A stretch of 64,000 nucleotides of DNA, taken from the NCBI GenBank assembly GCA_021298215.1, contig JAJTEE010000002.1, forward strand, positions 62,001-126,000, read 5' to 3'. The notes below the pieces were generated by a model. It was given only the letters and a program-made list of their open reading frames with translations. It was not told the origin of the DNA and made no database searches. This document shows positions 1 through 64,000 of this stretch, piece by piece. The stretch comes from Alphaproteobacteria bacterium (lineage in GTDB: Bacteria > Pseudomonadota > Alphaproteobacteria > Paracaedibacterales > CAITNM01). Both the position numbers and the translations under genes were made by a program. The stretch's first letter is position 1; the number at the start of each line of letters is the position of its first letter.

Positions 1-136
1 TACTAAAATCCTCTGTAGATTTTTGATGCTCAATTACAATAGACTTACACCCCAGTTTAGCAAAACTAGCTGCCATCTTAAGAGTTCTACCATCTTTTTG
101 AAGAGCAAGAGGTATAATGGAAATAATTGTTTTCAC
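1..136 (-). CDS. Glycosyltransferase, N-terminal fragment (partial)
   Basis: The gene runs off the left edge; about 45 N-terminal residues are visible. It starts with GTG at 136, and the GTGA overlap with the stop of the upstream amidotransferase gene makes co-translation likely. The visible residues begin VKTIISIIPLALQKDGRTL and continue with KMAASFAKLGCKSIVIEHQ. This pattern (a hydrophobic strand, a charged loop, then a helix and a second strand) fits the N-terminal Rossmann half of a GT4/GT-B glycosyltransferase. Its place at the end of the polysaccharide operon supports this, but the diagnostic C-terminal domain lies outside the window. Confidence 0.5.
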   Translation of the reverse strand, partial: MKTIISIIPLALQKDGRTLKMAASFAKLGCKSIVIEHQKSTEDFS

Positions 137-1287
137 TTACACACTCGCTTATAAAGCGTAAAAGGCAAGGAAAATATATATTTAAATATACTAAGAATTT
201 TCATTTTGCGCTGATTATTAGCATAATCAGTATAATTCTTAATTGGGATTTGCATTAACGCATTTAATTCTTCTACTGATAATCCAAGTTTTTTTGACAC
301 AAAAGCCTTATCAAGCTCGATGGTTTCATCATTATAAGCTTTTATATCTAATTGTTTTAGTGCTTCATCTCTTGAAATAATGCCTGCTAATACTAGGCTA
401 GATAAATGTGCTCTTCTTTTGTCAAACCCAAAACGTTCTGGCAACCAATATGACTGAAAGAACTTCGTAAAACGAGATTCATAATGCTTGCCTCCATAGT
501 ATTTCCAGCCAATTTCTCGCTCAAGAATTTCTATAGCGTTGTAAGGATTATAATCTATATAGTTCAAAGGAGAGATAACTTGCATCTTTTTTATGAATGG
601 GTAATAAACATAATTTTTAAAAAAGCTTACACAAGGAAATGCCCGCAAGCTTCCCTTGCCAAATTTTTTATGAATGTCATTAATCTGATCAAGATCCATA
701 GCACTATGCCCCCAAGCTGTAGGCAGAACGGATTCTGAAACAAAATTATAACCGCTCAGCATCACTTTAATATTATGCTTACAAGCAAAATTATACAGGG
801 CAGCAAAAAATGCATGATCTTGAGGGGTATCTTGATTTGCCACGCCAGAACACAAAAATGCTACTTGCAAATCTTGCATTGCATTCCAATCAAAAACATG
901 CGTATGCAAATCTATACCCAAGGTTTTAACGAGTTTTTCAATATTACTTGTTGCTATCTCTGAGTTCCAACCACCATCTACGTGTACTGCTAATAATCTT
1001 AACTTAGCAACTTTAGATGCCCAGTAAGCAAGATAAGAACTATCTATTCCCCCACTTAATCCAATAATACAATCATAGTCTTTATTCTTATTTTTGTTTT
1101 TTAAGGCAGTAATAATAGAATTGAGCTTTTCTTCACGTTCAGGAGAAGGAAGTATAATTTGTTTTTTTCTTTCCTCATAACTCAAACAATGGTTACAAAT
1201 CTCATTTTCATTAAGCACTATATTGGGATCAGATGTATCCATTACACATGTTGAGCAAATCTGGTATAAATTATTTCGCTTAAACAT
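133..1287 (-). CDS. wbpG: N-acetyl sugar amidotransferase (WbpG family)
   Basis: A PP-loop ATP pyrophosphatase that, with HisH- and HisF-like partners, converts an N-acetyl group of a nucleotide sugar to an acetamidino group during O-antigen synthesis. The PP-loop SGGIDSS is at residues 78-84. Two CxxC pairs (C11/C14 and C31/C34) probably bind zinc. At 384 residues it has normal family length. The start overlaps the end of the hisF-like gene by 8 nt, and the stop overlaps the next gene as GTGA. The order hisH-hisF-wbpG is the one expected of the LPS amidotransferase module. Family assignment is confident; the exact sugar is inferred from wbpB/D/E upstream. Confidence 0.88.
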   Translation of the reverse strand: MFKRNNLYQICSTCVMDTSDPNIVLNENEICNHCLSYEERKKQIILPSPEREEKLNSIITALKNKNKNKDYDCIIGLSGGIDSSYLAYWASKVAKLRLLAVHVDGGWNSEIATSNIEKLVKTLGIDLHTHVFDWNAMQDLQVAFLCSGVANQDTPQDHAFFAALYNFACKHNIKVMLSGYNFVSESVLPTAWGHSAMDLDQINDIHKKFGKGSLRAFPCVSFFKNYVYYPFIKKMQVISPLNYIDYNPYNAIEILEREIGWKYYGGKHYESRFTKFFQSYWLPERFGFDKRRAHLSSLVLAGIISRDEALKQLDIKAYNDETIELDKAFVSKKLGLSVEELNALMQIPIKNYTDYANNQRKMKILSIFKYIFSLPFTLYKRVCK

Positions 1288-2047
1288 TAAAAATTTTAGC
1301 CTTTTCTTTTCTGGATGGGTAAGTAATTAAGACAGCTTTTTTCCGTCCATGATAGACAAAAAGGCTACCAGCAGCAGCAGCATTAACGTCGGTATTTAAA
1401 AATAAATTATGTATATCTGTAAGAGATTTTGCTCCACCAGAGGCAATTATAGGGGTTTTTAACGACGCAGAGACCTCCTTAAAAAGCTCTAAATCATAGC
1501 CATCTAAAGTACCATCCTTTGAGATATCATTAACTAAAATCTCTCCCACACCTAATTCATCTACAGAGATCAAATACTCTTTCCAATTTTTTTTGATGCG
1601 GTTAGCACCCCCATTTGTATAAACATATCTTTTTCCTAATATATTTTTCTTAAGATCTATTGCGGCAATTATGGCTTGAGCTCCAAATTCTTGAATACAT
1701 TGTTTTAAAAGTGAAGGCTTATCATGCACTTCGGTACAAAATGATATTTTTTCAAATCCTAGGCTTAAAATTTTCTCTGCTTGCGCAACGGTGCGTATTC
1801 CTCCTCCATATGCTACAGGAGAAAACACTTCTTCTGATATATTTTTAAGCAAATTAAAATTTGGCCCCGTTATTCTAGCGCGAGAACTTATATCGAGAAT
1901 AATGATTTCATCAGCCTCTTTCTCATTAAAGATTCGAAGCGTATTAAGCGGGTCCCCAACATAAGAAGGTTTTTTAAATTTTACAGTTTTATGTAATGTA
2001 TTATTTTGCAGCAATAAAACCGGAATAATTCTTTTGTTGATCAACAT
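1280..2047 (-). CDS. hisF: HisF-like cyclase subunit of the LPS sugar amidotransferase
   Basis: A (beta/alpha)8 barrel of the HisF family, 255 residues, with the phosphate-binding loops VAYGGGIRT and ASGGAKS. The canonical histidine-pathway motif RIIPCLDV is replaced by RIIPVLLLQ, so the catalytic aspartate near position 11 is missing. The second aspartate (D131, in AAIDLKK) remains. This is the pattern of HisF paralogues in O-antigen loci, which pass ammonia from HisH to WbpG instead of making imidazole glycerol phosphate. It overlaps hisH by 7 nt and wbpG by 8 nt. No other histidine gene is in the window, so a histidine role is unlikely. Confidence 0.87.
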   Translation of the reverse strand: MLINKRIIPVLLLQNNTLHKTVKFKKPSYVGDPLNTLRIFNEKEADEIIILDISSRARITGPNFNLLKNISEEVFSPVAYGGGIRTVAQAEKILSLGFEKISFCTEVHDKPSLLKQCIQEFGAQAIIAAIDLKKNILGKRYVYTNGGANRIKKNWKEYLISVDELGVGEILVNDISKDGTLDGYDLELFKEVSASLKTPIIASGGAKSLTDIHNLFLNTDVNAAAAGSLFVYHGRKKAVLITYPSRKEKAKIFNV

Positions 2048-2661
2048 GATAAAGAAAAATTTTTTAGCAATTGCATCCCATGTTTCTGACTTTTTTCTGG
2101 ATGAAATTGCACAGCATAAACATTATTATCTGCAATAATTGAAGGAAAATCATAGCCATGTTGAGTGGTAGATAGAACAATATTTTGTTGATTAGTGACA
2201 AAATGATAAGAGTGAACAAAATAAAATCGATGATCTTCATCAATTTCGCTTAACAAGGAAGAAGAACTCAAAGCATTGACTTGATTCCATCCCATATGAG
2301 GAATGCGAATATTATTATTTTCTATATTAAATTTTTTCACATCCATATCAAGTATGCCAAGGCCTTTTAAGTTTCCTTCTTCGCTAGATTTTCCTAATAT
2401 TTGAGCCCCTATGCATATACCTAAAATTGGCTTATTATTCTGCCATGCTGTTAAAATGATTTGGTCTAATCCTTTACTTTTTAATTTCTCAATAAACGGA
2501 TCAAAAGCCCCCACACCAGGAATAATAATTTTATCGTATTCTGTAACGTTATCTTCATGTTCAATAACTTTGTAGGGAATTGCATTCATTTTTAAAATGT
2601 TAATTATGGGTATGATATTGCCATACCCAGAATAAATAATGGCAACGGTAGGCTTTTTCAT
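2041..2661 (-). CDS. hisH: HisH-like glutamine amidotransferase
   Basis: Class I glutamine amidotransferase of 206 residues that hydrolyses glutamine and delivers ammonia to its HisF-like partner. The catalytic triad is visible: C83 in GICIGAQ, with H187 and E189 in QFHPEKS. The oxyanion-strand motif IPGVGAF is near residues 47-53. It starts inside the asnB stop (4-nt overlap) and overlaps hisF. As with hisF, the context points to surface-sugar amidation and not histidine synthesis. Confidence 0.9.
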   Translation of the reverse strand: MKKPTVAIIYSGYGNIIPIINILKMNAIPYKVIEHEDNVTEYDKIIIPGVGAFDPFIEKLKSKGLDQIILTAWQNNKPILGICIGAQILGKSSEEGNLKGLGILDMDVKKFNIENNNIRIPHMGWNQVNALSSSSLLSEIDEDHRFYFVHSYHFVTNQQNIVLSTTQHGYDFPSIIADNNVYAVQFHPEKSQKHGMQLLKNFSLSC

Positions 2662-4532
2662 GCTTGCACCTTAAACGTTTGCATCCATTGACTCAAGCTT
2701 GCATGCCTCCATACAATTCCAGCATCAGTAAAATTTGGCTTATTACGTAGATTATCAAAAGAAGCTTTTATCATATGGGAATTATAAAAGCTTAAATTTT
2801 TAAGAGAACTGTTAAAAATCTTCTCAAAACACCATTCACGCATAGGACCAGCCAACCATCGATCTTGTGGGGCTAAAAATCCAATTTTATCTTTTCTGTT
2901 ATAAATTTTTGCAGGGATTATTTTTTCTGCAGCTTTCCGTAAAATGTACTTTTGCATTCCATTTTTAATTAACAAATCAAGAGGCAAATTAAGACAAAAA
3001 TCTACTAAATCATAATCTAAGAAAGGAAATCTAGTTTCAATGCCAAAAGCCATTCCATTTCTATCTGCAGAGTGTAATTGCTCTTGCAAAACAGTATTGC
3101 TAAGGCCTTCCTGAATTAAGTTAGAAAAAAAGAGGTTTTGATTTGCATGAGCATCATTAAAAATAGGAGACTTGTTCAAAAACTTTTTCATCATTTCTTT
3201 TATAATCAACATCAGGAGCTCTTGCTCAGAAAGAGAAGAATTCATAGGAACTCTTCTACCTGAATCCATATATTTTTTAGCTTCTTTTTTCAAGTATTTT
3301 CTAAAAAGATAAGTGTTATAAAAAAGGGATCCAAACTTTTTACTGGCAACCAACTCTTTTTGATAATGTCGAAAATAATAAGGATATCCTCCTAATAACT
3401 CATCTGCTCCTTGCCCATCTAACATAACCGTATTTCCAACGGCTTTTGCTTTTTTCATCACCGACCACTCTAAAAACATTGAAGCAGATGGTAAGGGCAT
3501 TTCATGATGCCAATGTATTGATTCTATGTCCGTCAGAAAGTCTTCTGGTGTAGGAGTAATCATATAATGTAGGCCAGAAAATCTCTTTGTAGCCTCGTCT
3601 AAATATCCGCTTTCTGAAATTGTTATATCATTATCAAATCGCACAGATATAGTAGAAGAAAAATTTTGAGGACGATTCTTAAAAAGATAACCTGTAATAC
3701 TTGTTGAATCTAATCCTCCGGATAAACAAGCTCCTACTTGAACATCACATCGCGTTCTATCTAAAACACTTTTTTCTAGAAGATAAGAAAACTCAGATAC
3801 TAAATCATTCGCATTCTTAACTTTAGAATTACCATTATATAATGGTCGCCAGTACCGAGATTTTTTTATAATTTCGCCACCACTTGAAATAATCATCCAA
3901 GATGCAGGAGTAAGCTGATGAATATTTTTAAACGGCGTCTCATGATAAGAAGTAACGCTTTTCCCGTATTTTAAATAATTTTCCAAAATTTCAAAATCAG
4001 GATCAGCAACAAATTGTGGATGATCAAGAATTGACTTCATTTCTGAGGCAATAAGCATGTGTTCTTTTGAGCTAGAATACCCATAAAATAAGGGCTTTTC
4101 TCCAAAACGATCTCTAGCAACAAATATAGTTTGCTTTTCAGCATCCCATATAGCAAATGCAAACATTCCGTTGAAGCGATTAACGCAATCAGGCCCCCAT
4201 TGTAGATAGCTTTTTAGAACAACCTCTGTGTCAGTATCGGTACTAAAGCTAAAACCATTTTCTTCCAACTCTTTTTTTAAACTTAAATAATTATAAAGTT
4301 CTCCATTATAAATAAGCGTAGCACCTGACTGAGCATCTTCCATAGGCTGATTGCCACGCATGGATAAATCTAGGACGGACAATCGGTAGTGCAAGAAATA
4401 AATATATTTTTTATCTTTAGTCCGAACAAGCTTCTCTCCCCGCCCGTTAGGACCACGATGCTGCATGGCGTTAGCGGCAGAAAGTGCAAATTCGCACTTT
4501 TGAGAAGTTAATAATGCAAAAATTCCACACAT
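2658..4532 (-). CDS. asnB: Asparagine synthase (glutamine-hydrolysing), AsnB type
   Basis: A two-domain amidotransferase of 624 residues. The N-terminal Ntn glutaminase domain starts MCGIFALL with nucleophile C2 and has the typical RGPNG, YNGELYNY and DRFGEKPL motifs. The C-terminal ATP-dependent synthetase domain has SGGLDSTS at 271-278. AsnB copies within polysaccharide loci often amidate a sugar carboxylate (uronic acid to uronamide), and the WbpB/D/E uronic-acid genes in this operon make that plausible. Ordinary asparagine synthesis cannot be excluded. It overlaps hisH by 4 nt and lies 7 nt after the nucleotidyltransferase gene. Confidence 0.88.
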   Translation of the reverse strand: MCGIFALLTSQKCEFALSAANAMQHRGPNGRGEKLVRTKDKKYIYFLHYRLSVLDLSMRGNQPMEDAQSGATLIYNGELYNYLSLKKELEENGFSFSTDTDTEVVLKSYLQWGPDCVNRFNGMFAFAIWDAEKQTIFVARDRFGEKPLFYGYSSSKEHMLIASEMKSILDHPQFVADPDFEILENYLKYGKSVTSYHETPFKNIHQLTPASWMIISSGGEIIKKSRYWRPLYNGNSKVKNANDLVSEFSYLLEKSVLDRTRCDVQVGACLSGGLDSTSITGYLFKNRPQNFSSTISVRFDNDITISESGYLDEATKRFSGLHYMITPTPEDFLTDIESIHWHHEMPLPSASMFLEWSVMKKAKAVGNTVMLDGQGADELLGGYPYYFRHYQKELVASKKFGSLFYNTYLFRKYLKKEAKKYMDSGRRVPMNSSLSEQELLMLIIKEMMKKFLNKSPIFNDAHANQNLFFSNLIQEGLSNTVLQEQLHSADRNGMAFGIETRFPFLDYDLVDFCLNLPLDLLIKNGMQKYILRKAAEKIIPAKIYNRKDKIGFLAPQDRWLAGPMREWCFEKIFNSSLKNLSFYNSHMIKASFDNLRNKPNFTDAGIVWRHASLSQWMQTFKVQA

Positions 4533-4539
4533 GCTAAAA

Positions 4540-5187
4540 CTAAGTAATATAACGCTCTGCTAGCTCTAAGTCTTTAGGCGTATCAATTTCATACGCATCA
4601 AATACGAAACTATTTAAAGGTAAATATTTGTATAATTGAGAAAAAACATCAGCTAATTTTTCATTGCTTGAAAAAAGCACATTCTTGAAATAACCTAATC
4701 CTAGCCACTCGTGCTCATGCTTAATTTTTCTTGTAAAATCAATCACTTGACCTTTATCATTCATTTCAACAAATACGCTATCTTCGGATTTAGTTTTTGT
4801 GATCCCTATAATATCCTCAGAAGAAGCAGATGCCTTTTCTAAGAAAGATAGGAATTCTTTTTTATGTAAATAAATATCTCCATCTAAAAAAATGTAGGGC
4901 CCCTTTATATACCTTAAAGCCAACTGTAAGCTAAACAATGTGCTTGTATGTGCATAATCATGATTCATGACAAAAATAACATCTTTCCTAATGCTATTAA
5001 TATGATTAATCATTTCTTCAGCTCTAAATCCAACAATTACATATATGTTTTCTATTTCTTGTAAAAGATCTAATTGATATTCAATAAGGGTTTTTTCATG
5101 AATTTTAATAAGGGGTTTGGGCATATCAAATCCCAATCTCTTCCCCATGCCAGCTGCTGCTATAACAGCGTTTTTAATAGTCTGCAT
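4540..5187 (-). CDS. LicC-like sugar/choline-phosphate nucleotidyltransferase
   Basis: NTP-transferase fold of 215 residues. The signature AAGMGKRLG is at 10-19 with KPL at 24-26, and the metal site is LDGDI (D102, D104). Size and the DGDI motif resemble LicC-type CTP:phosphocholine cytidylyltransferases and other small cytidylyltransferases that activate a phospho-alcohol. It overlaps the preceding HAD phosphatase gene by 28 nt, so the two are probably translated together. A TagB/F-like phosphotransferase two genes upstream could use a CDP-activated product. The substrate is not determined by the sequence. Confidence 0.7.
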   Translation of the reverse strand: MQTIKNAVIAAAGMGKRLGFDMPKPLIKIHEKTLIEYQLDLLQEIENIYVIVGFRAEEMINHINSIRKDVIFVMNHDYAHTSTLFSLQLALRYIKGPYIFLDGDIYLHKKEFLSFLEKASASSEDIIGITKTKSEDSVFVEMNDKGQVIDFTRKIKHEHEWLGLGYFKNVLFSSNEKLADVFSQLYKYLPLNSFVFDAYEIDTPKDLELAERYIT

Positions 5188-5762
5188 AATGTATTCTCGT
5201 TATTAATTACCAAATCACACAATTCTAAAGCTGTTCTAACTGGTGGATGCGTTGCTCCATATGCAATCGCTATATCTGCAGCTTCAAACATTGGAATATC
5301 ATTCATTCCTTCTCCTACCGCCACAACCCTCTGAAATTTCTTTCTTATCTCATTTACTGCATCTGCTTTATTTAATATTTTTTCTATGCCTATCACTTCA
5401 TCTGCTTTTATTTTTGCCGTTGAGGTAAATGCTTGCACACCAATTTTTTTTATGAGCTCATTTACCCATACATCTAAATTACCGGTAACGATGAAAAAAT
5501 TATCAGGATGCTTTTTCATCAGCTCACAAATATTTTCGTACAAAGGAATAGATCTTAGAGATTCTCTTACACTTTCTGCGGAAAATTCTTTCAACAATCT
5601 TACTCTCAGTTTGAAAGAACTTTCGAAAGGAATAAAACCTTTAATCGTAGCATTTGTTAACGTTTCTATTTCTTCATGTATCTCTAAATGCTTAGCAATG
5701 CGCGGCAAAACTTCTTGACGTGTAACTGTACCATCAAGATCTAAACAGATAGCAGTATTCAT
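5160..5762 (-). CDS. HAD-superfamily phosphatase (SerB-like)
   Basis: A 200-residue HAD phosphatase with motif I DLDGT (8-12), motif II threonine in IVTGN (T93) and motif IV GEGMND (150-155). The cap between residues 15 and 80 is helical, as in phosphoserine phosphatases. It overlaps the methyltransferase gene upstream by 4 nt and the nucleotidyltransferase gene downstream by 28 nt. In this place it could remove phosphate from a precursor or process an activated alcohol or sugar. I cannot tell the substrate. Confidence 0.75.
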   Translation of the reverse strand: MNTAICLDLDGTVTRQEVLPRIAKHLEIHEEIETLTNATIKGFIPFESSFKLRVRLLKEFSAESVRESLRSIPLYENICELMKKHPDNFFIVTGNLDVWVNELIKKIGVQAFTSTAKIKADEVIGIEKILNKADAVNEIRKKFQRVVAVGEGMNDIPMFEAADIAIAYGATHPPVRTALELCDLVINNENTLCRLLKTLL

Positions 5763-6490
5763 CTTATTCTCTCTAAATAGAAATATTTTTGGATCGTTTC
5801 AGCACGGTTATTTAATTTTAAATCTTTATACATGTAATCCCTTTTAGCAACTTTGAATCCATTTACAATTAAAGGATTCAAAAAATTTAAAAGTTCTGCT
5901 TCGGTCCTATAAACTGCATTATAATAAGTTCCAAGCTCTTGAGAATAATGATCAATTAAAGAAAGTTTTTCATTTAGTACAGATACAGGTTCTCTTAAAT
6001 AAATTCTGCATTCTTCATTGCACAAAGTTAGTATTTGCTGAATTAGCTTACTGACATCCTCGTCATTCAAATAAATTAAAAGGCCTGAAATTACAATAAA
6101 ATCATATTGTGTTTCGCAAATATTTTCTATTTTATGAAGTTCTGTAACAGAACTTACGTAAAATTTATATTGCGTTCCTAATCCTCTTTCTGAAGCCAAC
6201 TTTACTAAATTTTCTGAGAAATCTACACCGACATAATTTTCTACATTTTTAAAAAGATCCGCTAATCTTCCATTTCCGCAGCCTAAATCTAAAACATCAT
6301 TTACCTGTACATCATAAGTTAAACTCAGCAATATTTCTTTTTCTGCCATATCTCTTTCAGAAGCAATGTTGGGGTCTTTTTGAAGCATGGTTGAATTAAC
6401 ACCTTGCGCATCACAAGCTCGGCTATCAAAGAAATTTTTTACATTTGAATATGCGATTTTTTTATCCATATTTATTTGTTCCACATTCAT
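5759..6490 (-). CDS. Class I SAM-dependent methyltransferase
   Basis: 243 residues with SAM motif I DLGCGNGR at 68-75 and the acidic end of strand beta-2 in YVGVDFSE. Strand beta-4 is probably FIVISGLLIYL. The N-terminal 50 residues are helical and polar, giving no sign of membrane attachment. It is followed directly by the HAD gene (4-nt overlap) and abuts the TagB/F-like gene. Methylation of a sugar or lipid-linked glycan is inferred only from context. Confidence 0.72.
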   Translation of the reverse strand: MNVEQINMDKKIAYSNVKNFFDSRACDAQGVNSTMLQKDPNIASERDMAEKEILLSLTYDVQVNDVLDLGCGNGRLADLFKNVENYVGVDFSENLVKLASERGLGTQYKFYVSSVTELHKIENICETQYDFIVISGLLIYLNDEDVSKLIQQILTLCNEECRIYLREPVSVLNEKLSLIDHYSQELGTYYNAVYRTEAELLNFLNPLIVNGFKVAKRDYMYKDLKLNNRAETIQKYFYLERIR

Positions 6491-7816
6491 TTAATTAACA
6501 TTTAGCAAATCATTCTCTATCAAATCAGCAGCCTGTTGACTAGAACCACGTATCATCTCGATGAGAGCGTTTCTTTTATCATAGAGATGATCATGATCTG
6601 CTAAAATTATATTTTTCATAAAATCATAAATATCTTCTGAGCAATAGGCTTTATAAAAGCTATTCACTAAAAGATTACCTATCTTATTATAGGGTGAAGA
6701 GTCCTGACGGCACAAAAGAAGCAAAGGCTTGTCAAATAAAACGTATTCTGCAAGGAAAGATACACTATCGGTAATAAGAGCATCAGATATTGCAAAATAT
6801 TCAAAATAATCTGCCCCATCATAAAAGCAAAAATTACTACGCTTTGACCAACCACTTAGAAGTTTTTCATACTCCTTTAGCTGCAATACGTTAGCTCTTA
6901 AAAGAGCGTTTTTCAAGCTTGGATGAGGTTTAAATACGAAATAAACATTCGGAAAAGTTATTAGCAATTTTTCAATGTGTTCATAATATTTATCAAATGT
7001 TCCATAACATGTGACAGAAGAAAGATTTCCCACTGACCAGTGAGGAGCAATAATAACGATTTTATTGAAATTAGATTTTATATTTTTAATTTCATTTGCT
7101 ACCTTGATATTATCCAAGAGATCAAATTTAGTATAACCAGTCGTAATAACTTTTGCTTCCTTATCACAGCGCGCAGCATAATTTTTATTATGAAAATCAG
7201 TTTCACAGTATACTCTATAAGCTAAATTATGGACCTCTTGATGATATTGGGTTTCAGGTTGTTCAGCTAATAAAAATCCATATGGGATGTAACACACATG
7301 TGCAAAATTGTTTACATAAGCGCATCTGTGAAAAATATGATAGTCTTCCATATAAGGACAGGTGTAAAATACATAATGCGGATTTAACGTTTGCAAATCT
7401 AACACTTCTTCTATTTCATTTTCGGAAGAAATTTTAACCACTCCATCAATGCTAATAATTCCCTTTTTTAAAAAATATTTCTTAAGTTCTGAATAAGAAT
7501 CTTCATTCCATTTTTTACAAAAATATTGAGGAGCTATAATCACATGGCATTTGAATTTGCCGTTATTTAATAATTTATTTATTACTGAATCAAATACGGA
7601 GAAAAGGCTTACTTCTTGCACGAGAAATACCACCACTATTTTCTCATTTTTCTTTGATTTAATGTGCATTTGTTTTAGCTGGTTATTAATTTTTTGCAGA
7701 TGCCCGAATTCATTTTGAAGAAATGCCAAATCTCTTTCTAAGCCAAAATAATATTTGGGAGAAAAAATAAAAGCTATATATTTTTTAAGCTTTAAAACAA
7801 TTGTTTTCAAAAACAT
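6491..7816 (-). CDS. CDP-glycerol glycerophosphotransferase-like (TagB/TagF family)
   Basis: 441 residues. The C-terminal half resembles the GT-B fold of CDP-glycerol/ribitol phosphotransferases: IVIIAPHWSV, then VYFVFKPHPSL, then DALITDSVSFLAEY and FDKPLLLL, in the order typical of the family. The N-terminal 80 residues are basic with a hydrophobic stretch and probably sit at the membrane. The family makes polyol-phosphate chains or adds single phospho-alcohols to glycans. With the LicC-like nucleotidyltransferase it suggests phospho-alcohol decoration of the surface glycan. Confidence 0.65.
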   Translation of the reverse strand: MFLKTIVLKLKKYIAFIFSPKYYFGLERDLAFLQNEFGHLQKINNQLKQMHIKSKKNEKIVVVFLVQEVSLFSVFDSVINKLLNNGKFKCHVIIAPQYFCKKWNEDSYSELKKYFLKKGIISIDGVVKISSENEIEEVLDLQTLNPHYVFYTCPYMEDYHIFHRCAYVNNFAHVCYIPYGFLLAEQPETQYHQEVHNLAYRVYCETDFHNKNYAARCDKEAKVITTGYTKFDLLDNIKVANEIKNIKSNFNKIVIIAPHWSVGNLSSVTCYGTFDKYYEHIEKLLITFPNVYFVFKPHPSLKNALLRANVLQLKEYEKLLSGWSKRSNFCFYDGADYFEYFAISDALITDSVSFLAEYVLFDKPLLLLCRQDSSPYNKIGNLLVNSFYKAYCSEDIYDFMKNIILADHDHLYDKRNALIEMIRGSSQQAADLIENDLLNVN

Positions 7817-7822
7817 GCTTTA

Positions 7823-9145
7823 TTACATTCTCTCAAAAAACTCTCCCATAATTTGCTGTTCACGTTTATATATTTTTTCTTCGTCAAATAACAATTTATA
7901 TCTTTTATAAGCTCGTTCTCCTCGTTTTTTAGCTTCTATGGGATCGTTAATAGCTTCTAAAATTTGAGCGCAAATTTGATCACTGTTAGGATAATCCGCA
8001 AAATAGCCGCTATACCCATCTGTTAAGAGCTCATGATGCCATTCTATATCAAAGCAAACGATGGCTTTTTTCAACATAGCAGCTTCTAATAAAGCAAATC
8101 CTCCCAAAGGTATAAGAGCAACATCTGAATGAAATATATAGGACATTAACTGATGGGAAGGTATAAAACCGGGCATAAAAATTCTTTCAGTCACTCCTGA
8201 ATCTTTAACCAAGATCTCAATTTCAGCAGCCATAGGCCCATACCCTATAATACATAAGCCCAAATCTTGATCAGCAGCTAAAGCTTTAAATGCTCCTTTC
8301 AGAGCAAAAGGTAATTTTTTTTCATAAGAAAAACGTGACCATGTAATAATTGTTTTCTTTGTTTTAGGAAACTTATCTAAATCATTCTGAGAAATAATAT
8401 GAGATTTATTAATAGGTTTGACGCATGGATAGATTCTTGTGCGCCTAATCTTTTTTGCATCTGCACCATTACATAAAGCAAAATCTCCACAATGATTATT
8501 ATACGCCATTACTAAATCGGCTTGATGGAAAGCAAGCTCTGCAATTACTTTTTCTAAAACATAAAGTATAAATTTTTTCATCTTTCCAAATTTAAAAGGA
8601 TATTCAGACCGACTTAAATCTCCATTTCCCATCACTGCAATAATAAGGGGAATTTTTTTAAATATTCTAAGCAAAGCAGCTAAAAATAATTGATCTGAAG
8701 GTGCATAAGCAGAAATTGCTGTTATATTTTGGTTATCAATTAAATTAACAACAAAAAAATAACATTTTAAAAAATTTATAACTCTCTTGGTTTTTTTAAA
8801 AATTTCTTGATCATCTAATAATTTTTGGACAACACCTTTTACATTCTTTGTTAATTGATAAACTTCTGATTCAAATTCTCCGGCATAATATACAAAGGTT
8901 TCCTGATAACCAGGCCTTAGAAATTGCTTTTGAAAATATTCATGCCATTCTTTCATGTATTTTTTATCTTCAATTGAGGGCGGCTTGATAGGCTTTCCAC
9001 TTGCTAAAAATAAAATGGCCATTTTTTCTTTACTGTAAGTTTTTCTCTTTTTATAAAAAAGCAAAATAAAAGGTACTAACCCACAGAGAAAAAAAAATAA
9101 TATTGAATCCGCGATACCGTGTAAAATATTTACTATTTTTTTCAT
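7823..9145 (-). CDS. GT4-type glycosyltransferase, membrane-anchored
   Basis: 440 residues, beginning with a hydrophobic segment (about residues 10-32, LFFFLCGLVPFILLF) that probably anchors the protein to the inner membrane. The C-terminal GT-B domain shows TIITWSRFSYEK, GPMAAEIE, FMPGFIP and SDVALIPLGGFALLEAAM, with the acceptor-side glutamate of EX7E in the last stretch. It lies 6 nt after the zinc-ribbon methyltransferase gene. The sugar transferred is unknown. Confidence 0.78.
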   Translation of the reverse strand: MKKIVNILHGIADSILFFFLCGLVPFILLFYKKRKTYSKEKMAILFLASGKPIKPPSIEDKKYMKEWHEYFQKQFLRPGYQETFVYYAGEFESEVYQLTKNVKGVVQKLLDDQEIFKKTKRVINFLKCYFFVVNLIDNQNITAISAYAPSDQLFLAALLRIFKKIPLIIAVMGNGDLSRSEYPFKFGKMKKFILYVLEKVIAELAFHQADLVMAYNNHCGDFALCNGADAKKIRRTRIYPCVKPINKSHIISQNDLDKFPKTKKTIITWSRFSYEKKLPFALKGAFKALAADQDLGLCIIGYGPMAAEIEILVKDSGVTERIFMPGFIPSHQLMSYIFHSDVALIPLGGFALLEAAMLKKAIVCFDIEWHHELLTDGYSGYFADYPNSDQICAQILEAINDPIEAKKRGERAYKRYKLLFDEEKIYKREQQIMGEFFERM

Positions 9146-9149
9146 AATG

Positions 9150-10058
9150 TTATTTATTATACTGAAAAACTTGATAATACAAATGCCTATCTCTCAATCT
9201 AAAAGAAGAAAATGCTGTATTAGGAAATTGCTTAAGGATTTTTCTCACAGCCTTTATCGCATAAAAATTTTTCAAAATTGAATTCAATAAACCAACATCG
9301 TGCGCGAGAACATATTCTGTATATTCATCCTGATACCATGATTCGCGCAATAAAGAAAAATCTTTTTGAAAGTATTTTTTTAATGCTTCTTTTTGCCTTA
9401 AGACTAGGTAACTGTAGTCATCAAATTGTGTTCTTATCATTACTCCAATAGTAGGAGCTACATTTCCTGATAATATAACAACAGCGTTATCATTTAGATA
9501 AGGCTTAAGCTCAGAAATAAGTTTAGACATATCCAAACAAAACATTGAGCATGCAACCATAAAAACATAATCAAATTTTTGCCTTATTTTATTTTCATTA
9601 AATACCTTCGCCAGACTGTCTTTATTAAAGTCAAAACGAACAGCATTTAACTTTAAGTCATCGTTAGCAAAATTTACAGCTTTTGTATTGATTTCTGTCA
9701 TTAATGCATAATTACAGAAAGGCTTAAAATTTTTCAAAAAATGTCCGCTACCTCCACTGATATCAAGTATATTCTTATGCTCTAAATTATTTATGTAGCT
9801 AGAAAAATTCCTCATAAACAATTCGTAATTTATTCTTGAAACTTTTTCATGCTCCTTTGAGGCAAAATAATCATAAATATTATCTTCATTTAAATCTTTT
9901 GATTTCTTAAGATGAGGAAAAGGCAGCATTGACAATGGGTAAATAGCACGTTCAGCGGAAAAAGCTGCACCACACTTATTACACATAAACCATTTTCTCT
10001 TATATGTAATAATACTTCCTAAGTTTTTTGAATCATTGCATTCGCAGCATTTTATCAT
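9150..10058 (-). CDS. SAM-dependent methyltransferase with N-terminal zinc ribbon
   Basis: 302 residues. The N terminus has cysteines at 4, 5 and 7 and CNKC at 26-29, consistent with a small zinc ribbon. The methyltransferase motif I ILDISGGSGHFL covers about 97-108. This arrangement (zinc ribbon, then methyltransferase) occurs in C-methyltransferases acting on nucleotide-linked deoxysugars and in many O-antigen methyltransferases. The start overlaps the broken acetyltransferase gene by 4 nt. Confidence 0.68.
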   Translation of the reverse strand: MIKCCECNDSKNLGSIITYKRKWFMCNKCGAAFSAERAIYPLSMLPFPHLKKSKDLNEDNIYDYFASKEHEKVSRINYELFMRNFSSYINNLEHKNILDISGGSGHFLKNFKPFCNYALMTEINTKAVNFANDDLKLNAVRFDFNKDSLAKVFNENKIRQKFDYVFMVACSMFCLDMSKLISELKPYLNDNAVVILSGNVAPTIGVMIRTQFDDYSYLVLRQKEALKKYFQKDFSLLRESWYQDEYTEYVLAHDVGLLNSILKNFYAIKAVRKILKQFPNTAFSSFRLRDRHLYYQVFQYNK

Positions 10059-10655
10059 TTTTTAATCTCTTTTCTTATGGTTGGCAAATAATCCCCGTAC
10101 GCATGATCATTTTTTTCAAAATATTCTAAAGTAATTTTCTCATTTTTTATCACGACTTTCCCTATTAATTTTCCGGGTGAACCACCTATTATGGAATAGT
10201 CCTCCGTATTTTTATTTACAAAAGTATTAGCACCAATATTAATGCCAGCTTTTATGACTGATTGAGAGCCAATATAAGTGTTATTGCCAATCTTTACAGC
10301 AGCTTTATAAACGCTTTCCATCCCGCCAGAAAACACTCTCATAAAAGTATCATGAGTATATATATGAACGCCGGCAGATAATTCATAAAAATCACCAATT
10401 TTAATGCCCCCACCCGAACCATCTAAAATTACATAAGGCCCTATTCAAACTTTCTTGCCGGCTTGTACAGATCCGAACAGTAAGGCGCTATTATAAATAC
10501 TAGAATCTTCACCAAACCCTAATCGTTTTACTCGCTCAAATCGATCAAATAATCCATCCTGAAATGGCAAGCTTCTATCGTAAGTATCGCGTAAATATTT
10601 CTCTTGCTGAGCATATATTTCTATCAATAAGTTTTTTTAAGCTTTCGTTATTCAT
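10055..10655 (-). pseudogene. Hexapeptide-repeat sugar acetyltransferase, broken twice
   Basis: Left-handed beta-helix acyltransferase whose parts lie in adjacent frames. An ATG at 10655 reads MNNESLK, then a run of seven T on the plus strand (10632-10638) shifts the frame; removing one base gives MNNESLKNLLIEIYAQQ. The next 60 codons end at an in-frame TGA (10445-10447) between GKKV and IGPYVILDG. The family has Trp there (VWIG), so TGG to TGA is the obvious change. After it the same frame runs through VKIGNNTYIGSQSVIKAG and IIGGSPGKL to 10055. A TTG start after the shift could still give a short N-terminal piece. TGA is a normal stop in this genome, so I call it a pseudogene. Confidence 0.82.
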
Positions 10656-10684
10656 AGGTACACAAATCTTGTAAGATCAAACTT

Positions 10685-11647
10685 TTAATTGATGGAACGA
10701 TAATACTTAGCTGTTTCTAATATACCTTCATCTAAATCTACTGTAGCTTCAAAATCTAAAAATGATTTAGCTTTGGATACATCAGGAACTCGTAATTCGA
10801 TATCAGCCATTTCCTTTCCAGAAAACTTGATAATAGATTTAGAATTTAAGTTTTTACAAACCGCGTTTGCTAAACCATAAATTGTTGTAACGGCCCTTGC
10901 ATTTCCAATATTAAAGGTTTCACCGATTGCTTTTGGGTTAGTCATACATCGCATTAATCCATCAACCATATCATCTACATAACACCAAGCTCTAATTTGC
11001 GTACCATCACCGTGAATAAAAATATCTTCATTTTTAATAGCTTTTTGAATAAATATTGAAAGAGCTCCTTCTCCTACCTGGCCTGGACCATAAACATTAA
11101 AAGGGCGCAAAACAGTACAAGGTGTCCCAAATTCTTTAAAATAGGCTAAACCTAAATGTTCATCTGCAAGCTTTGACACCGCATATGTCCATCTTGCTTC
11201 TCCAACAGCACCAATAACAGCACTATGACTTTCAGTACTTTGGAAAGCCTGGCTTCCAAAAATTTCGCTAGTAGAAAATAACACAACTCTTTCACATGGA
11301 AGACTTAACTCTTTTATTATATTTAATAGATTGGCGGTCCCCAGGATGTTAACTCTTAAAGTATTTGTGGGACTTTTAATCACTGAATCAATTCCAGCAA
11401 TAGCAGCACAATGAACAACATGTGTAGGAGAAAATTCTGCCATAGCCTTTTTTAAACTATCGGAATCAAGTATGTCTCCTTTAATAATGGTTATATTTCC
11501 ATTTTCATTTTTATCACGAAATTTTAGAGCATCGCGCAAAAAATTATCGTAAATACATATTTGGTTATCTTTAGATAGTGTTTGGGCCAACAAGCTCCCC
11601 ACAAACCCAGCACCACCTGTTATAAAAATTCTTTTGTTATTTAGCAT
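10685..11647 (-). CDS. NAD-dependent sugar epimerase/dehydratase
   Basis: Extended short-chain dehydrogenase of 320 residues. The nucleotide-binding motif TGGAGFVG is at 10-17, the catalytic YxxxK is Y155/K159, and the active-site serine/threonine is in LFSTSEIFG. These features fit UDP-sugar 4-epimerases and 4,6-dehydratases acting on nucleotide sugars. It overlaps the following acetyltransferase gene (upstream in transcription) by 11 nt. Product identity (galactose-, GalNAc- or deoxysugar-type) cannot be read from the motifs alone. Confidence 0.82.
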   Translation of the reverse strand: MLNNKRIFITGGAGFVGSLLAQTLSKDNQICIYDNFLRDALKFRDKNENGNITIIKGDILDSDSLKKAMAEFSPTHVVHCAAIAGIDSVIKSPTNTLRVNILGTANLLNIIKELSLPCERVVLFSTSEIFGSQAFQSTESHSAVIGAVGEARWTYAVSKLADEHLGLAYFKEFGTPCTVLRPFNVYGPGQVGEGALSIFIQKAIKNEDIFIHGDGTQIRAWCYVDDMVDGLMRCMTNPKAIGETFNIGNARAVTTIYGLANAVCKNLNSKSIIKFSGKEMADIELRVPDVSKAKSFLDFEATVDLDEGILETAKYYRSIN

Positions 11648-12155
11648 CTGTTTTCCTTTTTAAAACCGCTGGAATTCCCGCTATTATCGAGTTTTTTGCA
11701 AAATTAGAATCTTCTAAAAGAACGCTATTAGCGGCAATTATGCAGTTGTCACTTATCCGAACCCCCAATAATATCTTGGAATCAAAACCTAGCCATACGT
11801 TATTTCCTATAATAATTTCTTTTGCCCTGATGCCTTGCAAACAGAAAGGCTTATCTGGATCTTCTATAATGTGGGAAGTCGTACATATTTTTGATCCAGC
11901 ACCAATCAATGCATAATCCCCAACAAGTAACCCCTTTAATCCTACCAAAATAGAAGATCTACCTATGTAACTACAACTTCCTATTGAAATATCGCTGGGA
12001 TACTTAAACTGAACCTTTGCACAGATGCGAGTCCCCTTACCTATTTTCTTAAAAAATAGCCGATAAAAAAATGGTCGTATTTTATCAAAAATACCGAACT
12101 CGTGATTCATTAATAACGCTTGAACACAATAAAATAACCCGTCACTAATTTTCAT
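11637..12155 (-). CDS. Hexapeptide-repeat acetyltransferase (WbbJ/maltose acetyltransferase type)
   Basis: 172 residues with beta-helix repeats (GKGTRICAKV, SIGSCSYIG, VGDYALIGAGSKI, IIIGNNVWLGFDSKIL, ISDNCIIAANSVL) and a terminal IAGIPAVLKR. It lacks a membrane segment. Such enzymes O-acetylate glycans or N-acetylate amino sugars. The start overlaps the SDR gene by 4 nt. Unlike its downstream relative at 10.1-10.6 kb it is intact. Confidence 0.82.
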   Translation of the reverse strand: MKISDGLFYCVQALLMNHEFGIFDKIRPFFYRLFFKKIGKGTRICAKVQFKYPSDISIGSCSYIGRSSILVGLKGLLVGDYALIGAGSKICTTSHIIEDPDKPFCLQGIRAKEIIIGNNVWLGFDSKILLGVRISDNCIIAANSVLLEDSNFAKNSIIAGIPAVLKRKTDAK

Positions 12156-12937
12156 TGAAACACATCTTTAAATTTACCAGATCTATGCCAGTTGAATGCA
12201 TAAGCTACAGAAGTACAATTATTTGATTTTTGATCTGCCTGTTGAAAAAATGGCTCTTTCCCCAAAAATTTTGCCAGTTTTTTAGATAAATCATAAATTG
12301 AAACTTTGTAAGATGAGGATAAGTTATGAATTGCTTTAGAGTTATTATTACATAAAAAATCTTGCAATATGCATTCTGCAATATCTTTTACATGAGATAA
12401 AGAAAGTATAGGACCACCATTGCTATTCAGCTTTATAGGCATTTCATGCTTGATCTTGTAAAGCAAACCAGGCACAAGTCTAGGAACCTCTTGACCAGGA
12501 CCATAAGAAAAAAATAATCTTAATATGTTAAGGTCTTTTTTCCATTTAGCTATAAACAAATTTTCTTGATTTAATTTTGAAACTCCGTAGTTTGTTTTAG
12601 GAAGGCATTTTAAGCCTACATACCTATCTTGATCATATTCACCATAAACTGCACCTGATGAAAGAGCTATTATTTTTTTTACATTTTTGCTATTTAAAAA
12701 ATCACATAACATGCTAACAGGATCTTCGTTCACTATTCTTAGCTGTTCAATGTCCTCACAAATTTTTCCGGCAGCAAAAATTACTTGCTCAATATTATCC
12801 GGAAAAATTTTCCAAGTATTAGGATCACATAAATTGAACTGCTCAGAGTTAAAGCAAATATGCTTATATCGATTTTCCAACATTGTTTGTGAAATTGCTC
12901 TCCCAATAAAACCATTACCAATGATTACAATAGACAT
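12152..12937 (-). CDS. NAD(P)-dependent nucleotide-sugar reductase/epimerase (extended SDR)
   Basis: 261 residues; the glycine-rich loop GNGFIG is at 7-12, the catalytic pair is Y117/K121 in NYGVSK, and the active-site serines are in ALSSGAVYG. It is short for a UDP-galactose epimerase and closer in size to RmlD-like or 4-keto-sugar reductases. It overlaps both neighbours (13 nt with the aminotransferase gene, 4 nt with the acetyltransferase gene), so it belongs to the nucleotide-sugar block. Confidence 0.75.
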   Translation of the reverse strand: MSIVIIGNGFIGRAISQTMLENRYKHICFNSEQFNLCDPNTWKIFPDNIEQVIFAAGKICEDIEQLRIVNEDPVSMLCDFLNSKNVKKIIALSSGAVYGEYDQDRYVGLKCLPKTNYGVSKLNQENLFIAKWKKDLNILRLFFSYGPGQEVPRLVPGLLYKIKHEMPIKLNSNGGPILSLSHVKDIAECILQDFLCNNNSKAIHNLSSSYKVSIYDLSKKLAKFLGKEPFFQQADQKSNNCTSVAYAFNWHRSGKFKDVFQ

Positions 12938-14043
12938 CGTTTTATTGTAGCTGCATAGTCTTGTGAAAATTTCACATATCCGCTCATAGGCAAGCTTAAC
13001 ACTTCATTTGCTAATGACTCACACACAGGAAGAACGCCTTCGTTAGCAGTTGGATAATGCTTATAAGCCGTTTGTAGATGAAGCGGTTTCACATAATACA
13101 CCATGGTTGGAATACCTGCATCTTTAAGCTCAGCAATTAGCTTATCTCTATCAATATGTTTTGGTAGTCGTATCGTGTATTGCGCCCAAGCAGACGTTGC
13201 GCCCTTCATAACAAAAGGGACTCGTACCACATCTTTTAACGCATCATCATAAGCATCAGCAGTTTTTTGACGCGCAATTAATTCCTCAGGAAATATTTTT
13301 AATTTTTCCAACAAAATAGCAGCCTGAATAGTATCCAAGCGACCATTCATTCCAATGCGCACGTTATCGTATTTATCAGATCCTTGACCATGCACGCGAA
13401 GCGATTTAATAATTGCAGCAAGCTCATCACTATTGGTAAAAATAGCTCCTCCATCCCCATAACACCCTAAAGGCTTTGCTGGAAAAAAGCTTGTTGTTGC
13501 CATATCACCAATATTTCCAACTTTATAATTTTTATAAGCTGCACCAAAACTTTGAGCACCATCAGCCATAACCCACAAATTATGGGCATCAGCAATTTGT
13601 TGGATTGCATCATAATCTGCTGGTTGCCCGAACAAATCAACCGGAATAATTCCAACAGGATTAAACCCTAATTTCCTAGCTGTTTGAATCCCTTGTGCTA
13701 GACTTTTTGGATCAATATTATATGTGTCTTCCAATGAATCAATAAAAATTGGCGTTGCCCCCATCCAAGCAACCACTTCAGCAGTGGCTGCAAACGTAAA
13801 CGAAGGCACCAAAATAGCATCATTTGGTTTTACATTTTTAGCCATCAACCCTAAGCCCAATGCATCTGTACCATTAGCGCAGGTAATTGCATGTTTAACC
13901 CCACAAAATTCCGCTAACTGCTTTTCAAATTCGTAGACTTCTGGCCCCATAATATAAGTGCCATGATCCAGAACACGCTTAATAGCCGCGTCAACTTGAG
14001 GGCGAATTTGTTCTTGTTGGGCTTTTAAATCAATAAATTGCAT
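12925..14043 (-). CDS. wbpE: DegT/DnrJ-type sugar aminotransferase, WbpE-like
   Basis: PLP-dependent nucleotide-sugar aminotransferase of 372 residues. The Schiff-base lysine is K190 in SFFPAKPLGCYGDGG, and the DGAQSFGA motif (161-168) contacts the cofactor. This pattern is strongly WbpE-like; WbpE transaminates UDP-3-keto-GlcNAcA to UDP-GlcNAc3NA. The fused WbpB-WbpD enzyme encoded immediately upstream supplies the 3-keto substrate and acetylates the product, which makes the WbpE role likely. Codons here look less AT-rich than in the glycosyltransferase genes further downstream (by eye). Confidence 0.87.
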   Translation of the reverse strand: MQFIDLKAQQEQIRPQVDAAIKRVLDHGTYIMGPEVYEFEKQLAEFCGVKHAITCANGTDALGLGLMAKNVKPNDAILVPSFTFAATAEVVAWMGATPIFIDSLEDTYNIDPKSLAQGIQTARKLGFNPVGIIPVDLFGQPADYDAIQQIADAHNLWVMADGAQSFGAAYKNYKVGNIGDMATTSFFPAKPLGCYGDGGAIFTNSDELAAIIKSLRVHGQGSDKYDNVRIGMNGRLDTIQAAILLEKLKIFPEELIARQKTADAYDDALKDVVRVPFVMKGATSAWAQYTIRLPKHIDRDKLIAELKDAGIPTMVYYVKPLHLQTAYKHYPTANEGVLPVCESLANEVLSLPMSGYVKFSQDYAATIKRCLL

Positions 14044-14058
14044 TGGCCTTACCTTATA

Positions 14059-15633
14059 TCAAGCTATTTTGTTATTAGTATTACTTTTATCATTTTCAAT
14101 CAGATTTCCATCAACGATTTTGTATTGGCGTCTTTCTCGTGGGCAAATAAAATCTTCTCCAAGTTTCTCACCAGCATGACTTACCCACCCCATTTGTTTT
14201 GCAGGATTACCAACCATCACTGCGTGAGGCTTGACATCTTTTGTTATCACGGCACCAGCACCAATTAAGCTGTAAGCACCTAAACGATTACCACATACTA
14301 TTGTTGCGTTCGCCCCTATTGTCACACCACGTTCTACATAAGTAGGACGAAACTCATCTTTACGTTCTACCTCTGCGCGTGGGTTATGAACATTAGTAAA
14401 CACGCAAGAAGGACCACAAAAAACACCATCTTCTAACACAACCCCCTTGTAAAGACTAACGTTATTTTGCACTTTACAACGATTACCCACTATAACATCC
14501 GGACCAATCATAACGTTTTGACCGATAACGCAGTCCTCACCAATTTTTGTGCCTTTAATAATATGAGAGAAATGCCAAACTTTTGTGCCATTTCCTATTT
14601 CACATCCTTCATCAACAATGGCGGTTTCATGCACAAAGTAAGGCAGAATCTCATCATTCAAGACAATATTTGTGGCTGAATACAAGGATTTTTGTGCCGC
14701 ATCTAATACCCGAAGCACTCGCAATCCTTCAAAACCATCTGTACGCGGTTTTTGATTATTTTTAATGCTTTCAATAAAATGCTGACATTCAAGCTTTAAA
14801 GGCTCTTCAACTGCCAATGGCACATGTATAACATCTGCTTTTTCAGGTATTGGCAGGCCATCAACCCAGGTAACCTGATGAGGGTAAATTTTTAGTTTTT
14901 CCCCCCAAGGTAAACTATCGTCAAACACAGCCATGCCACGATCACCAACAACGACTAATTTTTGCTCCTTATAAGGGTGCAACCATGAGACAAAAATGTG
15001 TGCTTGCACGCCATTTTTAAAATGCATATGTGTAGTTGTTACATCATGAATGCGTGGGTTAAGATGACAAGCACCAGTAGCGTAAAGCCTCTCTGGCAAA
15101 TCCCCAACCAAGCCCAAAATCATAGAAATATCGTGTGGGGCGAAACTCCACAGAATATTCTCCTCATTGCGAAATTTTCCAAGATTAAGACGATTGGAAT
15201 AAATATATTGAAGACGTCCAAGATTACCTTTAGCAATTAGATTTTTAAGCTCTTGAAATGCGGGATGGTATTGTAATAAATGCCCAACCATAAGCTTACG
15301 GTCGACTTCAACGGATAGATCGCATAATTTTTGAGCCTCATCGATTCTTAAAGAAAGGGGCTTTTCCACAAATACATGTTTACCAGATTTAAGAACTCTT
15401 TGAGTCAAATCAAAATGTAGAGCTGCAGGTGCCGCCACAACAACGCCATCACAGTCACTTTTTAAAACCTGGTCAAAAGTTAGAACTTGCACCCCATAAG
15501 TTTGAGAGGCTTTTTCTGCGAGCTCCTCACTTGCGTCACAGACGGAATGCAATACTTCAAGTTCTGCAAAATTACGAACAAGATTTTTACCCCAGTATCC
15601 ACAACCAATTACCGCTATTTTAACGCTGACCAT
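14059..15633 (-). CDS. wbpB-wbpD: Fused UDP-GlcNAcA 3-dehydrogenase / 3-N-acetyltransferase (WbpB-WbpD)
   Basis: One 524-residue polypeptide with two enzymes. Residues 1 to about 320 are a Gfo/Idh/MocA oxidoreductase: the Rossmann motif IGCGYWGKNL lies near 8-18, and HVFVEKPLS carries the catalytic lysine. From about 330 there is a complete WbpD-type left-handed beta-helix acetyltransferase (VHETAIVDEG, VWHFSHI, GQNVMIGPDV, GANATIVCG, MVGNPAKQMGW). In Pseudomonas these are separate proteins in UDP-2,3-diacetamido-uronic acid synthesis. No stop or frameshift separates the halves, and the linker is short. WbpE follows 15 nt downstream. Confidence 0.9.
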   Translation of the reverse strand: MVSVKIAVIGCGYWGKNLVRNFAELEVLHSVCDASEELAEKASQTYGVQVLTFDQVLKSDCDGVVVAAPAALHFDLTQRVLKSGKHVFVEKPLSLRIDEAQKLCDLSVEVDRKLMVGHLLQYHPAFQELKNLIAKGNLGRLQYIYSNRLNLGKFRNEENILWSFAPHDISMILGLVGDLPERLYATGACHLNPRIHDVTTTHMHFKNGVQAHIFVSWLHPYKEQKLVVVGDRGMAVFDDSLPWGEKLKIYPHQVTWVDGLPIPEKADVIHVPLAVEEPLKLECQHFIESIKNNQKPRTDGFEGLRVLRVLDAAQKSLYSATNIVLNDEILPYFVHETAIVDEGCEIGNGTKVWHFSHIIKGTKIGEDCVIGQNVMIGPDVIVGNRCKVQNNVSLYKGVVLEDGVFCGPSCVFTNVHNPRAEVERKDEFRPTYVERGVTIGANATIVCGNRLGAYSLIGAGAVITKDVKPHAVMVGNPAKQMGWVSHAGEKLGEDFICPRERRQYKIVDGNLIENDKSNTNNKIA

Positions 15634-15636
15634 AAA

Positions 15637-17388
15637 TTACACCATCTTGCTTCTTTCGAGTTCATTATATTGAGTGACTTCTTTTATTTGCCCTTTTTCC
15701 ATCACAATAATTCGATCGCAATCTTTTAAAGTTGTTATCCTATGAGCGATCATTATTACAGTACGATTTTTGCTAACAGAATTAATAGTTTCCATCAGCT
15801 TTTCCTCTGTTTGATTGTCAAGTGCAGAGGTGGCCTCATCAAAAACCAAAACATCTGGATTATGATACAAGGAGCGCGCAATAGCAATTCGTTGACGTTC
15901 TCCTCCAGATAAGCGAATACCTCGTTCGCCTACGATTGTTTCCGCCCCTTTCGGCAAGCTATCAATAAGTTTACGCAACTGCACCGCATTTATCACAAAA
16001 TTTAGCCGCTCTTCGTTTATTTCTTTTTCTCCAAAAGCAATATTTGCCGCGATTGTATCATCGATTAAATAAATGCTTTGGGAAACATATCCAATTTTTT
16101 GATGCCACTGATAAGATCTTACAGTGAATTTGCCATCAACAAGCGCTTCTCCTTTATAAGGCTTTAAAAGACCTAAAATAATATCAACTAATGTAGATTT
16201 TCCTGAACCAGTTTTCCCAACTATTCCTATACTTTCACCTTTTTTTATACAAAGAGAAATATTTTGCAAGGCATCTTTTTCCATATTAGCGTATCGAAAG
16301 AAAATATCTTTTAGCTCAATTATTTCGTTAAATTGAAACTCAGGTATATTGAGGTAATTTTGCTTAGCAGCCGTCTCATTATACTCCTGATATACCCGAA
16401 CAATGGAAGGAACACTGGATTTCAAAGTATTTAATTGATTAATCATCCTATTTAAGCCAGGCATTAAACGGAATCCAACGTAGAGATATCCACCTAATAC
16501 CCCAATCATCTGCAGTGGAGTACCATGAACTAAGCACAAAATTGCGATAACCAAAACGAAAATTCCAACAAATAACGTTTCAATAACTAGCCTTGGCATG
16601 GCATTTGTCGCTGTTTGCAATGCTTGAGCATGAGACCTTTTTTGTGAATAATACTGATAAACATCGATAAAAATCTGACGCTTTCCAAGCAATACAATAT
16701 CTTTAAAACCATGAAAAAATTGCGCTAAATTTTGACCACATAACAAGGAAGATTCTTGCAAATGCTTGCCCCATTTATAAAATTTTGGCATCAATCCTTT
16801 TACTAGACCCCACCCGCAAATCAGCCCCACCAAAAAAATCACGAAGAATAATGAAGGGTTCATAAGCACGACCATAATAACCAAAAATAAAAAAACCATG
16901 CTCTCAGACATAATCATAGCAACTGACATCATCCCTGCAGAAAACATCAGCTCAGCATCCCCCCCCACAACAGCAGAACCAAGTGAGGAATTCCGCGTCA
17001 GATAAAATGCATAATCTAGTTCAGCATATCTTTCCAATAACCTGCCCTTAAATTGATAATTCATTTTTTGCACAGAAAAATTTTGATAGAATGCTTCCAC
17101 AGCCGCAATTATGTTTTTAATCAAATACAACACACCCACACTAATAGCCAAGTAAAACACACTGCGTTGCGCTGATAAATCATCAGCTAAACCTATCATT
17201 GCTAAATATTTTTCCCCAAGTTCTGGCTGATTTAACACTTGAACAAAAACAACAATGATAGAGGCAGTCGCAACTTCGAAAAGAGATGAGCAAAGAGCAA
17301 AAGCTATAATTCCAAGCCATTTTACTTTTTCTTCTTTTGTCAGTAAACAGCGCATTTTTTGAATTGCAGACAATATTGAAGATGACAT
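15637..17388 (-). CDS. ABC transporter, fused permease and ATPase (lipid-linked glycan flippase type)
   Basis: About 583 residues with six predicted membrane segments in the first 320, then an ATPase domain: Walker A GKTGSGKST near 391-399, signature LSGGE near 493, Walker B LVFDEATSALD. The domain layout matches MsbA/PglK-like exporters. Its place at the head of the glycan operon suggests export of lipid-linked oligosaccharide. An upstream ATG at 17400 is in frame but lies inside the ops-like repeat. The ATG at 17388 has a GGAAAA ribosome site at good spacing and matches the spacing of the fkbM start behind the other repeat copy, so I chose it. Confidence 0.82.
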   Translation of the reverse strand: MSSSILSAIQKMRCLLTKEEKVKWLGIIAFALCSSLFEVATASIIVVFVQVLNQPELGEKYLAMIGLADDLSAQRSVFYLAISVGVLYLIKNIIAAVEAFYQNFSVQKMNYQFKGRLLERYAELDYAFYLTRNSSLGSAVVGGDAELMFSAGMMSVAMIMSESMVFLFLVIMVVLMNPSLFFVIFLVGLICGWGLVKGLMPKFYKWGKHLQESSLLCGQNLAQFFHGFKDIVLLGKRQIFIDVYQYYSQKRSHAQALQTATNAMPRLVIETLFVGIFVLVIAILCLVHGTPLQMIGVLGGYLYVGFRLMPGLNRMINQLNTLKSSVPSIVRVYQEYNETAAKQNYLNIPEFQFNEIIELKDIFFRYANMEKDALQNISLCIKKGESIGIVGKTGSGKSTLVDIILGLLKPYKGEALVDGKFTVRSYQWHQKIGYVSQSIYLIDDTIAANIAFGEKEINEERLNFVINAVQLRKLIDSLPKGAETIVGERGIRLSGGERQRIAIARSLYHNPDVLVFDEATSALDNQTEEKLMETINSVSKNRTVIMIAHRITTLKDCDRIIVMEKGQIKEVTQYNELERSKMV

Positions 17389-17401
17389 CTTATTTTCCAT
17401 A

Positions 17402-17435
17402 GCTACCGCAGTCTGGGTGAAATCAACGAGACTGC
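17402..17435 (-). promoter_or_regulatory. ops-like pause element with upstream hairpin, copy 1
   Basis: On the minus strand GCGGTAGC (17402-17409) directly follows and overlaps a hairpin with 7-bp arms GCAGTCT/AGACTGC (17408-17435). GCGGTAGC is an exact 8-base match to the core of the E. coli ops element GGCGGTAGCGT, where RfaH is loaded on paused RNA polymerase. It lies 14 nt before the chosen start of the ABC transporter gene. The match is seen directly; function is inferred from the rfaH-like gene just upstream. Confidence 0.7.
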
Positions 17436-17476
17436 AAAATTTTTACTTGGGCACTCACGCCCAGAAAACTTAAACT

Positions 17477-17533
17477 CTATGCCGCCTCAACAACATAAGC
17501 CGGAAGAGCCGTTTTCATTTCTCTTCCTAAAAT
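17477..17533 (-). pseudogene. 3' remnant of a second rfaH-like gene
   Basis: The last 18 codons and TAG stop of an rfaH-like gene, reading LGREMKTALPAYVVEAA. Seventeen residues are identical to the intact gene at 18599-19102, and the three coding differences across them are all at third positions and silent. Upstream homology stops abruptly near 17533. The silent-only divergence suggests this tail came from a once functional copy and not from a recent local copying error. Confidence 0.78.
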
Positions 17534-17599
17534 TTCGCCTAACATCTTCATCTAACGGCTGTTTCATAGAACAAAATAACCTACACCACGCAATTAACA

Positions 17600-18511
17600 T
17601 TACAATTTCATTTCATTTCTTGACAAAACAACATCGCCTACGGCTAAAACTTTAAGATCATCGCAAGAGATAGGGACAAGTAATGGCTCTCCAGCAGATT
17701 TTTTTCCTACACGCCACACTTTAAAACCATTCCTTTTGAATATGTCAGCAAGTGCATTGGGATCCGTTCCTTGATTTTGAAGATGTTGATGAATCCATTT
17801 AATCATCAAAATGATATCTGGATTATCTTCAATAAGTCTTTTTGCACCAGCAATAATTTTACCTTCGCAACCTTCCGCGTCAATTTTAAGCAGATCAATT
17901 TTTTGGCGACCAATTTCATCATCAAGCTGAACAATCTGGATTTTCACAGATTGAGAATCTGGAGATGATACAAGGTGGCCACCTCCAATATTTAGCTCAC
18001 CAAAAGTCAAATACGTTTCACCTTTAATATCGCCTGCCGCCTTTTCATAAACAGAAATTACAGATCCCAATTGATTCATACCTATAGACATCTTTAAGTA
18101 TTTTGAAACAGCAGGATTAGCTTCAAAAGCGTATACTTTCCCTTGAGGTCCAACCATTTTCGCCATGCGTAGAGTATGCACACCAAAATTTGCACCTACT
18201 TCAATAATATTGAAATTTTTCTTCACAAGCTTTTCAAGAACCCTTGTTTCATTACTATCCCAATGCCCTGCCAAACGTACAAACCAGCAAACACATCTAT
18301 CATGCTTATTAACCACAATAGGCGTGCCGTCATCCAAAGATGAAATCAAATGGTCAGCATCAATATCTTTTCCATCCCGAAAATACTTTATATAAATATC
18401 AGCAAAAGCAGAACGAATAAAATAATCTTTGACGGCAGAAATATTTGTCATCATAGAAAACGCAACAACTACACAACCAACACCCAAAATGCCTAGAAAT
18501 TTACCCTTCAT
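17600..18511 (-). CDS. FkbM-family methyltransferase with N-terminal membrane segment
   Basis: 303 residues. The N terminus (about 3-22, GILGVGCVVVAFSMM) is hydrophobic and could be a signal anchor. The FkbM-type SAM site is EVGANFG at 104-110, followed by VYAFEANP and LLKIDAEGCE, the hallmark order of the family. FkbM proteins commonly O-methylate sugars in glycan loci. An AGGAG ribosome site precedes the ATG and follows the ops-like element directly. The gene sits between two direct repeats, as if inserted into the leader region of the operon. Confidence 0.82.
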   Translation of the reverse strand: MKGKFLGILGVGCVVVAFSMMTNISAVKDYFIRSAFADIYIKYFRDGKDIDADHLISSLDDGTPIVVNKHDRCVCWFVRLAGHWDSNETRVLEKLVKKNFNIIEVGANFGVHTLRMAKMVGPQGKVYAFEANPAVSKYLKMSIGMNQLGSVISVYEKAAGDIKGETYLTFGELNIGGGHLVSSPDSQSVKIQIVQLDDEIGRQKIDLLKIDAEGCEGKIIAGAKRLIEDNPDIILMIKWIHQHLQNQGTDPNALADIFKRNGFKVWRVGKKSAGEPLLVPISCDDLKVLAVGDVVLSRNEMKL

Positions 18512-18521
18512 TTTTTCTCCT

Positions 18522-18655
18522 ATAGCTACCGCAGTCTGGGTGAAATCACCGAGACTGCAAAATTTTTACTTGGGTACTCACGCCCAGAAAACTTAATTCT
18601 ATGCCGCCTCAACAACATAAGCTGGAAGAGCTGTTTTCATTTCTCTTCCCAAAAA
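18522..18655 (-). repeat. Direct repeat copy 2 (rfaH 3' end, hairpins, ops-like element)
   Basis: Partner of 17398-17533. This copy includes the real 3' end of the intact rfaH-like gene and ends in the ops-like core just before the fkbM ribosome-binding site. Confidence 0.93.
18525..18558 (-). promoter_or_regulatory. ops-like pause element with upstream hairpin, copy 2
   Basis: GCGGTAGC on the minus strand (18525-18532) overlaps the 3' arm of a hairpin spanning 18531-18558. The stem has seven pairs (GCAGTCT/AGACTGC), one C/C mismatch, then GGTG/CACC, so it is stronger than in copy 1, where one inner pair is lost. It lies between the rfaH-like stop and the fkbM start, as expected for a loading site at the operon head. 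Confidence 0.72.
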
Positions 18656-19102
18656 ATTAAGCAATAAATGAACGCGACCTTTATCATCTAAGCATTCAAA
18701 TATTGCCTCTTGATCTTCAAAAACCCCTTCACAAACGCGCACCCTATCTCCTTTAATAAAAGACACCAAGCTTGCTATAGGAACAATCCCATTTTCCGTT
18801 TCTTGCCCCTTCAATTCATCGATCACTCTACAGGGAACTCGAGTTGGTTTCAAATCATTCGTCATTAATAAATGAGAAACACCCCTAGCTCCGTTAATGT
18901 TTCGCCATTGAGCACATTCTATATTCATCCCCACAAATATATAGCGCGGGAAAAGAGGCGCTACAACCTCTTCAATCTTCCTAGCATGTCGTCGTTTTTT
19001 TTTAAACTTCGGAGCATACACTTCATATCCCATATTCAACAAGTTCTGTTGCGCAATAGACTCCTTTAAAGGCTGAGTATACACAACATGCCAAGTAATC
19101 AT
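18599..19102 (-). CDS. rfaH: RfaH-like transcription antiterminator (NusG family)
   Basis: 167 residues with an N-terminal NGN domain (about 1-100; WHVVYTQP at 4-11, then PLFPRYIFVGM) and a C-terminal KOW-type domain (GDRVRVCEGVFEDQEA at about 117-132). RfaH-type NusG paralogues bind RNA polymerase paused at ops elements and suppress termination in long polysaccharide operons. Two ops-like elements lie immediately downstream and the gene heads a 19-kb glycan operon, so the RfaH role is favoured over housekeeping NusG. It overlaps the MarR-type gene by 4 nt (ATGA). Confidence 0.85.
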   Translation of the reverse strand: MITWHVVYTQPLKESIAQQNLLNMGYEVYAPKFKKKRRHARKIEEVVAPLFPRYIFVGMNIECAQWRNINGARGVSHLLMTNDLKPTRVPCRVIDELKGQETENGIVPIASLVSFIKGDRVRVCEGVFEDQEAIFECLDDKGRVHLLLNFLGREMKTALPAYVVEAA

Positions 19103-19692
19103 GATCTAGCCCTGGAAATATGTAACAACACAGGAGAAAATAGGCGCGAATCCTCAACCCTTTCTTTGATATCGTCATAAGTTTTTTGAGGATTCACTAC
19201 ATCCGTTATTATTATCGCATCATAATTTTCAAAATCTGTAGCGGCGTTTGTTATCTCAACAGATATAGCAAGACTATTTGCCACCAATTGTGCAATATCC
19301 GACAAATCACCCGCCCCAACAAGAGCTATTTTTTTCCACCGTTGCTTCTCGCACTTCTCAAAAATTTCTTCACACTGAGCACGAGCATCTCTAAAAAATG
19401 CCATAGAACGTGATAAATAATCTGTTACCATAAGGCTTTTTTCAGAAAAGCCCTGTGGCGTCAAAAAATATGTGATGCGCCGCGGAGAAATCTGCGAGGC
19501 CCTTACCCACCCTTTAGTAATGCAGCGCTTTAAATACTGATTCATCAAACCCAAAGCAATACCAAGCTCACCGGCTAAACCTCTCTGTGTAAACGAAGGA
19601 TTACGCTCTATTTCACTCAAAAGCTGAACCATAACCTTTTGTTCTGTTTGTTCGCGAGTATTTTGAAAAGTAGGCATATAGTTAGGGTACAC
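19099..19692 (-). CDS. Winged-helix regulator, MarR/EPS-associated type
   Basis: About 197 residues. Residues 20-80 form a winged helix (NPSFTQRGLAGELGIALG, the recognition helix near MNQYLKRC, then the wing) like the EPS-associated MarR-type regulators at the start of capsule and O-antigen loci. From about 116 there is a Rossmann-like half (KKIALVGAGDLSDIAQLVA) of unknown ligand. The listed start is GTG; an in-frame ATG at 19677 is an alternative and neither has a clear ribosome site. The 12-bp palindrome at the promoter suggests autoregulation. Confidence 0.78.
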   Translation of the reverse strand: MYPNYMPTFQNTREQTEQKVMVQLLSEIERNPSFTQRGLAGELGIALGLMNQYLKRCITKGWVRASQISPRRITYFLTPQGFSEKSLMVTDYLSRSMAFFRDARAQCEEIFEKCEKQRWKKIALVGAGDLSDIAQLVANSLAISVEITNAATDFENYDAIIITDVVNPQKTYDDIKERVEDSRLFSPVLLHISRARS

Positions 19693-19704
19693 ATGAATCA
19701 GTTA

Positions 19705-19716
19705 TGTTCATGAACA
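19705..19716. promoter_or_regulatory. 12-bp perfect palindrome, candidate operator
   Basis: TGTTCATGAACA is a perfect palindrome lying just downstream of the -10 box, over the expected transcription start of the polysaccharide operon. Its position suits a repressor site. The MarR-type protein encoded 13 nt downstream is the natural candidate to bind it. Confidence 0.6.
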
Positions 19717-19717
19717 A

Positions 19718-19746
19718 AACATAAATAGTTTATAAAAATTAGTCAA
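19718..19746 (-). promoter_or_regulatory. Promoter of the polysaccharide operon
   Basis: On the minus strand TTGACT (19741-19746), a 17-bp spacer, then TATGTT (19718-19723). Spacing is ideal and the -35 matches five of six consensus bases. It drives the MarR-type and rfaH-like genes and, with antitermination, possibly the whole operon. Confidence 0.65.
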
Positions 19747-19775
19747 ACATTTTATTAGGTATCAAGAAGAAAAAC

Positions 19776-19804
19776 TTGAAAACAATACATCTTATTGCTA
19801 TATC
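19776..19804 (+). promoter_or_regulatory. Promoter upstream of purC
   Basis: TTGAAA (19776-19781), 17-bp spacer, TATATC (19799-19804). It would start transcription near 19811, about 29 nt before the purC ATG. It lies back to back with the polysaccharide-operon promoter. Confidence 0.55.
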
Positions 19805-19839
19805 TTGTAAGCAAAGTCTTACTGGTCTGATTATTGTCT

Positions 19840-20634
19840 ATGACACAAGACGTAAAAAATCTACAAAATATATATGCACGCTCAGCACGCCGCAAAGAAC
19901 TATTCAATGGCCGAACTAAAATATTGTTCGATGGCCCTGAACCAGGCACTTTGGTCTTATACTTTAAAGATAGCTTAGATCAAGAAGCAGATATTCAGGC
20001 ATCCAACGCACATGGAGCTCTTAATAATCGTTTTTCCGAGTTGCTTATGCAACGCCTCAATCAAATTGGCGTTGAGACGCATCTAATTAAAAGATTAAAT
20101 ATGCGAGAGCAACTAGTCCGATTTGCTGATCCTCTACCTTTTCGCTTCCGCGTTCATAACATTGCCATCGACTCCTTATCCATATTATTTAACTTAGAAG
20201 CTGGCACTGTACTTAGTGAGCCTATTATTGAACTTTATGTAAAAAATACGAAAGGGGAGCAAGTAGTCATTGCTCCTCAGCACGTTTATTCTCTTGGCTG
20301 GGCCCAAGAAGAGGAGCTTGAAATATTATTCAGTGCTATTCGTCGTATTAACGATTTCCTGCTAGGGCAATTTCTAGCACTAAACCTTCGCCTTGCAAAT
20401 TACTGCCTAGAATTTGGTCGAATTTTTACTCAAGATTTTTTTGAAGCATCGAAGCTAATTCTTATCGATGCTTTTGGACTAGATTCCTCATCGATTCTCG
20501 ACGTCCAATCTGGGGAGCGTTTAGATTCTGGTGTGGGAGTAGGAACAAACTGGAATGGGTGCAAAGAAGTAGCAAAACGTTTTGGGTTACTAGAATATCT
20601 ACAAAATGAAAAATCAACACAAGAAGCAGCATAA
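19840..20634 (+). CDS. purC: PurC (SAICAR synthase) homologue with eroded active-site motifs
   Basis: 264 residues from ATG 19840 (a TTG at 19834 is possible). The fold is clear from KILFDGPEPGTLVLYFKD, GALNNRFSELLMQRLNQIG and IKRLNMREQLV, all PurC hallmarks. The usual signatures have changed: PLE-VxVRN is PLPFRFRVHN, DxKxEFG is NYCLEFG (187-193), and DEISPD is DAFGLD (210-215). Key acidic and basic residues for ATP, metal and aspartate are thus missing. The next gene is bolA, with no purS, purQ or purL between. The frame is intact, so the protein may be kept for another role. Family certain, activity doubtful. Confidence 0.8.
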   Translation: MTQDVKNLQNIYARSARRKELFNGRTKILFDGPEPGTLVLYFKDSLDQEADIQASNAHGALNNRFSELLMQRLNQIGVETHLIKRLNMREQLVRFADPLPFRFRVHNIAIDSLSILFNLEAGTVLSEPIIELYVKNTKGEQVVIAPQHVYSLGWAQEEELEILFSAIRRINDFLLGQFLALNLRLANYCLEFGRIFTQDFFEASKLILIDAFGLDSSSILDVQSGERLDSGVGVGTNWNGCKEVAKRFGLLEYLQNEKSTQEAA

Positions 20635-20637
20635 ATC

Positions 20638-20859
20638 ATGCCCATTTTAAAATCAGATTTAGAACACATATTAAAAACTGCATTCCCAGAAGGGGATGTT
20701 ATTGTCAAAGATTTAAGGAACGATAACGATCATTACTCTATCGATATTAAATGCGCTAGCTTCCATAACCTGAGCCGCATACAACAACATCAGAGGGTTT
20801 ACAATGCACTCAAAGAATGCAATATTCACGCTCTATCAATAAAAACACATTCTATTTAG
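20638..20859 (+). CDS. bolA: BolA/IbaG family protein
   Basis: 73 residues of the small BolA fold ([16 protein letters not shown], then the helix [15 protein letters not shown]). BolA proteins pair with monothiol glutaredoxins in iron-sulfur cluster handling, and grxD follows 8 nt later. It starts 3 nt after the purC stop, so all three are one transcript. In family members a conserved Cys or His helps bind the cluster; C41 or H44 could do this here. Confidence 0.88.
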
Positions 20860-20867
20860 AGGAACAC

Positions 20868-21188
20868 ATGAGCGACGTACACCAACAAATTGATGAATTA
20901 GTAAAAAATAATGATGTCGTGTTGTTTATGAAGGGCACTGCAGCTATGCCAATGTGCGGATTTTCATCAACTGTTGCGCAAATTTTAAGCCAACTTAATA
21001 TTCCTTACAGAGATATAAATGTTCTTATTGATCCAACTCTTCGTCAAGGTGTAAAAGATTACACCAACTGGCCAACCATCCCTCAATTATATGTTAAAGG
21101 TGAATTTATTGGAGGTTGTGATATTGTACGAGAAATGTTTGAAAATGGCGAACTGCAAGAACTTTTAAAATCAAATCATCTTCTGTAA
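20868..21188 (+). CDS. grxD: Monothiol glutaredoxin, Grx4/GrxD type
   Basis: 106 residues with the CGFS active site at 30-33, K22 and the [19 protein letters not shown] region that binds glutathione. Monothiol CGFS glutaredoxins carry [2Fe-2S] clusters, often as heterodimers with BolA. I chose ATG 20868, preceded by AGAGGA, because longer in-frame starts fall inside bolA. Confidence 0.93.
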
Positions 21189-21191
21189 ATA

Positions 21192-21854
21192 ATGAAAAAT
21201 CCTGTTGGACGTGTTACCTTAAAATCTAAAAAAAAGAGAACTCAGTCCTCTCGTAATTGGCTCCTACGCCAACTCAATGACCCTTTTGTACAGCAAGCCA
21301 AAAAGACAGGATATAGATCTCGTGCGGCCTTTAAACTTATTGAAATTGATCAGAAATATAAAATATTAAAATCCGGCCAAATCGTCATCGATCTGGGAGC
21401 TGCACCTGGTGGCTGGACACAGGTAATTGCTGAAAAAATAAAAAATCATGGTAAAGTAATTGCGCTTGACCTACAAGATATTGAATCATTTAACAACTCC
21501 AATGTTGTTATTCTAAAAGGAGATTTCGAAGAAGAATCGATTCAGCAAGAACTCACGAAACACATAACTGAAGCAGATGTGATTGTTTCTGATATGGCAG
21601 CCGCGACATGTGGCATTCCTGCCGTTGATCATTTACGCATTCTAAACCTTTTAGAAGCAGCTTTAAACTTTACCCTTAGCCATTTAAAGAAAAATGGCGC
21701 ATTTGTTGCAAAGGTTTTACGCGGAGGCACAGAAGGAGAACTCTTAAAGAAACTTAAAACACATTTCACCAAAGTTGTGCATTTTAAACCCGAATCAAGC
21801 CGGCAAGATTCGGCTGAAATGTATGTAGTAGCAATGGGGTTTAAAAGAGTCTAG
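21192..21854 (+). CDS. rlmE: 23S rRNA 2'-O-methyltransferase RlmE (FtsJ)
   Basis: 220 residues. It methylates U2552 in the A loop of 23S rRNA. SAM motif DLGAAPGGWTQV is at 67-78, and the catalytic tetrad K48, D134, K174, E209 has exactly the spacing of E. coli RlmE (K38, D124, K164, E199) plus ten residues. The N-terminal tail is basic. It starts 3 nt after the grxD stop. Confidence 0.95.
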   Translation: MKNPVGRVTLKSKKKRTQSSRNWLLRQLNDPFVQQAKKTGYRSRAAFKLIEIDQKYKILKSGQIVIDLGAAPGGWTQVIAEKIKNHGKVIALDLQDIESFNNSNVVILKGDFEEESIQQELTKHITEADVIVSDMAAATCGIPAVDHLRILNLLEAALNFTLSHLKKNGAFVAKVLRGGTEGELLKKLKTHFTKVVHFKPESSRQDSAEMYVVAMGFKRV

Positions 21855-21921
21855 TTGCAATAACACTTTTAAACCACTATCTTGGGTAAAATAAAAATAA
21901 TAACAATTACATGGTCGTTTC

Positions 21922-23026
21922 ATGAAAGCTGAAAATCTCCATAAAATTAACCAAATTGAGCAAGCTCTTACCTTGCTTCGGAGGCATCTTTGACTGGAAT
22001 ACTGCAATTAAAACATTAGAGGCATTAGACCAACAAGCAGAAACATCAACTCTTTGGGATGATCCAGTTACTGCTCAAAAAATTTTAAAAGAACGCGACA
22101 ATTTAAAAAACGCTCTTGGTCGTGTATCAAAACTCAAACAAGATCTTGAAGATGCAATTACATTAATTGAACTTGCCGAAGCGGAAAATGACCAAGAAAC
22201 AGAAGCAGAAACTGAAAAAGAGTTGGACATTTTATGTGTAAAAGCACAAAAACTTCAACTTGAAAGTTTGTTATCCGGAGAGGCAGATTCTTGCAACGCG
22301 TTTATTGAAATTAATGCTGGAGCAGGCGGTACTGAAGCCCAAGACTGGGCAGAAATGCTAGCGCGCATGTATACACGTTGGGCGGACAGCAAAGGATACA
22401 AATTAGAGATTCTTGATGAAAATCCTGGAGAAGAAGCCGGTCTCAAATCAGTTACGATTAAGGTAAATGGTTATCAAGCATATGGATGGCTGAAAACAGA
22501 AAGTGGCGTCCACCGCTTAGTACGTATCTCGCCTTATGACGCCAATGCACGTCGCCACACAAGCTTTGCATCAGTTTGGATATATCCTGAAATTGACGAC
22601 AATATCGACATCCAAATTGAAGAAAAAGATTTACGCATTGATACTTATCGTGCTTCTGGTGCCGGCGGCCAACATGTAAATAAAACGGAAAGTGCAATAC
22701 GTATAACACATATTCCAACGAATATCGTGGTTCAATGTCAAAGTGATCGATCACAACATCGCAATCGCGCTCAGGCTTATACTATGCTCCGTGCGCGACT
22801 TTATGAGCTTGAGCTTCGTGAACGAGAAGCCAAAGCAAATGCTAATAGTAGCTCAAAAACTGAAATTGGCTGGGGACATCAGATTAGATCATACGTTTTG
22901 CAGCCATATCAATTAGTTAAAGATAATCGCACTGGGATGGAAAAAGGTAATACACAGGCAGTACTTGATGGAGATATTGATGTATTTTTAGAAGCAAGTC
23001 TCGCACAACGCATTGGCGAGAATTAA
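21922..23026 (+). CDS. prfB: Peptide chain release factor 2, made by programmed +1 frameshift
   Basis: The first 23 codons (from ATG 21922) read MKAENLHKINQIEQALTLLR and end at an in-frame TGA (21991-21993). Shifting +1 at CTT-T continues as DWNTAIKTLEALD to 23026, about 367 residues in total. RF2 reads UGA and UAA; its tripeptide region is SPYD here (SPF in E. coli), and the GGQ catalytic motif is in GAGGQHVNKTES. The site is autoregulatory: low RF2 favours the shift. The stop overlaps the convergent DUF1003 gene by 4 nt. Confidence 0.95.
21980..21994 (+). promoter_or_regulatory. RF2 programmed frameshift site
   Basis: GGAGG as internal Shine-Dalgarno, then CAT, then the slippery CTT followed by TGAC. 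This matches the E. coli layout (AGGGGGTATCTTTGAC) in spacing. It also shows that UGA is used as a stop codon here. Confidence 0.93.
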
Positions 23027-23442
23027 GAAACAGTCTTTAGCTCTTTAATCGAGGCTTCAAGTTTTTGAAATTCTTTTTGTTGCGCCATTATAATTTCTTT
23101 CAATAAATCTTTGACTTCCTGAATTTCTTTTTCCGCCTTCAGATTAATATGATAATCTTTTTCAGCACGTAGTCTATCTTTTGCCTCTTGACGATTCTGA
23201 CTCATCATAATGATAGGCGCTTGAAGTGCAGCAAGGCATGACAATACAAAATTTAAAAAAATATATGGATATGGATCAAAGGGCTTAAAAATAAGCACCC
23301 ATGAATTAAAAGCAATCCATCCAATCATTATTACCGTAAAAGAAATAATAAAAGTCCAGCTACCACCAAATTCGGCGACCTTGTCTGCACAACGCTCCCC
23401 CAAAGTTTTTGATTGCGTTATGTGAGGATAAACTTGATTCAT
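23023..23442 (-). CDS. DUF1003 inner-membrane protein
   Basis: 139 residues from ATG 23442, which overlaps the upstream TGA (ATGA) and has a GGAG ribosome site. Two membrane segments are seen (about 28-50, TFIISFTVIMIGWIAF, and 60-82). The motif PYPYIFLNFVLSCLAALQAP and the following MMSQNRQ are typical of DUF1003. A charged, probably coiled-coil tail ends the protein. Function of the family is unknown. Confidence 0.85.
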   Translation of the reverse strand: MNQVYPHITQSKTLGERCADKVAEFGGSWTFIISFTVIMIGWIAFNSWVLIFKPFDPYPYIFLNFVLSCLAALQAPIIMMSQNRQEAKDRLRAEKDYHINLKAEKEIQEVKDLLKEIIMAQQKEFQKLEASIKELKTVS

Positions 23443-26411
23443 TGCATAACTCCATTTTCTTTTTCGGTAATATATTTTAACCAAAGTACTGAAATTTTTT
23501 CCAACAAACTATTTTGTCGGCTACGATTTTGCAGATTTTCAAATGGCATCATATGCATCTCCAATTCCTGAGTTTTACAGCAAAATTGAGGGCCATTTTT
23601 ATTTGTTACAACACATTGCCCGCATATGCCTTGCATCATACACTGCATAGGCACATTAACATTAGCAATTATTTTTACGCCAAGCTTTAAAATAGGCTGT
23701 AAAATCTGCAGTTCTTTTGCAATGGATTCTTGCATTGATGTCGAGCCCATGACAAAAATCCTATCAAAGGTTTGTAAAATGTTTTGCTCTCGTAAATAAT
23801 GCAACGCATCAATAGCGTTACCTCGATTCTCACCGAACTCAGCTTCATTATAATACCACCATATCTTATCAACTATAGATCCCATTTCCTCCGCATGCGT
23901 TCTATCCGTATTTTTTCGGTATCCCGCAATCCAATGAATAGTATTACCTTTTTCCTTTAAAGCTTGCGCTATATGAATCAAAGCTAAGTTGAAATGCCCA
24001 CCACCAATAAAGAGAATTTGTTGATTAGTTGTAAGCTCTGTAGGCGTACCAGATGGCCCCATCAAAGCAACCTTTTCACCTGGACTCATATACTGCACCA
24101 ACGCTGAAGAGGTACCTATTTCCACAATAATGAATGTAATAATTCCAATTGTTGAATCAACACTCACAGGCGTAAGCGCTAATGCTTCCATACTCAGGCG
24201 CGTGCTGTTGGTAATCGGCGCAAAAGATTCAAAATTTTGGAGTCTGTAAAATTGTCCCGATTGGAATACTTTTGCCGCTAATAGCGCTTTAATCTCTAAT
24301 TGAGTAAGACTAGGAGATAAGCGTTTAAGCGATACAACCTCAGCTCGTAACATTTTATCCAATTCGTTTTTGGGTAGAGGCGGTTTTAATCTTAAACTTT
24401 CACTAATTTTTTTATAGCCCTGCTTAGCGCTAGCAATAGCCTTCACCACACTACCTGCATAATCAGGATGCGCATCTCCAAAGCTTAAAAATGTTTCATG
24501 TAATGGATCATGATGAGTGCCCACCGCCATAATAATGGAGCGAGCTGGGATAAATTTTTCTCGATCACCATCTTTTACCCAAAGACCTTTGACTAAATTT
24601 ATTTCATCTTTTTCAATGCGCAGCGGCACAAGATGATGTTCAAAAATAATTCCTTCTTCCAAAGCTTTTTCAACTTCTTCATGATTCAAGGAATAGCTCG
24701 ACGCCTGGGTAATATCGGATCGACAAATAACACGAACTTCTGCTTCTTCACATGTTAAAAATTGTTTTGCATCTGCATGGTCTTGAAGAGTCCAATATTT
24801 TTGGACTTCTTCTTCACTATAAGCCTTTAATAATTCCGCGTAACGCTGCTTAAATTTTTTCACCTGCTCCTTATAATAAGCCTTAGCCTCAGTTGCTGCA
24901 TCTATAGCTGTAAGCCCACCCCCAATCACTAAAATTGGCCCTAAAAGCTGCAAGTTAGCTAAAGAATCCTTTTTCGCAGCACCTGTTAATTGTAACGCCA
25001 TTAGAAAATCACTAGCTAAACGAACTCCGGATGTAGAAGTCCCCGGGATATTTAGAAGTTTTGGTGCTCCGGCACCAGTACATAAAGCCACTGCGTCAAA
25101 ACCCAGCTGCTTATAATTCATTTCATTAATTTGACTTCCAAAACGCGTAGATCCAAAAAATTGAATATTTTCTCTGCGTTCAAGAAGCAAACGTATTATC
25201 TTTAAATAGTTTTTATTCCAACGTACTGTAATGCCGTATTCGGCCACACCACCGAAACCGCTTAAAATACGCTCCTCCAGATTTTCATATAATATATTAA
25301 CATCTTCGATAAGTTTTTTTTCAAGAAGCTCGTTGGGTAATGGTTCAATTTTTGCACCATCAATACCGACAACTTTATGCCCATCCCGACTTAAATAATG
25401 CGCAAGACTAAATCCTGCCGGCCCAAGTCCTACTACGAGTACCTGATATCCTGTTTCTGATGAAGGTAAAGGTTGAACTTTATTCAAAGGATTCCAACGT
25501 GTAAGCAAACTATAAATCTCAAAGCCATAAGGTAGATTCAATACAGTATTTAAAATATTGGTTTCAACTCCTGGCGTGTTGACAGGATCTTGTTTTTGAA
25601 AAATGCAAGCCTTCATACAGTCATTACAAATACGATGCCCTGTTGCAGCAACCATAGGATTATCTAACATAATCACCGCTAAAGCGGCGATATTCATTTC
25701 TTTACGCTTGAGCTCATGCATTTGTGAAATTTTCTGATCTAATGGACAACCAGGTTTTGCAGAGTTTTGAGTAATCCCTGCACGGCAGCTATCTTTATTT
25801 TGGTGATGGCAAAGAATGCAATAGTGAGATTCGTCAGCTGCTTTTTCTATTGAGCATCCCGGATCTGTTAATGAGAAACCTTCACGGTTACGGGGATTTG
25901 TAGTTATATAGCCTTTCTCTGTATTCGTTACATGCCGAAGTAAAAAATCTCCCTTTATTTTTTTGGGCGCATGAAAAAGCTGATCAAATTTATGCTTTAT
26001 TTGACCCTCTTTCGTTAGTACTGCCCATGCTGCATATTTTGCAAGATTTTCTAAATCTAAAGTTTTATGAGTAAGCGCTTCGAGTGCCTTTTCGGCAAAT
26101 TCTTTTTGATTTGAAAAAGTATATAAATCTTTCCAACTATCTTGAGGGTTAGAAAATTCTTTAAGCACATAACGCTGCAAAAACTGGCGTTTAGCGTATG
26201 CTATTAAGCTATACTCTGATGCCTTAATATATTGCTCTGATAAAATGTCTTTAATGCCCAGCTGATCTGCTAAGAATTCTTCTAAGTATTCCCCTAGTTC
26301 TACAAGCTCATTACAAGAATTTAATTCTTTTCCTTTTAGAAAGCTTAAAAAACTTTCATGTAATTGATCTAATCCGTGTAAGGAATATAGTGTGTTATAA
26401 CATAGTTTCAT
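23439..26411 (-). CDS. GltD-like flavoprotein fused to a PyrK/FNR-like [2Fe-2S] domain
   Basis: 990 residues. After a helical N-terminal domain (1-170), cysteine groups (CILC, ICNDCMKAC) resemble the [4Fe-4S] part of GltD-type NADPH oxidoreductases. A FAD site follows (VLVVGLGPAG, about 328-337) and an NAD(P)-binding site (LVIGGGLTAID). The last 280 residues look like the ferredoxin-NADP reductase/PyrK module (MSPGEKVALMGPSG, ILFIGGG) and end with CMMQGICGQC plus a later cysteine, a [2Fe-2S] site. The set corresponds to NfnB plus NfnA or SudA plus SudB in one chain. Electron partners are unknown. A terminator separates it from the translocase gene. Confidence 0.68.
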   Translation of the reverse strand: MKLCYNTLYSLHGLDQLHESFLSFLKGKELNSCNELVELGEYLEEFLADQLGIKDILSEQYIKASEYSLIAYAKRQFLQRYVLKEFSNPQDSWKDLYTFSNQKEFAEKALEALTHKTLDLENLAKYAAWAVLTKEGQIKHKFDQLFHAPKKIKGDFLLRHVTNTEKGYITTNPRNREGFSLTDPGCSIEKAADESHYCILCHHQNKDSCRAGITQNSAKPGCPLDQKISQMHELKRKEMNIAALAVIMLDNPMVAATGHRICNDCMKACIFQKQDPVNTPGVETNILNTVLNLPYGFEIYSLLTRWNPLNKVQPLPSSETGYQVLVVGLGPAGFSLAHYLSRDGHKVVGIDGAKIEPLPNELLEKKLIEDVNILYENLEERILSGFGGVAEYGITVRWNKNYLKIIRLLLERRENIQFFGSTRFGSQINEMNYKQLGFDAVALCTGAGAPKLLNIPGTSTSGVRLASDFLMALQLTGAAKKDSLANLQLLGPILVIGGGLTAIDAATEAKAYYKEQVKKFKQRYAELLKAYSEEEVQKYWTLQDHADAKQFLTCEEAEVRVICRSDITQASSYSLNHEEVEKALEEGIIFEHHLVPLRIEKDEINLVKGLWVKDGDREKFIPARSIIMAVGTHHDPLHETFLSFGDAHPDYAGSVVKAIASAKQGYKKISESLRLKPPLPKNELDKMLRAEVVSLKRLSPSLTQLEIKALLAAKVFQSGQFYRLQNFESFAPITNSTRLSMEALALTPVSVDSTIGIITFIIVEIGTSSALVQYMSPGEKVALMGPSGTPTELTTNQQILFIGGGHFNLALIHIAQALKEKGNTIHWIAGYRKNTDRTHAEEMGSIVDKIWWYYNEAEFGENRGNAIDALHYLREQNILQTFDRIFVMGSTSMQESIAKELQILQPILKLGVKIIANVNVPMQCMMQGICGQCVVTNKNGPQFCCKTQELEMHMMPFENLQNRSRQNSLLEKISVLWLKYITEKENGVMQ

Positions 26412-26440
26412 AAAAATTAAGGGGCGCTTCTCGCACCCCT
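26411..26440 (-). terminator. Rho-independent terminator after the nucleotide translocase gene
   Basis: On the minus strand an AGGGG/CCCCT stem (26420-26440, with one mismatch and two further pairs) is followed by TTAATTTTTA. It ends transcription from the translocase gene just before the next gene starts. Confidence 0.65.
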
Positions 26441-26475
26441 CATTTTAGCGTAATCACAGCTTTTTAAAAGCCCAA

Positions 26476-28002
26476 TTACACTTCCCCTAGTTTCTGCTTT
26501 TGTGCAGCTGCTTTTACTTTCACTGAAAGTGCTCTTACTGCATATAACCAAGCAACAGCAACAACAGCAAATACAACAAACGCAATTGGAGCAATTGAGA
26601 CAACATCTTTTGTTGCAAATGCAATCAATAGCATGTTTTGTACAAAAGCACCGCCAGCTTTACCAGCACGACCACCAATCACGTCAACAGCAGCCTTACC
26701 TTTTGTTTTAAGCTCATCATCTAATGGGATGTAAGCCATTTCCTTTGTTGGATCAAACAAGATATATTTAATCGCTTTTGAAACAACAACGATACCAAGC
26801 CCTATAAACATAGCAGCAGCAATCGCATGCGTGTTAAACATTTGCAGAAGCGGCTCCATTAAACCTTCAGCCAAGATTAGACAGAAGAAGAACCCACCCG
26901 CCAACAAAATAACCAAAGGAGTAATCATTGCAGCTTTTGCCCAGCTTACTTTTCTTAAAATGTTTGAACCAACCGTCAATCCAAATAAGATTGTAAAGAT
27001 ACCTGTTGCTGTTGATAGGATTCCCATGTAGTAATTGAAAAGACCTTTATCGCCCGCACAGAATAAACCTAATTGGTTTTTCCATTGAACCTCAACTAAG
27101 TTAATTGTTACGCCATAAGCCATAATTAAAATAGCGATTAACCCTAATTCAGGTGAATGCATAATAATTTTGAAGCTTTCCGCAAGCCCTGGCTTTTCTT
27201 TTTTCTTTTTCACAACAACTTCGGCTGGATCAAAATAAAGTTTATCTGTTAGAACTTCTTTGTGCATCCAACGATACATGTACATTGCTATAAGACCCAT
27301 TAGAACAACTGATGACATCAAAAGATACAATGTCACTTGCCATGGATCTGTTCCTTCTGGAACCATATGCTTAATATGCTCTGAACAGTACATAACTGTT
27401 GGACCAGAAACCACAAGAGCTGCGTTTCCTATAACAGCAAACAATCCATAAAAGCGCTTTGACTCGCGCATACGAACAACATGGTTTGCAAACTGCCAGA
27501 ACATCAAAGCAATCATCGCACTTCCCCAAATTTCTGACAAAACATAGAAAAGAGAAAAAGCCCAGTAAGCATACAAATCAATAAATCCGCTTAATGCTGG
27601 ATAAGCAGCATGCAACGCTTGAATTGTTTCTTGTGCTGGGTGAAGCATATGAAGATTAGGATAAATAAGGAAACCAAATGCTCCAAAAAACACAACAAAC
27701 GGCGTTACAACCGCATAAAACACGTTCTCACGAGTCATAATGTTCGTTAATTTTGCGTACAAAATCACAAACAATATTGCAGCTGGTGTTACACAATATA
27801 GTTTTAAGAAAGTGATTGCCCCTGCTCCCGCTGAGTTTACAACAAGAGAGTCTTTTGTATCTCGAAGTACCGTATAGTTAAATAACAGACAGAACATAAT
27901 AATACCAAGTGGTATAAATTTCTTTAGTTCATGTGCATGTATTGGCCAAAGTCGAGCACGTAAGCCCGTAAACTCTGGCGTAGATGTATTTGATTTACTC
28001 AT
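26476..28002 (-). CDS. tlc: ATP/ADP translocase (Tlc/NTT family)
   Basis: 508 residues with 11-12 predicted membrane segments. Motifs such as FCLLFNYTVLRDTKDSLVV near 38-56 and ESKRFYGLFAVIGNAALV are diagnostic of the nucleotide transporter family of Rickettsiales, Holosporales, Chlamydiae and plastids. The founding members exchange host ATP for bacterial ADP; others import nucleotides. The tail is short and basic. This is the clearest sign of an intracellular lifestyle in the window. A promoter lies about 120 nt upstream. Confidence 0.95.
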   Translation of the reverse strand: MSKSNTSTPEFTGLRARLWPIHAHELKKFIPLGIIMFCLLFNYTVLRDTKDSLVVNSAGAGAITFLKLYCVTPAAILFVILYAKLTNIMTRENVFYAVVTPFVVFFGAFGFLIYPNLHMLHPAQETIQALHAAYPALSGFIDLYAYWAFSLFYVLSEIWGSAMIALMFWQFANHVVRMRESKRFYGLFAVIGNAALVVSGPTVMYCSEHIKHMVPEGTDPWQVTLYLLMSSVVLMGLIAMYMYRWMHKEVLTDKLYFDPAEVVVKKKKEKPGLAESFKIIMHSPELGLIAILIMAYGVTINLVEVQWKNQLGLFCAGDKGLFNYYMGILSTATGIFTILFGLTVGSNILRKVSWAKAAMITPLVILLAGGFFFCLILAEGLMEPLLQMFNTHAIAAAMFIGLGIVVVSKAIKYILFDPTKEMAYIPLDDELKTKGKAAVDVIGGRAGKAGGAFVQNMLLIAFATKDVVSIAPIAFVVFAVVAVAWLYAVRALSVKVKAAAQKQKLGEV

Positions 28003-28122
28003 TTCCTCTTTACCTTAAAGTTATCACAAACAGCAAACACCCCGTAAAGCCTAAACTTCCAGGGGAAAACTGTTACCATTTCAAGCGAATAAACACCTAA
28101 AATAGTTTTTAGTTTACAAAAA

Positions 28123-28151
28123 ACAGTACTAAATATTTCGAAAAAAGTCAA
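28123..28151 (-). promoter_or_regulatory. Promoter candidate for the nucleotide translocase gene
   Basis: On the minus strand TTGACT (28146-28151), 17-bp spacer, TACTGT (28123-28128). The -35 is good and the -10 weak. It would give a leader of roughly 110 nt. Confidence 0.45.
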
Positions 28152-28153
28152 TG

Positions 28154-28175
28154 TTTAGCTTTATTTAAAGCTAAA
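28154..28175. repeat. Perfect 22-bp inverted repeat between tlc and sdhE
   Basis: TTTAGCTTTA, TT, TAAAGCTAAA: ten-base arms around two bases. It lies in a divergent intergenic region, 3 bp upstream of the tlc -35 box. It ends no gene, so an operator is more likely than a terminator. Confidence 0.7.
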
Positions 28176-28235
28176 TTTTAGATTATGAATGACCTTCAAA
28201 TATTTTGTAGCCATTATTTTCCTTGCTTTGGTATA

Positions 28236-28493
28236 ATGGAAGCGATGCTAAAAAAACTAATTTACAGAAGTCATTACAGAGGAACAAAAGAAGGCGATTT
28301 TCTTTTATCTTCTTTCGCGAAAGACATGTTAGATACGTGCTCAGTTGATGAGGTAAACATGTACGATGAATTACTAAACCATAGCGATGCCGAAATTCAC
28401 AAATGGACTTTGTTTCCAGAAAGAGCCCCTTTACATCTGCAATCAATTCTTATGAAAATTGCTGATTTTCATAGATTTTCTGGGAAAGGATGA
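28236..28493 (+). CDS. sdhE: Succinate dehydrogenase assembly factor SdhE
   Basis: About 85 residues. The motif YRSHYRGTKEGDFLLSSFA contains the RGxxE signature (RGTKE) needed for attaching FAD to SdhA. The DLF/W-type end appears as DAEIHKWTLF. ATG 28236 or ATG 28245 may start it; neither has an ideal ribosome site. No sdh genes are nearby. A HAD pseudogene follows 8 nt later. Confidence 0.82.
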   Translation: MEAMLKKLIYRSHYRGTKEGDFLLSSFAKDMLDTCSVDEVNMYDELLNHSDAEIHKWTLFPERAPLHLQSILMKIADFHRFSGKG

Positions 28494-28501
28494 GGTCTAA
28501 A

Positions 28502-29041
28502 ATGGATACACCTATCATTTTATGGGACCATGATGGCACGATAACTAGCTCCAAGAATCCTAATGATAAGACAAGCTCAAGAACTATACTCCCAGGAGTC
28601 AAAAAGACAATGGATAAAGCGGCTTTTAATTTTATTATTTCAGGATTTAGATCTCCATAGAGTGAGCTTCAGAATTTTGATCCAGATTTAGTGACAGCCA
28701 AATTTATTAATCTAATGAATATATTACCTATACAAGCTGTTGCCTTTTCTCCAGCCATTGGAGGGATAGAGTGTCACACAATTCTTAAAACCACATCGGG
28801 CATTCTTATAAAAAAAGCTCATGAGGAAGCTAAGTATAAAGACTACATAGGCAAGTTTAAAAAACCTGATATCGGCATGCTTGTTGTCATGAAAGGCATT
28901 GCAGAAAAGGAGTTTCACCAAATAATACATAACAAAAATACTATAATGATTGGAGATACCTGGCATGACAAAGAGTCAGCGCATACTTTTGGCATACCAT
29001 TCATGCATGCACAAGAAATTCACTCCCTCAAATCAACATAA
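28502..29041 (+). pseudogene. HAD-superfamily phosphatase interrupted by an in-frame TAG
   Basis: From ATG 28502 the frame reads MDTPIILWDHDGTIT (motif I DHDGT) and ISGFRSP, then TAG at 28658-28660, then SELQNFDPDLV in the same frame to 29041. The C-terminal part holds KPDIGMLVVM (motif III region) and GDTWHDKESA (motif IV). Only one substitution (probably from CAG or GAG) breaks the gene. Both halves keep family features, so the loss looks recent. A GTG at 28691 could restart the second half but would lack the nucleophile. Confidence 0.82.
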
Positions 29042-29118
29042 AGCCTTTTTGATTCAGATACTTCAAAAAATCTTCTTTTTTATGGTAAGGTGCAGTACAA
29101 AGTAAATTTTGAATTATT

Positions 29119-29736
29119 GTGATTGCTAAATTAACAGGTACTTTAGATCGTATTTATGAAGACTGCGTGTTGCTCGATGTTAAAGGTGTAGCGTATAGAG
29201 TTTTAGTATCCAAAAGAACACTTCTCTCATTACCCGAATTGAATGATCCATTAATACTTTGGACTGAAACTGTTTTACGTAATGAACAACCTCATTTATG
29301 CGGTTTCTTAGAGGAACAAGAAGCTGATTGGTTCCGTATTCTAACACAAGTGCAAGGAGTAGGGGCAAAAGTTGCTTTATCTATTTTATCAAGTTTAACA
29401 GCTTCAGAAATTGCAGAAGCTATAACAAACCAAAAAAGCACCATGATTTCAAAAGCAGATGGTGTTGGACCAAAGCTTGCTAGTCGCATTATATTGGAGC
29501 TTAAAGGAAAGAAAGATCTGCCAATTATTTTTGGTATTTCTGTAAAAGATATCGCAAGTGGCATTTCACCGTCTCAAGATATGGACGACGCCATTTCAGC
29601 CCTTATTAATTTAGGATACAACAAATTTGATGCAGAAAATGCTGTTTCAAAAGCATATAAAAATATAACCCCACCGATTACATTAGAAAATTTAATCAAA
29701 TTATCTTTGCAAGAATTCCAGGCTCGTTATGGATGA
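29119..29736 (+). CDS. ruvA: Holliday junction helicase subunit RuvA
   Basis: 205 residues. The OB-fold N terminus ([22 protein letters not shown], cut here after VKGV) is followed by two helix-hairpin-helix motifs ([13 protein letters not shown] and [13 protein letters not shown]) and a C-terminal domain that contacts RuvB. It starts with GTG. It binds the junction as a tetramer. The stop overlaps the ruvB start by 8 nt; ruvC is not adjacent. Confidence 0.95.
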
Positions 29737-30721
29737 GCGCTTAATAAATCCTGAAGCCTTTCTAGAAGATGACTGGGAAGCAACCATTCGTCCAACCATT
29801 TTGAATGAATTTGTTGGCCAGCAAGCTCTACGCGAAAATCTTATCGTCTATATCAACGCAGCAAAAAAGCGTGGTGAAGCACTAGATCATGTACTTTTAC
29901 ATGGACCTCCTGGCCTTGGGAAAACAACACTTGCCCAAATCATTGCTCGAGAAATGGGAGTAGCTTTTAAAACAACCTCAGGCCCTATTATTTCAAAAGC
30001 TGGAGATTTAGCAGCCATTCTTACAAATTTGCAACCAAATGATGTATTATTTATAGATGAAATTCACCGACTCAACCCTGCTGTCGAAGAAACTTTGTAT
30101 ACAGCAATTGAAGACTTTAAATTAGACATTATGATAGGAGAAGGACCAGCAGCCCGGTCCATACGGCTTGATTTGCCTAAGTTCACCTTGATTGGCGCCA
30201 CCACCCGTTCCGGATTACTCACACAACCATTACGCGAACGTTTTAGCATACCATTACGTTTGCAATTTTATACACATGTCGAACTTTCTCAAATTATCCT
30301 TAGAGCCGCAAATATTTTAGACGTGAAGATTAACGCCGAGGCCGCTTTAGAAATTGCATCGCGATGCAGAGGCACGCCAAGGATAGCTGGTCGCCTTTTG
30401 AGAAGAATTCGAGATTTCGCGATTATGTATGCCAATAATAGTATTGATTTAAAAATAGCTAATCAGTCATTAATGCGGCTGGAAATCGATGCGCAAGGAT
30501 TAGATCAGCAAGATTTACGCTACCTTAAAGCAATGGCCGAACATTATAACGGCGGACCTGTAGGCGTTGAGACTTTATCTGCGTACCTTGCAGAACAAAA
30601 AGATACCATAGAAGAAGTCGTGGAACCCTATTTAATTCAACTTGGGTACATACAACGCACCAGCCGTGGAAGAATGCTCACCGCTTCTGCTTATCAACAT
30701 CTTGGTCTCCCATGCCCTTAA
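29729..30721 (+). CDS. ruvB: Holliday junction DNA helicase RuvB
   Basis: 330-residue AAA+ ATPase that drives branch migration. Walker [11 protein letters not shown] is at 59-68, Walker B is FIDEIHRL, sensor 1 is IGATTRSG, and the arginine finger region follows in PLRERF. The C-terminal winged helix has [14 protein letters not shown] and TSRGRMLT. It overlaps ruvA and the next gene, so the three are translated together. Confidence 0.96.
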
Positions 30722-32472
30722 CATTTGCTTCTCCATTTATTAGAGAACCGCAAATTATCATTGAAGGCACAAGTTTAAATCAAGGAATCGCTCAGGGATA
30801 TGCCTATATATATGGTCCGCAATATGTAGATAATCCATGTCAGTCCGTTGAGAAAAAAATTCGAATATTTCTGGATGCAATTGATAAATCTATCCTCTTT
30901 TGTGAAAGCAGTTCTTCAAATCAGTCATCGGAAAATCAAGATTTAATTCTTGTACAAAAATCTTTATTGCAAGATCTTGCTTGGCAACAACGAGTAATAA
31001 AAAAAATAGAAAATGGACTAAGTATCGGTCAAGCTCTTGATGCAACTTTAGACGATTTTGAAAGTATTTTTAGAAAAGATGCATTCTGGCATGCTCGCTT
31101 TCAAGAAATTAGAGGGATATCTCAACTGGTTCGCCAATATTTAGAAGAGAAATCTTTGAGTTTTGACGTTAATAAGCCCATCATTCTCTGCGCAAAAACT
31201 ATCTCACCCGTGGAAATGATGCTATTTGAATCAATAAAACTATTAGCTGTTGTAGTCCAAGACGATAGCTCCTTATCTCATGGGATGATTATTGCAAGAT
31301 CAAGAGGAATACCTGTTATAAATGGAATCAGAGAACTTAAAAAATTAATTCTTAATGATGATGAATTGCTAATTGATGGAGATTTAGGCCGTATTTATGT
31401 ACGTCCACATCGCACAACTATTGCAAATTACGATATAACCACCAAAGCTTCATCCTTCGAATCTCTTGAGCCAGCACAAAATAAAACTCTATTTTCAAGA
31501 GATGGCACACCTGTTCACCTACTTATCAATGTCAACATGATGGAAGATTTGGCATTTCTTAACCATCCTTCAATCGAAGGCGTGGGACTATACAGAACAG
31601 AGTTTCCTTTTATGGCTCATGAAAATTGGCCTGATGTCGAACAACAAACAAATTTCTATTTAAATATTTTAAACAAAGCCAAAGAGAAAACAGTTATTTT
31701 TAGAACATTTGATGTTGGAGGAGATAAAACATTTCAATCCCTTCATAAAAGTTTTCGCAATACAAAAAAAGATTGGAAACATACACGATTTACTTTACAA
31801 CGCCCTTCTCTTGTACGTTTGCAATTACGCGCCATGATTAGAGCACGAGTTTCTTGCGATTATCCTAATCTACCCCTACATATTATGTTTCCAATGATTA
31901 GCGAAACACAAGAATTGAGCTTCTTAAAAGTACTTCTGCAAAAAGAGCTTAATCGCGAGAAAAAGCTAGGAAATAAAGTTCCACAAACTCTTAGTGTGGG
32001 AGCAATGATAGAAGTACCTTCTCTTGTTTTTCAACTAAATCAATTCTTAGACTTAGTAGACTTTATTTCAATTGGCAGCAATGATTTATTTCATTTCTTT
32101 TACGCAATAGATCGTACTGATGCCGTAATGAGTAAGCGATACGATTTACTATCCAAAGCCTTTATACAAATGCTAAAAACCATTATAGAAAAGGCTAATG
32201 CTAAAAATATTAATGTGAGTTTATGCGGCGAAATGGCTAGCCTTCCTCTTGAAGCAATGGCTCTTTTAGGAATTGGTCTTCGGTATTTTTCAATTAACCC
32301 TAGCGCTATTCAAACTATTGAGAATATGGTCCAAAGCCTTGATATTTGGTCCATCCAAGAGTGCATGACCGATTGTTTGAGCGACAATCCATTTGCCTAT
32401 AAGGCAGCTCACTTAAGCATTAGAGAGCGCGTTATGGAATTGGCCCAGATTCAACAGACACAGCTTTCTTGA
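30712..32472 (+). CDS. ptsI: Phosphoenolpyruvate-protein phosphotransferase (PTS enzyme I)
   Basis: 586 residues. The N-terminal domain carries the phosphohistidine H190 in [18 protein letters not shown]. The C-terminal PEP-binding barrel shows [39 protein letters not shown] and the active cysteine in LCGEMAS. It has no GAF domain, so it is PtsI and not PtsP. No sugar PTS components are visible, so a regulatory chain is more likely than sugar uptake. It overlaps ruvB by 10 nt and the surA 3' end by 41 nt. Confidence 0.9.
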
Positions 32473-33733
32473 TTTGCTTATTTTTCCCTCGACTTTCCTC
32501 AGAAATCATTACAATTCTTGCTGTAGACAAAAGCTTATTCAGCAAACGTGATGCTTGCCTTGATAATTCTCTTTGCTCAAGATTTTCCTTTATCTCCTTG
32601 TGGGTTGGCACAGGATCTCTTTCAGGTCTTTCAACGGAACAAACCATATACAAGCCAACAGCTTTATCTTCTTGTATCGGTCCTGCAACTTGATTGACCG
32701 CAACTTTATCTAGGATAATCTGCAAAGGCTCAGGAAAACTTGACATTGGCTGTTTCTCAACTATTGCTGTTTGACCATTAGCATCGTTTCCAATTTGTTG
32801 AAATTCACCACAGGTTTTCGCTCTTTTTAAATGCGTCACAATCGTTTCTAAAATCATCATATTTTCATCATTCATGTCTTCAGGTAGCTGTATCGCTACT
32901 TTAGCTACAGACATTTTTTTACTACGAAATGATCCTTGCCCTGCTAACTTTTTATCAATTAACTTAATAATTTTGTAGGTATTTTGAGTCTCTATTGGCC
33001 TCGTAACTTCGCCAACATTCGTATTTTGGACAATTTTAGCAACTTCTTCATCCATCTGACGTGTAGTTTTCCACCCCACATAGCCACTTTGCGCACCAAA
33101 CTGTTGTGCAACTAAACGAAAATTCGTCATTGGCTGGCTGACTTGCATGTGCAGACGGTCTGCATCTTGCTTACTTTTTGCACGATTTTTATCATCTATA
33201 GGTAAAACTATTTCTATTAACTCATATTGATCAGTTTCAATCACACGAATTACTCTATCGAGCTCCCTTTTTATATCGCTATCGCTCAAACGTACATGGC
33301 CGCCAAACAAAGCACGGATAAATCTCGTCCATAAAAGCTGAGCTTTCATTCTATTTCTAAGAGTGTCAATTTTCACCCCCATTCTTTTAAAGCTATCTTG
33401 CAGTTGATCCAGCGTCATATTATTTTCTCTAGCAATATTTGCTACTGATTCATCTATTTCTTTCTCTGTAATCTTAATTCCAGCTTCACTGGCAGAGGAT
33501 TCTTGTAATTTTTCAATAACAAGATTCTGCAGAACTTGGTGACGCATTGAATCGCGAGATTCTTTAGTGTTTGCCATATTGAGAGTTGCTATAGCAAAAT
33601 CTAAGCGCATTTCAAGTTCACGCTCGGTAATAGCACGCTGATTTACAACAGCAGCAATCAGTGCCTGCTCTTGTCCAGCCACACATATAAAAGAGTTTAA
33701 TAACAATAGTATTGAAAAGATAAATGCAAACAT
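32432..33733 (-). CDS. surA: Periplasmic chaperone/peptidyl-prolyl isomerase, SurA-like
   Basis: 433 residues with a signal peptide (cleavage probably after the VAG near residue 20). The N-terminal SurA chaperone domain (VVNQRAITERELEMRLDFA and the helical region to about 150) is clear. One or two parvulin-like domains follow but are weakly conserved. SurA escorts outer-membrane proteins and LptD. It is divergent from lptFG. The 3' end overlaps ptsI over 41 nt on the other strand. Confidence 0.82.
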   Translation of the reverse strand: MFAFIFSILLLLNSFICVAGQEQALIAAVVNQRAITERELEMRLDFAIATLNMANTKESRDSMRHQVLQNLVIEKLQESSASEAGIKITEKEIDESVANIARENNMTLDQLQDSFKRMGVKIDTLRNRMKAQLLWTRFIRALFGGHVRLSDSDIKRELDRVIRVIETDQYELIEIVLPIDDKNRAKSKQDADRLHMQVSQPMTNFRLVAQQFGAQSGYVGWKTTRQMDEEVAKIVQNTNVGEVTRPIETQNTYKIIKLIDKKLAGQGSFRSKKMSVAKVAIQLPEDMNDENMMILETIVTHLKRAKTCGEFQQIGNDANGQTAIVEKQPMSSFPEPLQIILDKVAVNQVAGPIQEDKAVGLYMVCSVERPERDPVPTHKEIKENLEQRELSRQASRLLNKLLSTARIVMISEESRGKNKQIKKAVSVESGPIP

Positions 33734-33771
33734 CTCTAGGAAAAGCCAAAAATTAATTGTACATATAGAAT

Positions 33772-34899
33772 ATGTTTATCACGTCGTCATATATTTTTAA
33801 ACGTCTTTGCACAATAATTGGAATTTTAGTTTCAATTTTGGTAATATTACTTTGGCTGACGCAGTCTTTGCGCTTCATTGAAGTTATAGTGCATCATGAT
33901 GTTTCTTTGCAAAGCTACTTTTCCCTGATCATTTATTTATTGCCTGACATGTTTGTAAAGGTAGTACCTATGTGCATATTGATAGGCTCTTTGATTGCGT
34001 TCGGCAAAATGACTTTAGATAATGAATTACAAGTCATGCAAACGCTAGGAAAAAGTCCATGGCAAATTTCAAGCCCTGGATTAATTCTAGCAAGTCTTCT
34101 CACCGTAGCTTTACTTTTTTTAAACATCTTCACTATACCTAGCGCTTATAAAGCCTTTCGCACGCAAGAATTCCAATTACGCAATCAATTTTCTTCATCA
34201 ATTGTACGAGAAGGTTCCTTTAACGTCATAAAAAGTTTGACGATTTTTGTTGAAAAGCGCTTAACGCCAAAAGAATTTCAAGGAATTTTTATCTATGACA
34301 CAGGAGAACGTTCAGGGCAGAAACAAAAAAGAGCTTATTCTATTTTTGCAAAAGATGGGATATTAAAAAAAATCGATAACTCGTATGTATTAATTCTCCA
34401 TAATGGCATTAGACAAGAAAAGGACACCAAGAATGTTATTCAGTCTTTTGAATTTTCCGAATTAATTTATAATCTTGATGAATTTACAACTATTGTGAAT
34501 TCACGAAGTTTAAAACCATATGAAAAAGATATCCGTGAGCTTTTTCAGATAAATGATGGCGAAAATATTAAATTGCAAGCTCGCATGGCTGCAGAGGCGC
34601 ATCAGCGTATCTTGCTACCTTTTTTGTGCATTATTAATATGCTTATGGTTGCTCTTGTAATGGTCGTAAATCGCCCATCAAGACGTTTGCGCCGTAAAAG
34701 AATGGTATTTCTTATCTTAGGAGGAATATTATTTCAGTGGTTTACACTTAATTTGTTGCAACTGCAAACACGGTTTCATTTCTCGTCCGTTCTAGCCTAT
34801 TTATTTATAATTAGTTTTCTATCTCTAGCCATAGCGACTCTGCGCTTTGGAAAATTTCATTGCTATTTACAAAAGTTGTTTGAAAAATGTGGTATTTAA
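33772..34899 (+). CDS. lptF: LPS export permease LptF
   Basis: 375 residues of the YjgP/YjgQ family: membrane segments near 15-35, 55-80 and 100-120, a periplasmic beta-jellyroll domain (about 130-260), and three C-terminal segments. With LptG and the LptB ATPase it extracts LPS from the inner membrane. MFITSSYIFKRL is a typical start. It overlaps lptG by 13 nt. Confidence 0.9.
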   Translation: MFITSSYIFKRLCTIIGILVSILVILLWLTQSLRFIEVIVHHDVSLQSYFSLIIYLLPDMFVKVVPMCILIGSLIAFGKMTLDNELQVMQTLGKSPWQISSPGLILASLLTVALLFLNIFTIPSAYKAFRTQEFQLRNQFSSSIVREGSFNVIKSLTIFVEKRLTPKEFQGIFIYDTGERSGQKQKRAYSIFAKDGILKKIDNSYVLILHNGIRQEKDTKNVIQSFEFSELIYNLDEFTTIVNSRSLKPYEKDIRELFQINDGENIKLQARMAAEAHQRILLPFLCIINMLMVALVMVVNRPSRRLRRKRMVFLILGGILFQWFTLNLLQLQTRFHFSSVLAYLFIISFLSLAIATLRFGKFHCYLQKLFEKCGI

Positions 34900-35978
34900 T
34901 TTCAACTCTTAATAGATATATGTGCAGAACATTTTTGTTCTGGTTCTTCATCGTATTTCTTACCGTAACTCTTATTATCAGTTTTTTTGAAATGGTTGAC
35001 CTTACAAAGCGCACCATGCAGCATGATATACCATTCTCTATGCTTTTTCAGATGGCATTTTTAAAATTGCCCAAACTTCTGGATAGTTTATTACCTTCTA
35101 TCACCTTTTTTGCTGCTCTCGGTTGCTTCTTGCGACTAGCACAATCTCAAAATTTTGTTGTAATATCTAGCTTTGGCATATCTAAATCTCAATTCTTATC
35201 CGGCCTCTCTGTCGTTATTGTATTATTGGGAGCCCTCAACATTATAGTCATTGATCCAATTAGAGCAGTTCTTTTTGAGAGGATGGTCGTGCTGGAAGAA
35301 AAACTCTTTCAAAAAAAATCTTACAGCATTTCTTTTACAGACACAGGATTATGGCTAAAGGAAAATTTACCAACTTCGCAAAACATTATTCATGCGAAAA
35401 ATTTCAACGTCTCGCAAAAGCAATTCAATGATTTAATAATTTTTCAATTTCATAAAAATGGTGAATTCCTAAGAAGAGTAGATGCGAAATCAGCAATATT
35501 AACACCTAACCTTTGGCATATGAATGATGTAACTATCATTACCAATCATAAGCAAGAAAATTTTGATAACCATGCAGAACCTACCACCATTACCATGGAG
35601 CAGATTCAGCAATCAACCGCCCCACCCGAAACAATCTCATTTTTTCAAATGCCTATTTTTATAAAAATGCTAGAAGAAGCAGGCTTAAATGCAAATGCGT
35701 ATAAAATGCTCTGGCACCAGCAAATTGCCAAAATCGCCATGATGATGAGTCTAGTATTGCTAGCCTCTAGCTTTTGCTTAGTTTCAACTAGGAATAAATC
35801 TTTTGGAATTATTTTTGGAGTTAGCATTATATTTTCGTTTATTATGCATTTTTTTCAGCAGATTATATATGCCTTTGGTATAGCAAATAAAATCCCCATC
35901 ATTGCAGCAGCTTGGATTCCTTCTGTTATAACTTTTATTAGCGCCTATTGGTTAAATATTGTTTTAGATGACCGTTAA
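34887..35978 (+). CDS. lptG: LPS export permease LptG
   Basis: 363 residues, same fold as LptF: N-terminal helices (FLFWFFIVFLTVTLIISFF), the DLTKR turn typical of LptG, a periplasmic domain and three C-terminal helices. Its stop is directly next to the convergent rpoN stop (1-nt gap). Confidence 0.9.
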   Translation: MWYLISTLNRYMCRTFLFWFFIVFLTVTLIISFFEMVDLTKRTMQHDIPFSMLFQMAFLKLPKLLDSLLPSITFFAALGCFLRLAQSQNFVVISSFGISKSQFLSGLSVVIVLLGALNIIVIDPIRAVLFERMVVLEEKLFQKKSYSISFTDTGLWLKENLPTSQNIIHAKNFNVSQKQFNDLIIFQFHKNGEFLRRVDAKSAILTPNLWHMNDVTIITNHKQENFDNHAEPTTITMEQIQQSTAPPETISFFQMPIFIKMLEEAGLNANAYKMLWHQQIAKIAMMMSLVLLASSFCLVSTRNKSFGIIFGVSIIFSFIMHFFQQIIYAFGIANKIPIIAAAWIPSVITFISAYWLNIVLDDR

Positions 35979-35979
35979 G

Positions 35980-37393
35980 CTAAGCTTTTTTTAATCCCAA
36001 CGTGTAGCAGTTTCGTCTTTCTTGTGAAGAAGGAATTTTAAGAATTTTTCGATATTTAGAAATTGTTCTTCTTGCAACAAGCATTCCTTTTTCACTAAGC
36101 TTTCCAACCAATTGCTCATCAGATAGGGGAGCCTTCTGCGATTCATGCTTTACCAGATCAACAATTGCATTTTGAACAGATTTTGCAGAAACGTCCTCTG
36201 TTCCTTCAGAAATCGATCTAATTGATTGACTAAAGAAGAATTTTAATTCAAACGTGCCTCTAGGAGTACTCACATATTTTGCTGTGGTAATTCTGCTGAC
36301 TGTACTTTCATGCATATCTAACTGATCTGCAATTGTTTTTAAGGTTAAGGATTTTAATCCAAGAATTCCTTTTGAAAAAAACTCTTGCTGATGCTGGGCT
36401 ATTGCATTGCCAACACGTTTTAGCGTCATCAATCGCTGGTTCAGGGCTTGCATCAGCCAATTTGCATGGGCAAATTTTGCTTGTAAAAATTGTTTTTCTT
36501 CTGGCTTTACTAATTTATCGCGCAACTCATGGTAGTATGAACTATTTAATAATACTTGAGGAATAGCACTCACATTAAGCTCAAAAACAAACTGATTATT
36601 TTCATTTTTTCGAATAAAGCCATCTGGAATTACGTGATCTTGGTCAACGTTTGTCAAAAAGCTAGAAGATGGGCGAGGATTTAGCTCTCGCAGAACTGCT
36701 AAACAGTTTTGCAACTGACTAATGTCTAAATTACATTTTCGTGCAAGCACATTAGGATTTTCTTGCAACAAGCTTTCAAGATTAATCAATAAGACATCTA
36801 TTTCATCAGTTAATGCGTTTTTTTCCCTAAGCTGCACTCTTAAGCATTCTTCAATATTTCTTGAAAATACACCAACAGGATCAAATTTTTGCATGATACC
36901 TATCATTTTTTCAACAAGATCAAAGCTAACATTAAATTGTTCCGCAATCTCTTGCGCCTCAACATCTAAATATCCGTGAGAGTTTAGGCAATTAATAAGT
37001 ACTAGACCAACCTTATATTCGTCTTCATTATCAACTACCAACGAAAGCTGTAATTGCAGATAATCTTGTAGTGTTTGCTCATAACGCAAACGAGGATTTT
37101 GAGTATTTCCTTCTTGCATAGGATCACGTTCAGCAATCTGGAGAGGTTCGCTGACACTATCATTATCATAATCGGAAGAAAACTCTTGATTACTCTCATC
37201 AGCAGCGGTAAAGGACTGCTCATTGCTTTCAGAAATTAATAATGGATTTTCTTCAACTTGCTCATTTATATAAGCACTAAGCTCCGTCACTGATAATTGC
37301 AACAAACGAATTGCCTGTTGAAGTCTCGGTGTCATTGCTAGGGGTTGCAGAAACCCTTGTATCTATGTTTTGTCCTATTCTCATAGGGTCCAT
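35980..37393 (-). CDS. rpoN: RNA polymerase sigma-54 factor RpoN, probable frameshift in Region I
   Basis: An uninterrupted frame from ATG 37335 gives 451 residues beginning MTPRLQQAIRLLQLS. It has the acidic Region II, the core-binding and HTH regions and the RpoN box ARRTISKYRK near the C terminus. RpoN proteins normally have about 15 more residues ending in LxMTPxLQQ. These are present in another frame: ATG 37393 with an AGG ribosome site reads MDPMRIGQNIDTRVSAT. Dropping one base of the four-G run 37341-37344 joins this as ATLAMTPRLQQ. So the true start is probably 37393 with a one-base insertion, or the site is a +1 slip. Confidence 0.85.
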
Positions 37394-37507
37394 AATACCT
37401 AAAAAATCTTACCAATATGTAAATAGTTATTAAAATTTTAAATAAATAATTATATATATCGATATTTATTAATAATGAAAATAATTAAAAATAGGTGACC
37501 TGTATTG

Positions 37508-38671
37508 TTATTTTTTTAAAGATTGATAAAAAGCAGCATAGTTTTTAGCGCACTCTATTAGTGTAAAACGTTGCTCTATTTTTTCTTTACCTGCTGCTCC
37601 AAATTTTATGCGAGATTCTGGTGATAAAGCTAATTTTAATAATGAATCTGCTAGCGCTACAGGATTTTTTGACTCAACAACAAAGCCTGTGTGCTCATTA
37701 GCGACGGCTTCAGCATTGCCACCAACATTTGTTACAACCATAGGCAAGCCCGCCGCCATTCCTTCTAAAATAGCGTTGGAAAATCCCTCTTCATGAGAGC
37801 ATAAAATTCCAATATCTGATGCACTTAAAAGTGATGGCGTATCTAGTCTTTTTCCAAGAAATCTCACATGATCTTTTATGCGTAAAGCTTCTGCTTGCAC
37901 TTCCAGTTGCTCCTGTATACCAGCATCATAGCCAACACAAAGTAATTTCCATTTTGTAGGCAGCTTTAAATAAATTCTTCCCAGAGCATTTAAAAGATCT
38001 TCATGACCTTTATACGGAATCAGATTAGCAACGATAATAAATATTAAAGATTCTTGGTCGAGGCCCAGACTTTTCCGCAATTCCTTTTTTGATGGCAAAT
38101 TTTGAAAGGGAGACAAGTCTATGCCATTATAAACAAGATCAACTTTTTTCTTTTGAAATCCTTCTTCGTACAGTTGCTCTACTACAGCCTGGCTGTTACC
38201 TAAAGCCTTACTGGTAAACTTGTGCATAAAACGCTCCAACTTTCCAAGAAATGGGCGACGTTTTTGATAATTACTTAAACTCCTGCGGCTCATTATAAAA
38301 AAACCGGGAAAGAATGTAAGGCAAGCAGCAACAGCAGTAAATAAATAAGCCTCTGGTAAAAATGCATGACGAATAGTTCGCCTATCTCTTAAAAAGCCTG
38401 TCATAAGCCTAGTTAAGGAAATAATAAAACGAATAATTTTACGTGGAAAGGACGGCATCCGATCAAGATTTGGCCCGAGGCTAACGCGAATATTCGCTTT
38501 ATCAAAAATTGGTTTTAAAGGAGCTTTATCAGATAGCACCAGCACACGAACTGATATTCCCATCGATTTAAGAACAGGCAATACTTGACTTAAGTGGCGT
38601 TCAGCTCCCCCTATTTCCAAGCTTCCAATAATAAATTCAATTTCGATCATGTTGCCAAACGTTTTATCCAT
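37508..38671 (-). CDS. GT4 glycosyltransferase
   Basis: 387 residues, GT-B fold. GGAERHLSQVLPVL near the N terminus and SHEEGFSNAILEGMAAGLP in the C-terminal domain (with the EX7E glutamates) are typical of GT4. It overlaps pth by 25 nt and lies apart from the main glycan locus, so it may act on the LPS core. Acceptor and donor unknown. Confidence 0.82.
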   Translation of the reverse strand: MDKTFGNMIEIEFIIGSLEIGGAERHLSQVLPVLKSMGISVRVLVLSDKAPLKPIFDKANIRVSLGPNLDRMPSFPRKIIRFIISLTRLMTGFLRDRRTIRHAFLPEAYLFTAVAACLTFFPGFFIMSRRSLSNYQKRRPFLGKLERFMHKFTSKALGNSQAVVEQLYEEGFQKKKVDLVYNGIDLSPFQNLPSKKELRKSLGLDQESLIFIIVANLIPYKGHEDLLNALGRIYLKLPTKWKLLCVGYDAGIQEQLEVQAEALRIKDHVRFLGKRLDTPSLLSASDIGILCSHEEGFSNAILEGMAAGLPMVVTNVGGNAEAVANEHTGFVVESKNPVALADSLLKLALSPESRIKFGAAGKEKIEQRFTLIECAKNYAAFYQSLKK

Positions 38672-39204
38672 TCATCTGGCTTTTCTGATAGCAAAGAACC
38701 AAATTCTTGAGAAATTTTGTTTAAAAGATTTATTAACCAATCATGATCTGCAGAAGGAAATGCAGACAATACATAAGGTGTAACCAAATGTCTTTCACCA
38801 GGGTGTCCAATACCTAATCGCAAGCGCCAATAAGCATTACCAATACATTGATCTATACTTTTAAGCCCATTATGCCCACCTGCTCCCCCGCCAAATTTTA
38901 CTTTAACCTGACCTGGAATAAGATCCAGATCATCATGAATTACAATAAGCTGCTCGGGTTTAAGTTTATAAAAAGCCATGATCTGCTGTACTGCTTGACC
39001 GGATAAATTCATAAATGTTTGCGGTTTTAAGAGCCCTACCGGCATATTGTTAATTTTATGCTCACTGTATTCGCTTTTAAATTTTTTTGAAAAACTAGGA
39101 AAATTATAAGAACGAGCCACAGCATCGATAACCATAAAACCAATGTTGTGACGCGTCATCAAATATTGTTGGCCTGGATTTCCCAGACCAACGCATAATA
39201 ACAT
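38647..39204 (-). CDS. pth: Peptidyl-tRNA hydrolase
   Basis: 185 residues. GLGNPG at 6-11, the catalytic histidine in TRHNIGF (H19), the aspartate in VIHDDLDL and the KFGGGAGGHNGLKS loop are all intact. It recycles peptidyl-tRNA released early. The rplY-pth order is the common one in alphaproteobacteria; the gap is 10 nt. Confidence 0.95.
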   Translation of the reverse strand: MLLCVGLGNPGQQYLMTRHNIGFMVIDAVARSYNFPSFSKKFKSEYSEHKINNMPVGLLKPQTFMNLSGQAVQQIMAFYKLKPEQLIVIHDDLDLIPGQVKVKFGGGAGGHNGLKSIDQCIGNAYWRLRLGIGHPGERHLVTPYVLSAFPSADHDWLINLLNKISQEFGSLLSEKPDEWIKRLAT

Positions 39205-39214
39205 AATAAACTGC

Positions 39215-39832
39215 CTAAGCTTCTGGCGCTGCTTCTACTGCAGTCTCTTGGCTCTCTTCTTCGCTGCCACTTGGAGGAACAATAGTAACAAGAGTGTAGT
39301 CACGAGAAGCATGTGCTGCCTTTACTCCACTTGGCAACTCAATTGAATCAAGATGTACGCTTTGGTTAATATTCATGCCTGTCAAATCGATCGTGATTTT
39401 CTCAGGTATTGAATGTGCTGGGCAAACAACTTCGAGGTTATGAATAATAATGTTTAGCATGCCGCCAAGCTTTATTCCAGGCGCTTTATCTTCATTAATA
39501 TATTCAACGGGAATTGAAACATGAATTTTTGAATCTTTATCCACGCGCTGAAAATCTACATGCAACGCAATATCTGTTACTGGATGAAATTGTACATCAC
39601 GGGCAATTACTTGCACCTTAGATTTACCCATATCCATTGTGTAAACGCGACTAAAAAACCCTGGTCGTTGCAGCTCAAGATTCACATTTTTCAGGTCAAT
39701 CGCTATAGACAAGGGCTCATCCTTGCCACCATAAATGATACCCGGTATTTTCCCTTCACGGCGCAAAGCGCGAGCAACTCCTGTGCCTGTACCTTGGCGT
39801 TCTTCAGCTTGCAATGCGTTGGCTTGTGCCAT
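39215..39832 (-). CDS. rplY: 50S ribosomal protein L25 (CTC/TL5 type)
   Basis: 205 residues, the long two-domain form of bL25 that binds 5S rRNA. The N-terminal domain (ARALRREGKIPGIIYGG) is followed by the C-terminal CTC domain and an acidic tail (SEEESQE). AGGAG precedes the ATG at good spacing. A TATAAT box on the minus strand at 39861-39866 probably drives rplY, pth and the glycosyltransferase. Confidence 0.95.
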   Translation of the reverse strand: MAQANALQAEERQGTGTGVARALRREGKIPGIIYGGKDEPLSIAIDLKNVNLELQRPGFFSRVYTMDMGKSKVQVIARDVQFHPVTDIALHVDFQRVDKDSKIHVSIPVEYINEDKAPGIKLGGMLNIIIHNLEVVCPAHSIPEKITIDLTGMNINQSVHLDSIELPSGVKAAHASRDYTLVTIVPPSGSEEESQETAVEAAPEA

Positions 39833-39860
39833 GATAACTCCTAAAATTTTTATATTTCAA

Positions 39861-39866
39861 ATTATA
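39861..39866 (-). promoter_or_regulatory. -10 box upstream of rplY
   Basis: A perfect TATAAT on the minus strand 29 nt before the rplY start. The -35 region is only A-rich (GAAAAA at 17 bp), so the promoter call is modest. Confidence 0.4.
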
Positions 39867-40102
39867 TTAGCTATTTCTACAGATTTTTCATTTTTTTTTC
39901 AAGGCAATTTTGTGAAAATCGACCAAACTACCTAAAGGAAACTTGTTTTTAGCATCATTTTTTGATATCATAAAACTTATAAATTACAAGTATCAAAAAA
40001 CGTTGAAGCGCATACTTCCTACTCGATAATAAGCCCAGTCTCTCCCTTCGTTTTAGAAGGGTTGATGTTGTATTGCTCAAATTTTCAAGTATAGGATGTT
40101 TT

Positions 40103-41302
40103 ATGATAAATGTTTCAACGCCAGCACTTTGGCTAATCGTTCTTATCGTTGGGTTACCCCAGCTTTCAGAAACTGTTTACACCCCTTCTCTACCAGCAAT
40201 TGCTGAAACCTTAAAAGTAAAAGATGAATGGGTAGAGTATACTCTCACCATTTACCTGCTCAGTTTTGGCCTAGGCACTTTATTTTGGGGAATATTATCT
40301 GATAAAAAAGGTAGAAAACCTTGCATGTTAACGGGCTTCCTTTTCTATATATTAGGGTCTTTAGGCTGCTATTTCTCTGATTCGTATTTCTTATTGATGT
40401 TAAGTCGCTTTATCCAAGGTTTTGGAGGCAGCGTAGGCAGCATACTAGGCCAAGCCGTTTGTCGTGATTCTTTTCACGGACCTTCCTTAGGCAAAGCATA
40501 TTCATTGATCGGTTGCAGTCTAGCATTTTTCCCTGCTCTTGGGCCTTTGGTCGGAGGATTTATCACCCAACAATGGGGATGGCCAATCATTTTCCTATTT
40601 TTAATTATTTTTGGGGGTTCTGTAAGCATAGTGACTTTTTTTAAACTACCCGAAACCCTTAATCAGAGTAATAAGAAATTACTAAAACTCCTTCCTTTAT
40701 TTTTACAGCTTTCTAAAGATTCTAAGGTGTTAGGTCATGGATTATTAGTAGCAGGATGCTGCGGAATAAGCTTTAGCTACTACGCTGAGGGACCCTTTTA
40801 TTTCATTGAATTTTTAGGGCTTTCCCCAAGCGAATATGGCCAAACCTTCTTACTTATCGCAATTATTAGCGTGATTGGAAGCTTAATATCAAAGAAACTT
40901 CAGGATCACTATAAGCCAGAAAAAATAGTGAAGTATGGGATTATACTAATGATAACTGTAAGCTTCATATGGGTAGCTTTGACGCTTTGCTTAACCTTTA
41001 TAAAGTTCTCCCCTAATTTAATAATCGCCATCAGCTTAGCTTGCATTGCCGGCATTATGGCTGGGATTGCTATAGTCACTCCAAATACTCTTGCTTTAGC
41101 ATTAAAGGGCTATAAGCATTCCATAGGTAGCGCCTCTTCTTTATTTGGCTTTTATTATTATACTCTGATTTCACTTTTCACTTTTGGTATGGGCGTCGCA
41201 CACAACGGTACGCTTTTACCCATGCCCTTATACTTCTTAATGATTTCAGGAATAATGTTAATTGCATTTCGTTTTATTCTTCTGAAGAGATCCACTAATT
41301 AA
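40103..41302 (+). CDS. MFS drug/metabolite exporter, Bcr/CflA type
   Basis: 399 residues from ATG 40103 (AGGA ribosome site; a longer frame starts at 40073). Twelve membrane segments; motif A of MFS is GILSDKKGRKP, and the LPAIAETLKV start is typical of Bcr/CflA drug:H+ antiporters. A CCCTTC/GAAGGG hairpin sits at 40044-40061, in the leader. In intracellular bacteria such proteins may also import host metabolites. Confidence 0.83.
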   Translation: MINVSTPALWLIVLIVGLPQLSETVYTPSLPAIAETLKVKDEWVEYTLTIYLLSFGLGTLFWGILSDKKGRKPCMLTGFLFYILGSLGCYFSDSYFLLMLSRFIQGFGGSVGSILGQAVCRDSFHGPSLGKAYSLIGCSLAFFPALGPLVGGFITQQWGWPIIFLFLIIFGGSVSIVTFFKLPETLNQSNKKLLKLLPLFLQLSKDSKVLGHGLLVAGCCGISFSYYAEGPFYFIEFLGLSPSEYGQTFLLIAIISVIGSLISKKLQDHYKPEKIVKYGIILMITVSFIWVALTLCLTFIKFSPNLIIAISLACIAGIMAGIAIVTPNTLALALKGYKHSIGSASSLFGFYYYTLISLFTFGMGVAHNGTLLPMPLYFLMISGIMLIAFRFILLKRSTN

Positions 41303-41310
41303 TAAAAATA

Positions 41311-41368
41311 CCTCTCTTGTCTAGCACAGGAGAGGCATAAACTTGCCTGGATAAGACTACTGTGTTAG
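41311..41368 (+). promoter_or_regulatory. Structured leader with two mutually exclusive folds before the antiporter gene
   Basis: Fold A: CCTCTC (41311-41316) pairs with GAGAGG (41330-41335), extended by a wobble pair and TGT/ACA. Fold B: CTAGCACAG (41321-41329) pairs with CTGTGTTAG (41360-41368; nine pairs, one wobble) and encloses AGGCA/TGCCT (41333-41348). The two folds use the same bases. No T-tract follows. It lies 55 nt before the antiporter ATG. Confidence 0.45.
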
Positions 41369-41422
41369 CCTTAACTACTCTATGGGTTGCACAACTCAAC
41401 CTTCTTCAAACTTAAGAGAATT

Positions 41423-42712
41423 ATGCAATTTTTAACTTTATTTTCTCCTATATTCTTGTTCCTAGGCCTTTTTGTTGGAAGTGGACTTCTCTTTACTTGG
41501 CAAGGAATTGAGCAAGCCTTTTACCAGATTGCCCCAACAGTTGCTATTCTGCCAGCTATTTTATTGGCTTTTCTCTTACTAAAAGAGCCTATGCAAGAAC
41601 GCCTGCATAGCTTTTTAGATGGCTTGCGTCATCGAGATATTGTAACCATGTGCCTTATCTTCTTACTTGCTGGTGCTTTTAATGTGGTTACAAAATCCAT
41701 AGGGTGTGTCGATGCAACCGTTAATCTAGTGCTATCTCTAATTCCAAGTCATTTTGTTTTGATTGGACTATTTTTAACCGCAGCTTTTATTTCAACAGCA
41801 ATTGGAACATCAATGGGCACCATTGCTACTATGGGACCCATTGCAGTTGGTATCGCTAATCATGGAGTATTACCAGTAGACTTGAGCATTGCAACCGTTG
41901 TAGGTGGATCTATGTTTGGAGACAGTCTATCTCCTGTTGGCGATACCACCATCGCTGCCGTTCTTTCACAAGAGGCTGACTTTCGTAAAAAACTAATTCT
42001 AAATTCGATTGTTGCATGCATTGCTGCTGTTATTATGCTAGGCATTTTATGGTTTATTCACACCTCCACAACAGAAATTGCACTCAGTGATTATCGATTA
42101 ATTCTTATCGTCCCTTATATTACGCTAGTCTTAATGGCCTTCGCTGGATTCAATGTATTCCAGGTATTAATCTCAGGATTAATCATTGCTGGACTAATTG
42201 GTTTTTTCTGCAATGAATACAGTGTTGTAAATTTTTCAAAAGATATTGCAAAAGGCTTTGAAAGCATGCAAGAAATTTTTCTTCTCTCTCTCTTTGTAGG
42301 GGGTCTTGCAGGAATGCTTAGAAGCTTAGGGACAATGCACTATGTAACTGATTTCATTGGGAAAGCACATCATTTAAGCAAACGTTCAGCTCAGCTAGTA
42401 ATTGGTGCTATTGTATCAGTCTTTGATGTGCTAATTGCAAATAATTGCGTGGCAATTATTTTCAGTGGAGAAATTGCTAAAACGATTGCTCATCGTTACA
42501 AGATCCCCAATCATTATACAGCAGCCTGGCTTGATATTTTCTCTTGTGTTTTTCAAGGAATTATTCCTTATGGGGCGCAAATTCTTCTCGCAAGCACTTT
42601 ATCAGGGGTATCGCCATTAACAATAGCTGGGCAAGTTTATTATTGTTATATTCTTGGAGCTGTTGTTATTATTTATATTGTTTTGATGCCAATTAAAAAG
42701 GAAATTAAATAA
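41423..42712 (+). CDS. nhaC: NhaC-family Na+/H+ antiporter
   Basis: 429 residues from ATG 41423 (AAGAGA ribosome site), with about 12 membrane segments. GTSMGTIATMGPIAVGIA and GGSMFGDSLSPVGDTTI are family signatures, including the DSLSP motif. NhaC-type proteins exchange sodium for protons; some relatives carry organic acids. It is followed 3 nt later by an MFS gene. Confidence 0.8.
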   Translation: MQFLTLFSPIFLFLGLFVGSGLLFTWQGIEQAFYQIAPTVAILPAILLAFLLLKEPMQERLHSFLDGLRHRDIVTMCLIFLLAGAFNVVTKSIGCVDATVNLVLSLIPSHFVLIGLFLTAAFISTAIGTSMGTIATMGPIAVGIANHGVLPVDLSIATVVGGSMFGDSLSPVGDTTIAAVLSQEADFRKKLILNSIVACIAAVIMLGILWFIHTSTTEIALSDYRLILIVPYITLVLMAFAGFNVFQVLISGLIIAGLIGFFCNEYSVVNFSKDIAKGFESMQEIFLLSLFVGGLAGMLRSLGTMHYVTDFIGKAHHLSKRSAQLVIGAIVSVFDVLIANNCVAIIFSGEIAKTIAHRYKIPNHYTAAWLDIFSCVFQGIIPYGAQILLASTLSGVSPLTIAGQVYYCYILGAVVIIYIVLMPIKKEIK

Positions 42713-42715
42713 CCA

Positions 42716-43870
42716 ATGCTGTTTGTCGCTGTTATTTTTATTCTTTTTCTCGCAGGTATGGAAGTTGATATTTTCATTCCAAGCTACCCTGAGCTTCAGC
42801 AACAATTTAATTTATCTCCGGCCACCGTGCAGCTTTGCTTAAGTTTAAATTTTCTTACTTATTGCATCGGCTCTTTATATGCGGGTGCTTTCGGAGATCG
42901 CTATGGGCTACGTCGTGTTATTTTGTCAGGACTATTAGTCTTTATTGCTGGAAGCATTTTCTGCAGTTTTGCAAACGATTTCTGTTCTATTTTAATTGGA
43001 AGAGCATTACAAGGACTAGGTATGGCTGCCCCCGCATCTCTTGGTTATGTTGTAATTTGTGAACAATATCCTGCTGAAAACCAAGCTGCCATGCTTGGAA
43101 CACTCAACGGCATTATTACCGTAGGAATGGCTTTGGCTCCTGTTATTGGAAGTTACGTTACTCTGTATGCAGGTTGGCGTGGAAATTTCGTTATATTACT
43201 TGCGCTCGCATTAATAGCATTACTAGCGTGTGTGTTCGTAATGCCATGCGATCATCGCAATAACAAAGATGTTTCTCTACCCTTAATATCGTACAAGTCT
43301 GTCGTCATTTCAAAATCTTACTGGGCTTTATTATCTATTATTTTTGCCTATGCATGTTCTTACTGGATATTCATTGGTATGGGATCTATTCTTTATATTG
43401 AAGGTTTTGGTATCCCACTTTCTGAGTTTGGTTTTTATCAGGGAGCCATCGCTGGATCTTTTGGACTTATTAGTTTCCTCAGCCCAAAATTCCTTAGTAA
43501 AATTGGTCATCGAAAATGCTTAAACATATCTGTGATTGTGGCCACCATGGTGGCAATAGCTCTCGGCTTAGTTGCTTTAACTGGTTTAAATAACCCATTA
43601 TTAATCACTGGACTTATGTGTGTATTTGCAATGTTTATCGTTATGCCTGTCAACATTTTATATCCAATTTTATTGGATGTAGTGCCGGATACAAAATCTC
43701 GCGCTGCTGCTCTTGGAAATGTTATGAGACTTGTAATTTCTGCAGTTTTCATTGAATTAGTAAGCTATGCCTACAATGGAACCTTCTTTCATCTAGGCCT
43801 AGTGCTCTTTGTGTTCTCAATGGTTGGTTTTTTCCTCGCGCGATCTAAATTTATTTCTCATCTGGTGTAA
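42716..43870 (+). CDS. MFS transporter, Bcr/CflA type (second copy)
   Basis: 384 residues, twelve membrane segments, MFS motif A in GAFGDRYGLRRV and EVDIFIPSYPELQQQF at the start. It resembles the gene at 40.1 kb in type but not closely in sequence. It starts 3 nt after nhaC, so the two are co-transcribed. Its 3' end overlaps the convergent orphan gene by 20 nt. Confidence 0.82.
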   Translation: MLFVAVIFILFLAGMEVDIFIPSYPELQQQFNLSPATVQLCLSLNFLTYCIGSLYAGAFGDRYGLRRVILSGLLVFIAGSIFCSFANDFCSILIGRALQGLGMAAPASLGYVVICEQYPAENQAAMLGTLNGIITVGMALAPVIGSYVTLYAGWRGNFVILLALALIALLACVFVMPCDHRNNKDVSLPLISYKSVVISKSYWALLSIIFAYACSYWIFIGMGSILYIEGFGIPLSEFGFYQGAIAGSFGLISFLSPKFLSKIGHRKCLNISVIVATMVAIALGLVALTGLNNPLLITGLMCVFAMFIVMPVNILYPILLDVVPDTKSRAAALGNVMRLVISAVFIELVSYAYNGTFFHLGLVLFVFSMVGFFLARSKFISHLV

Positions 43871-45288
43871 AAGGAAATAACAATCCTTTACCCTCAGGTG
43901 AAAAAGCCATTTGGTCAGAGTCCCTTGGAAAATGAGGAGACCCTGAAATAGCCTCTTCTGAATGATACGGCGCTAGCTTTCCAAGATGACGGACTGCAGT
44001 TTCTATTGCTACTAACGATTCTCGGTATTTATCAGTGGGCACATATTCTACCCTCCAGGCACCAGTCTCCATAGCTTTCCTGCTAGGGTAAAGATCTTTA
44101 ACTTTCCCCCATATATCTTTAAGGTTATTTTTTGAGTGCCCTGTGTCATTTTGCATTTCTGCATCTACCACCAAATGCTCTGGCCTGCAAACAGGAGAAG
44201 GGGCCCTAAATAATAACATAGGCTTACTTCTTTTTTCAGAACCTAAGTCGATGGCACCTATACAAAAGCTCCCGCTCCTAAAATTATTACCAATAGATTT
44301 AAAATTTGACGGCTCTACATAGGCAATAATTCCATCAAATTGCAAATCCGTTTTTTCTACAGGCAACTCTGACCCTTCATTAATCACATGCACATTTTGT
44401 TTTTTCCACCTTGGTACGAGGCAAGAATTGAAAAGACCCACAGCAGTTTGACCTACACGCATACTTTGGAATCGCTTATCCACCATAGTACTACGTTCTG
44501 ACGTTCCTTTGTAACATACCACATCACTTTCATCGATATTAGCGAGCCATATATCGCCAAGAACTTCTGTAGACCGATCACTCATGGCGCCCAGAATTGT
44601 GTAAGTCACTGAAGATGGAAAATGTGGCTCACCATCTCCATCGTCATAAATTCCATCGGGTAATTCATAAAATAATGGCATTAACGGATTAGGCAAAAAA
44701 TTATACATTTGATATAGATGATTTATTTTTCTTGAAAATTTCTCTCTTGTGCCATATTTCCTTGTAAGAAAGGCATACCCATCTCCTCCTTCTTTCTCTA
44801 CACTCTCTAGATAGGCCGTATTGATTTCAACAAGTCTATCGTAATCATCTGGGTGAGTTGGTGTTAAGATTAAATGGGTGATTCTCTTTGACGAGATTAA
44901 AGAAGAACTAGCAATATTGTCAGCGCCTGGAAAAGGGACAACAATAGCAAATGGCCTACGTTGATTTGCAATCAATTGATCTTTTATAAAACTAGGAATT
45001 TCATCAGTAATGAAGTCAGCAGTTGTGAGTATAATTGATCTGGAGCCCAATTCATGCACGTGACGAGTGGGAGATTGTTCAACAGCTCTTTTCACTGCTC
45101 TCACAGTTTCAGGAGTAAAAACCTTATTATCGCCAGTTTTTCTTGCTGGTGTTTTAAAGCTTGAAGCATCTTTTTTTCCAGCTCTTTCAGGGCTTGAGGG
45201 TTCTTCCATTGCTTGCACTTTTAAAACGAAAATACCAATAAATAAAACAAATAAAAATTTTATAACTAAAGATTCTTAAAGAATTCAT
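43851..45288 (-). CDS. Orphan protein, probably exported, with a frameshifted signal peptide
   Basis: I do not recognise this family. The open frame from GTG 45218 gives 455 soluble residues without repeats or membrane segments; residues 1-50 are charged, proline-rich and probably disordered. Upstream of the GTG the same frame codes KFLFVLFIGIFVLKVQA, a good signal-peptide core and cleavage site, but with no start codon. An ATG at 45288 lies one frame off; removing one base at 45268-45270 joins it as MNSLRILVIKFLFV. The mature part would begin MEEPSS. An effector or periplasmic protein is possible. Confidence 0.55.
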
Positions 45289-45357
45289 GTGCGTAATATA
45301 ATAAGTCTTGTTGATTAATAAAAGATTAAAATTTAATTACAAATATAAAAAAATTTA

Positions 45358-45375
45358 TGATGCTCTAAAGCATCA
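45358..45375. other. Small hairpin upstream of the SlyB-like gene
   Basis: TGATGCT, loop CTAA, AGCATCA: seven pairs. It lies between divergent genes with no T-tract, so it may be an operator or leader structure. Confidence 0.4.
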
Positions 45376-45480
45376 CTACACTTATCAACAGACCTACAAA
45401 AAGAACCTATGAATAACCCAACCTCTAGTCAAATATCCCGAAACGTTTTATTATTTGTTATCAATCTATGTAATTACTCA

Positions 45481-45978
45481 ATGAAGATGAAAAAGATATT
45501 TTTAGTTGCAGGTGCAACATTACCTTTGTTTTTAACAAACTGTGCTCCTAAATTAGGCGGCAGTGATTATGCTATGGCCGATGTTGGAGCGAATAGCCTA
45601 AGTTTAAGAGGAACAATTGTCGCTATCAGGACAGTTAACATTAATGCTTCACAGCCAAATCAACCTGGCGTAGGCGCCGCTGTTGGCGCTGTATCAGGCG
45701 CAGTCATAGGCAATGTTGTTAGCAACCACGGACCATTCACAACCTTGGCTGGTGGTTTATTAGGAGGTGTAGGCGGGCACTATGCTGAACAAGCACTTAC
45801 ATCACAAGAAGGATTCGAATACACCGTTGAGCTTGAAAATGGTCAAGTTCAAACAATTGCTCAAGGCGCAGAACCAAGAATGTCAGTTGGCCAACGAGTT
45901 ATTGTTGTATTAAACAATAAAGGGGTTAATGGCCAAGGAGCTCGTTCTCGAGTCATCCCAGATAATTCTAGCCGCTAA
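45481..45978 (+). CDS. SlyB/Pcp-like outer-membrane lipoprotein (glycine-zipper 2TM)
   Basis: About 165 residues from ATG 45481. A lipobox LTNC follows a hydrophobic signal sequence, so it is lipidated. A glycine zipper (VGAAVGAVSGAVIGNVV, then LAGGLLGGVGG) marks the 2TM family that includes SlyB and the rickettsial 17-kDa antigen. The C-terminal beta part (YTVELENGQVQTI, SVGQRVIVV) is typical. It lies 16 nt before tolQ. Confidence 0.85.
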   Translation: MKMKKIFLVAGATLPLFLTNCAPKLGGSDYAMADVGANSLSLRGTIVAIRTVNINASQPNQPGVGAAVGAVSGAVIGNVVSNHGPFTTLAGGLLGGVGGHYAEQALTSQEGFEYTVELENGQVQTIAQGAEPRMSVGQRVIVVLNNKGVNGQGARSRVIPDNSSR

Positions 45979-45994
45979 TCATTAAGAGGAAAAT

Positions 45995-46774
45995 ATGGAC
46001 GCTCAATCTGCAGCAGTTGCAGCCGCCGCAACGATACAATCGGCAAATGATGTAGCTGTACAAACAATGGCACAAGTTGGCCCTAGTGTAGCAAAGCATC
46101 TCTCTATGTGGGATATGTTTTGGGGGGCTGACATCATTATCAAACTAGTTATGGTAGGATTAATTCTGGCTTCTGTTTGGTCGTGGACAATTATTTTTCA
46201 TAAAGTTATTAGAATGCATCGCTTAAATAATCTAGCGGATCAGTTTGAAGAATCATTTTGGTCAGGCGGCCCGCTGGATGACTTGTTTAATCGTTTGCAG
46301 AATAAATACACAGACCCAATGTCTTCAGTTTTTTGCGCAGCTATGCGTGAATGGCGACGATCCACGTCAAAAGGTTATGCTAAGGCAGCGAACCTAAGAG
46401 GAACGCTTGAACAACGCATTGAGAGAGTCATGCAAGTAACAGTTAGTCGCGAAATGGACCAGCTAGAACGTCATATGGGCTTTTTAGCCTCTCTAGGAGC
46501 AAATGCGGTAATTGTTGGACTATTCGGGACTGTTTTAGGCATCATGAATAGCTTTGAAAACATCGCCACCATGCAAAATACCAATCTTGCGGTTGTTGCG
46601 CCAGGTATTGCCGAGGCATTATTTGCTACAGCTATCGGGCTCATTGCTGCTATTCCAGCAGCCATTGCTTATAATAAATTATCTAGTGATTTCAATCGCT
46701 ATGGAAATCGTTTGGATGCGTTTGTAGGCGAGTTTAGCTCGATTATTTCTCGTCAACTAGAAGAGCACGGCTAA
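45995..46774 (+). CDS. tolQ: Tol-Pal system proton channel subunit TolQ
   Basis: 259 residues of the TolQ/ExbB/MotA family: a membrane segment at about 50-70 and two more in the C-terminal half (LGANAVIVGLFGTVLGIMNS and IAEALFATAIGLIAAIPAAI). With TolR it uses proton flow to energise TolA. AGAGGAAA precedes the ATG. The tolR ATG overlaps its TAA stop. Confidence 0.95.
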   Translation: MDAQSAAVAAAATIQSANDVAVQTMAQVGPSVAKHLSMWDMFWGADIIIKLVMVGLILASVWSWTIIFHKVIRMHRLNNLADQFEESFWSGGPLDDLFNRLQNKYTDPMSSVFCAAMREWRRSTSKGYAKAANLRGTLEQRIERVMQVTVSREMDQLERHMGFLASLGANAVIVGLFGTVLGIMNSFENIATMQNTNLAVVAPGIAEALFATAIGLIAAIPAAIAYNKLSSDFNRYGNRLDAFVGEFSSIISRQLEEHG

Positions 46775-47220
46775 TGGCTGGCGGACATTTTCATTCTTTG
46801 AGCAGAAAGTCTTCGAGAAGGCGTAATACTGGATTTAACTCCAGCATAAACATCACACCTTTAGTGGATGTTATGTTGGTGCTGCTTATTATTTTTATGG
46901 TGACAGCTCCCATGCTAACTGTTGGGGTGCCTGTAGATTTACCAAAAACGCAAGCAGCACAAATGAACGATAGTATAGAACCTCTCGTTGTCAGTATTAA
47001 CGCAAAAGGCGAAACATATATTCAAGAAGCTCTTGTGCCGATATCTTCAATAATTGATAGATTAAAAGCCATTACCAATAACAATACCGAAGCTAAAATT
47101 TATGTAAGAGGCGATAGAAAAATTGCTTACGGTAAAGTCATGGAATTAATGGGTGCCATTGCTGCAGCAGGCTTTCAAAAAGTTTCGTTGATTGCTGAAT
47201 TGCCCTCAGCGACAAGGTAA
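46774..47220 (+). CDS. tolR: Tol-Pal system protein TolR
   Basis: 148 residues, one membrane segment with the proton-relay aspartate in INITPLVDVMLVLLIIF. The periplasmic part (VPVDLPKTQA, then VRGDRKIAYGKVMELM) is the standard TolR/ExbD fold. Confidence 0.95.
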   Translation: MAGGHFHSLSRKSSRRRNTGFNSSINITPLVDVMLVLLIIFMVTAPMLTVGVPVDLPKTQAAQMNDSIEPLVVSINAKGETYIQEALVPISSIIDRLKAITNNNTEAKIYVRGDRKIAYGKVMELMGAIAAAGFQKVSLIAELPSATR

Positions 47221-47223
47221 ATT

Positions 47224-48141
47224 ATGCGTAAAGCACTCCTCTATTCTGCTTTATTACATATTATCATTTTTCTAGTCGTTTATTTTGACTTACGCTTTGC
47301 ACTTTTTCAAAGGATGGATACCTCACAAGCCATGATTTTTGATTTTGTTGCAATTAGCGATAAGTCTGCTGCTCCGAAGCGTTCCGTTGCGCCAGCTCCT
47401 GAAGAAACGGCAAAAGAAGAAATTAAGGAACAAGAAAAAAAGGAAGAATTAAAAAAGCAAGAAACTCCTGAACCAGAAAAACAGAAAGAGCCCGAAAAGC
47501 CTAAAGAACCCGAAAAACCAAAAGAACAAGAAGCAAAAAAAGAGAAACCTAAGGAAGAGACTATTCCTAAAAAGAAAGACAAAGATAAACCAAAGAAAGA
47601 AGAAAAAAAGAAGGACGAACCTAAGAAGAAAGAAAAAAAGACACCTAAAAAAGCAGAAGTTGACCTAACAAAACCCAAGCCAAAAGGTACAAAAGAAGAC
47701 GCAAACGACAAGAAACCTAAAGCAAAGAAAAAAAGCATTGATGATGTCTTAAGCAAAGTTACTGATGATACGGATGCTATAGACGCCCTTATTGGAGAAG
47801 AAGGCGCTGACGTTGATAATTTAGGACCTGTTGTAACAGCTTCTGAAATTGATGCTGTGCGAGCGAAAATTCGCCCCTGTTGGTCGGTACCAGCTGGAGC
47901 AAAAGGAGCAAAAGATCTAGTGGTTGATATTGATATGGAGCTTAATGCGGATGGAACTGTTATTAAGGCTGATGTTGTTGACAAACGCCGCATGGCGAAT
48001 GATCCATACTATAATGTGGCAGCAGAAAGTGCGCAAAGAGCAGTACTTGACCCTAAATGTAATCCTCTGCCATTACCTAAAGGCAAATTTAATCAGTGGA
48101 AAAATATGACCATGAGCTTTAATCCCAAAGATATGTTTTAA
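47224..48141 (+). CDS. tolA: TolA-like periplasm-spanning protein
   Basis: 305 residues. An N-terminal membrane anchor (5-25) is followed by a K/E/P-rich stretch (about 58-165, KEPEKPKEPEKP type), likely an extended helix or polyproline rod. The C-terminal domain (TASEIDAVRAKIRPCWSVPA to AVLDPKCNPLPL) matches TolA domain III, with a cysteine pair. It bridges TolQR to Pal. Position in tolQRA supports it; sequence conservation in the rod is low by nature. Confidence 0.88.
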   Translation: MRKALLYSALLHIIIFLVVYFDLRFALFQRMDTSQAMIFDFVAISDKSAAPKRSVAPAPEETAKEEIKEQEKKEELKKQETPEPEKQKEPEKPKEPEKPKEQEAKKEKPKEETIPKKKDKDKPKKEEKKKDEPKKKEKKTPKKAEVDLTKPKPKGTKEDANDKKPKAKKKSIDDVLSKVTDDTDAIDALIGEEGADVDNLGPVVTASEIDAVRAKIRPCWSVPAGAKGAKDLVVDIDMELNADGTVIKADVVDKRRMANDPYYNVAAESAQRAVLDPKCNPLPLPKGKFNQWKNMTMSFNPKDMF

Positions 48142-48142
48142 C

Positions 48143-49279
48143 ATGACTAAGCGCATTTTTATTATTGCAGGAGAAGCTTCTGGAGATTTTCTGGGCGCAC
48201 GACTTTTACAATCATTAAAAGCACAACAGAGCAATTTAGAAATTGCTGGAATTGGTGGCAATCAAATGCAAGAGCAAGGACTCAAAAGCTTATTTCCGAT
48301 GTCTGAAATCTCTCTGTATGGAATTTTTGAGCTCATTCCGCATTTATTCAGCATACTAAAACGCATTCAGCAAACTAAACAAGCTATTAAAAATTTCAAA
48401 CCAAATGTGGTCGTAACTATTGATTCTCCAGGATTTACTCTACGAATTGCCAGATACGTTAAAAAACTAAAAATCCCAGTTGTACATTATGTTGCACCCT
48501 CCGTTTGGGCATTACGTCCTGGTCGTGCAAAAAAACTTGCACAAAGAGTTGGTGTCGATCACCTTTTGTGCTTGCTACCTTTCGAGCCTCCTTATTTTGA
48601 GTGCCATGGCCTTTCCACAACATTTGTAGGGCACCCTATTACGGAAATAGATTTGCCAGAAGACAAAAATTTTCGGGAATCATTAGGCTTTAGCAGAGAA
48701 GCAACCCTCGTTTGCTTATTACCCGGCAGCCGAAAAAGTGAAATTCAAAATTTACTGCAGATATTTTTGAAAACAGTAGAAAAGCTATCACAAAATAGAC
48801 GCATTGAAGTCGTACTACCTACATTACCCCACTTAATTCCTCTTATTGAACCATTTATAAAGAATTCAACTATTCCTATAAAAATAGTCACCACCGCTCA
48901 AGAAAAATGGAAAGCATTTATGCAAAGCAGCATCGCGCTTGCTGCAAGTGGAACTGTGAGCTTAGAGCTTGCATATGTTGGCGTACCACAAGTTATTGCT
49001 TACAAGCTATCAAAACTTACATACTGGATTGCCAGGCTTTTAGTTTCCACACAATACGTCAGCCTTGTAAATATTCTAACTAAAGAAATGGTTGTACCTG
49101 AACTTCTACAAAACGAATGCTCTGTTGATATTTTATATAAAAAACTTGACGGCATATTAAGCGACAGCAAGCTACAAAAACAGACAAGACAAAAGTACGT
49201 CGAAGCAATTAATATGTTAAAAATTCCTCAAGCAAAACCTAGCGAAATTGCAGCGTCTGTGATTAAAAAATTTTTGTAA
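48143..49279 (+). CDS. lpxB: Lipid-A-disaccharide synthase
   Basis: 378 residues, GT19. It joins UDP-2,3-diacylglucosamine and lipid X. GEASGDFLGARLL near the start, VTIDSPGFTLR, HYVAPSVWALRPGR and LLPGSRKSEI are all standard. It begins 1 nt after tolA. The usual alphaproteobacterial partners lpxA and lpxI are not here. Confidence 0.95.
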   Translation: MTKRIFIIAGEASGDFLGARLLQSLKAQQSNLEIAGIGGNQMQEQGLKSLFPMSEISLYGIFELIPHLFSILKRIQQTKQAIKNFKPNVVVTIDSPGFTLRIARYVKKLKIPVVHYVAPSVWALRPGRAKKLAQRVGVDHLLCLLPFEPPYFECHGLSTTFVGHPITEIDLPEDKNFRESLGFSREATLVCLLPGSRKSEIQNLLQIFLKTVEKLSQNRRIEVVLPTLPHLIPLIEPFIKNSTIPIKIVTTAQEKWKAFMQSSIALAASGTVSLELAYVGVPQVIAYKLSKLTYWIARLLVSTQYVSLVNILTKEMVVPELLQNECSVDILYKKLDGILSDSKLQKQTRQKYVEAINMLKIPQAKPSEIAASVIKKFL

Positions 49280-49320
49280 TTCCTCTCTAACTCACATTAT
49301 ACAAGCGCTCTTTTGGTAAA

Positions 49321-50349
49321 CTAATGTCTGTTGTAAAAATTTTTAATTTCACCAATAACAACGCTAATATCATCCTTATTTACATCCAGATGTGTTACCA
49401 ATCTAATTAATCCCAATTTATTTGGTTGCGCTGGAAGTTTAATCCCTTTTTGTTGAAGATAGAGGTGCAATTCTTTATACTGCGTCGGAACTTTTATAAA
49501 AAGCATATTTGTATGTAAAGATCCTGGCTCTACTTCGATTTCACTTATTGTTTCCAAGGATTGGTTAAGGAATTGAGCATTTGCATGGTCATTCTTTAAA
49601 CGAGCGACATTATTTTCAAGAGCATAAATACATGCTGCCGCCATAATACCAGCCTGACGCATACCGCCACCTAAAACTTTACGCCACCGTCTTGCGTGCT
49701 GTATAAATTCTTTTCTTCCACATAAAGCAGAGCCCATTGGAGCGCCCAGTCCCTTTGAAAAACAAATGGAAATAGAGTCAAATCCATGGCTAATTTTATT
49801 CAACTCAACATTCAATTGTACGGCTGCATTAAAAACTCTAGCTCCATCAAGATGAAGCTTTAATACCTTCTCTTTACAAAAATGTCGCACCTGCTCCAAA
49901 TAAGAAAGAGGTAAGACCTTACCGTTCGTTGTATTCTCAAGACACAATAATTTTGTACGAGCAAGATGATCATCAATTGGTTTAATAGCTCTACCAACTT
50001 TTTCTAAACATAAAGAGCCATCTTTTTCAAAATCCAATGGCTGCGGCTGAATACTCCCAAGCACAGCAGCACCCCCGCCCTCCCAAAGGTAAGTGTGAGC
50101 TGTTTGTCCTACAATATATTCGTCTCCTCGCTCACAATGAGACATTAGGCTCGCCAAATTAGCTTGGGTTCCGGAAGGAAAAAAAAGGCCAGCCTCTTTT
50201 TCTGCTTGTTCTGCAATCATTTTTTCAAGCTTAATCACTGTTGGATCTTCTGCAAAGACATCATCTCCAACAGGAGCTAGCATCATTGCATCAAGCATCT
50301 CTTTATTTGGTTTTGTTACGGTATCACTTCTCAAATCAATCGTTTTCAT
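49321..50349 (-). CDS. ltaE: Low-specificity L-threonine aldolase
   Basis: 342 residues, PLP-dependent. The cofactor lysine is K199 in CFSKGLGAPMGS, and LHLDGAR (166-171) holds the PLP aspartate. The enzyme splits threonine and allo-threonine to glycine and acetaldehyde. It stands alone between lpxB and fliI, divergent from fliI. Confidence 0.92.
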   Translation of the reverse strand: MKTIDLRSDTVTKPNKEMLDAMMLAPVGDDVFAEDPTVIKLEKMIAEQAEKEAGLFFPSGTQANLASLMSHCERGDEYIVGQTAHTYLWEGGGAAVLGSIQPQPLDFEKDGSLCLEKVGRAIKPIDDHLARTKLLCLENTTNGKVLPLSYLEQVRHFCKEKVLKLHLDGARVFNAAVQLNVELNKISHGFDSISICFSKGLGAPMGSALCGRKEFIQHARRWRKVLGGGMRQAGIMAAACIYALENNVARLKNDHANAQFLNQSLETISEIEVEPGSLHTNMLFIKVPTQYKELHLYLQQKGIKLPAQPNKLGLIRLVTHLDVNKDDISVVIGEIKNFYNRH

Positions 50350-50515
50350 GGTGCCCTAGCTCAACTTATTCTTAGTAATCTTCTTTTTAAGAGTGAGATC
50401 AGCGGTCAAGATCTGTCAATACGAATCATAAAATCTTTGCATTTGAAAATGATAAAAAAATCTTGCTTTTATATTCTAATATGCGAAACACTATAAGCAT
50501 CCCCGCAAAAGTTAA

Positions 50516-51865
50516 TTGTCATTGCAAAGCTTAATCACACAAAAAGTTGATGAATTTCTTGGCCAAATTCAAAATATTGAAGATTTAGAATTACAAGGGG
50601 TTGTCGAGAAATTAGAAGGATTAAGTACTGTTGTACGCATTAATTCAAAAAAAATTCATATAGGTACGCGATGCTGGCTCTATCCTGATAATCATTCCCC
50701 TGTGCTTGGCGAAGTCATCAGCTTCAACCAAAATCTTGCAACAGTTATGACGTTCCACCATATCAAAGGACTCCATCCTAAGTGCAAGGTGACCTTTTTA
50801 ATCCGAGGCAGCACTATCTATCCCAGCTTGCAGTGGCAAGGGAGAGTTATTAATGGTCTCGCCGAACCAATCGATAACAAAGGAAAATTAGCTTTTGGAG
50901 CAAACGCTTATGATGTGCATGGCTCACCCATACCTGCTCATAGTCGCGCAAAAGTTAAAGACCCAATTGAACTTGGTGTTCGAGCTATGGATACATTTTT
51001 AACTTGTTGCAAAGGTCAGCGATTAGGAATTTTTGCAGGATCTGGCGTAGGTAAGTCAGTTCTACTATCAATGCTGGTAAAATTTGCAAATTGCGATATC
51101 TGCATTGTTGGATTAATTGGGGAAAGGGGGAGAGAAGTTCGAGAATTCATAGAAGATACTTTAGGTGAAGAAGGACTAAAACGTACAATTTTAGTTATTG
51201 CAACTTCAGATGAAACTGCACTTATGAGACGAGAAGCCGCTTATTTAACCCTGCGTCTCGCAGAATTTTATCGTGATCTAGGAATGAGTGTCCTTTGCGT
51301 AATTGATAGTGTTACTCGTTTTGCAATGTCTCAACGTGAAATTGGCTTAGCAGCTCATGAACCTCCCACAACAAAAGGTTATACTCCAAGTGTTTTTGCA
51401 GAATTACCCAAATTACTTGAGCGCGCAGGTCCAGGCATTCAACGCGAAGACAAAACTGGCTATATAACTGCCTTTTTTACTGTTTTAGTAGATGGTGACG
51501 ATCATAATGAGCCAATTGCAGACGCAGTTAGAGGAATTCTAGATGGCCACGTTGTTCTTGATAGATCCTTAGCAACAAGAGGCCATTTTCCCGCTATCAA
51601 CATTTTGCAAAGCATATCGCGTACTGTCCCAATGTGTCACAATGAATCAGAACAAAAAGCAGTGATAGAAGCACGAAAAAATTTAAGCATTTATAATGAT
51701 ATGGTCGATCTTATTCGCTTAGGAGCGTATCGAAATGGAACCGATCCAGCTGTCGATAAAGCCATTCAACTTCACACAGAGTTGGAATCATTCTTAAAGC
51801 AAAAACCAAATGAATTTACGAATCAGCAAGAATCTTTTGAAAAATTAAAAAATATTACAAAGTAA
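50516..51865 (+). CDS. fliI: Flagellum-specific ATPase FliI, isolated
   Basis: 449 residues of the F1-beta-like secretion ATPases. Walker A AGSGVGKS is at 174-181, Walker B is LCVIDSVTRFA, and GERGREVREFIEDTLG with EPPTTKGYTPSVFAELP are typical of FliI and close to SctN. No other flagellar or type III secretion gene is in the window. Alphaproteobacterial fliI genes are often unlinked, so this does not prove decay. The start is TTG with a poor ribosome site; a second TTG at 50522 is possible. Confidence 0.85.
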   Translation: MSLQSLITQKVDEFLGQIQNIEDLELQGVVEKLEGLSTVVRINSKKIHIGTRCWLYPDNHSPVLGEVISFNQNLATVMTFHHIKGLHPKCKVTFLIRGSTIYPSLQWQGRVINGLAEPIDNKGKLAFGANAYDVHGSPIPAHSRAKVKDPIELGVRAMDTFLTCCKGQRLGIFAGSGVGKSVLLSMLVKFANCDICIVGLIGERGREVREFIEDTLGEEGLKRTILVIATSDETALMRREAAYLTLRLAEFYRDLGMSVLCVIDSVTRFAMSQREIGLAAHEPPTTKGYTPSVFAELPKLLERAGPGIQREDKTGYITAFFTVLVDGDDHNEPIADAVRGILDGHVVLDRSLATRGHFPAINILQSISRTVPMCHNESEQKAVIEARKNLSIYNDMVDLIRLGAYRNGTDPAVDKAIQLHTELESFLKQKPNEFTNQQESFEKLKNITK

Positions 51866-52021
51866 AAACAAAATGAAGAATTAAATATCTTGGGTGTTGC
51901 AAAAGATCTACATGCCATCAGATTATATTATACACAGATGTAGTTTCCTTGGTGTTTTTTCAAATATTTGTTAGGGTTTAATTGGTTTAGTTTAAATGAA
52001 TTTCTTGAGAAGGATTTATCC

Positions 52022-52477
52022 ATGAAAAAAGCATTATCTTCAATAGCGCTTGGCCTATTGTTAATCGGTTGTGAATGCACAGATACATGCCAAAATGTAG
52101 ATGCAAATGCATCTGCAACACCTGGTTCACCTGGTCATTTCAAATATACAGTAAAAGACCGCGTATTCTTTAACTTCGATAGCGCGACTCTTTCAGCTGA
52201 TGACAAGAAGTCTCTTGAAGCACAAGCAGGATGGCTAAAAGTTTACTCATCAACAACAGCAACTGTTGAAGGTAAATGTGACAGCCGCGGAACAAGCGAA
52301 TATAACTTAGCTCTAGGTGCTCGTCGTGCCAATGCAGTTGAAAAGCAACTTGTAAAGCTTGGCGTTGATAAGAATCGTTTGAAAACAATTTCTTATGGAA
52401 AAGAAAAGCTTGAAGTTGTTGGCGATGGCGAAGCAGTACACGCGCAAAATCGTGTTGCGATTACTGTTATTAACTAA
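52022..52477 (+). CDS. pal: Peptidoglycan-associated lipoprotein Pal
   Basis: 151 residues. Signal peptide with lipobox LLIGC (lipidated C17), then an OmpA-like domain: VFFNFDSATLSADD, the peptidoglycan-binding ARRANAVEKQLVKLGV and ISYGKEKLEV. It anchors the outer membrane for the Tol system. In most relatives pal follows tolB next to tolQRA; here it lies 4 kb from tolA and tolB is not in between. A strong terminator follows. Confidence 0.94.
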   Translation: MKKALSSIALGLLLIGCECTDTCQNVDANASATPGSPGHFKYTVKDRVFFNFDSATLSADDKKSLEAQAGWLKVYSSTTATVEGKCDSRGTSEYNLALGARRANAVEKQLVKLGVDKNRLKTISYGKEKLEVVGDGEAVHAQNRVAITVIN

Positions 52478-52496
52478 TTATCGCTTCTTTTTAAGA

Positions 52497-52527
52497 AAAC
52501 CCGCAGCAATTAGTTGCGGGTTTTTTT
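52497..52527 (+). terminator. Rho-independent terminator after pal
   Basis: AACCCGCA and TGCGGGTT form a stem with a nine-base loop (52506-52514), followed by seven T. This is the clearest terminator in the window. Confidence 0.92.
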
Positions 52528-52571
52528 ATACCTACTATAATGCAATCATCTAAGGAGTGGAAAGAATACGT

Positions 52572-53138
52572 ATGAAAATATCAGGCAATGAAATTCGTCC
52601 AGGAAATGTTATCGAATACCAAGGAAAATTATGGACAGCAGTAAAAACAGAGCATACTCAACCAGGCAAAGGTGGAGCATATATGCAGGTCGAATTAAAA
52701 TGCTTAACAGATGGTACAAAGCTTAATGAGCGATTCCGTTCAGCTGAGTCTGTTGAAAGAGTCCATCTTGATCAGATGCCCTTTCAATATTTATACGCAG
52801 AAGGAGATGATTATGTTTTTATGGATCAGGCAACTTTCGAACAAATAAATCTTCATAAAGACTTTGTTGGAGATGCAGCTGCATATTTACAAGATGGCAT
52901 GATTGTTGAACTTTGCATGCATGAAGGTCGTCCTATTTCGGCAAGATTACCAGATACTATCATACTAACAATTACGGAAGCAGATCCTGTTGTAAAAGGT
53001 CAGACAGCGGCGTCTTCCTTCAAGCCAGCAATTTTAGAAAATGGTATTCGTATCATGGTTCCACCCCACATTGAATCAGGTACAAAAGTTGTGGTGCGCA
53101 CCGCGGATGGAACTTATGTAGAACGTGCGAAAGATTAG
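52572..53138 (+). CDS. efp: Elongation factor P
   Basis: 188 residues from ATG 52572 (GGAAAG ribosome site); a GTG at 52557 right behind AAGGAG is a less likely start. Three beta domains. The tip lysine that can be modified is K33 in [11 protein letters not shown] relieves ribosome stalling at polyproline, relevant here for the proline-rich TolA. It is followed by suhB after 3 nt. Confidence 0.94.
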
Positions 53139-53141
53139 TTA

Positions 53142-53921
53142 ATGACTAGAATCATTCAAACTCCAAAATCAGCCCTAATTAATGTAATGTCTCAAGCTGT
53201 TTATAAAGCAGCGCGAGGACTAATACGTGATTTTGGTGAATTAGAACATTTACAAATTACTAAAAAATCTATAGGAGATTTTGTCAGTTCAGCTGACAAA
53301 CGCTCTGAGCAAATCCTTATTGATGAGTTACGCAAAGCGAGACCAGATTTCGGTTTCTTATGTGAAGAAGCGGGAGAGATAAAAGGAAAAGATTCAAGAC
53401 ACCGTTGGATTATTGATCCACTAGACGGCACTACGAATTTTTTGCATAGCAATCCCCATTTTGCCATCACCGTTGCTCTAGAGTTTGATGGAGAAATTAT
53501 CGCAGGCGTCACATACCAGCCGATTCTCGATGAACTTTTTTGGGCAGAAAAAGGTAAGGGCGCATTTTGCAATCAAAAAAGATTGCGTGTTTCAGGGCGA
53601 CGAGATTTAGAATCTCTACTCGTTTGCTGCGACTACGACCATCCAGTCGTAGAAGAGATTGATAGCAAAATTTCAGGTATTCGCTACACAGGAGCAGGCG
53701 CGCTTGACTTAGCGTATGTTGCCAGCGGCCGTTTCGACGTATGCTTTCTCATGGGCCTTAAACCATGGGACATGGCAACAGGCGCGCTTCTTGTGCGAGA
53801 AGCCGGGGGGGTGATTACAAACATGGATGGTCAGCATATGAACATTTATACAAGCTCTGTTTTATGCGGGAATGAGTTGCTACACAAAATGTTTTTACCT
53901 CTCGTAAATAATCATAAATAA
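53142..53921 (+). CDS. suhB: Inositol monophosphatase family protein SuhB
   Basis: 259 residues. Metal-binding motifs are complete: EEAGE, WIIDPLDGTTNFLH and PWDMATGALLVREAGG. In bacteria SuhB acts as inositol-1-phosphatase and as a partner in rRNA antitermination. The efp-suhB neighbourhood is common in alphaproteobacteria. Confidence 0.92.
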   Translation: MTRIIQTPKSALINVMSQAVYKAARGLIRDFGELEHLQITKKSIGDFVSSADKRSEQILIDELRKARPDFGFLCEEAGEIKGKDSRHRWIIDPLDGTTNFLHSNPHFAITVALEFDGEIIAGVTYQPILDELFWAEKGKGAFCNQKRLRVSGRRDLESLLVCCDYDHPVVEEIDSKISGIRYTGAGALDLAYVASGRFDVCFLMGLKPWDMATGALLVREAGGVITNMDGQHMNIYTSSVLCGNELLHKMFLPLVNNHK

Positions 53922-53975
53922 CGCTTGTGATTTATAAATAAAAACGATTATAAATAAATACTAAACGAAGTTCTG

Positions 53976-54929
53976 TTGTATTTTTTGCATTGGGCAATAG
54001 TTATATTGTTATTATTAGTAGGTTGTGCTGGCGGGCCTTCAGGTCCTCGCACGCCTATCGGCGGAATAGGTAAAGGATCAACAAAGAGTTATTATTGCCG
54101 TGGTGAATGGCATCATCCTCAAAATTATTATGAATACGACAAAACGGGCCTAGCCTCATGGTATGGCCCCGGCTTTCACGGAAAACCAAAACCCTATGGT
54201 GAAAAGTTTAATATGCACGGTATTTCTGCTGCTCATCGAACGCTACCTTTACCAACTGTAGTAAAAGTAACAAATTTACAAAACGGCAAATCAATCAACC
54301 TTGTGCTTGATGATCGTGGTCCTTTTGTTTATGAAGGACGAATTATTGACTTAAGTGTAGGAGCAGCAAAAGCATTAGGAACATACAGCAAAGGACTGGC
54401 AACCGTTAGAGTACAAAGCATTCCCGGAGAAAGCCGCATGCTATCAGATTATTTAGCTAAACACGGAAATCAAAGCGGAAAAATGAAAGATGGTAGAACG
54501 TGGCAGCAAGTTTACCAAGAAGAAATTGCTGGGAAATATAATAATTATGTTACAGATAATCCAAATCTCGTAAAATCTGCATTGCAAAAAAGTACAAAAA
54601 ATACATCAGCTACCCCATCAAAAACATTGGATGATGTTTTAAACTCAGTGACACCAAAAGTTAGTAACGCATCCTCTCCAAAAGCTGCACCTATAGGTGG
54701 AAAAACGTACATTAATTTGGGGAAGGCATTCGTACAAAAAAATAATGCTCAAAAAATCGCAGCTAGTTTACCCAAAGCATGGAATCCAACGATTCAATCA
54801 GTGCTTCATCCAAGCGGACAAACACTTTATAATGTAAAGATTGGACCTTTCAATAATCAATTATCTCAAGAACTTTTGAGAAAGATTCACAGCAAAGGCT
54901 TTTCACAAGCAATTATACTAGAGGACTAG
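53976..54929 (+). CDS. rlpA: RlpA-like lipoprotein with SPOR domain
   Basis: 317 residues. The start is TTG; the next residues form a short signal with lipobox LLVGC. The double-psi beta-barrel domain (TGLASWYGPGFHGKPKPYGE to LVLDDRGPF, about 50-125; cut here for length) keeps the catalytic acid and the DDRGPF motif. A low-complexity linker leads to a C-terminal SPOR domain (about 240-317) that binds stripped septal glycan strands. It acts in cell separation and lies 1 nt before dacA. Confidence 0.87.
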   Translation: MYFLHWAIVILLLLVGCAGGPSGPRTPIGGIGKGSTKSYYCRGEWHHPQNYYEYDKTGLASWYGPGFHGKPKPYGEKFNMHGISAAHRTLPLPTVVKVTNLQNGKSINLVLDDRGPFVYEGRIIDLSVGAAKALGTYSKGLATVRVQSIPGESRMLSDYLAKHGNQSGKMKDGRTWQQVYQEEIAGKYNNYVTDNPNLVKSALQKSTKNTSATPSKTLDDVLNSVTPKVSNASSPKAAPIGGKTYINLGKAFVQKNNAQKIAASLPKAWNPTIQSVLHPSGQTLYNVKIGPFNNQLSQELLRKIHSKGFSQAIILED

Positions 54930-54930
54930 A

Positions 54931-56139
54931 ATGCAGTTTTTAAAGTTTTTATTCATTTTATTTTTTAGCTTTATTACCACTAATAATGCAGAAGCAAAGG
55001 TTAAAAAAAATCCAGCACAAATTGCCAAAAAAAAGGAATCAAAAGAAAAAAATATTCTAGAGCCATATGGTGTTGAAGTTAACTCCACTCACGCCCTTTT
55101 AGTAGATCACCAAACCGGTAAAATTTTGCTTGAAAAAAATGCTAATCAGTCATTCGAGCCAGCGTCTATGACAAAAATCATGACTGCTTATATGGTAATG
55201 AAGGCGCTAAAAGAAGGGAGGATTAAACCTGAGTCACTCGTTACTATCTCAAGTAATGCACGCAGCATCGAAAAGGGTAGTAGTGATATGTTCTTGGAAA
55301 TTGGTGATCAAGTTAGCGTTCAAGACCTTTTGATGGGACTGATAATCGTCTCGGGAAATGACGCAGCCATTGCTTTAGCAGAATATCTAAGCGGCACACA
55401 AAGTGCCTTCGCATCTGACATGAATTATGTTGCAAAAGAATTAGGTTGCTCTCAAACAGAATTTAAAAATGCTAGTGGATTACCAGAAGAAGGACACCTT
55501 ACAACAGCCCATGACTTAATTATTATGAGCCAAAAAACGCTTGAAGATTTTCCAGAATGGTACAGTATTCATAAAGAATTAAAGTTTAAATATAGAAATA
55601 TAGAACAACCTAACAGGAACCTCTTACTGAATAAGAATATAGGATGCGATGGAGTTAAAACAGGATTCGCTTCAAAACCTGGTTATGGAATGGTTGCCTC
55701 TGCTGTGCAGAATGGACGCAGATTGTTTTTAGTTGTAACAGGTTTACACACAATGAAAGAACGCGCCGACGAGGCTTATCGCTTACTACAATGGGGATTT
55801 GGTACATTTGGAAATTACACCATCATGCCAGAAGGTAAATCTATACTTGAAATTCCTGTTCGTTATGGCTCACAAGAAATGGTGGAAATAATTGCTGATC
55901 AGCATCTATTAACTCTTCATCGTAATCGCATCCATCAAATAAAAGCTGCCATTAAATATCGAACTGTTTTAGAATCACCCTTTAAAGCAGGAACCCAGGT
56001 GGGTGAAGTCATACTTACGCACCCCGATTGGCAAGAGAAAGTTATTATTCCATTAGTGGCAAAAAAGGATATTTCAAGAGCATCTTTTTTAAGTAGAATA
56101 GGTCAGACGCTAAAATATCTTTTTCAAAAGGATTCCTAA
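54931..56139 (+). CDS. dacA: D-alanyl-D-alanine carboxypeptidase (PBP5/6 type)
   Basis: 402 residues. Signal peptide to about residue 22, a basic linker, then the peptidase domain: SMTK (S79 nucleophile, K82), SGN in IIVSGNDAA, and KTG in DGVKTGFAS. A C-terminal PBP5-like beta domain and an amphipathic end follow. It trims stem pentapeptides, so a peptidoglycan wall is made. It overlaps serC by 1 nt. Confidence 0.92.
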   Translation: MQFLKFLFILFFSFITTNNAEAKVKKNPAQIAKKKESKEKNILEPYGVEVNSTHALLVDHQTGKILLEKNANQSFEPASMTKIMTAYMVMKALKEGRIKPESLVTISSNARSIEKGSSDMFLEIGDQVSVQDLLMGLIIVSGNDAAIALAEYLSGTQSAFASDMNYVAKELGCSQTEFKNASGLPEEGHLTTAHDLIIMSQKTLEDFPEWYSIHKELKFKYRNIEQPNRNLLLNKNIGCDGVKTGFASKPGYGMVASAVQNGRRLFLVVTGLHTMKERADEAYRLLQWGFGTFGNYTIMPEGKSILEIPVRYGSQEMVEIIADQHLLTLHRNRIHQIKAAIKYRTVLESPFKAGTQVGEVILTHPDWQEKVIIPLVAKKDISRASFLSRIGQTLKYLFQKDS

Positions 56140-57227
56140 TGAGACCTTTTTTTAGTTCTGGCCCATGCGTTAAGCACGCTGGCTGGTCTTTAGAACAATT
56201 AAATCGCCCTTTTATAAACAGGTCTCATCGCAGCGATATTGCAAAAAAACATCTGAAATCTATTATTGATCGCCAACAAAAACTTTTAAATATACCTGAT
56301 GATTATAAATTAGCTATTGTGCCCGCCTCTGCCACAGGAGCGATGGAAATGGCCATGTGGTGCTTTTTAGGAAGTCGCGATGTTGACGTACACGTTATGG
56401 ATGTTTTCAGTAAAATTTGGGCTTATGATATTGAACGCCAGCTTAAAGTTCACACGCATATTTTTGAAGCTGAGTACGGCAATCTTCCGCAAATGCATCA
56501 CAACCCTAACCATGATTTAGTAATAGCCATCAGCGCTACAACTACTGGTGTTGCTTATCCACACACTGATTGGATTTTTAACGATCGACAAGGATTAGTT
56601 ATTGTAGATGCAACAGCAGCAGCTTTTTGCTTTGATATACCTTTTGAGAAATTTGATGTTGTGGCTTTTTCCTGGCAAAAAGGATTAGGAAGTGAAGCCG
56701 CCCATGGAATGCTTGCTCTTAGCCCACGGGCGTTGGAGCAGCTTGAAACCTATATACCGCCACGACCAATTCCGCGAATTATGAGCTTATGGCTAGATGA
56801 TAAAGTAAACTATGGAGTTTTTGAGGGCCTCACCCTAAATACACCTTCAATGTTATCGCTAGCTGATGTGGAATGCGCACTTGATTGGGCAGAAACTCTA
56901 GGGGGCGCAAAAGCTTTATATAAAAAATCAGCAGACAATGTATCTTTTCTATATGATTGGATTTTAAGAACTCCCAATTTATCTCCGATGACAACGAAAG
57001 ATATTCAGGCAAAAGGTGGAGCAGTTTGCTTTTTCGTGAATATATTCACTGCTTTTGATGAATATCGTGCTTTTGCAAAAAGCGTAGCTGATGAAAAGCT
57101 TCTTTTTGATATTGTTAATCATGCTCATTCAAAACCAAGCTTTAGAATTTGGTGCGGGCCAACCGTTGAAAAAAATGATCTGATGCAGCTGACTAAAATT
57201 TTTGAAGAAAAACTCGTTAACTCCTAG
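56139..57227 (+). CDS. serC: Phosphoserine aminotransferase
   Basis: 362 residues, PLP-dependent class V. The start RPFFSSGPCVKHAGW and the lysine in SWQKGLGSEAAHGM match the alphaproteobacterial SerC type. It makes phosphoserine from phosphohydroxypyruvate and also serves vitamin B6 synthesis. serA and serB are not seen next to it. The 3' end overlaps topA by 11 nt on the other strand. Confidence 0.88.
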   Translation: MRPFFSSGPCVKHAGWSLEQLNRPFINRSHRSDIAKKHLKSIIDRQQKLLNIPDDYKLAIVPASATGAMEMAMWCFLGSRDVDVHVMDVFSKIWAYDIERQLKVHTHIFEAEYGNLPQMHHNPNHDLVIAISATTTGVAYPHTDWIFNDRQGLVIVDATAAAFCFDIPFEKFDVVAFSWQKGLGSEAAHGMLALSPRALEQLETYIPPRPIPRIMSLWLDDKVNYGVFEGLTLNTPSMLSLADVECALDWAETLGGAKALYKKSADNVSFLYDWILRTPNLSPMTTKDIQAKGGAVCFFVNIFTAFDEYRAFAKSVADEKLLFDIVNHAHSKPSFRIWCGPTVEKNDLMQLTKIFEEKLVNS

Positions 57228-59586
57228 ACTTTGCTTTTGCTTTAAAACCGCTCGTCCTTGGTGAATTACGCTTTTTCTCTATAATAGCGATAGCCTCCTC
57301 CAAAGTAATCTCCATAAAGTTATACGCCCTAGGAATTGAGGTGAATGCTCCTTGATACTTTAAATAAGGACCAAATCGACCAATCCCCACTAAAATATCC
57401 TCTTTAGTTTCAGGATCTTTACCAATGAGTGCAGGCAAAGACGCAAGCTTAAGTGCTTGATCTAACGATAATGAATAAGGATCAAAACCTGGGGGTATAC
57501 TAACTCTTTTAGGCTTTTTGACGTCTTTTTGCTCCCATTGCAAATAAGGACCATATGGACCTTTACGTATTGTTATATCAACCTTTAGCTCAGGATCTTG
57601 CCCTAATACCATTACATCACTTACTTCTTGCATACCTTCTTCTGTACTCGCACTGCCATTAAGAGATTTTGTGTATTTACAATCAGGATAACGATTACAT
57701 CCAAGGAAAGGACCAAATTTGCTTAGCTTTAAAGAAAGCTGCCCTTCATTACATGTAGGACACGCCCTCGGATTTTCCTTGGACATATCAAACAAAGATG
57801 CTTCAAGATCTTTTTGCACATCATCAAGGACTTGACTGATTTTTAGAGGCTCAGCTTGCTTAACTGTATCGTGAAAAGGCATCCAGAAAGCATTCATTAC
57901 ATCTATCCATTGGCGTTTTCCACCTGATATATCATCAAGTTGCTCTTCAAGATCTGCTGTAAAGTCATACTGAATATATTTTGGGAAATAATGATTCAAA
58001 AAAGAGGTTACTAACCTTCCACGTTGATCTGGGTGAAATTGTCGTTTTTCAATACGTACATAGTCACGATCTTGAAGTGTTTGAATCAAAGAAACATATG
58101 TTGACGGACGGCCAATACCTAACTCTTCAAGTTTCTTCACAAGGCTTGCTTCTGTATAGCGTGGAGGCGGTTGTGTGAAGTGTTGCTCTGGCGTAACGGA
58201 ATTAATATTGATTGCTTCACCAACATTTAGCTGCGGTAACAAAAGTTCATCGTCTTCATCGGTCGTTTTTTCATCTTTATTTTCTTGGTCTTTACCTTCT
58301 TGATAAAGCTTTAAAAAGCCGTCAAACACAAGCGTAGAACCGGTAGCTCGCAATGTCGTTTGTTTGTCTTGCGAAATAATATCTACCCCTACTTGATCAA
58401 ACAATGCATTTTCCATTTGGCTTGCAACTGTCCTCTTCCAAATCAGCTCATAAAGTTTTAATTGGCCCTCATCAAGATAGGAAGATATTGATTTTGGAGT
58501 ACGCACAACGTCGGTTGGACGAATTGCTTCATGTGCTTCTTGTGCATTCTTCGCTTTGCTTTTATATAAGCGCGGCGAAGCGGGCAGATATTGCTTACCA
58601 AAATCTTTCTCAATAAATTCTCTTGCACCACTTAACGCTTCATTTGAAAGATTTACGCTATCTGTACGCATATAGGTAACCAAACCTATAGTCTCTCCAC
58701 CAACATCAACACCTTCATAAAGACGTTGTGCAATTTGCATGGTTTTCTTCGGGCTAAAACCTAGCTTTCTTGATGCTTCTTGTTGTAATGTTGAGGTTGT
58801 AAAAGGTGCAGCTGGATTACGTTTTACTTGTTTCTTTTCAATATCCGCTACGCTAAATGCTGACTGTTCAATTATCTTTGCTGCTGCTGTAGCTGTTTCT
58901 TCGTTTGGCAGATCAAACTTCTCTAATTTTTTGCCGTGCAAATAAGTAAGCTTAGCAAGAAAATTTGCATTTGTATTATGTGCGCATTGCGTTTCAACGG
59001 ACCAATATTCTTGAGTTTTAAAAGCTTCTATTTCCTGTTCACGCTCAACAATTAAACGCAAGGCCACAGATTGTACACGGCCAGCAGAACGAGCACCTGG
59101 TAATTTTCTCCATAAAATAGGCGATAAAGTAAAACCAACTAGATAATCTAGAGCTCGACGCGCTAAATACGCATCAACTAATTCTTTATTCACATCTCTT
59201 GGAGCTTTTAAGGCTTCCTGTACGGCTTTTTTAGTGATCTCGTTAAACACAATCCGTTGTACGTTTAAGCCTTTGGTTGCTTTCATTTCATCCAGCACTT
59301 GTTGAATATGCCAAGAAATAGCTTCTCCTTCACGATCCGGGTCGGTTGCAAGAAGAAGATTTTTTGCGCCCTTCATGGAAGCAATAATATCTTTCATACG
59401 CTTCTTGCCCTGATCATCAAGCTCCCAGATCATGGCAAAATTGTCCGCTGGATTTACTGATCCATTTTTTGATGGTAAATCGCGCACATGCCCATAACTC
59501 GCTATGACCTTGTAATCACTTCCTAGGTACTTATTAATAGTCTTAGCTTTTGAGGGGGACTCAACGATAACGACACTTTGCGTCAA
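57217..59586 (-). CDS. topA: DNA topoisomerase I
   Basis: 789 residues. Toprim domain at the start (VVIVESPSKAKTI), the active tyrosine in GLVTYMRTDS, and a zinc ribbon (CPTCNEGQ, then CNRYPDCKY). Two C-terminal topoisomerase repeats follow (RKGPYGPYLQWE and GRFGPYLKYQG). It relaxes negative supercoils. A 207-bp AT-rich gap upstream holds no clear feature. Confidence 0.95.
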   Translation of the reverse strand: MTQSVVIVESPSKAKTINKYLGSDYKVIASYGHVRDLPSKNGSVNPADNFAMIWELDDQGKKRMKDIIASMKGAKNLLLATDPDREGEAISWHIQQVLDEMKATKGLNVQRIVFNEITKKAVQEALKAPRDVNKELVDAYLARRALDYLVGFTLSPILWRKLPGARSAGRVQSVALRLIVEREQEIEAFKTQEYWSVETQCAHNTNANFLAKLTYLHGKKLEKFDLPNEETATAAAKIIEQSAFSVADIEKKQVKRNPAAPFTTSTLQQEASRKLGFSPKKTMQIAQRLYEGVDVGGETIGLVTYMRTDSVNLSNEALSGAREFIEKDFGKQYLPASPRLYKSKAKNAQEAHEAIRPTDVVRTPKSISSYLDEGQLKLYELIWKRTVASQMENALFDQVGVDIISQDKQTTLRATGSTLVFDGFLKLYQEGKDQENKDEKTTDEDDELLLPQLNVGEAININSVTPEQHFTQPPPRYTEASLVKKLEELGIGRPSTYVSLIQTLQDRDYVRIEKRQFHPDQRGRLVTSFLNHYFPKYIQYDFTADLEEQLDDISGGKRQWIDVMNAFWMPFHDTVKQAEPLKISQVLDDVQKDLEASLFDMSKENPRACPTCNEGQLSLKLSKFGPFLGCNRYPDCKYTKSLNGSASTEEGMQEVSDVMVLGQDPELKVDITIRKGPYGPYLQWEQKDVKKPKRVSIPPGFDPYSLSLDQALKLASLPALIGKDPETKEDILVGIGRFGPYLKYQGAFTSIPRAYNFMEITLEEAIAIIEKKRNSPRTSGFKAKAKSRS

Positions 59587-59793
59587 TGAAACCTCTATTT
59601 TTTAAATTTTTAATAAATTTATCCTTTTCAGGTGTGCACTTTAGCAAGACCTACATCTCATGACAAGTATTACATTAGCGACGTCGAAAGAAATAATTCA
59701 CAAGTAAAATGCTAACAGAGTATTTCCCAAATATAAATGCGATTTTCTTAAATGCAATAAAAAATTTATTAATTGCGATCGCAATTTATAATA

Positions 59794-60537
59794 TTAAAAG
59801 ATAAAGAATTGTTTGTCGCAAGCATAAAGCGGCAACTGTCCTGTCTGAGTAAAACCCAAATGTTGATATAAATTCAAGCTTGGTGTCATATTATGAGCCA
59901 CTATTATTTTTTTTCCCAAAGTTTTTGCCATGTTCATTTGGTATTTTGCAAGCTCTGTTCCGATACCCTTATTTCTAAAATTAGGAAAAACACCAATCCA
60001 ATATGAGCCAGCTTCACCCCCAATAAGAGAAAGCATCGCACATCCCACCGGCACCTCCTCAACATAGGCTAAAAGCAAGTGTGTTTTGGAAGAATTCAAA
60101 ACAGGCTTTAAAAAATTAAAAGCTAACATTTTATGATGACTAAAAACTTGAGAGGAAATTTCATCAAATATTAATAGTTCGTCTTCTTTTTCTATATTTC
60201 TTATCTTCATAAGAAGGCTTGGAGTATATTCAAAATTTTGCAAATCTTTAAAACTAGCCGTTACTAAGTCTATATTATGCAAACCTTGTTCTTGGACGAA
60301 TTGCTCAAAATCCACTTCCATTTGTTTTGATGGTAAGCACATAAAAGGAATATTTCGGCTTTTTAATTGATTAATTTTTGCATGATTTTTTGTATCAAAA
60401 CGCACAAAATTAAATACTGGCGATAAATAACCGCTAATAACGCTCAAATCTGGAGGCATTGTAATATCTGATCCATTTAAGCCACCTATATACTGGAATG
60501 TTTCCATAAGATGATTGAAGATTTGGTGCTTATTCAT
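59794..60537 (-). CDS. GNAT-family N-acetyltransferase
   Basis: 247 residues. The C-terminal GNAT fold has VPVGCAMLSLIGGEAGSYWI and the acetyl-CoA loop FRNKGIGTEL (Q/RxxGxG/A type). The N-terminal 110 residues look like a degenerate second GNAT-like half (PPDLSVISGYLSPVFNFVRF). Substrate unknown. It is 69 nt after the LuxR-type gene only in map order; both run leftwards, with that gene upstream. Confidence 0.75.
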   Translation of the reverse strand: MNKHQIFNHLMETFQYIGGLNGSDITMPPDLSVISGYLSPVFNFVRFDTKNHAKINQLKSRNIPFMCLPSKQMEVDFEQFVQEQGLHNIDLVTASFKDLQNFEYTPSLLMKIRNIEKEDELLIFDEISSQVFSHHKMLAFNFLKPVLNSSKTHLLLAYVEEVPVGCAMLSLIGGEAGSYWIGVFPNFRNKGIGTELAKYQMNMAKTLGKKIIVAHNMTPSLNLYQHLGFTQTGQLPLYACDKQFFIF

Positions 60538-60606
60538 AAAAATTCTTCGTTTTTAATTACTACCAAAAACTAACAATAAGCCTAGAGTAAAAGCTGTCCG
60601 GAAATT

Positions 60607-61356
60607 TTACTTACATGCTTGCAAAAGTTCGCGTAACTTTCGCTTATTACTAAAGCCACTTCTTGATTTAATGCGGTTTAAATAAGTTTCCACAGTTCTA
60701 GAAGAAAGATCGCACATGTTAGCAATTTCTTTATGCGAAAATCCTTGAAGTCTAAGCGTTAAGCACTTTAATTCCTGTGGTGTAATATGAACATTTCCAA
60801 AGCTACGACGTTGGTCCCCTTTCAAACACATTTTTTGATAATTAATATCTCTATTCTGCTCTGGAAGGAAAATTGGATTCTTTACTATTGCCTGAAAAAG
60901 ATCTGGTGCATGCATTGGAAAATTTATCATAAACGTCTTTATGGTCTCTAAATGACTCATATAGTAAGAGGAAGAGCTAGAAGATGCTTCTGACATTGCA
61001 ACAGCAATCATATCATAATAATCAGGATATCTTTTCACCAAGGTAAGCCCATGATTCCAGTTTTTTTCTTCTTTTGCCAAAACTATAGGCTCTCGAGGTA
61101 ATTTTTCATCCCATAAAAACCAATATGATTGCTCCTTTGCCATGGAAGAAAAAACCACTGGCTTATCAATATAAGAAGAATTAATAAATTTCAAAAATAA
61201 GCTTGGGTCACTCAATAAACAAGCAATACTACCATCCCTATAGCAGCGCAAATATTGAAAATAATTTAAATTATATGTTTTAAAAAAATCATTGGAAGAC
61301 TCTTTAACTTTTGGCCCTAATTGCAAAAGAGGATGATTATTCGCTATTTTAATCAT
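60607..61356 (-). CDS. LuxR-type transcriptional regulator
   Basis: 249 residues. The C-terminal LuxR/FixJ HTH (about 187-245) is clear: ITPQELKCLTLRLQGFSHKE, then ANMCDLSSRTVETYLNRI. The N-terminal 170 residues form an alpha/beta domain of autoinducer-binding size, but the typical AHL-contacting residues cannot be confirmed. No luxI gene is nearby, so it is a solo. The next gene downstream encodes a GNAT protein and may be its target. Confidence 0.82.
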   Translation of the reverse strand: MIKIANNHPLLQLGPKVKESSNDFFKTYNLNYFQYLRCYRDGSIACLLSDPSLFLKFINSSYIDKPVVFSSMAKEQSYWFLWDEKLPREPIVLAKEEKNWNHGLTLVKRYPDYYDMIAVAMSEASSSSSSYYMSHLETIKTFMINFPMHAPDLFQAIVKNPIFLPEQNRDINYQKMCLKGDQRRSFGNVHITPQELKCLTLRLQGFSHKEIANMCDLSSRTVETYLNRIKSRSGFSNKRKLRELLQACK

Positions 61357-61391
61357 AAATTTATAAAATAACTCTCAATAAAACAAAGAAT

Positions 61392-61417
61392 AAAAAAAGC
61401 TCGCTAAAAAAGCGAGC
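61392..61417 (-). terminator. Rho-independent terminator after rpsT
   Basis: Minus strand GCTCGCT and AGCGAGC form a seven-pair stem, followed by seven T (61392-61398). It closes the rpsT transcript. Confidence 0.9.
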
Positions 61418-61444
61418 CTAGTTTTTAAGCATTTATCTGTATAC

Positions 61445-61726
61445 TTAGGAAGCTATAGCTTTTAAGCGCGCAACCAAACGAGAAACTTTTCTTGCGACAA
61501 GATTTTTATGAATAATACCTGTTTTAGCAACCTTCATCATTGCGCTCTCTGCAGCAATAACAGCTGCTTTAGCCTCATCAAAAGAAACTGCTGGTACGTT
61601 ATGCATTCCCAAAGCTAGCTCAGCATTTTTTACAAAAGTACGCATGCGAGTCATACGATTGCGGTTCACCCCAGTACGACGAGCTGTTTGACGAATAGCT
61701 TTTTTTGAGTTTTTATGATTTGCCAT
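61445..61726 (-). CDS. rpsT: 30S ribosomal protein S20
   Basis: 93 residues, helical and basic: MANHKNSKKAIRQTARRTGV at the start and GIIHKNLVARKVSRLVARLK near the end are typical of bS20. It has its own strong promoter and terminator, the usual single-gene layout. Confidence 0.96.
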   Translation of the reverse strand: MANHKNSKKAIRQTARRTGVNRNRMTRMRTFVKNAELALGMHNVPAVSFDEAKAAVIAAESAMMKVAKTGIIHKNLVARKVSRLVARLKAIAS

Positions 61727-61755
61727 ACAAAAATTTTATAAATGTCCTAACCGAC

Positions 61756-61784
61756 TTTATAGAAAACCTTTGGGGTTTCGTCAA
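61756..61784 (-). promoter_or_regulatory. Promoter of rpsT
   Basis: Minus strand TTGACG (61779-61784), exactly 17 bp, TATAAA (61756-61761). Ten of twelve consensus positions match, the best promoter in the window. Confidence 0.82.
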
Positions 61785-61833
61785 GAAAAAAGCACATTTA
61801 GAATATTTTGAAAATTTCACGCAAAAAGAAGAA

Positions 61834-61909
61834 TGGCTCCCCGGAACGGACTCGAACCGCTGACCCAGTGGTTAACAGCCACTTGCTCTACCGACTGAGC
61901 TACCGGGGA
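61834..61909 (-). tRNA. tRNA-Asn (GUU)
   Basis: 76 nt including an encoded CCA. Acceptor TCCCCGG/CCGGGGA, D-loop AGCTCAGTCGGTAGAGC, anticodon stem AGTGG/CCACT with loop CTGTTAA (anticodon GTT), and T-arm GGTTCGAGTCC all pair. Confidence 0.97.
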
Positions 61910-61956
61910 ACGTGTATAATATCTACCACAAAAGCAGAGTGTTGAAAAGACACCGT

Positions 61957-62271
61957 TTAAATATTTGCTTCAATCCAAGATTTTATTTTCGGTTTTGGGT
62001 TTACTCCCACCAAGTTACTGATAGCTTGTCCGTTCTTAAATAGAATCATGGTAGGAATGCTACGTACGCCTAATTTGCTCGCTGTTTGTTGGTTTTGATC
62101 AATATTAACTTTTACGATTTTTGCTTTATTAGCAATTTCTGGCGCTAATTCTTCTAAAATTGGCGTCAGCATCCGGCACGGACCACACCATTCAGCCCAA
62201 AAATCCACAACAACTGGCTCTGAAGAGTTTAAAACTTCTTGATCAAAAGTTCCGTCGGTAACTGCTAACAT
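61957..62271 (-). CDS. trxA: Thioredoxin
   Basis: 104 residues. Active site WCGPC in [12 protein letters not shown], the cis-proline in [10 protein letters not shown], and the usual end [16 protein letters not shown]. It reduces protein disulfides with NADPH via thioredoxin reductase. It lies 47 nt before the tRNA-Asn gene. Confidence 0.96.
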
Positions 62272-62372
62272 GCATATTCTCCTAAAAATAATACTTTATA
62301 ATTATAGACGTTTTTTATAGCTTTTACGAGGACTTTTGACAATACTTTAATTCTACCGCGCTATAAGGATTA

Positions 62373-63260
62373 TTACGTTTTTATAATATCAATAATTTTC
62401 TTCATTGCTTCAAAAGTGAAATTATTTTGATCTAATGTGGGATTATATTCAACAATTTCTAATCCGATACATTTGGAATTAAATATTACTCCCTTTAAAA
62501 ACTCTGTAACGTCATCCAGCTCTAAACCTCTTCCTTCTGGAGTTCCTGTTCCTGGGCAATATGCAGGATCTATACCATCAATATCAAGACTTATTCCAAA
62601 AGAAGGATTCGATTTTAATAAATGCTCCCGGCTTTTTAAAAAATTCTCATAACCGTTATAAGCTTCACGTTCTTTATGATAACCAACCTCCACCCCCAAA
62701 TGCTTAAGAAGCATTTCTTCTTCAATCTCATAACTTCGAATGCCTGTTTGTATCAAAGCATTTGGCTTTAAAACCGGCGGATTTCGAGCAAGATGTACAA
62801 AATCATGATCTCCCTTACCCAGCAATACTGCAGCAGGCATACCATGTGGATTATTTGATACAGTTGTTTCATAAGTGTGTGCATCCATATGAGCATCGAT
62901 CCAGAGTAAACCAAAATCACAATTTGCATCCTTCACCCCGCTCCAGGTAGCCATTGCAATCGAATGATCACCACCTATAACCAAAAGAAAATTTCCTTGT
63001 TGAATGGTCCTTTCTGCTATGTTATGTATCCAACGCCCTACTTGTAGGACGTGATTTCTTCGCTGTTGAATAGGGTAGTCTTGGCTATTTTGACAAGAAT
63101 TAAAATGCCAATTGGCAAAATATACCTCTCCTTGAATTCTATGATCATTTAATAAATTATTGAGAAGCTGTTTTTGCAAAACGGTCATTGCTCCATCAGC
63201 TGTCCCAAATTTTCCTGCACCCCATCCTGACGCTGCTAGAATAATAGTTATGTTGCGCAT
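62373..63260 (-). CDS. rocF: Arginase (ureohydrolase family)
   Basis: 295 residues. The Mn-binding motifs are complete: GGDHSIA, WIDAHMDAHT and SLDIDGIDPAYCPGTGTP. The GxGTPEGRG end of the last motif fits arginase better than agmatinase. It would release ornithine and urea from (host) arginine. It overlaps the gltX 3' end by 13 nt. Confidence 0.87.
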   Translation of the reverse strand: MRNITIILAASGWGAGKFGTADGAMTVLQKQLLNNLLNDHRIQGEVYFANWHFNSCQNSQDYPIQQRRNHVLQVGRWIHNIAERTIQQGNFLLVIGGDHSIAMATWSGVKDANCDFGLLWIDAHMDAHTYETTVSNNPHGMPAAVLLGKGDHDFVHLARNPPVLKPNALIQTGIRSYEIEEEMLLKHLGVEVGYHKEREAYNGYENFLKSREHLLKSNPSFGISLDIDGIDPAYCPGTGTPEGRGLELDDVTEFLKGVIFNSKCIGLEIVEYNPTLDQNNFTFEAMKKIIDIIKT

Positions 63261-64000
63261 AATCTTTCTTTAACTTTGTCACTTCCTATTAATGGTAATA
63301 GCATTTTCATTTCTGGACCATGATCCATTGCTGTTAAGGCTTGACGAAGAGGCATAAATAAATCTTTTCCCTTGCGTCCCGTTTTTTCTTTAATGCTTTG
63401 CGTCCAAATTCCCCATGTTTCTTCTGCCCATGAACCTGCTGGCAATAAATCTAGAGCTATTTTCAAGAAATCATTGTCTGAGCAGGTCCCTCTAATTTTA
63501 CCAAAAAATATACTCTCCCAAGGCTCAAGATCTTCAATTTTTTCAATATTATCATGCACTGCGCGCCAATGATTCTCACTAAACTTCTCAAAGCCATTTG
63601 TTTTTAAACGCTCTTGAATTTGCGAAAATGGCATTAAATGATAGAGCTTATGATTTAGTGCCCATAAATCTTTTTCGCTAAATCTTGGGGGAGTACGACT
63701 GAAAGTGGATAAGTCAAAAGAGCTCGCCAATTCATTTAAAGTTAATAAAGGTTCAATAGGTAGAGATGTTCCAAGTCTTGCTAATAAGCAGGCAATAGCC
63801 ATTGGCTCGACACCAGAATCACGCATTTGACCTAAGCTTAAACTGCCCAAACGTTTTGAAAGTGGAGCACCATCCTCATCCATCAATAGCGTTGTATGAG
63901 CAAACGTTACAGGAAAATCCTTTCCATCATTCACAGCTTTAAAGAGCTGAATTTGTGTTGCTGTATTTGTAACGTGGTCTTCACCACGAATAATATGACT
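63248..64000 (-). CDS. gltX: Glutamyl-tRNA synthetase, C-terminal part (partial)
   Basis: 251 codons are visible; the N terminus is beyond the right edge. The first visible residues SHIIRGEDHVTNTATQIQLF are the conserved segment before the KMSKS-type loop, which here reads PLSKRLGS, the form of the alphaproteobacterial second GluRS (GltX2). Anticodon-binding helices follow. An internal GTG at 63934 is not a start. Confidence 0.9.
   Translation of the reverse strand, partial: SHIIRGEDHVTNTATQIQLFKAVNDGKDFPVTFAHTTLLMDEDGAPLSKRLGSLSLGQMRDSGVEPMAIACLLARLGTSLPIEPLLTLNELASSFDLSTFSRTPPRFSEKDLWALNHKLYHLMPFSQIQERLKTNGFEKFSENHWRAVHDNIEKIEDLEPWESIFFGKIRGTCSDNDFLKIALDLLPAGSWAEETWGIWTQSIKEKTGRKGKDLFMPLRQALTAMDHGPEMKMLLPLIGSDKVKERLCAT

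Follow-up and report, generated by a model that had tools for sequence, protein, structure and literature searches.

In E. coli, residues K10, H20, R23 and R73 of RfaH touch the ops site, in which T6 is flipped out, and the ops bases G4, G5, A7 and G8 are required for recruitment of RfaH and not for pausing (PMC5995543). Replacement of E48 by alanine releases the protein from its requirement for ops (PMC13015549). Alphaproteobacteria hold 18% of RfaH genes, and glycan and helix-turn-helix (HTH) neighbours of RfaH clusters are known; how the homologues other than that of E. coli reach their targets was stated to be unknown (PMC7593976). RfaH homologues encoded in cis have been argued not to need ops (PMC13015549), and a proposal that they load while being made is cited in the same paper. 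No earlier description of an ops-type element for alphaproteobacterial RfaH was found in the literature searched, which misses most subscription papers, and a search for the literal 8-mer GCGGTAGC returned unrelated papers only. Here we describe a hairpin fused to an ops-type core that recurs beside rfaH-like genes, or elsewhere in the genomes that carry them, over much of the Alphaproteobacteria, and that is likely to be their loading site.

The glycan locus and its RfaH-like protein

The window, that is, the whole stretch of 64,000 nucleotides that was analysed, comes from a genome of 1.53 Mb in 36 contigs of a Holosporales-type alphaproteobacterium. The nearest named relatives of its RfaH-like protein belong to Holospora and Odyssella thessalonicensis, and positions 26476-28002 encode an NTP/NDP exchange transporter (TIGR00769, 503 bits) of the type found in intracellular energy parasites; because of both observations, an intracellular Holosporales-type bacterium is a fair reading. 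The genes of interest lie on the minus strand, in the order MarR_EPS-like regulator, RfaH-like gene, FkbM methyltransferase, PglK-like ABC transporter and further glycan genes:

19099..19692, minus strand: leading gene of the operon, a winged-helix regulator of MarR_EPS-like type (TIGR04176, 62 bits; cut-off 88)
18599..19102, minus strand: RfaH-like NusG paralogue of 167 aa (TIGR01955, 124 bits; AF2 model matched by Foldseek; one of two NusG-family genes in the genome)
18520..18559, minus strand: hairpin-ops element, copy 1, between rfaH and the FkbM gene, with a GCAGTCT..AGACTGC hairpin followed by GCGGTAGCTATAGG (covariance model R1, 45.5 bits; hairpin z -6.8)
18525..18532, minus strand: ops core GCGGTAGC of copy 1 (sequence match)
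17600..18511, minus strand: FkbM-family methyltransferase gene, between both element copies (TIGR01444, 85 bits; Pfam FkbM domain)
17480..17554, minus strand: residual 3' end of rfaH (residues 143-167), duplicated along with element copy 2 (alignment; tblastn piece with 72% identity, G000:C2:79480-79554)
17397..17436, minus strand: hairpin-ops element, copy 2, immediately 5' of the ABC transporter gene (covariance model R1, 44.4 bits)
17402..17409, minus strand: ops core GCGGTAGC of copy 2 (sequence match)
15637..17400, minus strand: PglK/MsbA-like glycan ABC transporter (NF050066, 319 bits)
133..15633, minus strand: remaining in-window glycan block (Gfo/Idh-acyltransferase fusion, DegT aminotransferase, epimerases, acyltransferases, methyltransferases, and AsnB/HisH/HisF/WbuX-type sugar amidation genes)

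The first-pass annotation had placed an RfaH-like NusG paralogue at the head of a 19-kb glycan operon. The first part held, RfaH being the best model for the protein, with the MarR_EPS-like gene preceding it; the length was too short, since the same-strand block crosses the left edge of the window to contig position 53,393 (G000:C2:53393) and totals about 28 kb. The true start of the ABC transporter is likely to be Met5 (17388), downstream of the element, because the proteins of relatives begin there (MSSPS/VSTPS). A MarR_EPS-type gene stands immediately upstream of rfaH in 75 of the 99 loci examined, and both genes are nearly always a few nucleotides apart (distance taken to the start of the profile match). 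The C-terminal half of regulator homologues weakly resembles NeuD/PglB nucleotide-sugar domains (E~0.04, two homologues only), a similarity that leaves it possible that the regulator senses a nucleotide sugar.

Against NCBIfam models, the window protein scored 124 bits with RfaH (TIGR01955, E 3.9e-36), above UpxY (63), NusG (53) and LoaP (NF033641, 52.5). The TIGR01955 cut-off of 144.5 was reached neither by this protein nor by any of the 91 positive genomes of the class, and that of the LoaP model (125) was also unmet. The genome contains exactly two NusG-family genes, the other coding for a 183-aa protein of the housekeeping type; the window protein is therefore not the housekeeping or the sole NusG, but a second and distinct member of the family. 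Its identity to E. coli RfaH is 31%, and of the ops-contact residues K10, H20, R23 and R73 it keeps R73 alone, with Q10, N20 and N23 at the other positions. Among cis-encoded proteins Q10 is found in 31/44, H or N occupies position 20, and T72 is almost invariant. In E. coli RfaH, autoinhibition rests on an E48-R138 bridge and an alpha-helical C-terminal domain; the window protein has alanine in place of E48 and keeps R138. AF2 predicted a beta KOW domain with modest confidence (pLDDT 74, pTM 0.57; other models 58-65). Foldseek with this model gave as top match chain P of 8phk, the fully recruited RfaH in an ops-paused complex (E 3.4e-11), with NusG structures close behind, and the overall NGN plus KOW fold of RfaH on that complex was met. 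From the alanine at position 48 and the predicted beta KOW, we infer with only modest confidence that the protein is not autoinhibited.

A hairpin fused to an ops-type core

Two copies of the E. coli ops core, each fused to a hairpin, had been noted just downstream of the rfaH-like gene. Both were confirmed, at 17402 and 18525, on the non-template strand of the operon leader as in ops, each with the hairpin directly 5' on the transcribed strand. The full element is a hairpin ending in CACCC-NNNN-TGCGGYAGC. The window core with its flank reads TGCGGTAGCTAT, and the 12-nt ops sequence GGCGGTAGCGTG with T11-G12 was not met. As evidence the bare 8-mer was rejected, its frequency being that of the background: at least two copies occurred in the window in 13/100 shuffles, and the whole genome holds 33 copies versus 29 of a reversed control pattern. 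The 18-mer CCAGACTGCGGTAGCTAT was found in the whole genome only at the two window sites, even allowing 3 mismatches, and the covariance model at E<=0.01 returned the same two sites only. Nor can the two copies count as independent evidence, since they go back to a single duplication around the FkbM gene (17397-18640), of a stretch of about 150 bp in which the final ~25 codons of rfaH are contained. Seven congeners have a single copy of the element and no FkbM gene there, with the ABC transporter directly next, which suggests as a possibility that the FkbM gene is cargo acquired through duplication or recombination at the element.

Conservation in relatives bearing the rfaH-like gene had been set beforehand as the test of the element, and it was passed. 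RGACTGCGGYAGCTATRG was found with zero mismatches 50-90 nt behind rfaH in 8/8 rfaH-positive genomes of the genus, versus 0/3 rfaH-negative ones (one of the three only 76% complete). Non-coding DNA around the element is poorly conserved in the genus; the element is kept, including the 5' arm GTCT.. that pairs with ..AGAC. Weak matches with 2 mismatches in congeners were considered as trans targets and left unsupported, having no hairpin context. The claim that GCGGTAGC itself is the element held only in part: GCGGCAGC replaces it in 5/8 of the rfaH-positive genus genomes and is found in many Holosporales. Key residues that serve ops contact and autoinhibition in E. coli are not conserved.

The 3' arm, CACCC-NNNN, stops at the T just before GCGG. 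In minimum-energy folds of 64 elements, 8.0 of 10 arm bases were paired, versus 5.2 with shuffled 5' sequence. When 3' arms were swapped among families they paired worse (observed 3.87, null 2.83, sd 0.15, P 2e-4), and the drop also held among arms other than GACT. In the model alignment 69% of cells were paired versus 63% in shuffles, and the covariation score was reached by 0/500 shuffles and stood above every slid control. The stem sequence is freely variable around a maintained pairing, and GCGG-AGC is constant, with the caveat that elements were gathered by that core. No U-tract follows the stem, and a terminator scan made no call at either window element. A search of the window against Rfam returned no relevant known RNA; the JUMPstart covariance model (RF01707) matched neither the window nor six alphaproteobacterial leaders, versus 55.2 bits for the E. 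coli waaQ leader used as control.

Distribution across the class and beyond

Genomes were called rfaH-positive at TIGR01955 E<1e-22, a threshold met by 91 of the 386 genomes of the class. The T-form CACCCNNNNTGCGGTAGC occurred genome-wide in 42/91 rfaH-positive versus 2/295 rfaH-negative genomes (Fisher p 3.6e-28). Since genomes are related, p-values overstate independence, and the family count is the safer figure. Neither of the two rfaH-negative exceptions (L245 and L246) has a glycan gene behind the site, which in L246 falls within a long reading frame. Of the 91 positive genomes, 37 lack an exact-pattern site in either form (T or C), and the GGCAGC form of the pattern was far less specific outside Holosporales, being present in 16 rfaH-negative genomes. 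The covariance model R1, run over 372 genomes, gave matches at E<=1e-4 in 51, 50 of them rfaH-positive, and these cover 30 of the 47 families that bear rfaH.

Positions were analysed in 103 loci drawn from the class sample, the congeners and the named relatives. In 48/103 of them GCGGYAGC stood in the 300 nt that follow rfaH, nearly always as CACCC-NNNN-TGCGGYAGC. For comparison, the antisense strand gave 2 such cases, the gene itself 1, the upstream side 1 and shuffled sequence 1.9; 37/103 loci were scored element-free. The median distance from the rfaH stop to GCGGYAGC is 75 nt, and in most element-bearing species the cis site lies 50-110 nt behind rfaH. The core corresponds to E. coli ops positions 2-9, and T11-G12 (NTG) are kept in 24/43 groups class-wide. 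Many Holosporales have C (GCGGCAGC; for example L038-L042) where E. coli ops has its flipped T6, and in 9/12 of the C-type loci the protein has H20 and R73 together. In family f54 (L118, L133, G171:C18:5995) the element, on the strand opposite to rfaH and some 1 kb upstream of it, heads a divergent gene block. Holospora obtusa (L064 10001-10700) has a broken rfaH frame with the element still there and a non-glycan gene behind it, and H. undulata (L058 10001-10492) has a second rfaH-like gene without an element.

In rfaH-positive genomes lacking a site right behind rfaH, sites were found before DegT aminotransferases, Polysacc_synt_2 dehydratases, an ABC transporter and a methyltransferase, some a few kb past rfaH on its own contig and others on different contigs. 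These positions suggest, as a possibility, that the element acts both distally in cis and in trans; the distal sites L239, L242 and L244 fall within predicted open frames and may be due to chance. A phylum-wide draw outside the training set gave five R1 matches with an adjacent rfaH (L251, L254, L256, L257 and L260). Two of them, L256 and L260, lie outside Alphaproteobacteria, where the element stands behind an rfaH-like gene in a single family of a different class within the phylum. The matches L253, L258 and L261 stand before glycan-type genes, and the other matches outside the class look like chance. No significant R1 match was found in the RfaH loci of Vibrio and Pseudomonas. In the protein tree, element-positive proteins are scattered over the whole alphaproteobacterial group, and because of this spread the element is probably old in the group. 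The first-pass annotation considered the system undescribed and assigned it to an apparent intracellular organism; alphaproteobacterial RfaH-like genes were already known, the putative loading element is new, and it is class-wide, not peculiar to one intracellular organism.

Proposed loading site, rival explanations and known systems

The sequence of the element, its conservation, the covariation of its arms, its co-occurrence with rfaH, its positions and its lack of a U-tract are shown by the analyses above. That it is the loading site of the RfaH-like protein encoded just upstream is likely; pausing, binding and antitermination are inferred, with no functional data, and to this extent the earlier reading as a cassette of regulator, antiterminator and loading site mostly held. 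What speaks against it is that 37 of the 91 rfaH-positive genomes and 37 of the 103 loci have no such site, that the ops-contact residues are incompletely kept, that Holosporales often have C at T6, and that the window protein scores below the TIGR01955 cut-off. In the proposed mechanism, RNA polymerase would transcribe the regulator gene, rfaH and next the element, where the GCGGYAGC core would act as an ops-type pause, exposed on the non-template strand and read by the N-terminal domain of RfaH. A hairpin of the nascent RNA would form behind the polymerase and strengthen the pause, give RfaH a second contact, or both. The last base of the 3' arm of the hairpin directly precedes GCGG and is about 10 nt from the RNA end of the equivalent E. 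coli pause; this spacing is about that of hairpin-stabilised pauses. Once loaded, RfaH would shut out NusG, block Rho and couple ribosomes, and the ~28-kb glycan operon would be transcribed to its end. Most element-bearing species would use the site in cis, and others a distal or trans site before glycan genes. We infer that a site just behind rfaH fits the proposal of loading during synthesis, but adds a sequence address that is absent from that proposal (PMC13015549). Hairpin-ops control would then be far wider than its E. coli textbook form, and it is likely to be older. A bolder reading, which we consider possible though somewhat less likely than not, is that the bipartite hairpin-plus-ops site represents the ancestral mode of RfaH recruitment: ops reading by a non-autoinhibited cis RfaH would have preceded autoinhibition and trans action, contrary to the current order, and the hairpin would later have become dispensable in gammaproteobacteria.

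The main rival, which remains possible and can be combined with ops reading, is that the RNA hairpin itself recruits the RfaH-like protein in the manner of LoaP, GCGGYAGC being merely a pause sequence or part of an RNA motif. In its favour, the element always comes with a covarying hairpin, several of the DNA-contact residues of E. coli are not conserved, and LoaP, itself a NusG paralogue, binds an RNA hairpin and depends on it (PMC12691694). Against it, the stem is free in sequence and GCGG-AGC is constant and identical to E. coli ops (again among elements gathered by the core), the recruitment-specific bases G4, G5, A7 and G8 (PMC5995543) are all kept, and the score with the LoaP model is far below that with RfaH.

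It is unlikely that the inverted repeat serves as operator DNA for the MarR_EPS-like regulator. MarR proteins bind palindromes, and the regulator gene commonly precedes rfaH (the 75/99 loci above); the site, however, lies within the operon, behind rfaH, its arms vary while pairing is kept, its loop lengths vary, and its invariant part, which is asymmetric, lies outside the palindrome. Moreover, L179, L180, L194 and L196 carry the element with no MarR-type gene recognised directly upstream. A stable hairpin past the gene end could point to an intrinsic terminator or attenuator ahead of the glycan genes, which is very unlikely given the missing U-tract, the negative scan at both elements and the location of GCGGYAGC after the stem. 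A chance 8-mer in a recent duplication, which would account for the background frequency of the bare 8-mer and for the two copies, is all but excluded by the class-wide data, position, strand and hairpin being kept in 8/8 congeners and about 30 families.

If the element is indeed the loading site, as we favour, these roughly 30 families with an rfaH-linked covarying element provide a ready natural set of putative loading sites, among which the core (T or C), the stem and the contact residues of the protein vary naturally. The evolutionary order of ops recognition and autoinhibition becomes directly testable, and the element offers a sequence handle to predict RfaH-controlled glycan operons of Alphaproteobacteria, whether in cis or distal, and also in intracellular members.

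Among known systems, UpxY of Bacteroides is likewise a NusG paralogue encoded by an early gene of a polysaccharide operon, but the window protein scored 63 bits with UpxY versus 124 with RfaH. LoaP and the dfn leader share with the present system a NusG paralogue and a leader hairpin; in contrast, the alphaproteobacterial protein is closer to RfaH, the hairpin is not conserved in sequence, an ops core is present and no terminator was seen nearby. The cis-encoded "monomorphic" RfaH homologues (PMC13015549) and the clusters CL2-CL8 (Wang 2020, PMC7593976) are similar in having rfaH in or beside a glycan operon, an HTH neighbour (CL4), a predicted NusG-like beta KOW and loss of ops-contact residues. 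They were described as ops-independent or as having an unknown recruitment, whereas the alphaproteobacterial cis site has an ops-type element. The RfaH/ops system of E. coli (waa, rfb, hly and tra leaders) shares the NusG paralogue, GCGGTAGC as ops positions 2-9 and a long glycan operon as target, and its T11-G12 are kept in over half of the alphaproteobacterial groups. It differs in that the alphaproteobacterial core is fused 3' of a covarying hairpin, which is not JUMPstart by Rfam, and the E. coli ops site gave only 8.2 bits with R1. Moreover, E. coli RfaH acts in trans and the alphaproteobacterial site is usually directly behind rfaH, in cis; the proteins lack E48 and mostly K10, and many Holosporales have C at T6. 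Because the protein stays below the TIGR01955 cut-off and keeps the contact residues only in part, we regard the alphaproteobacterial system as a variant of RfaH/ops.
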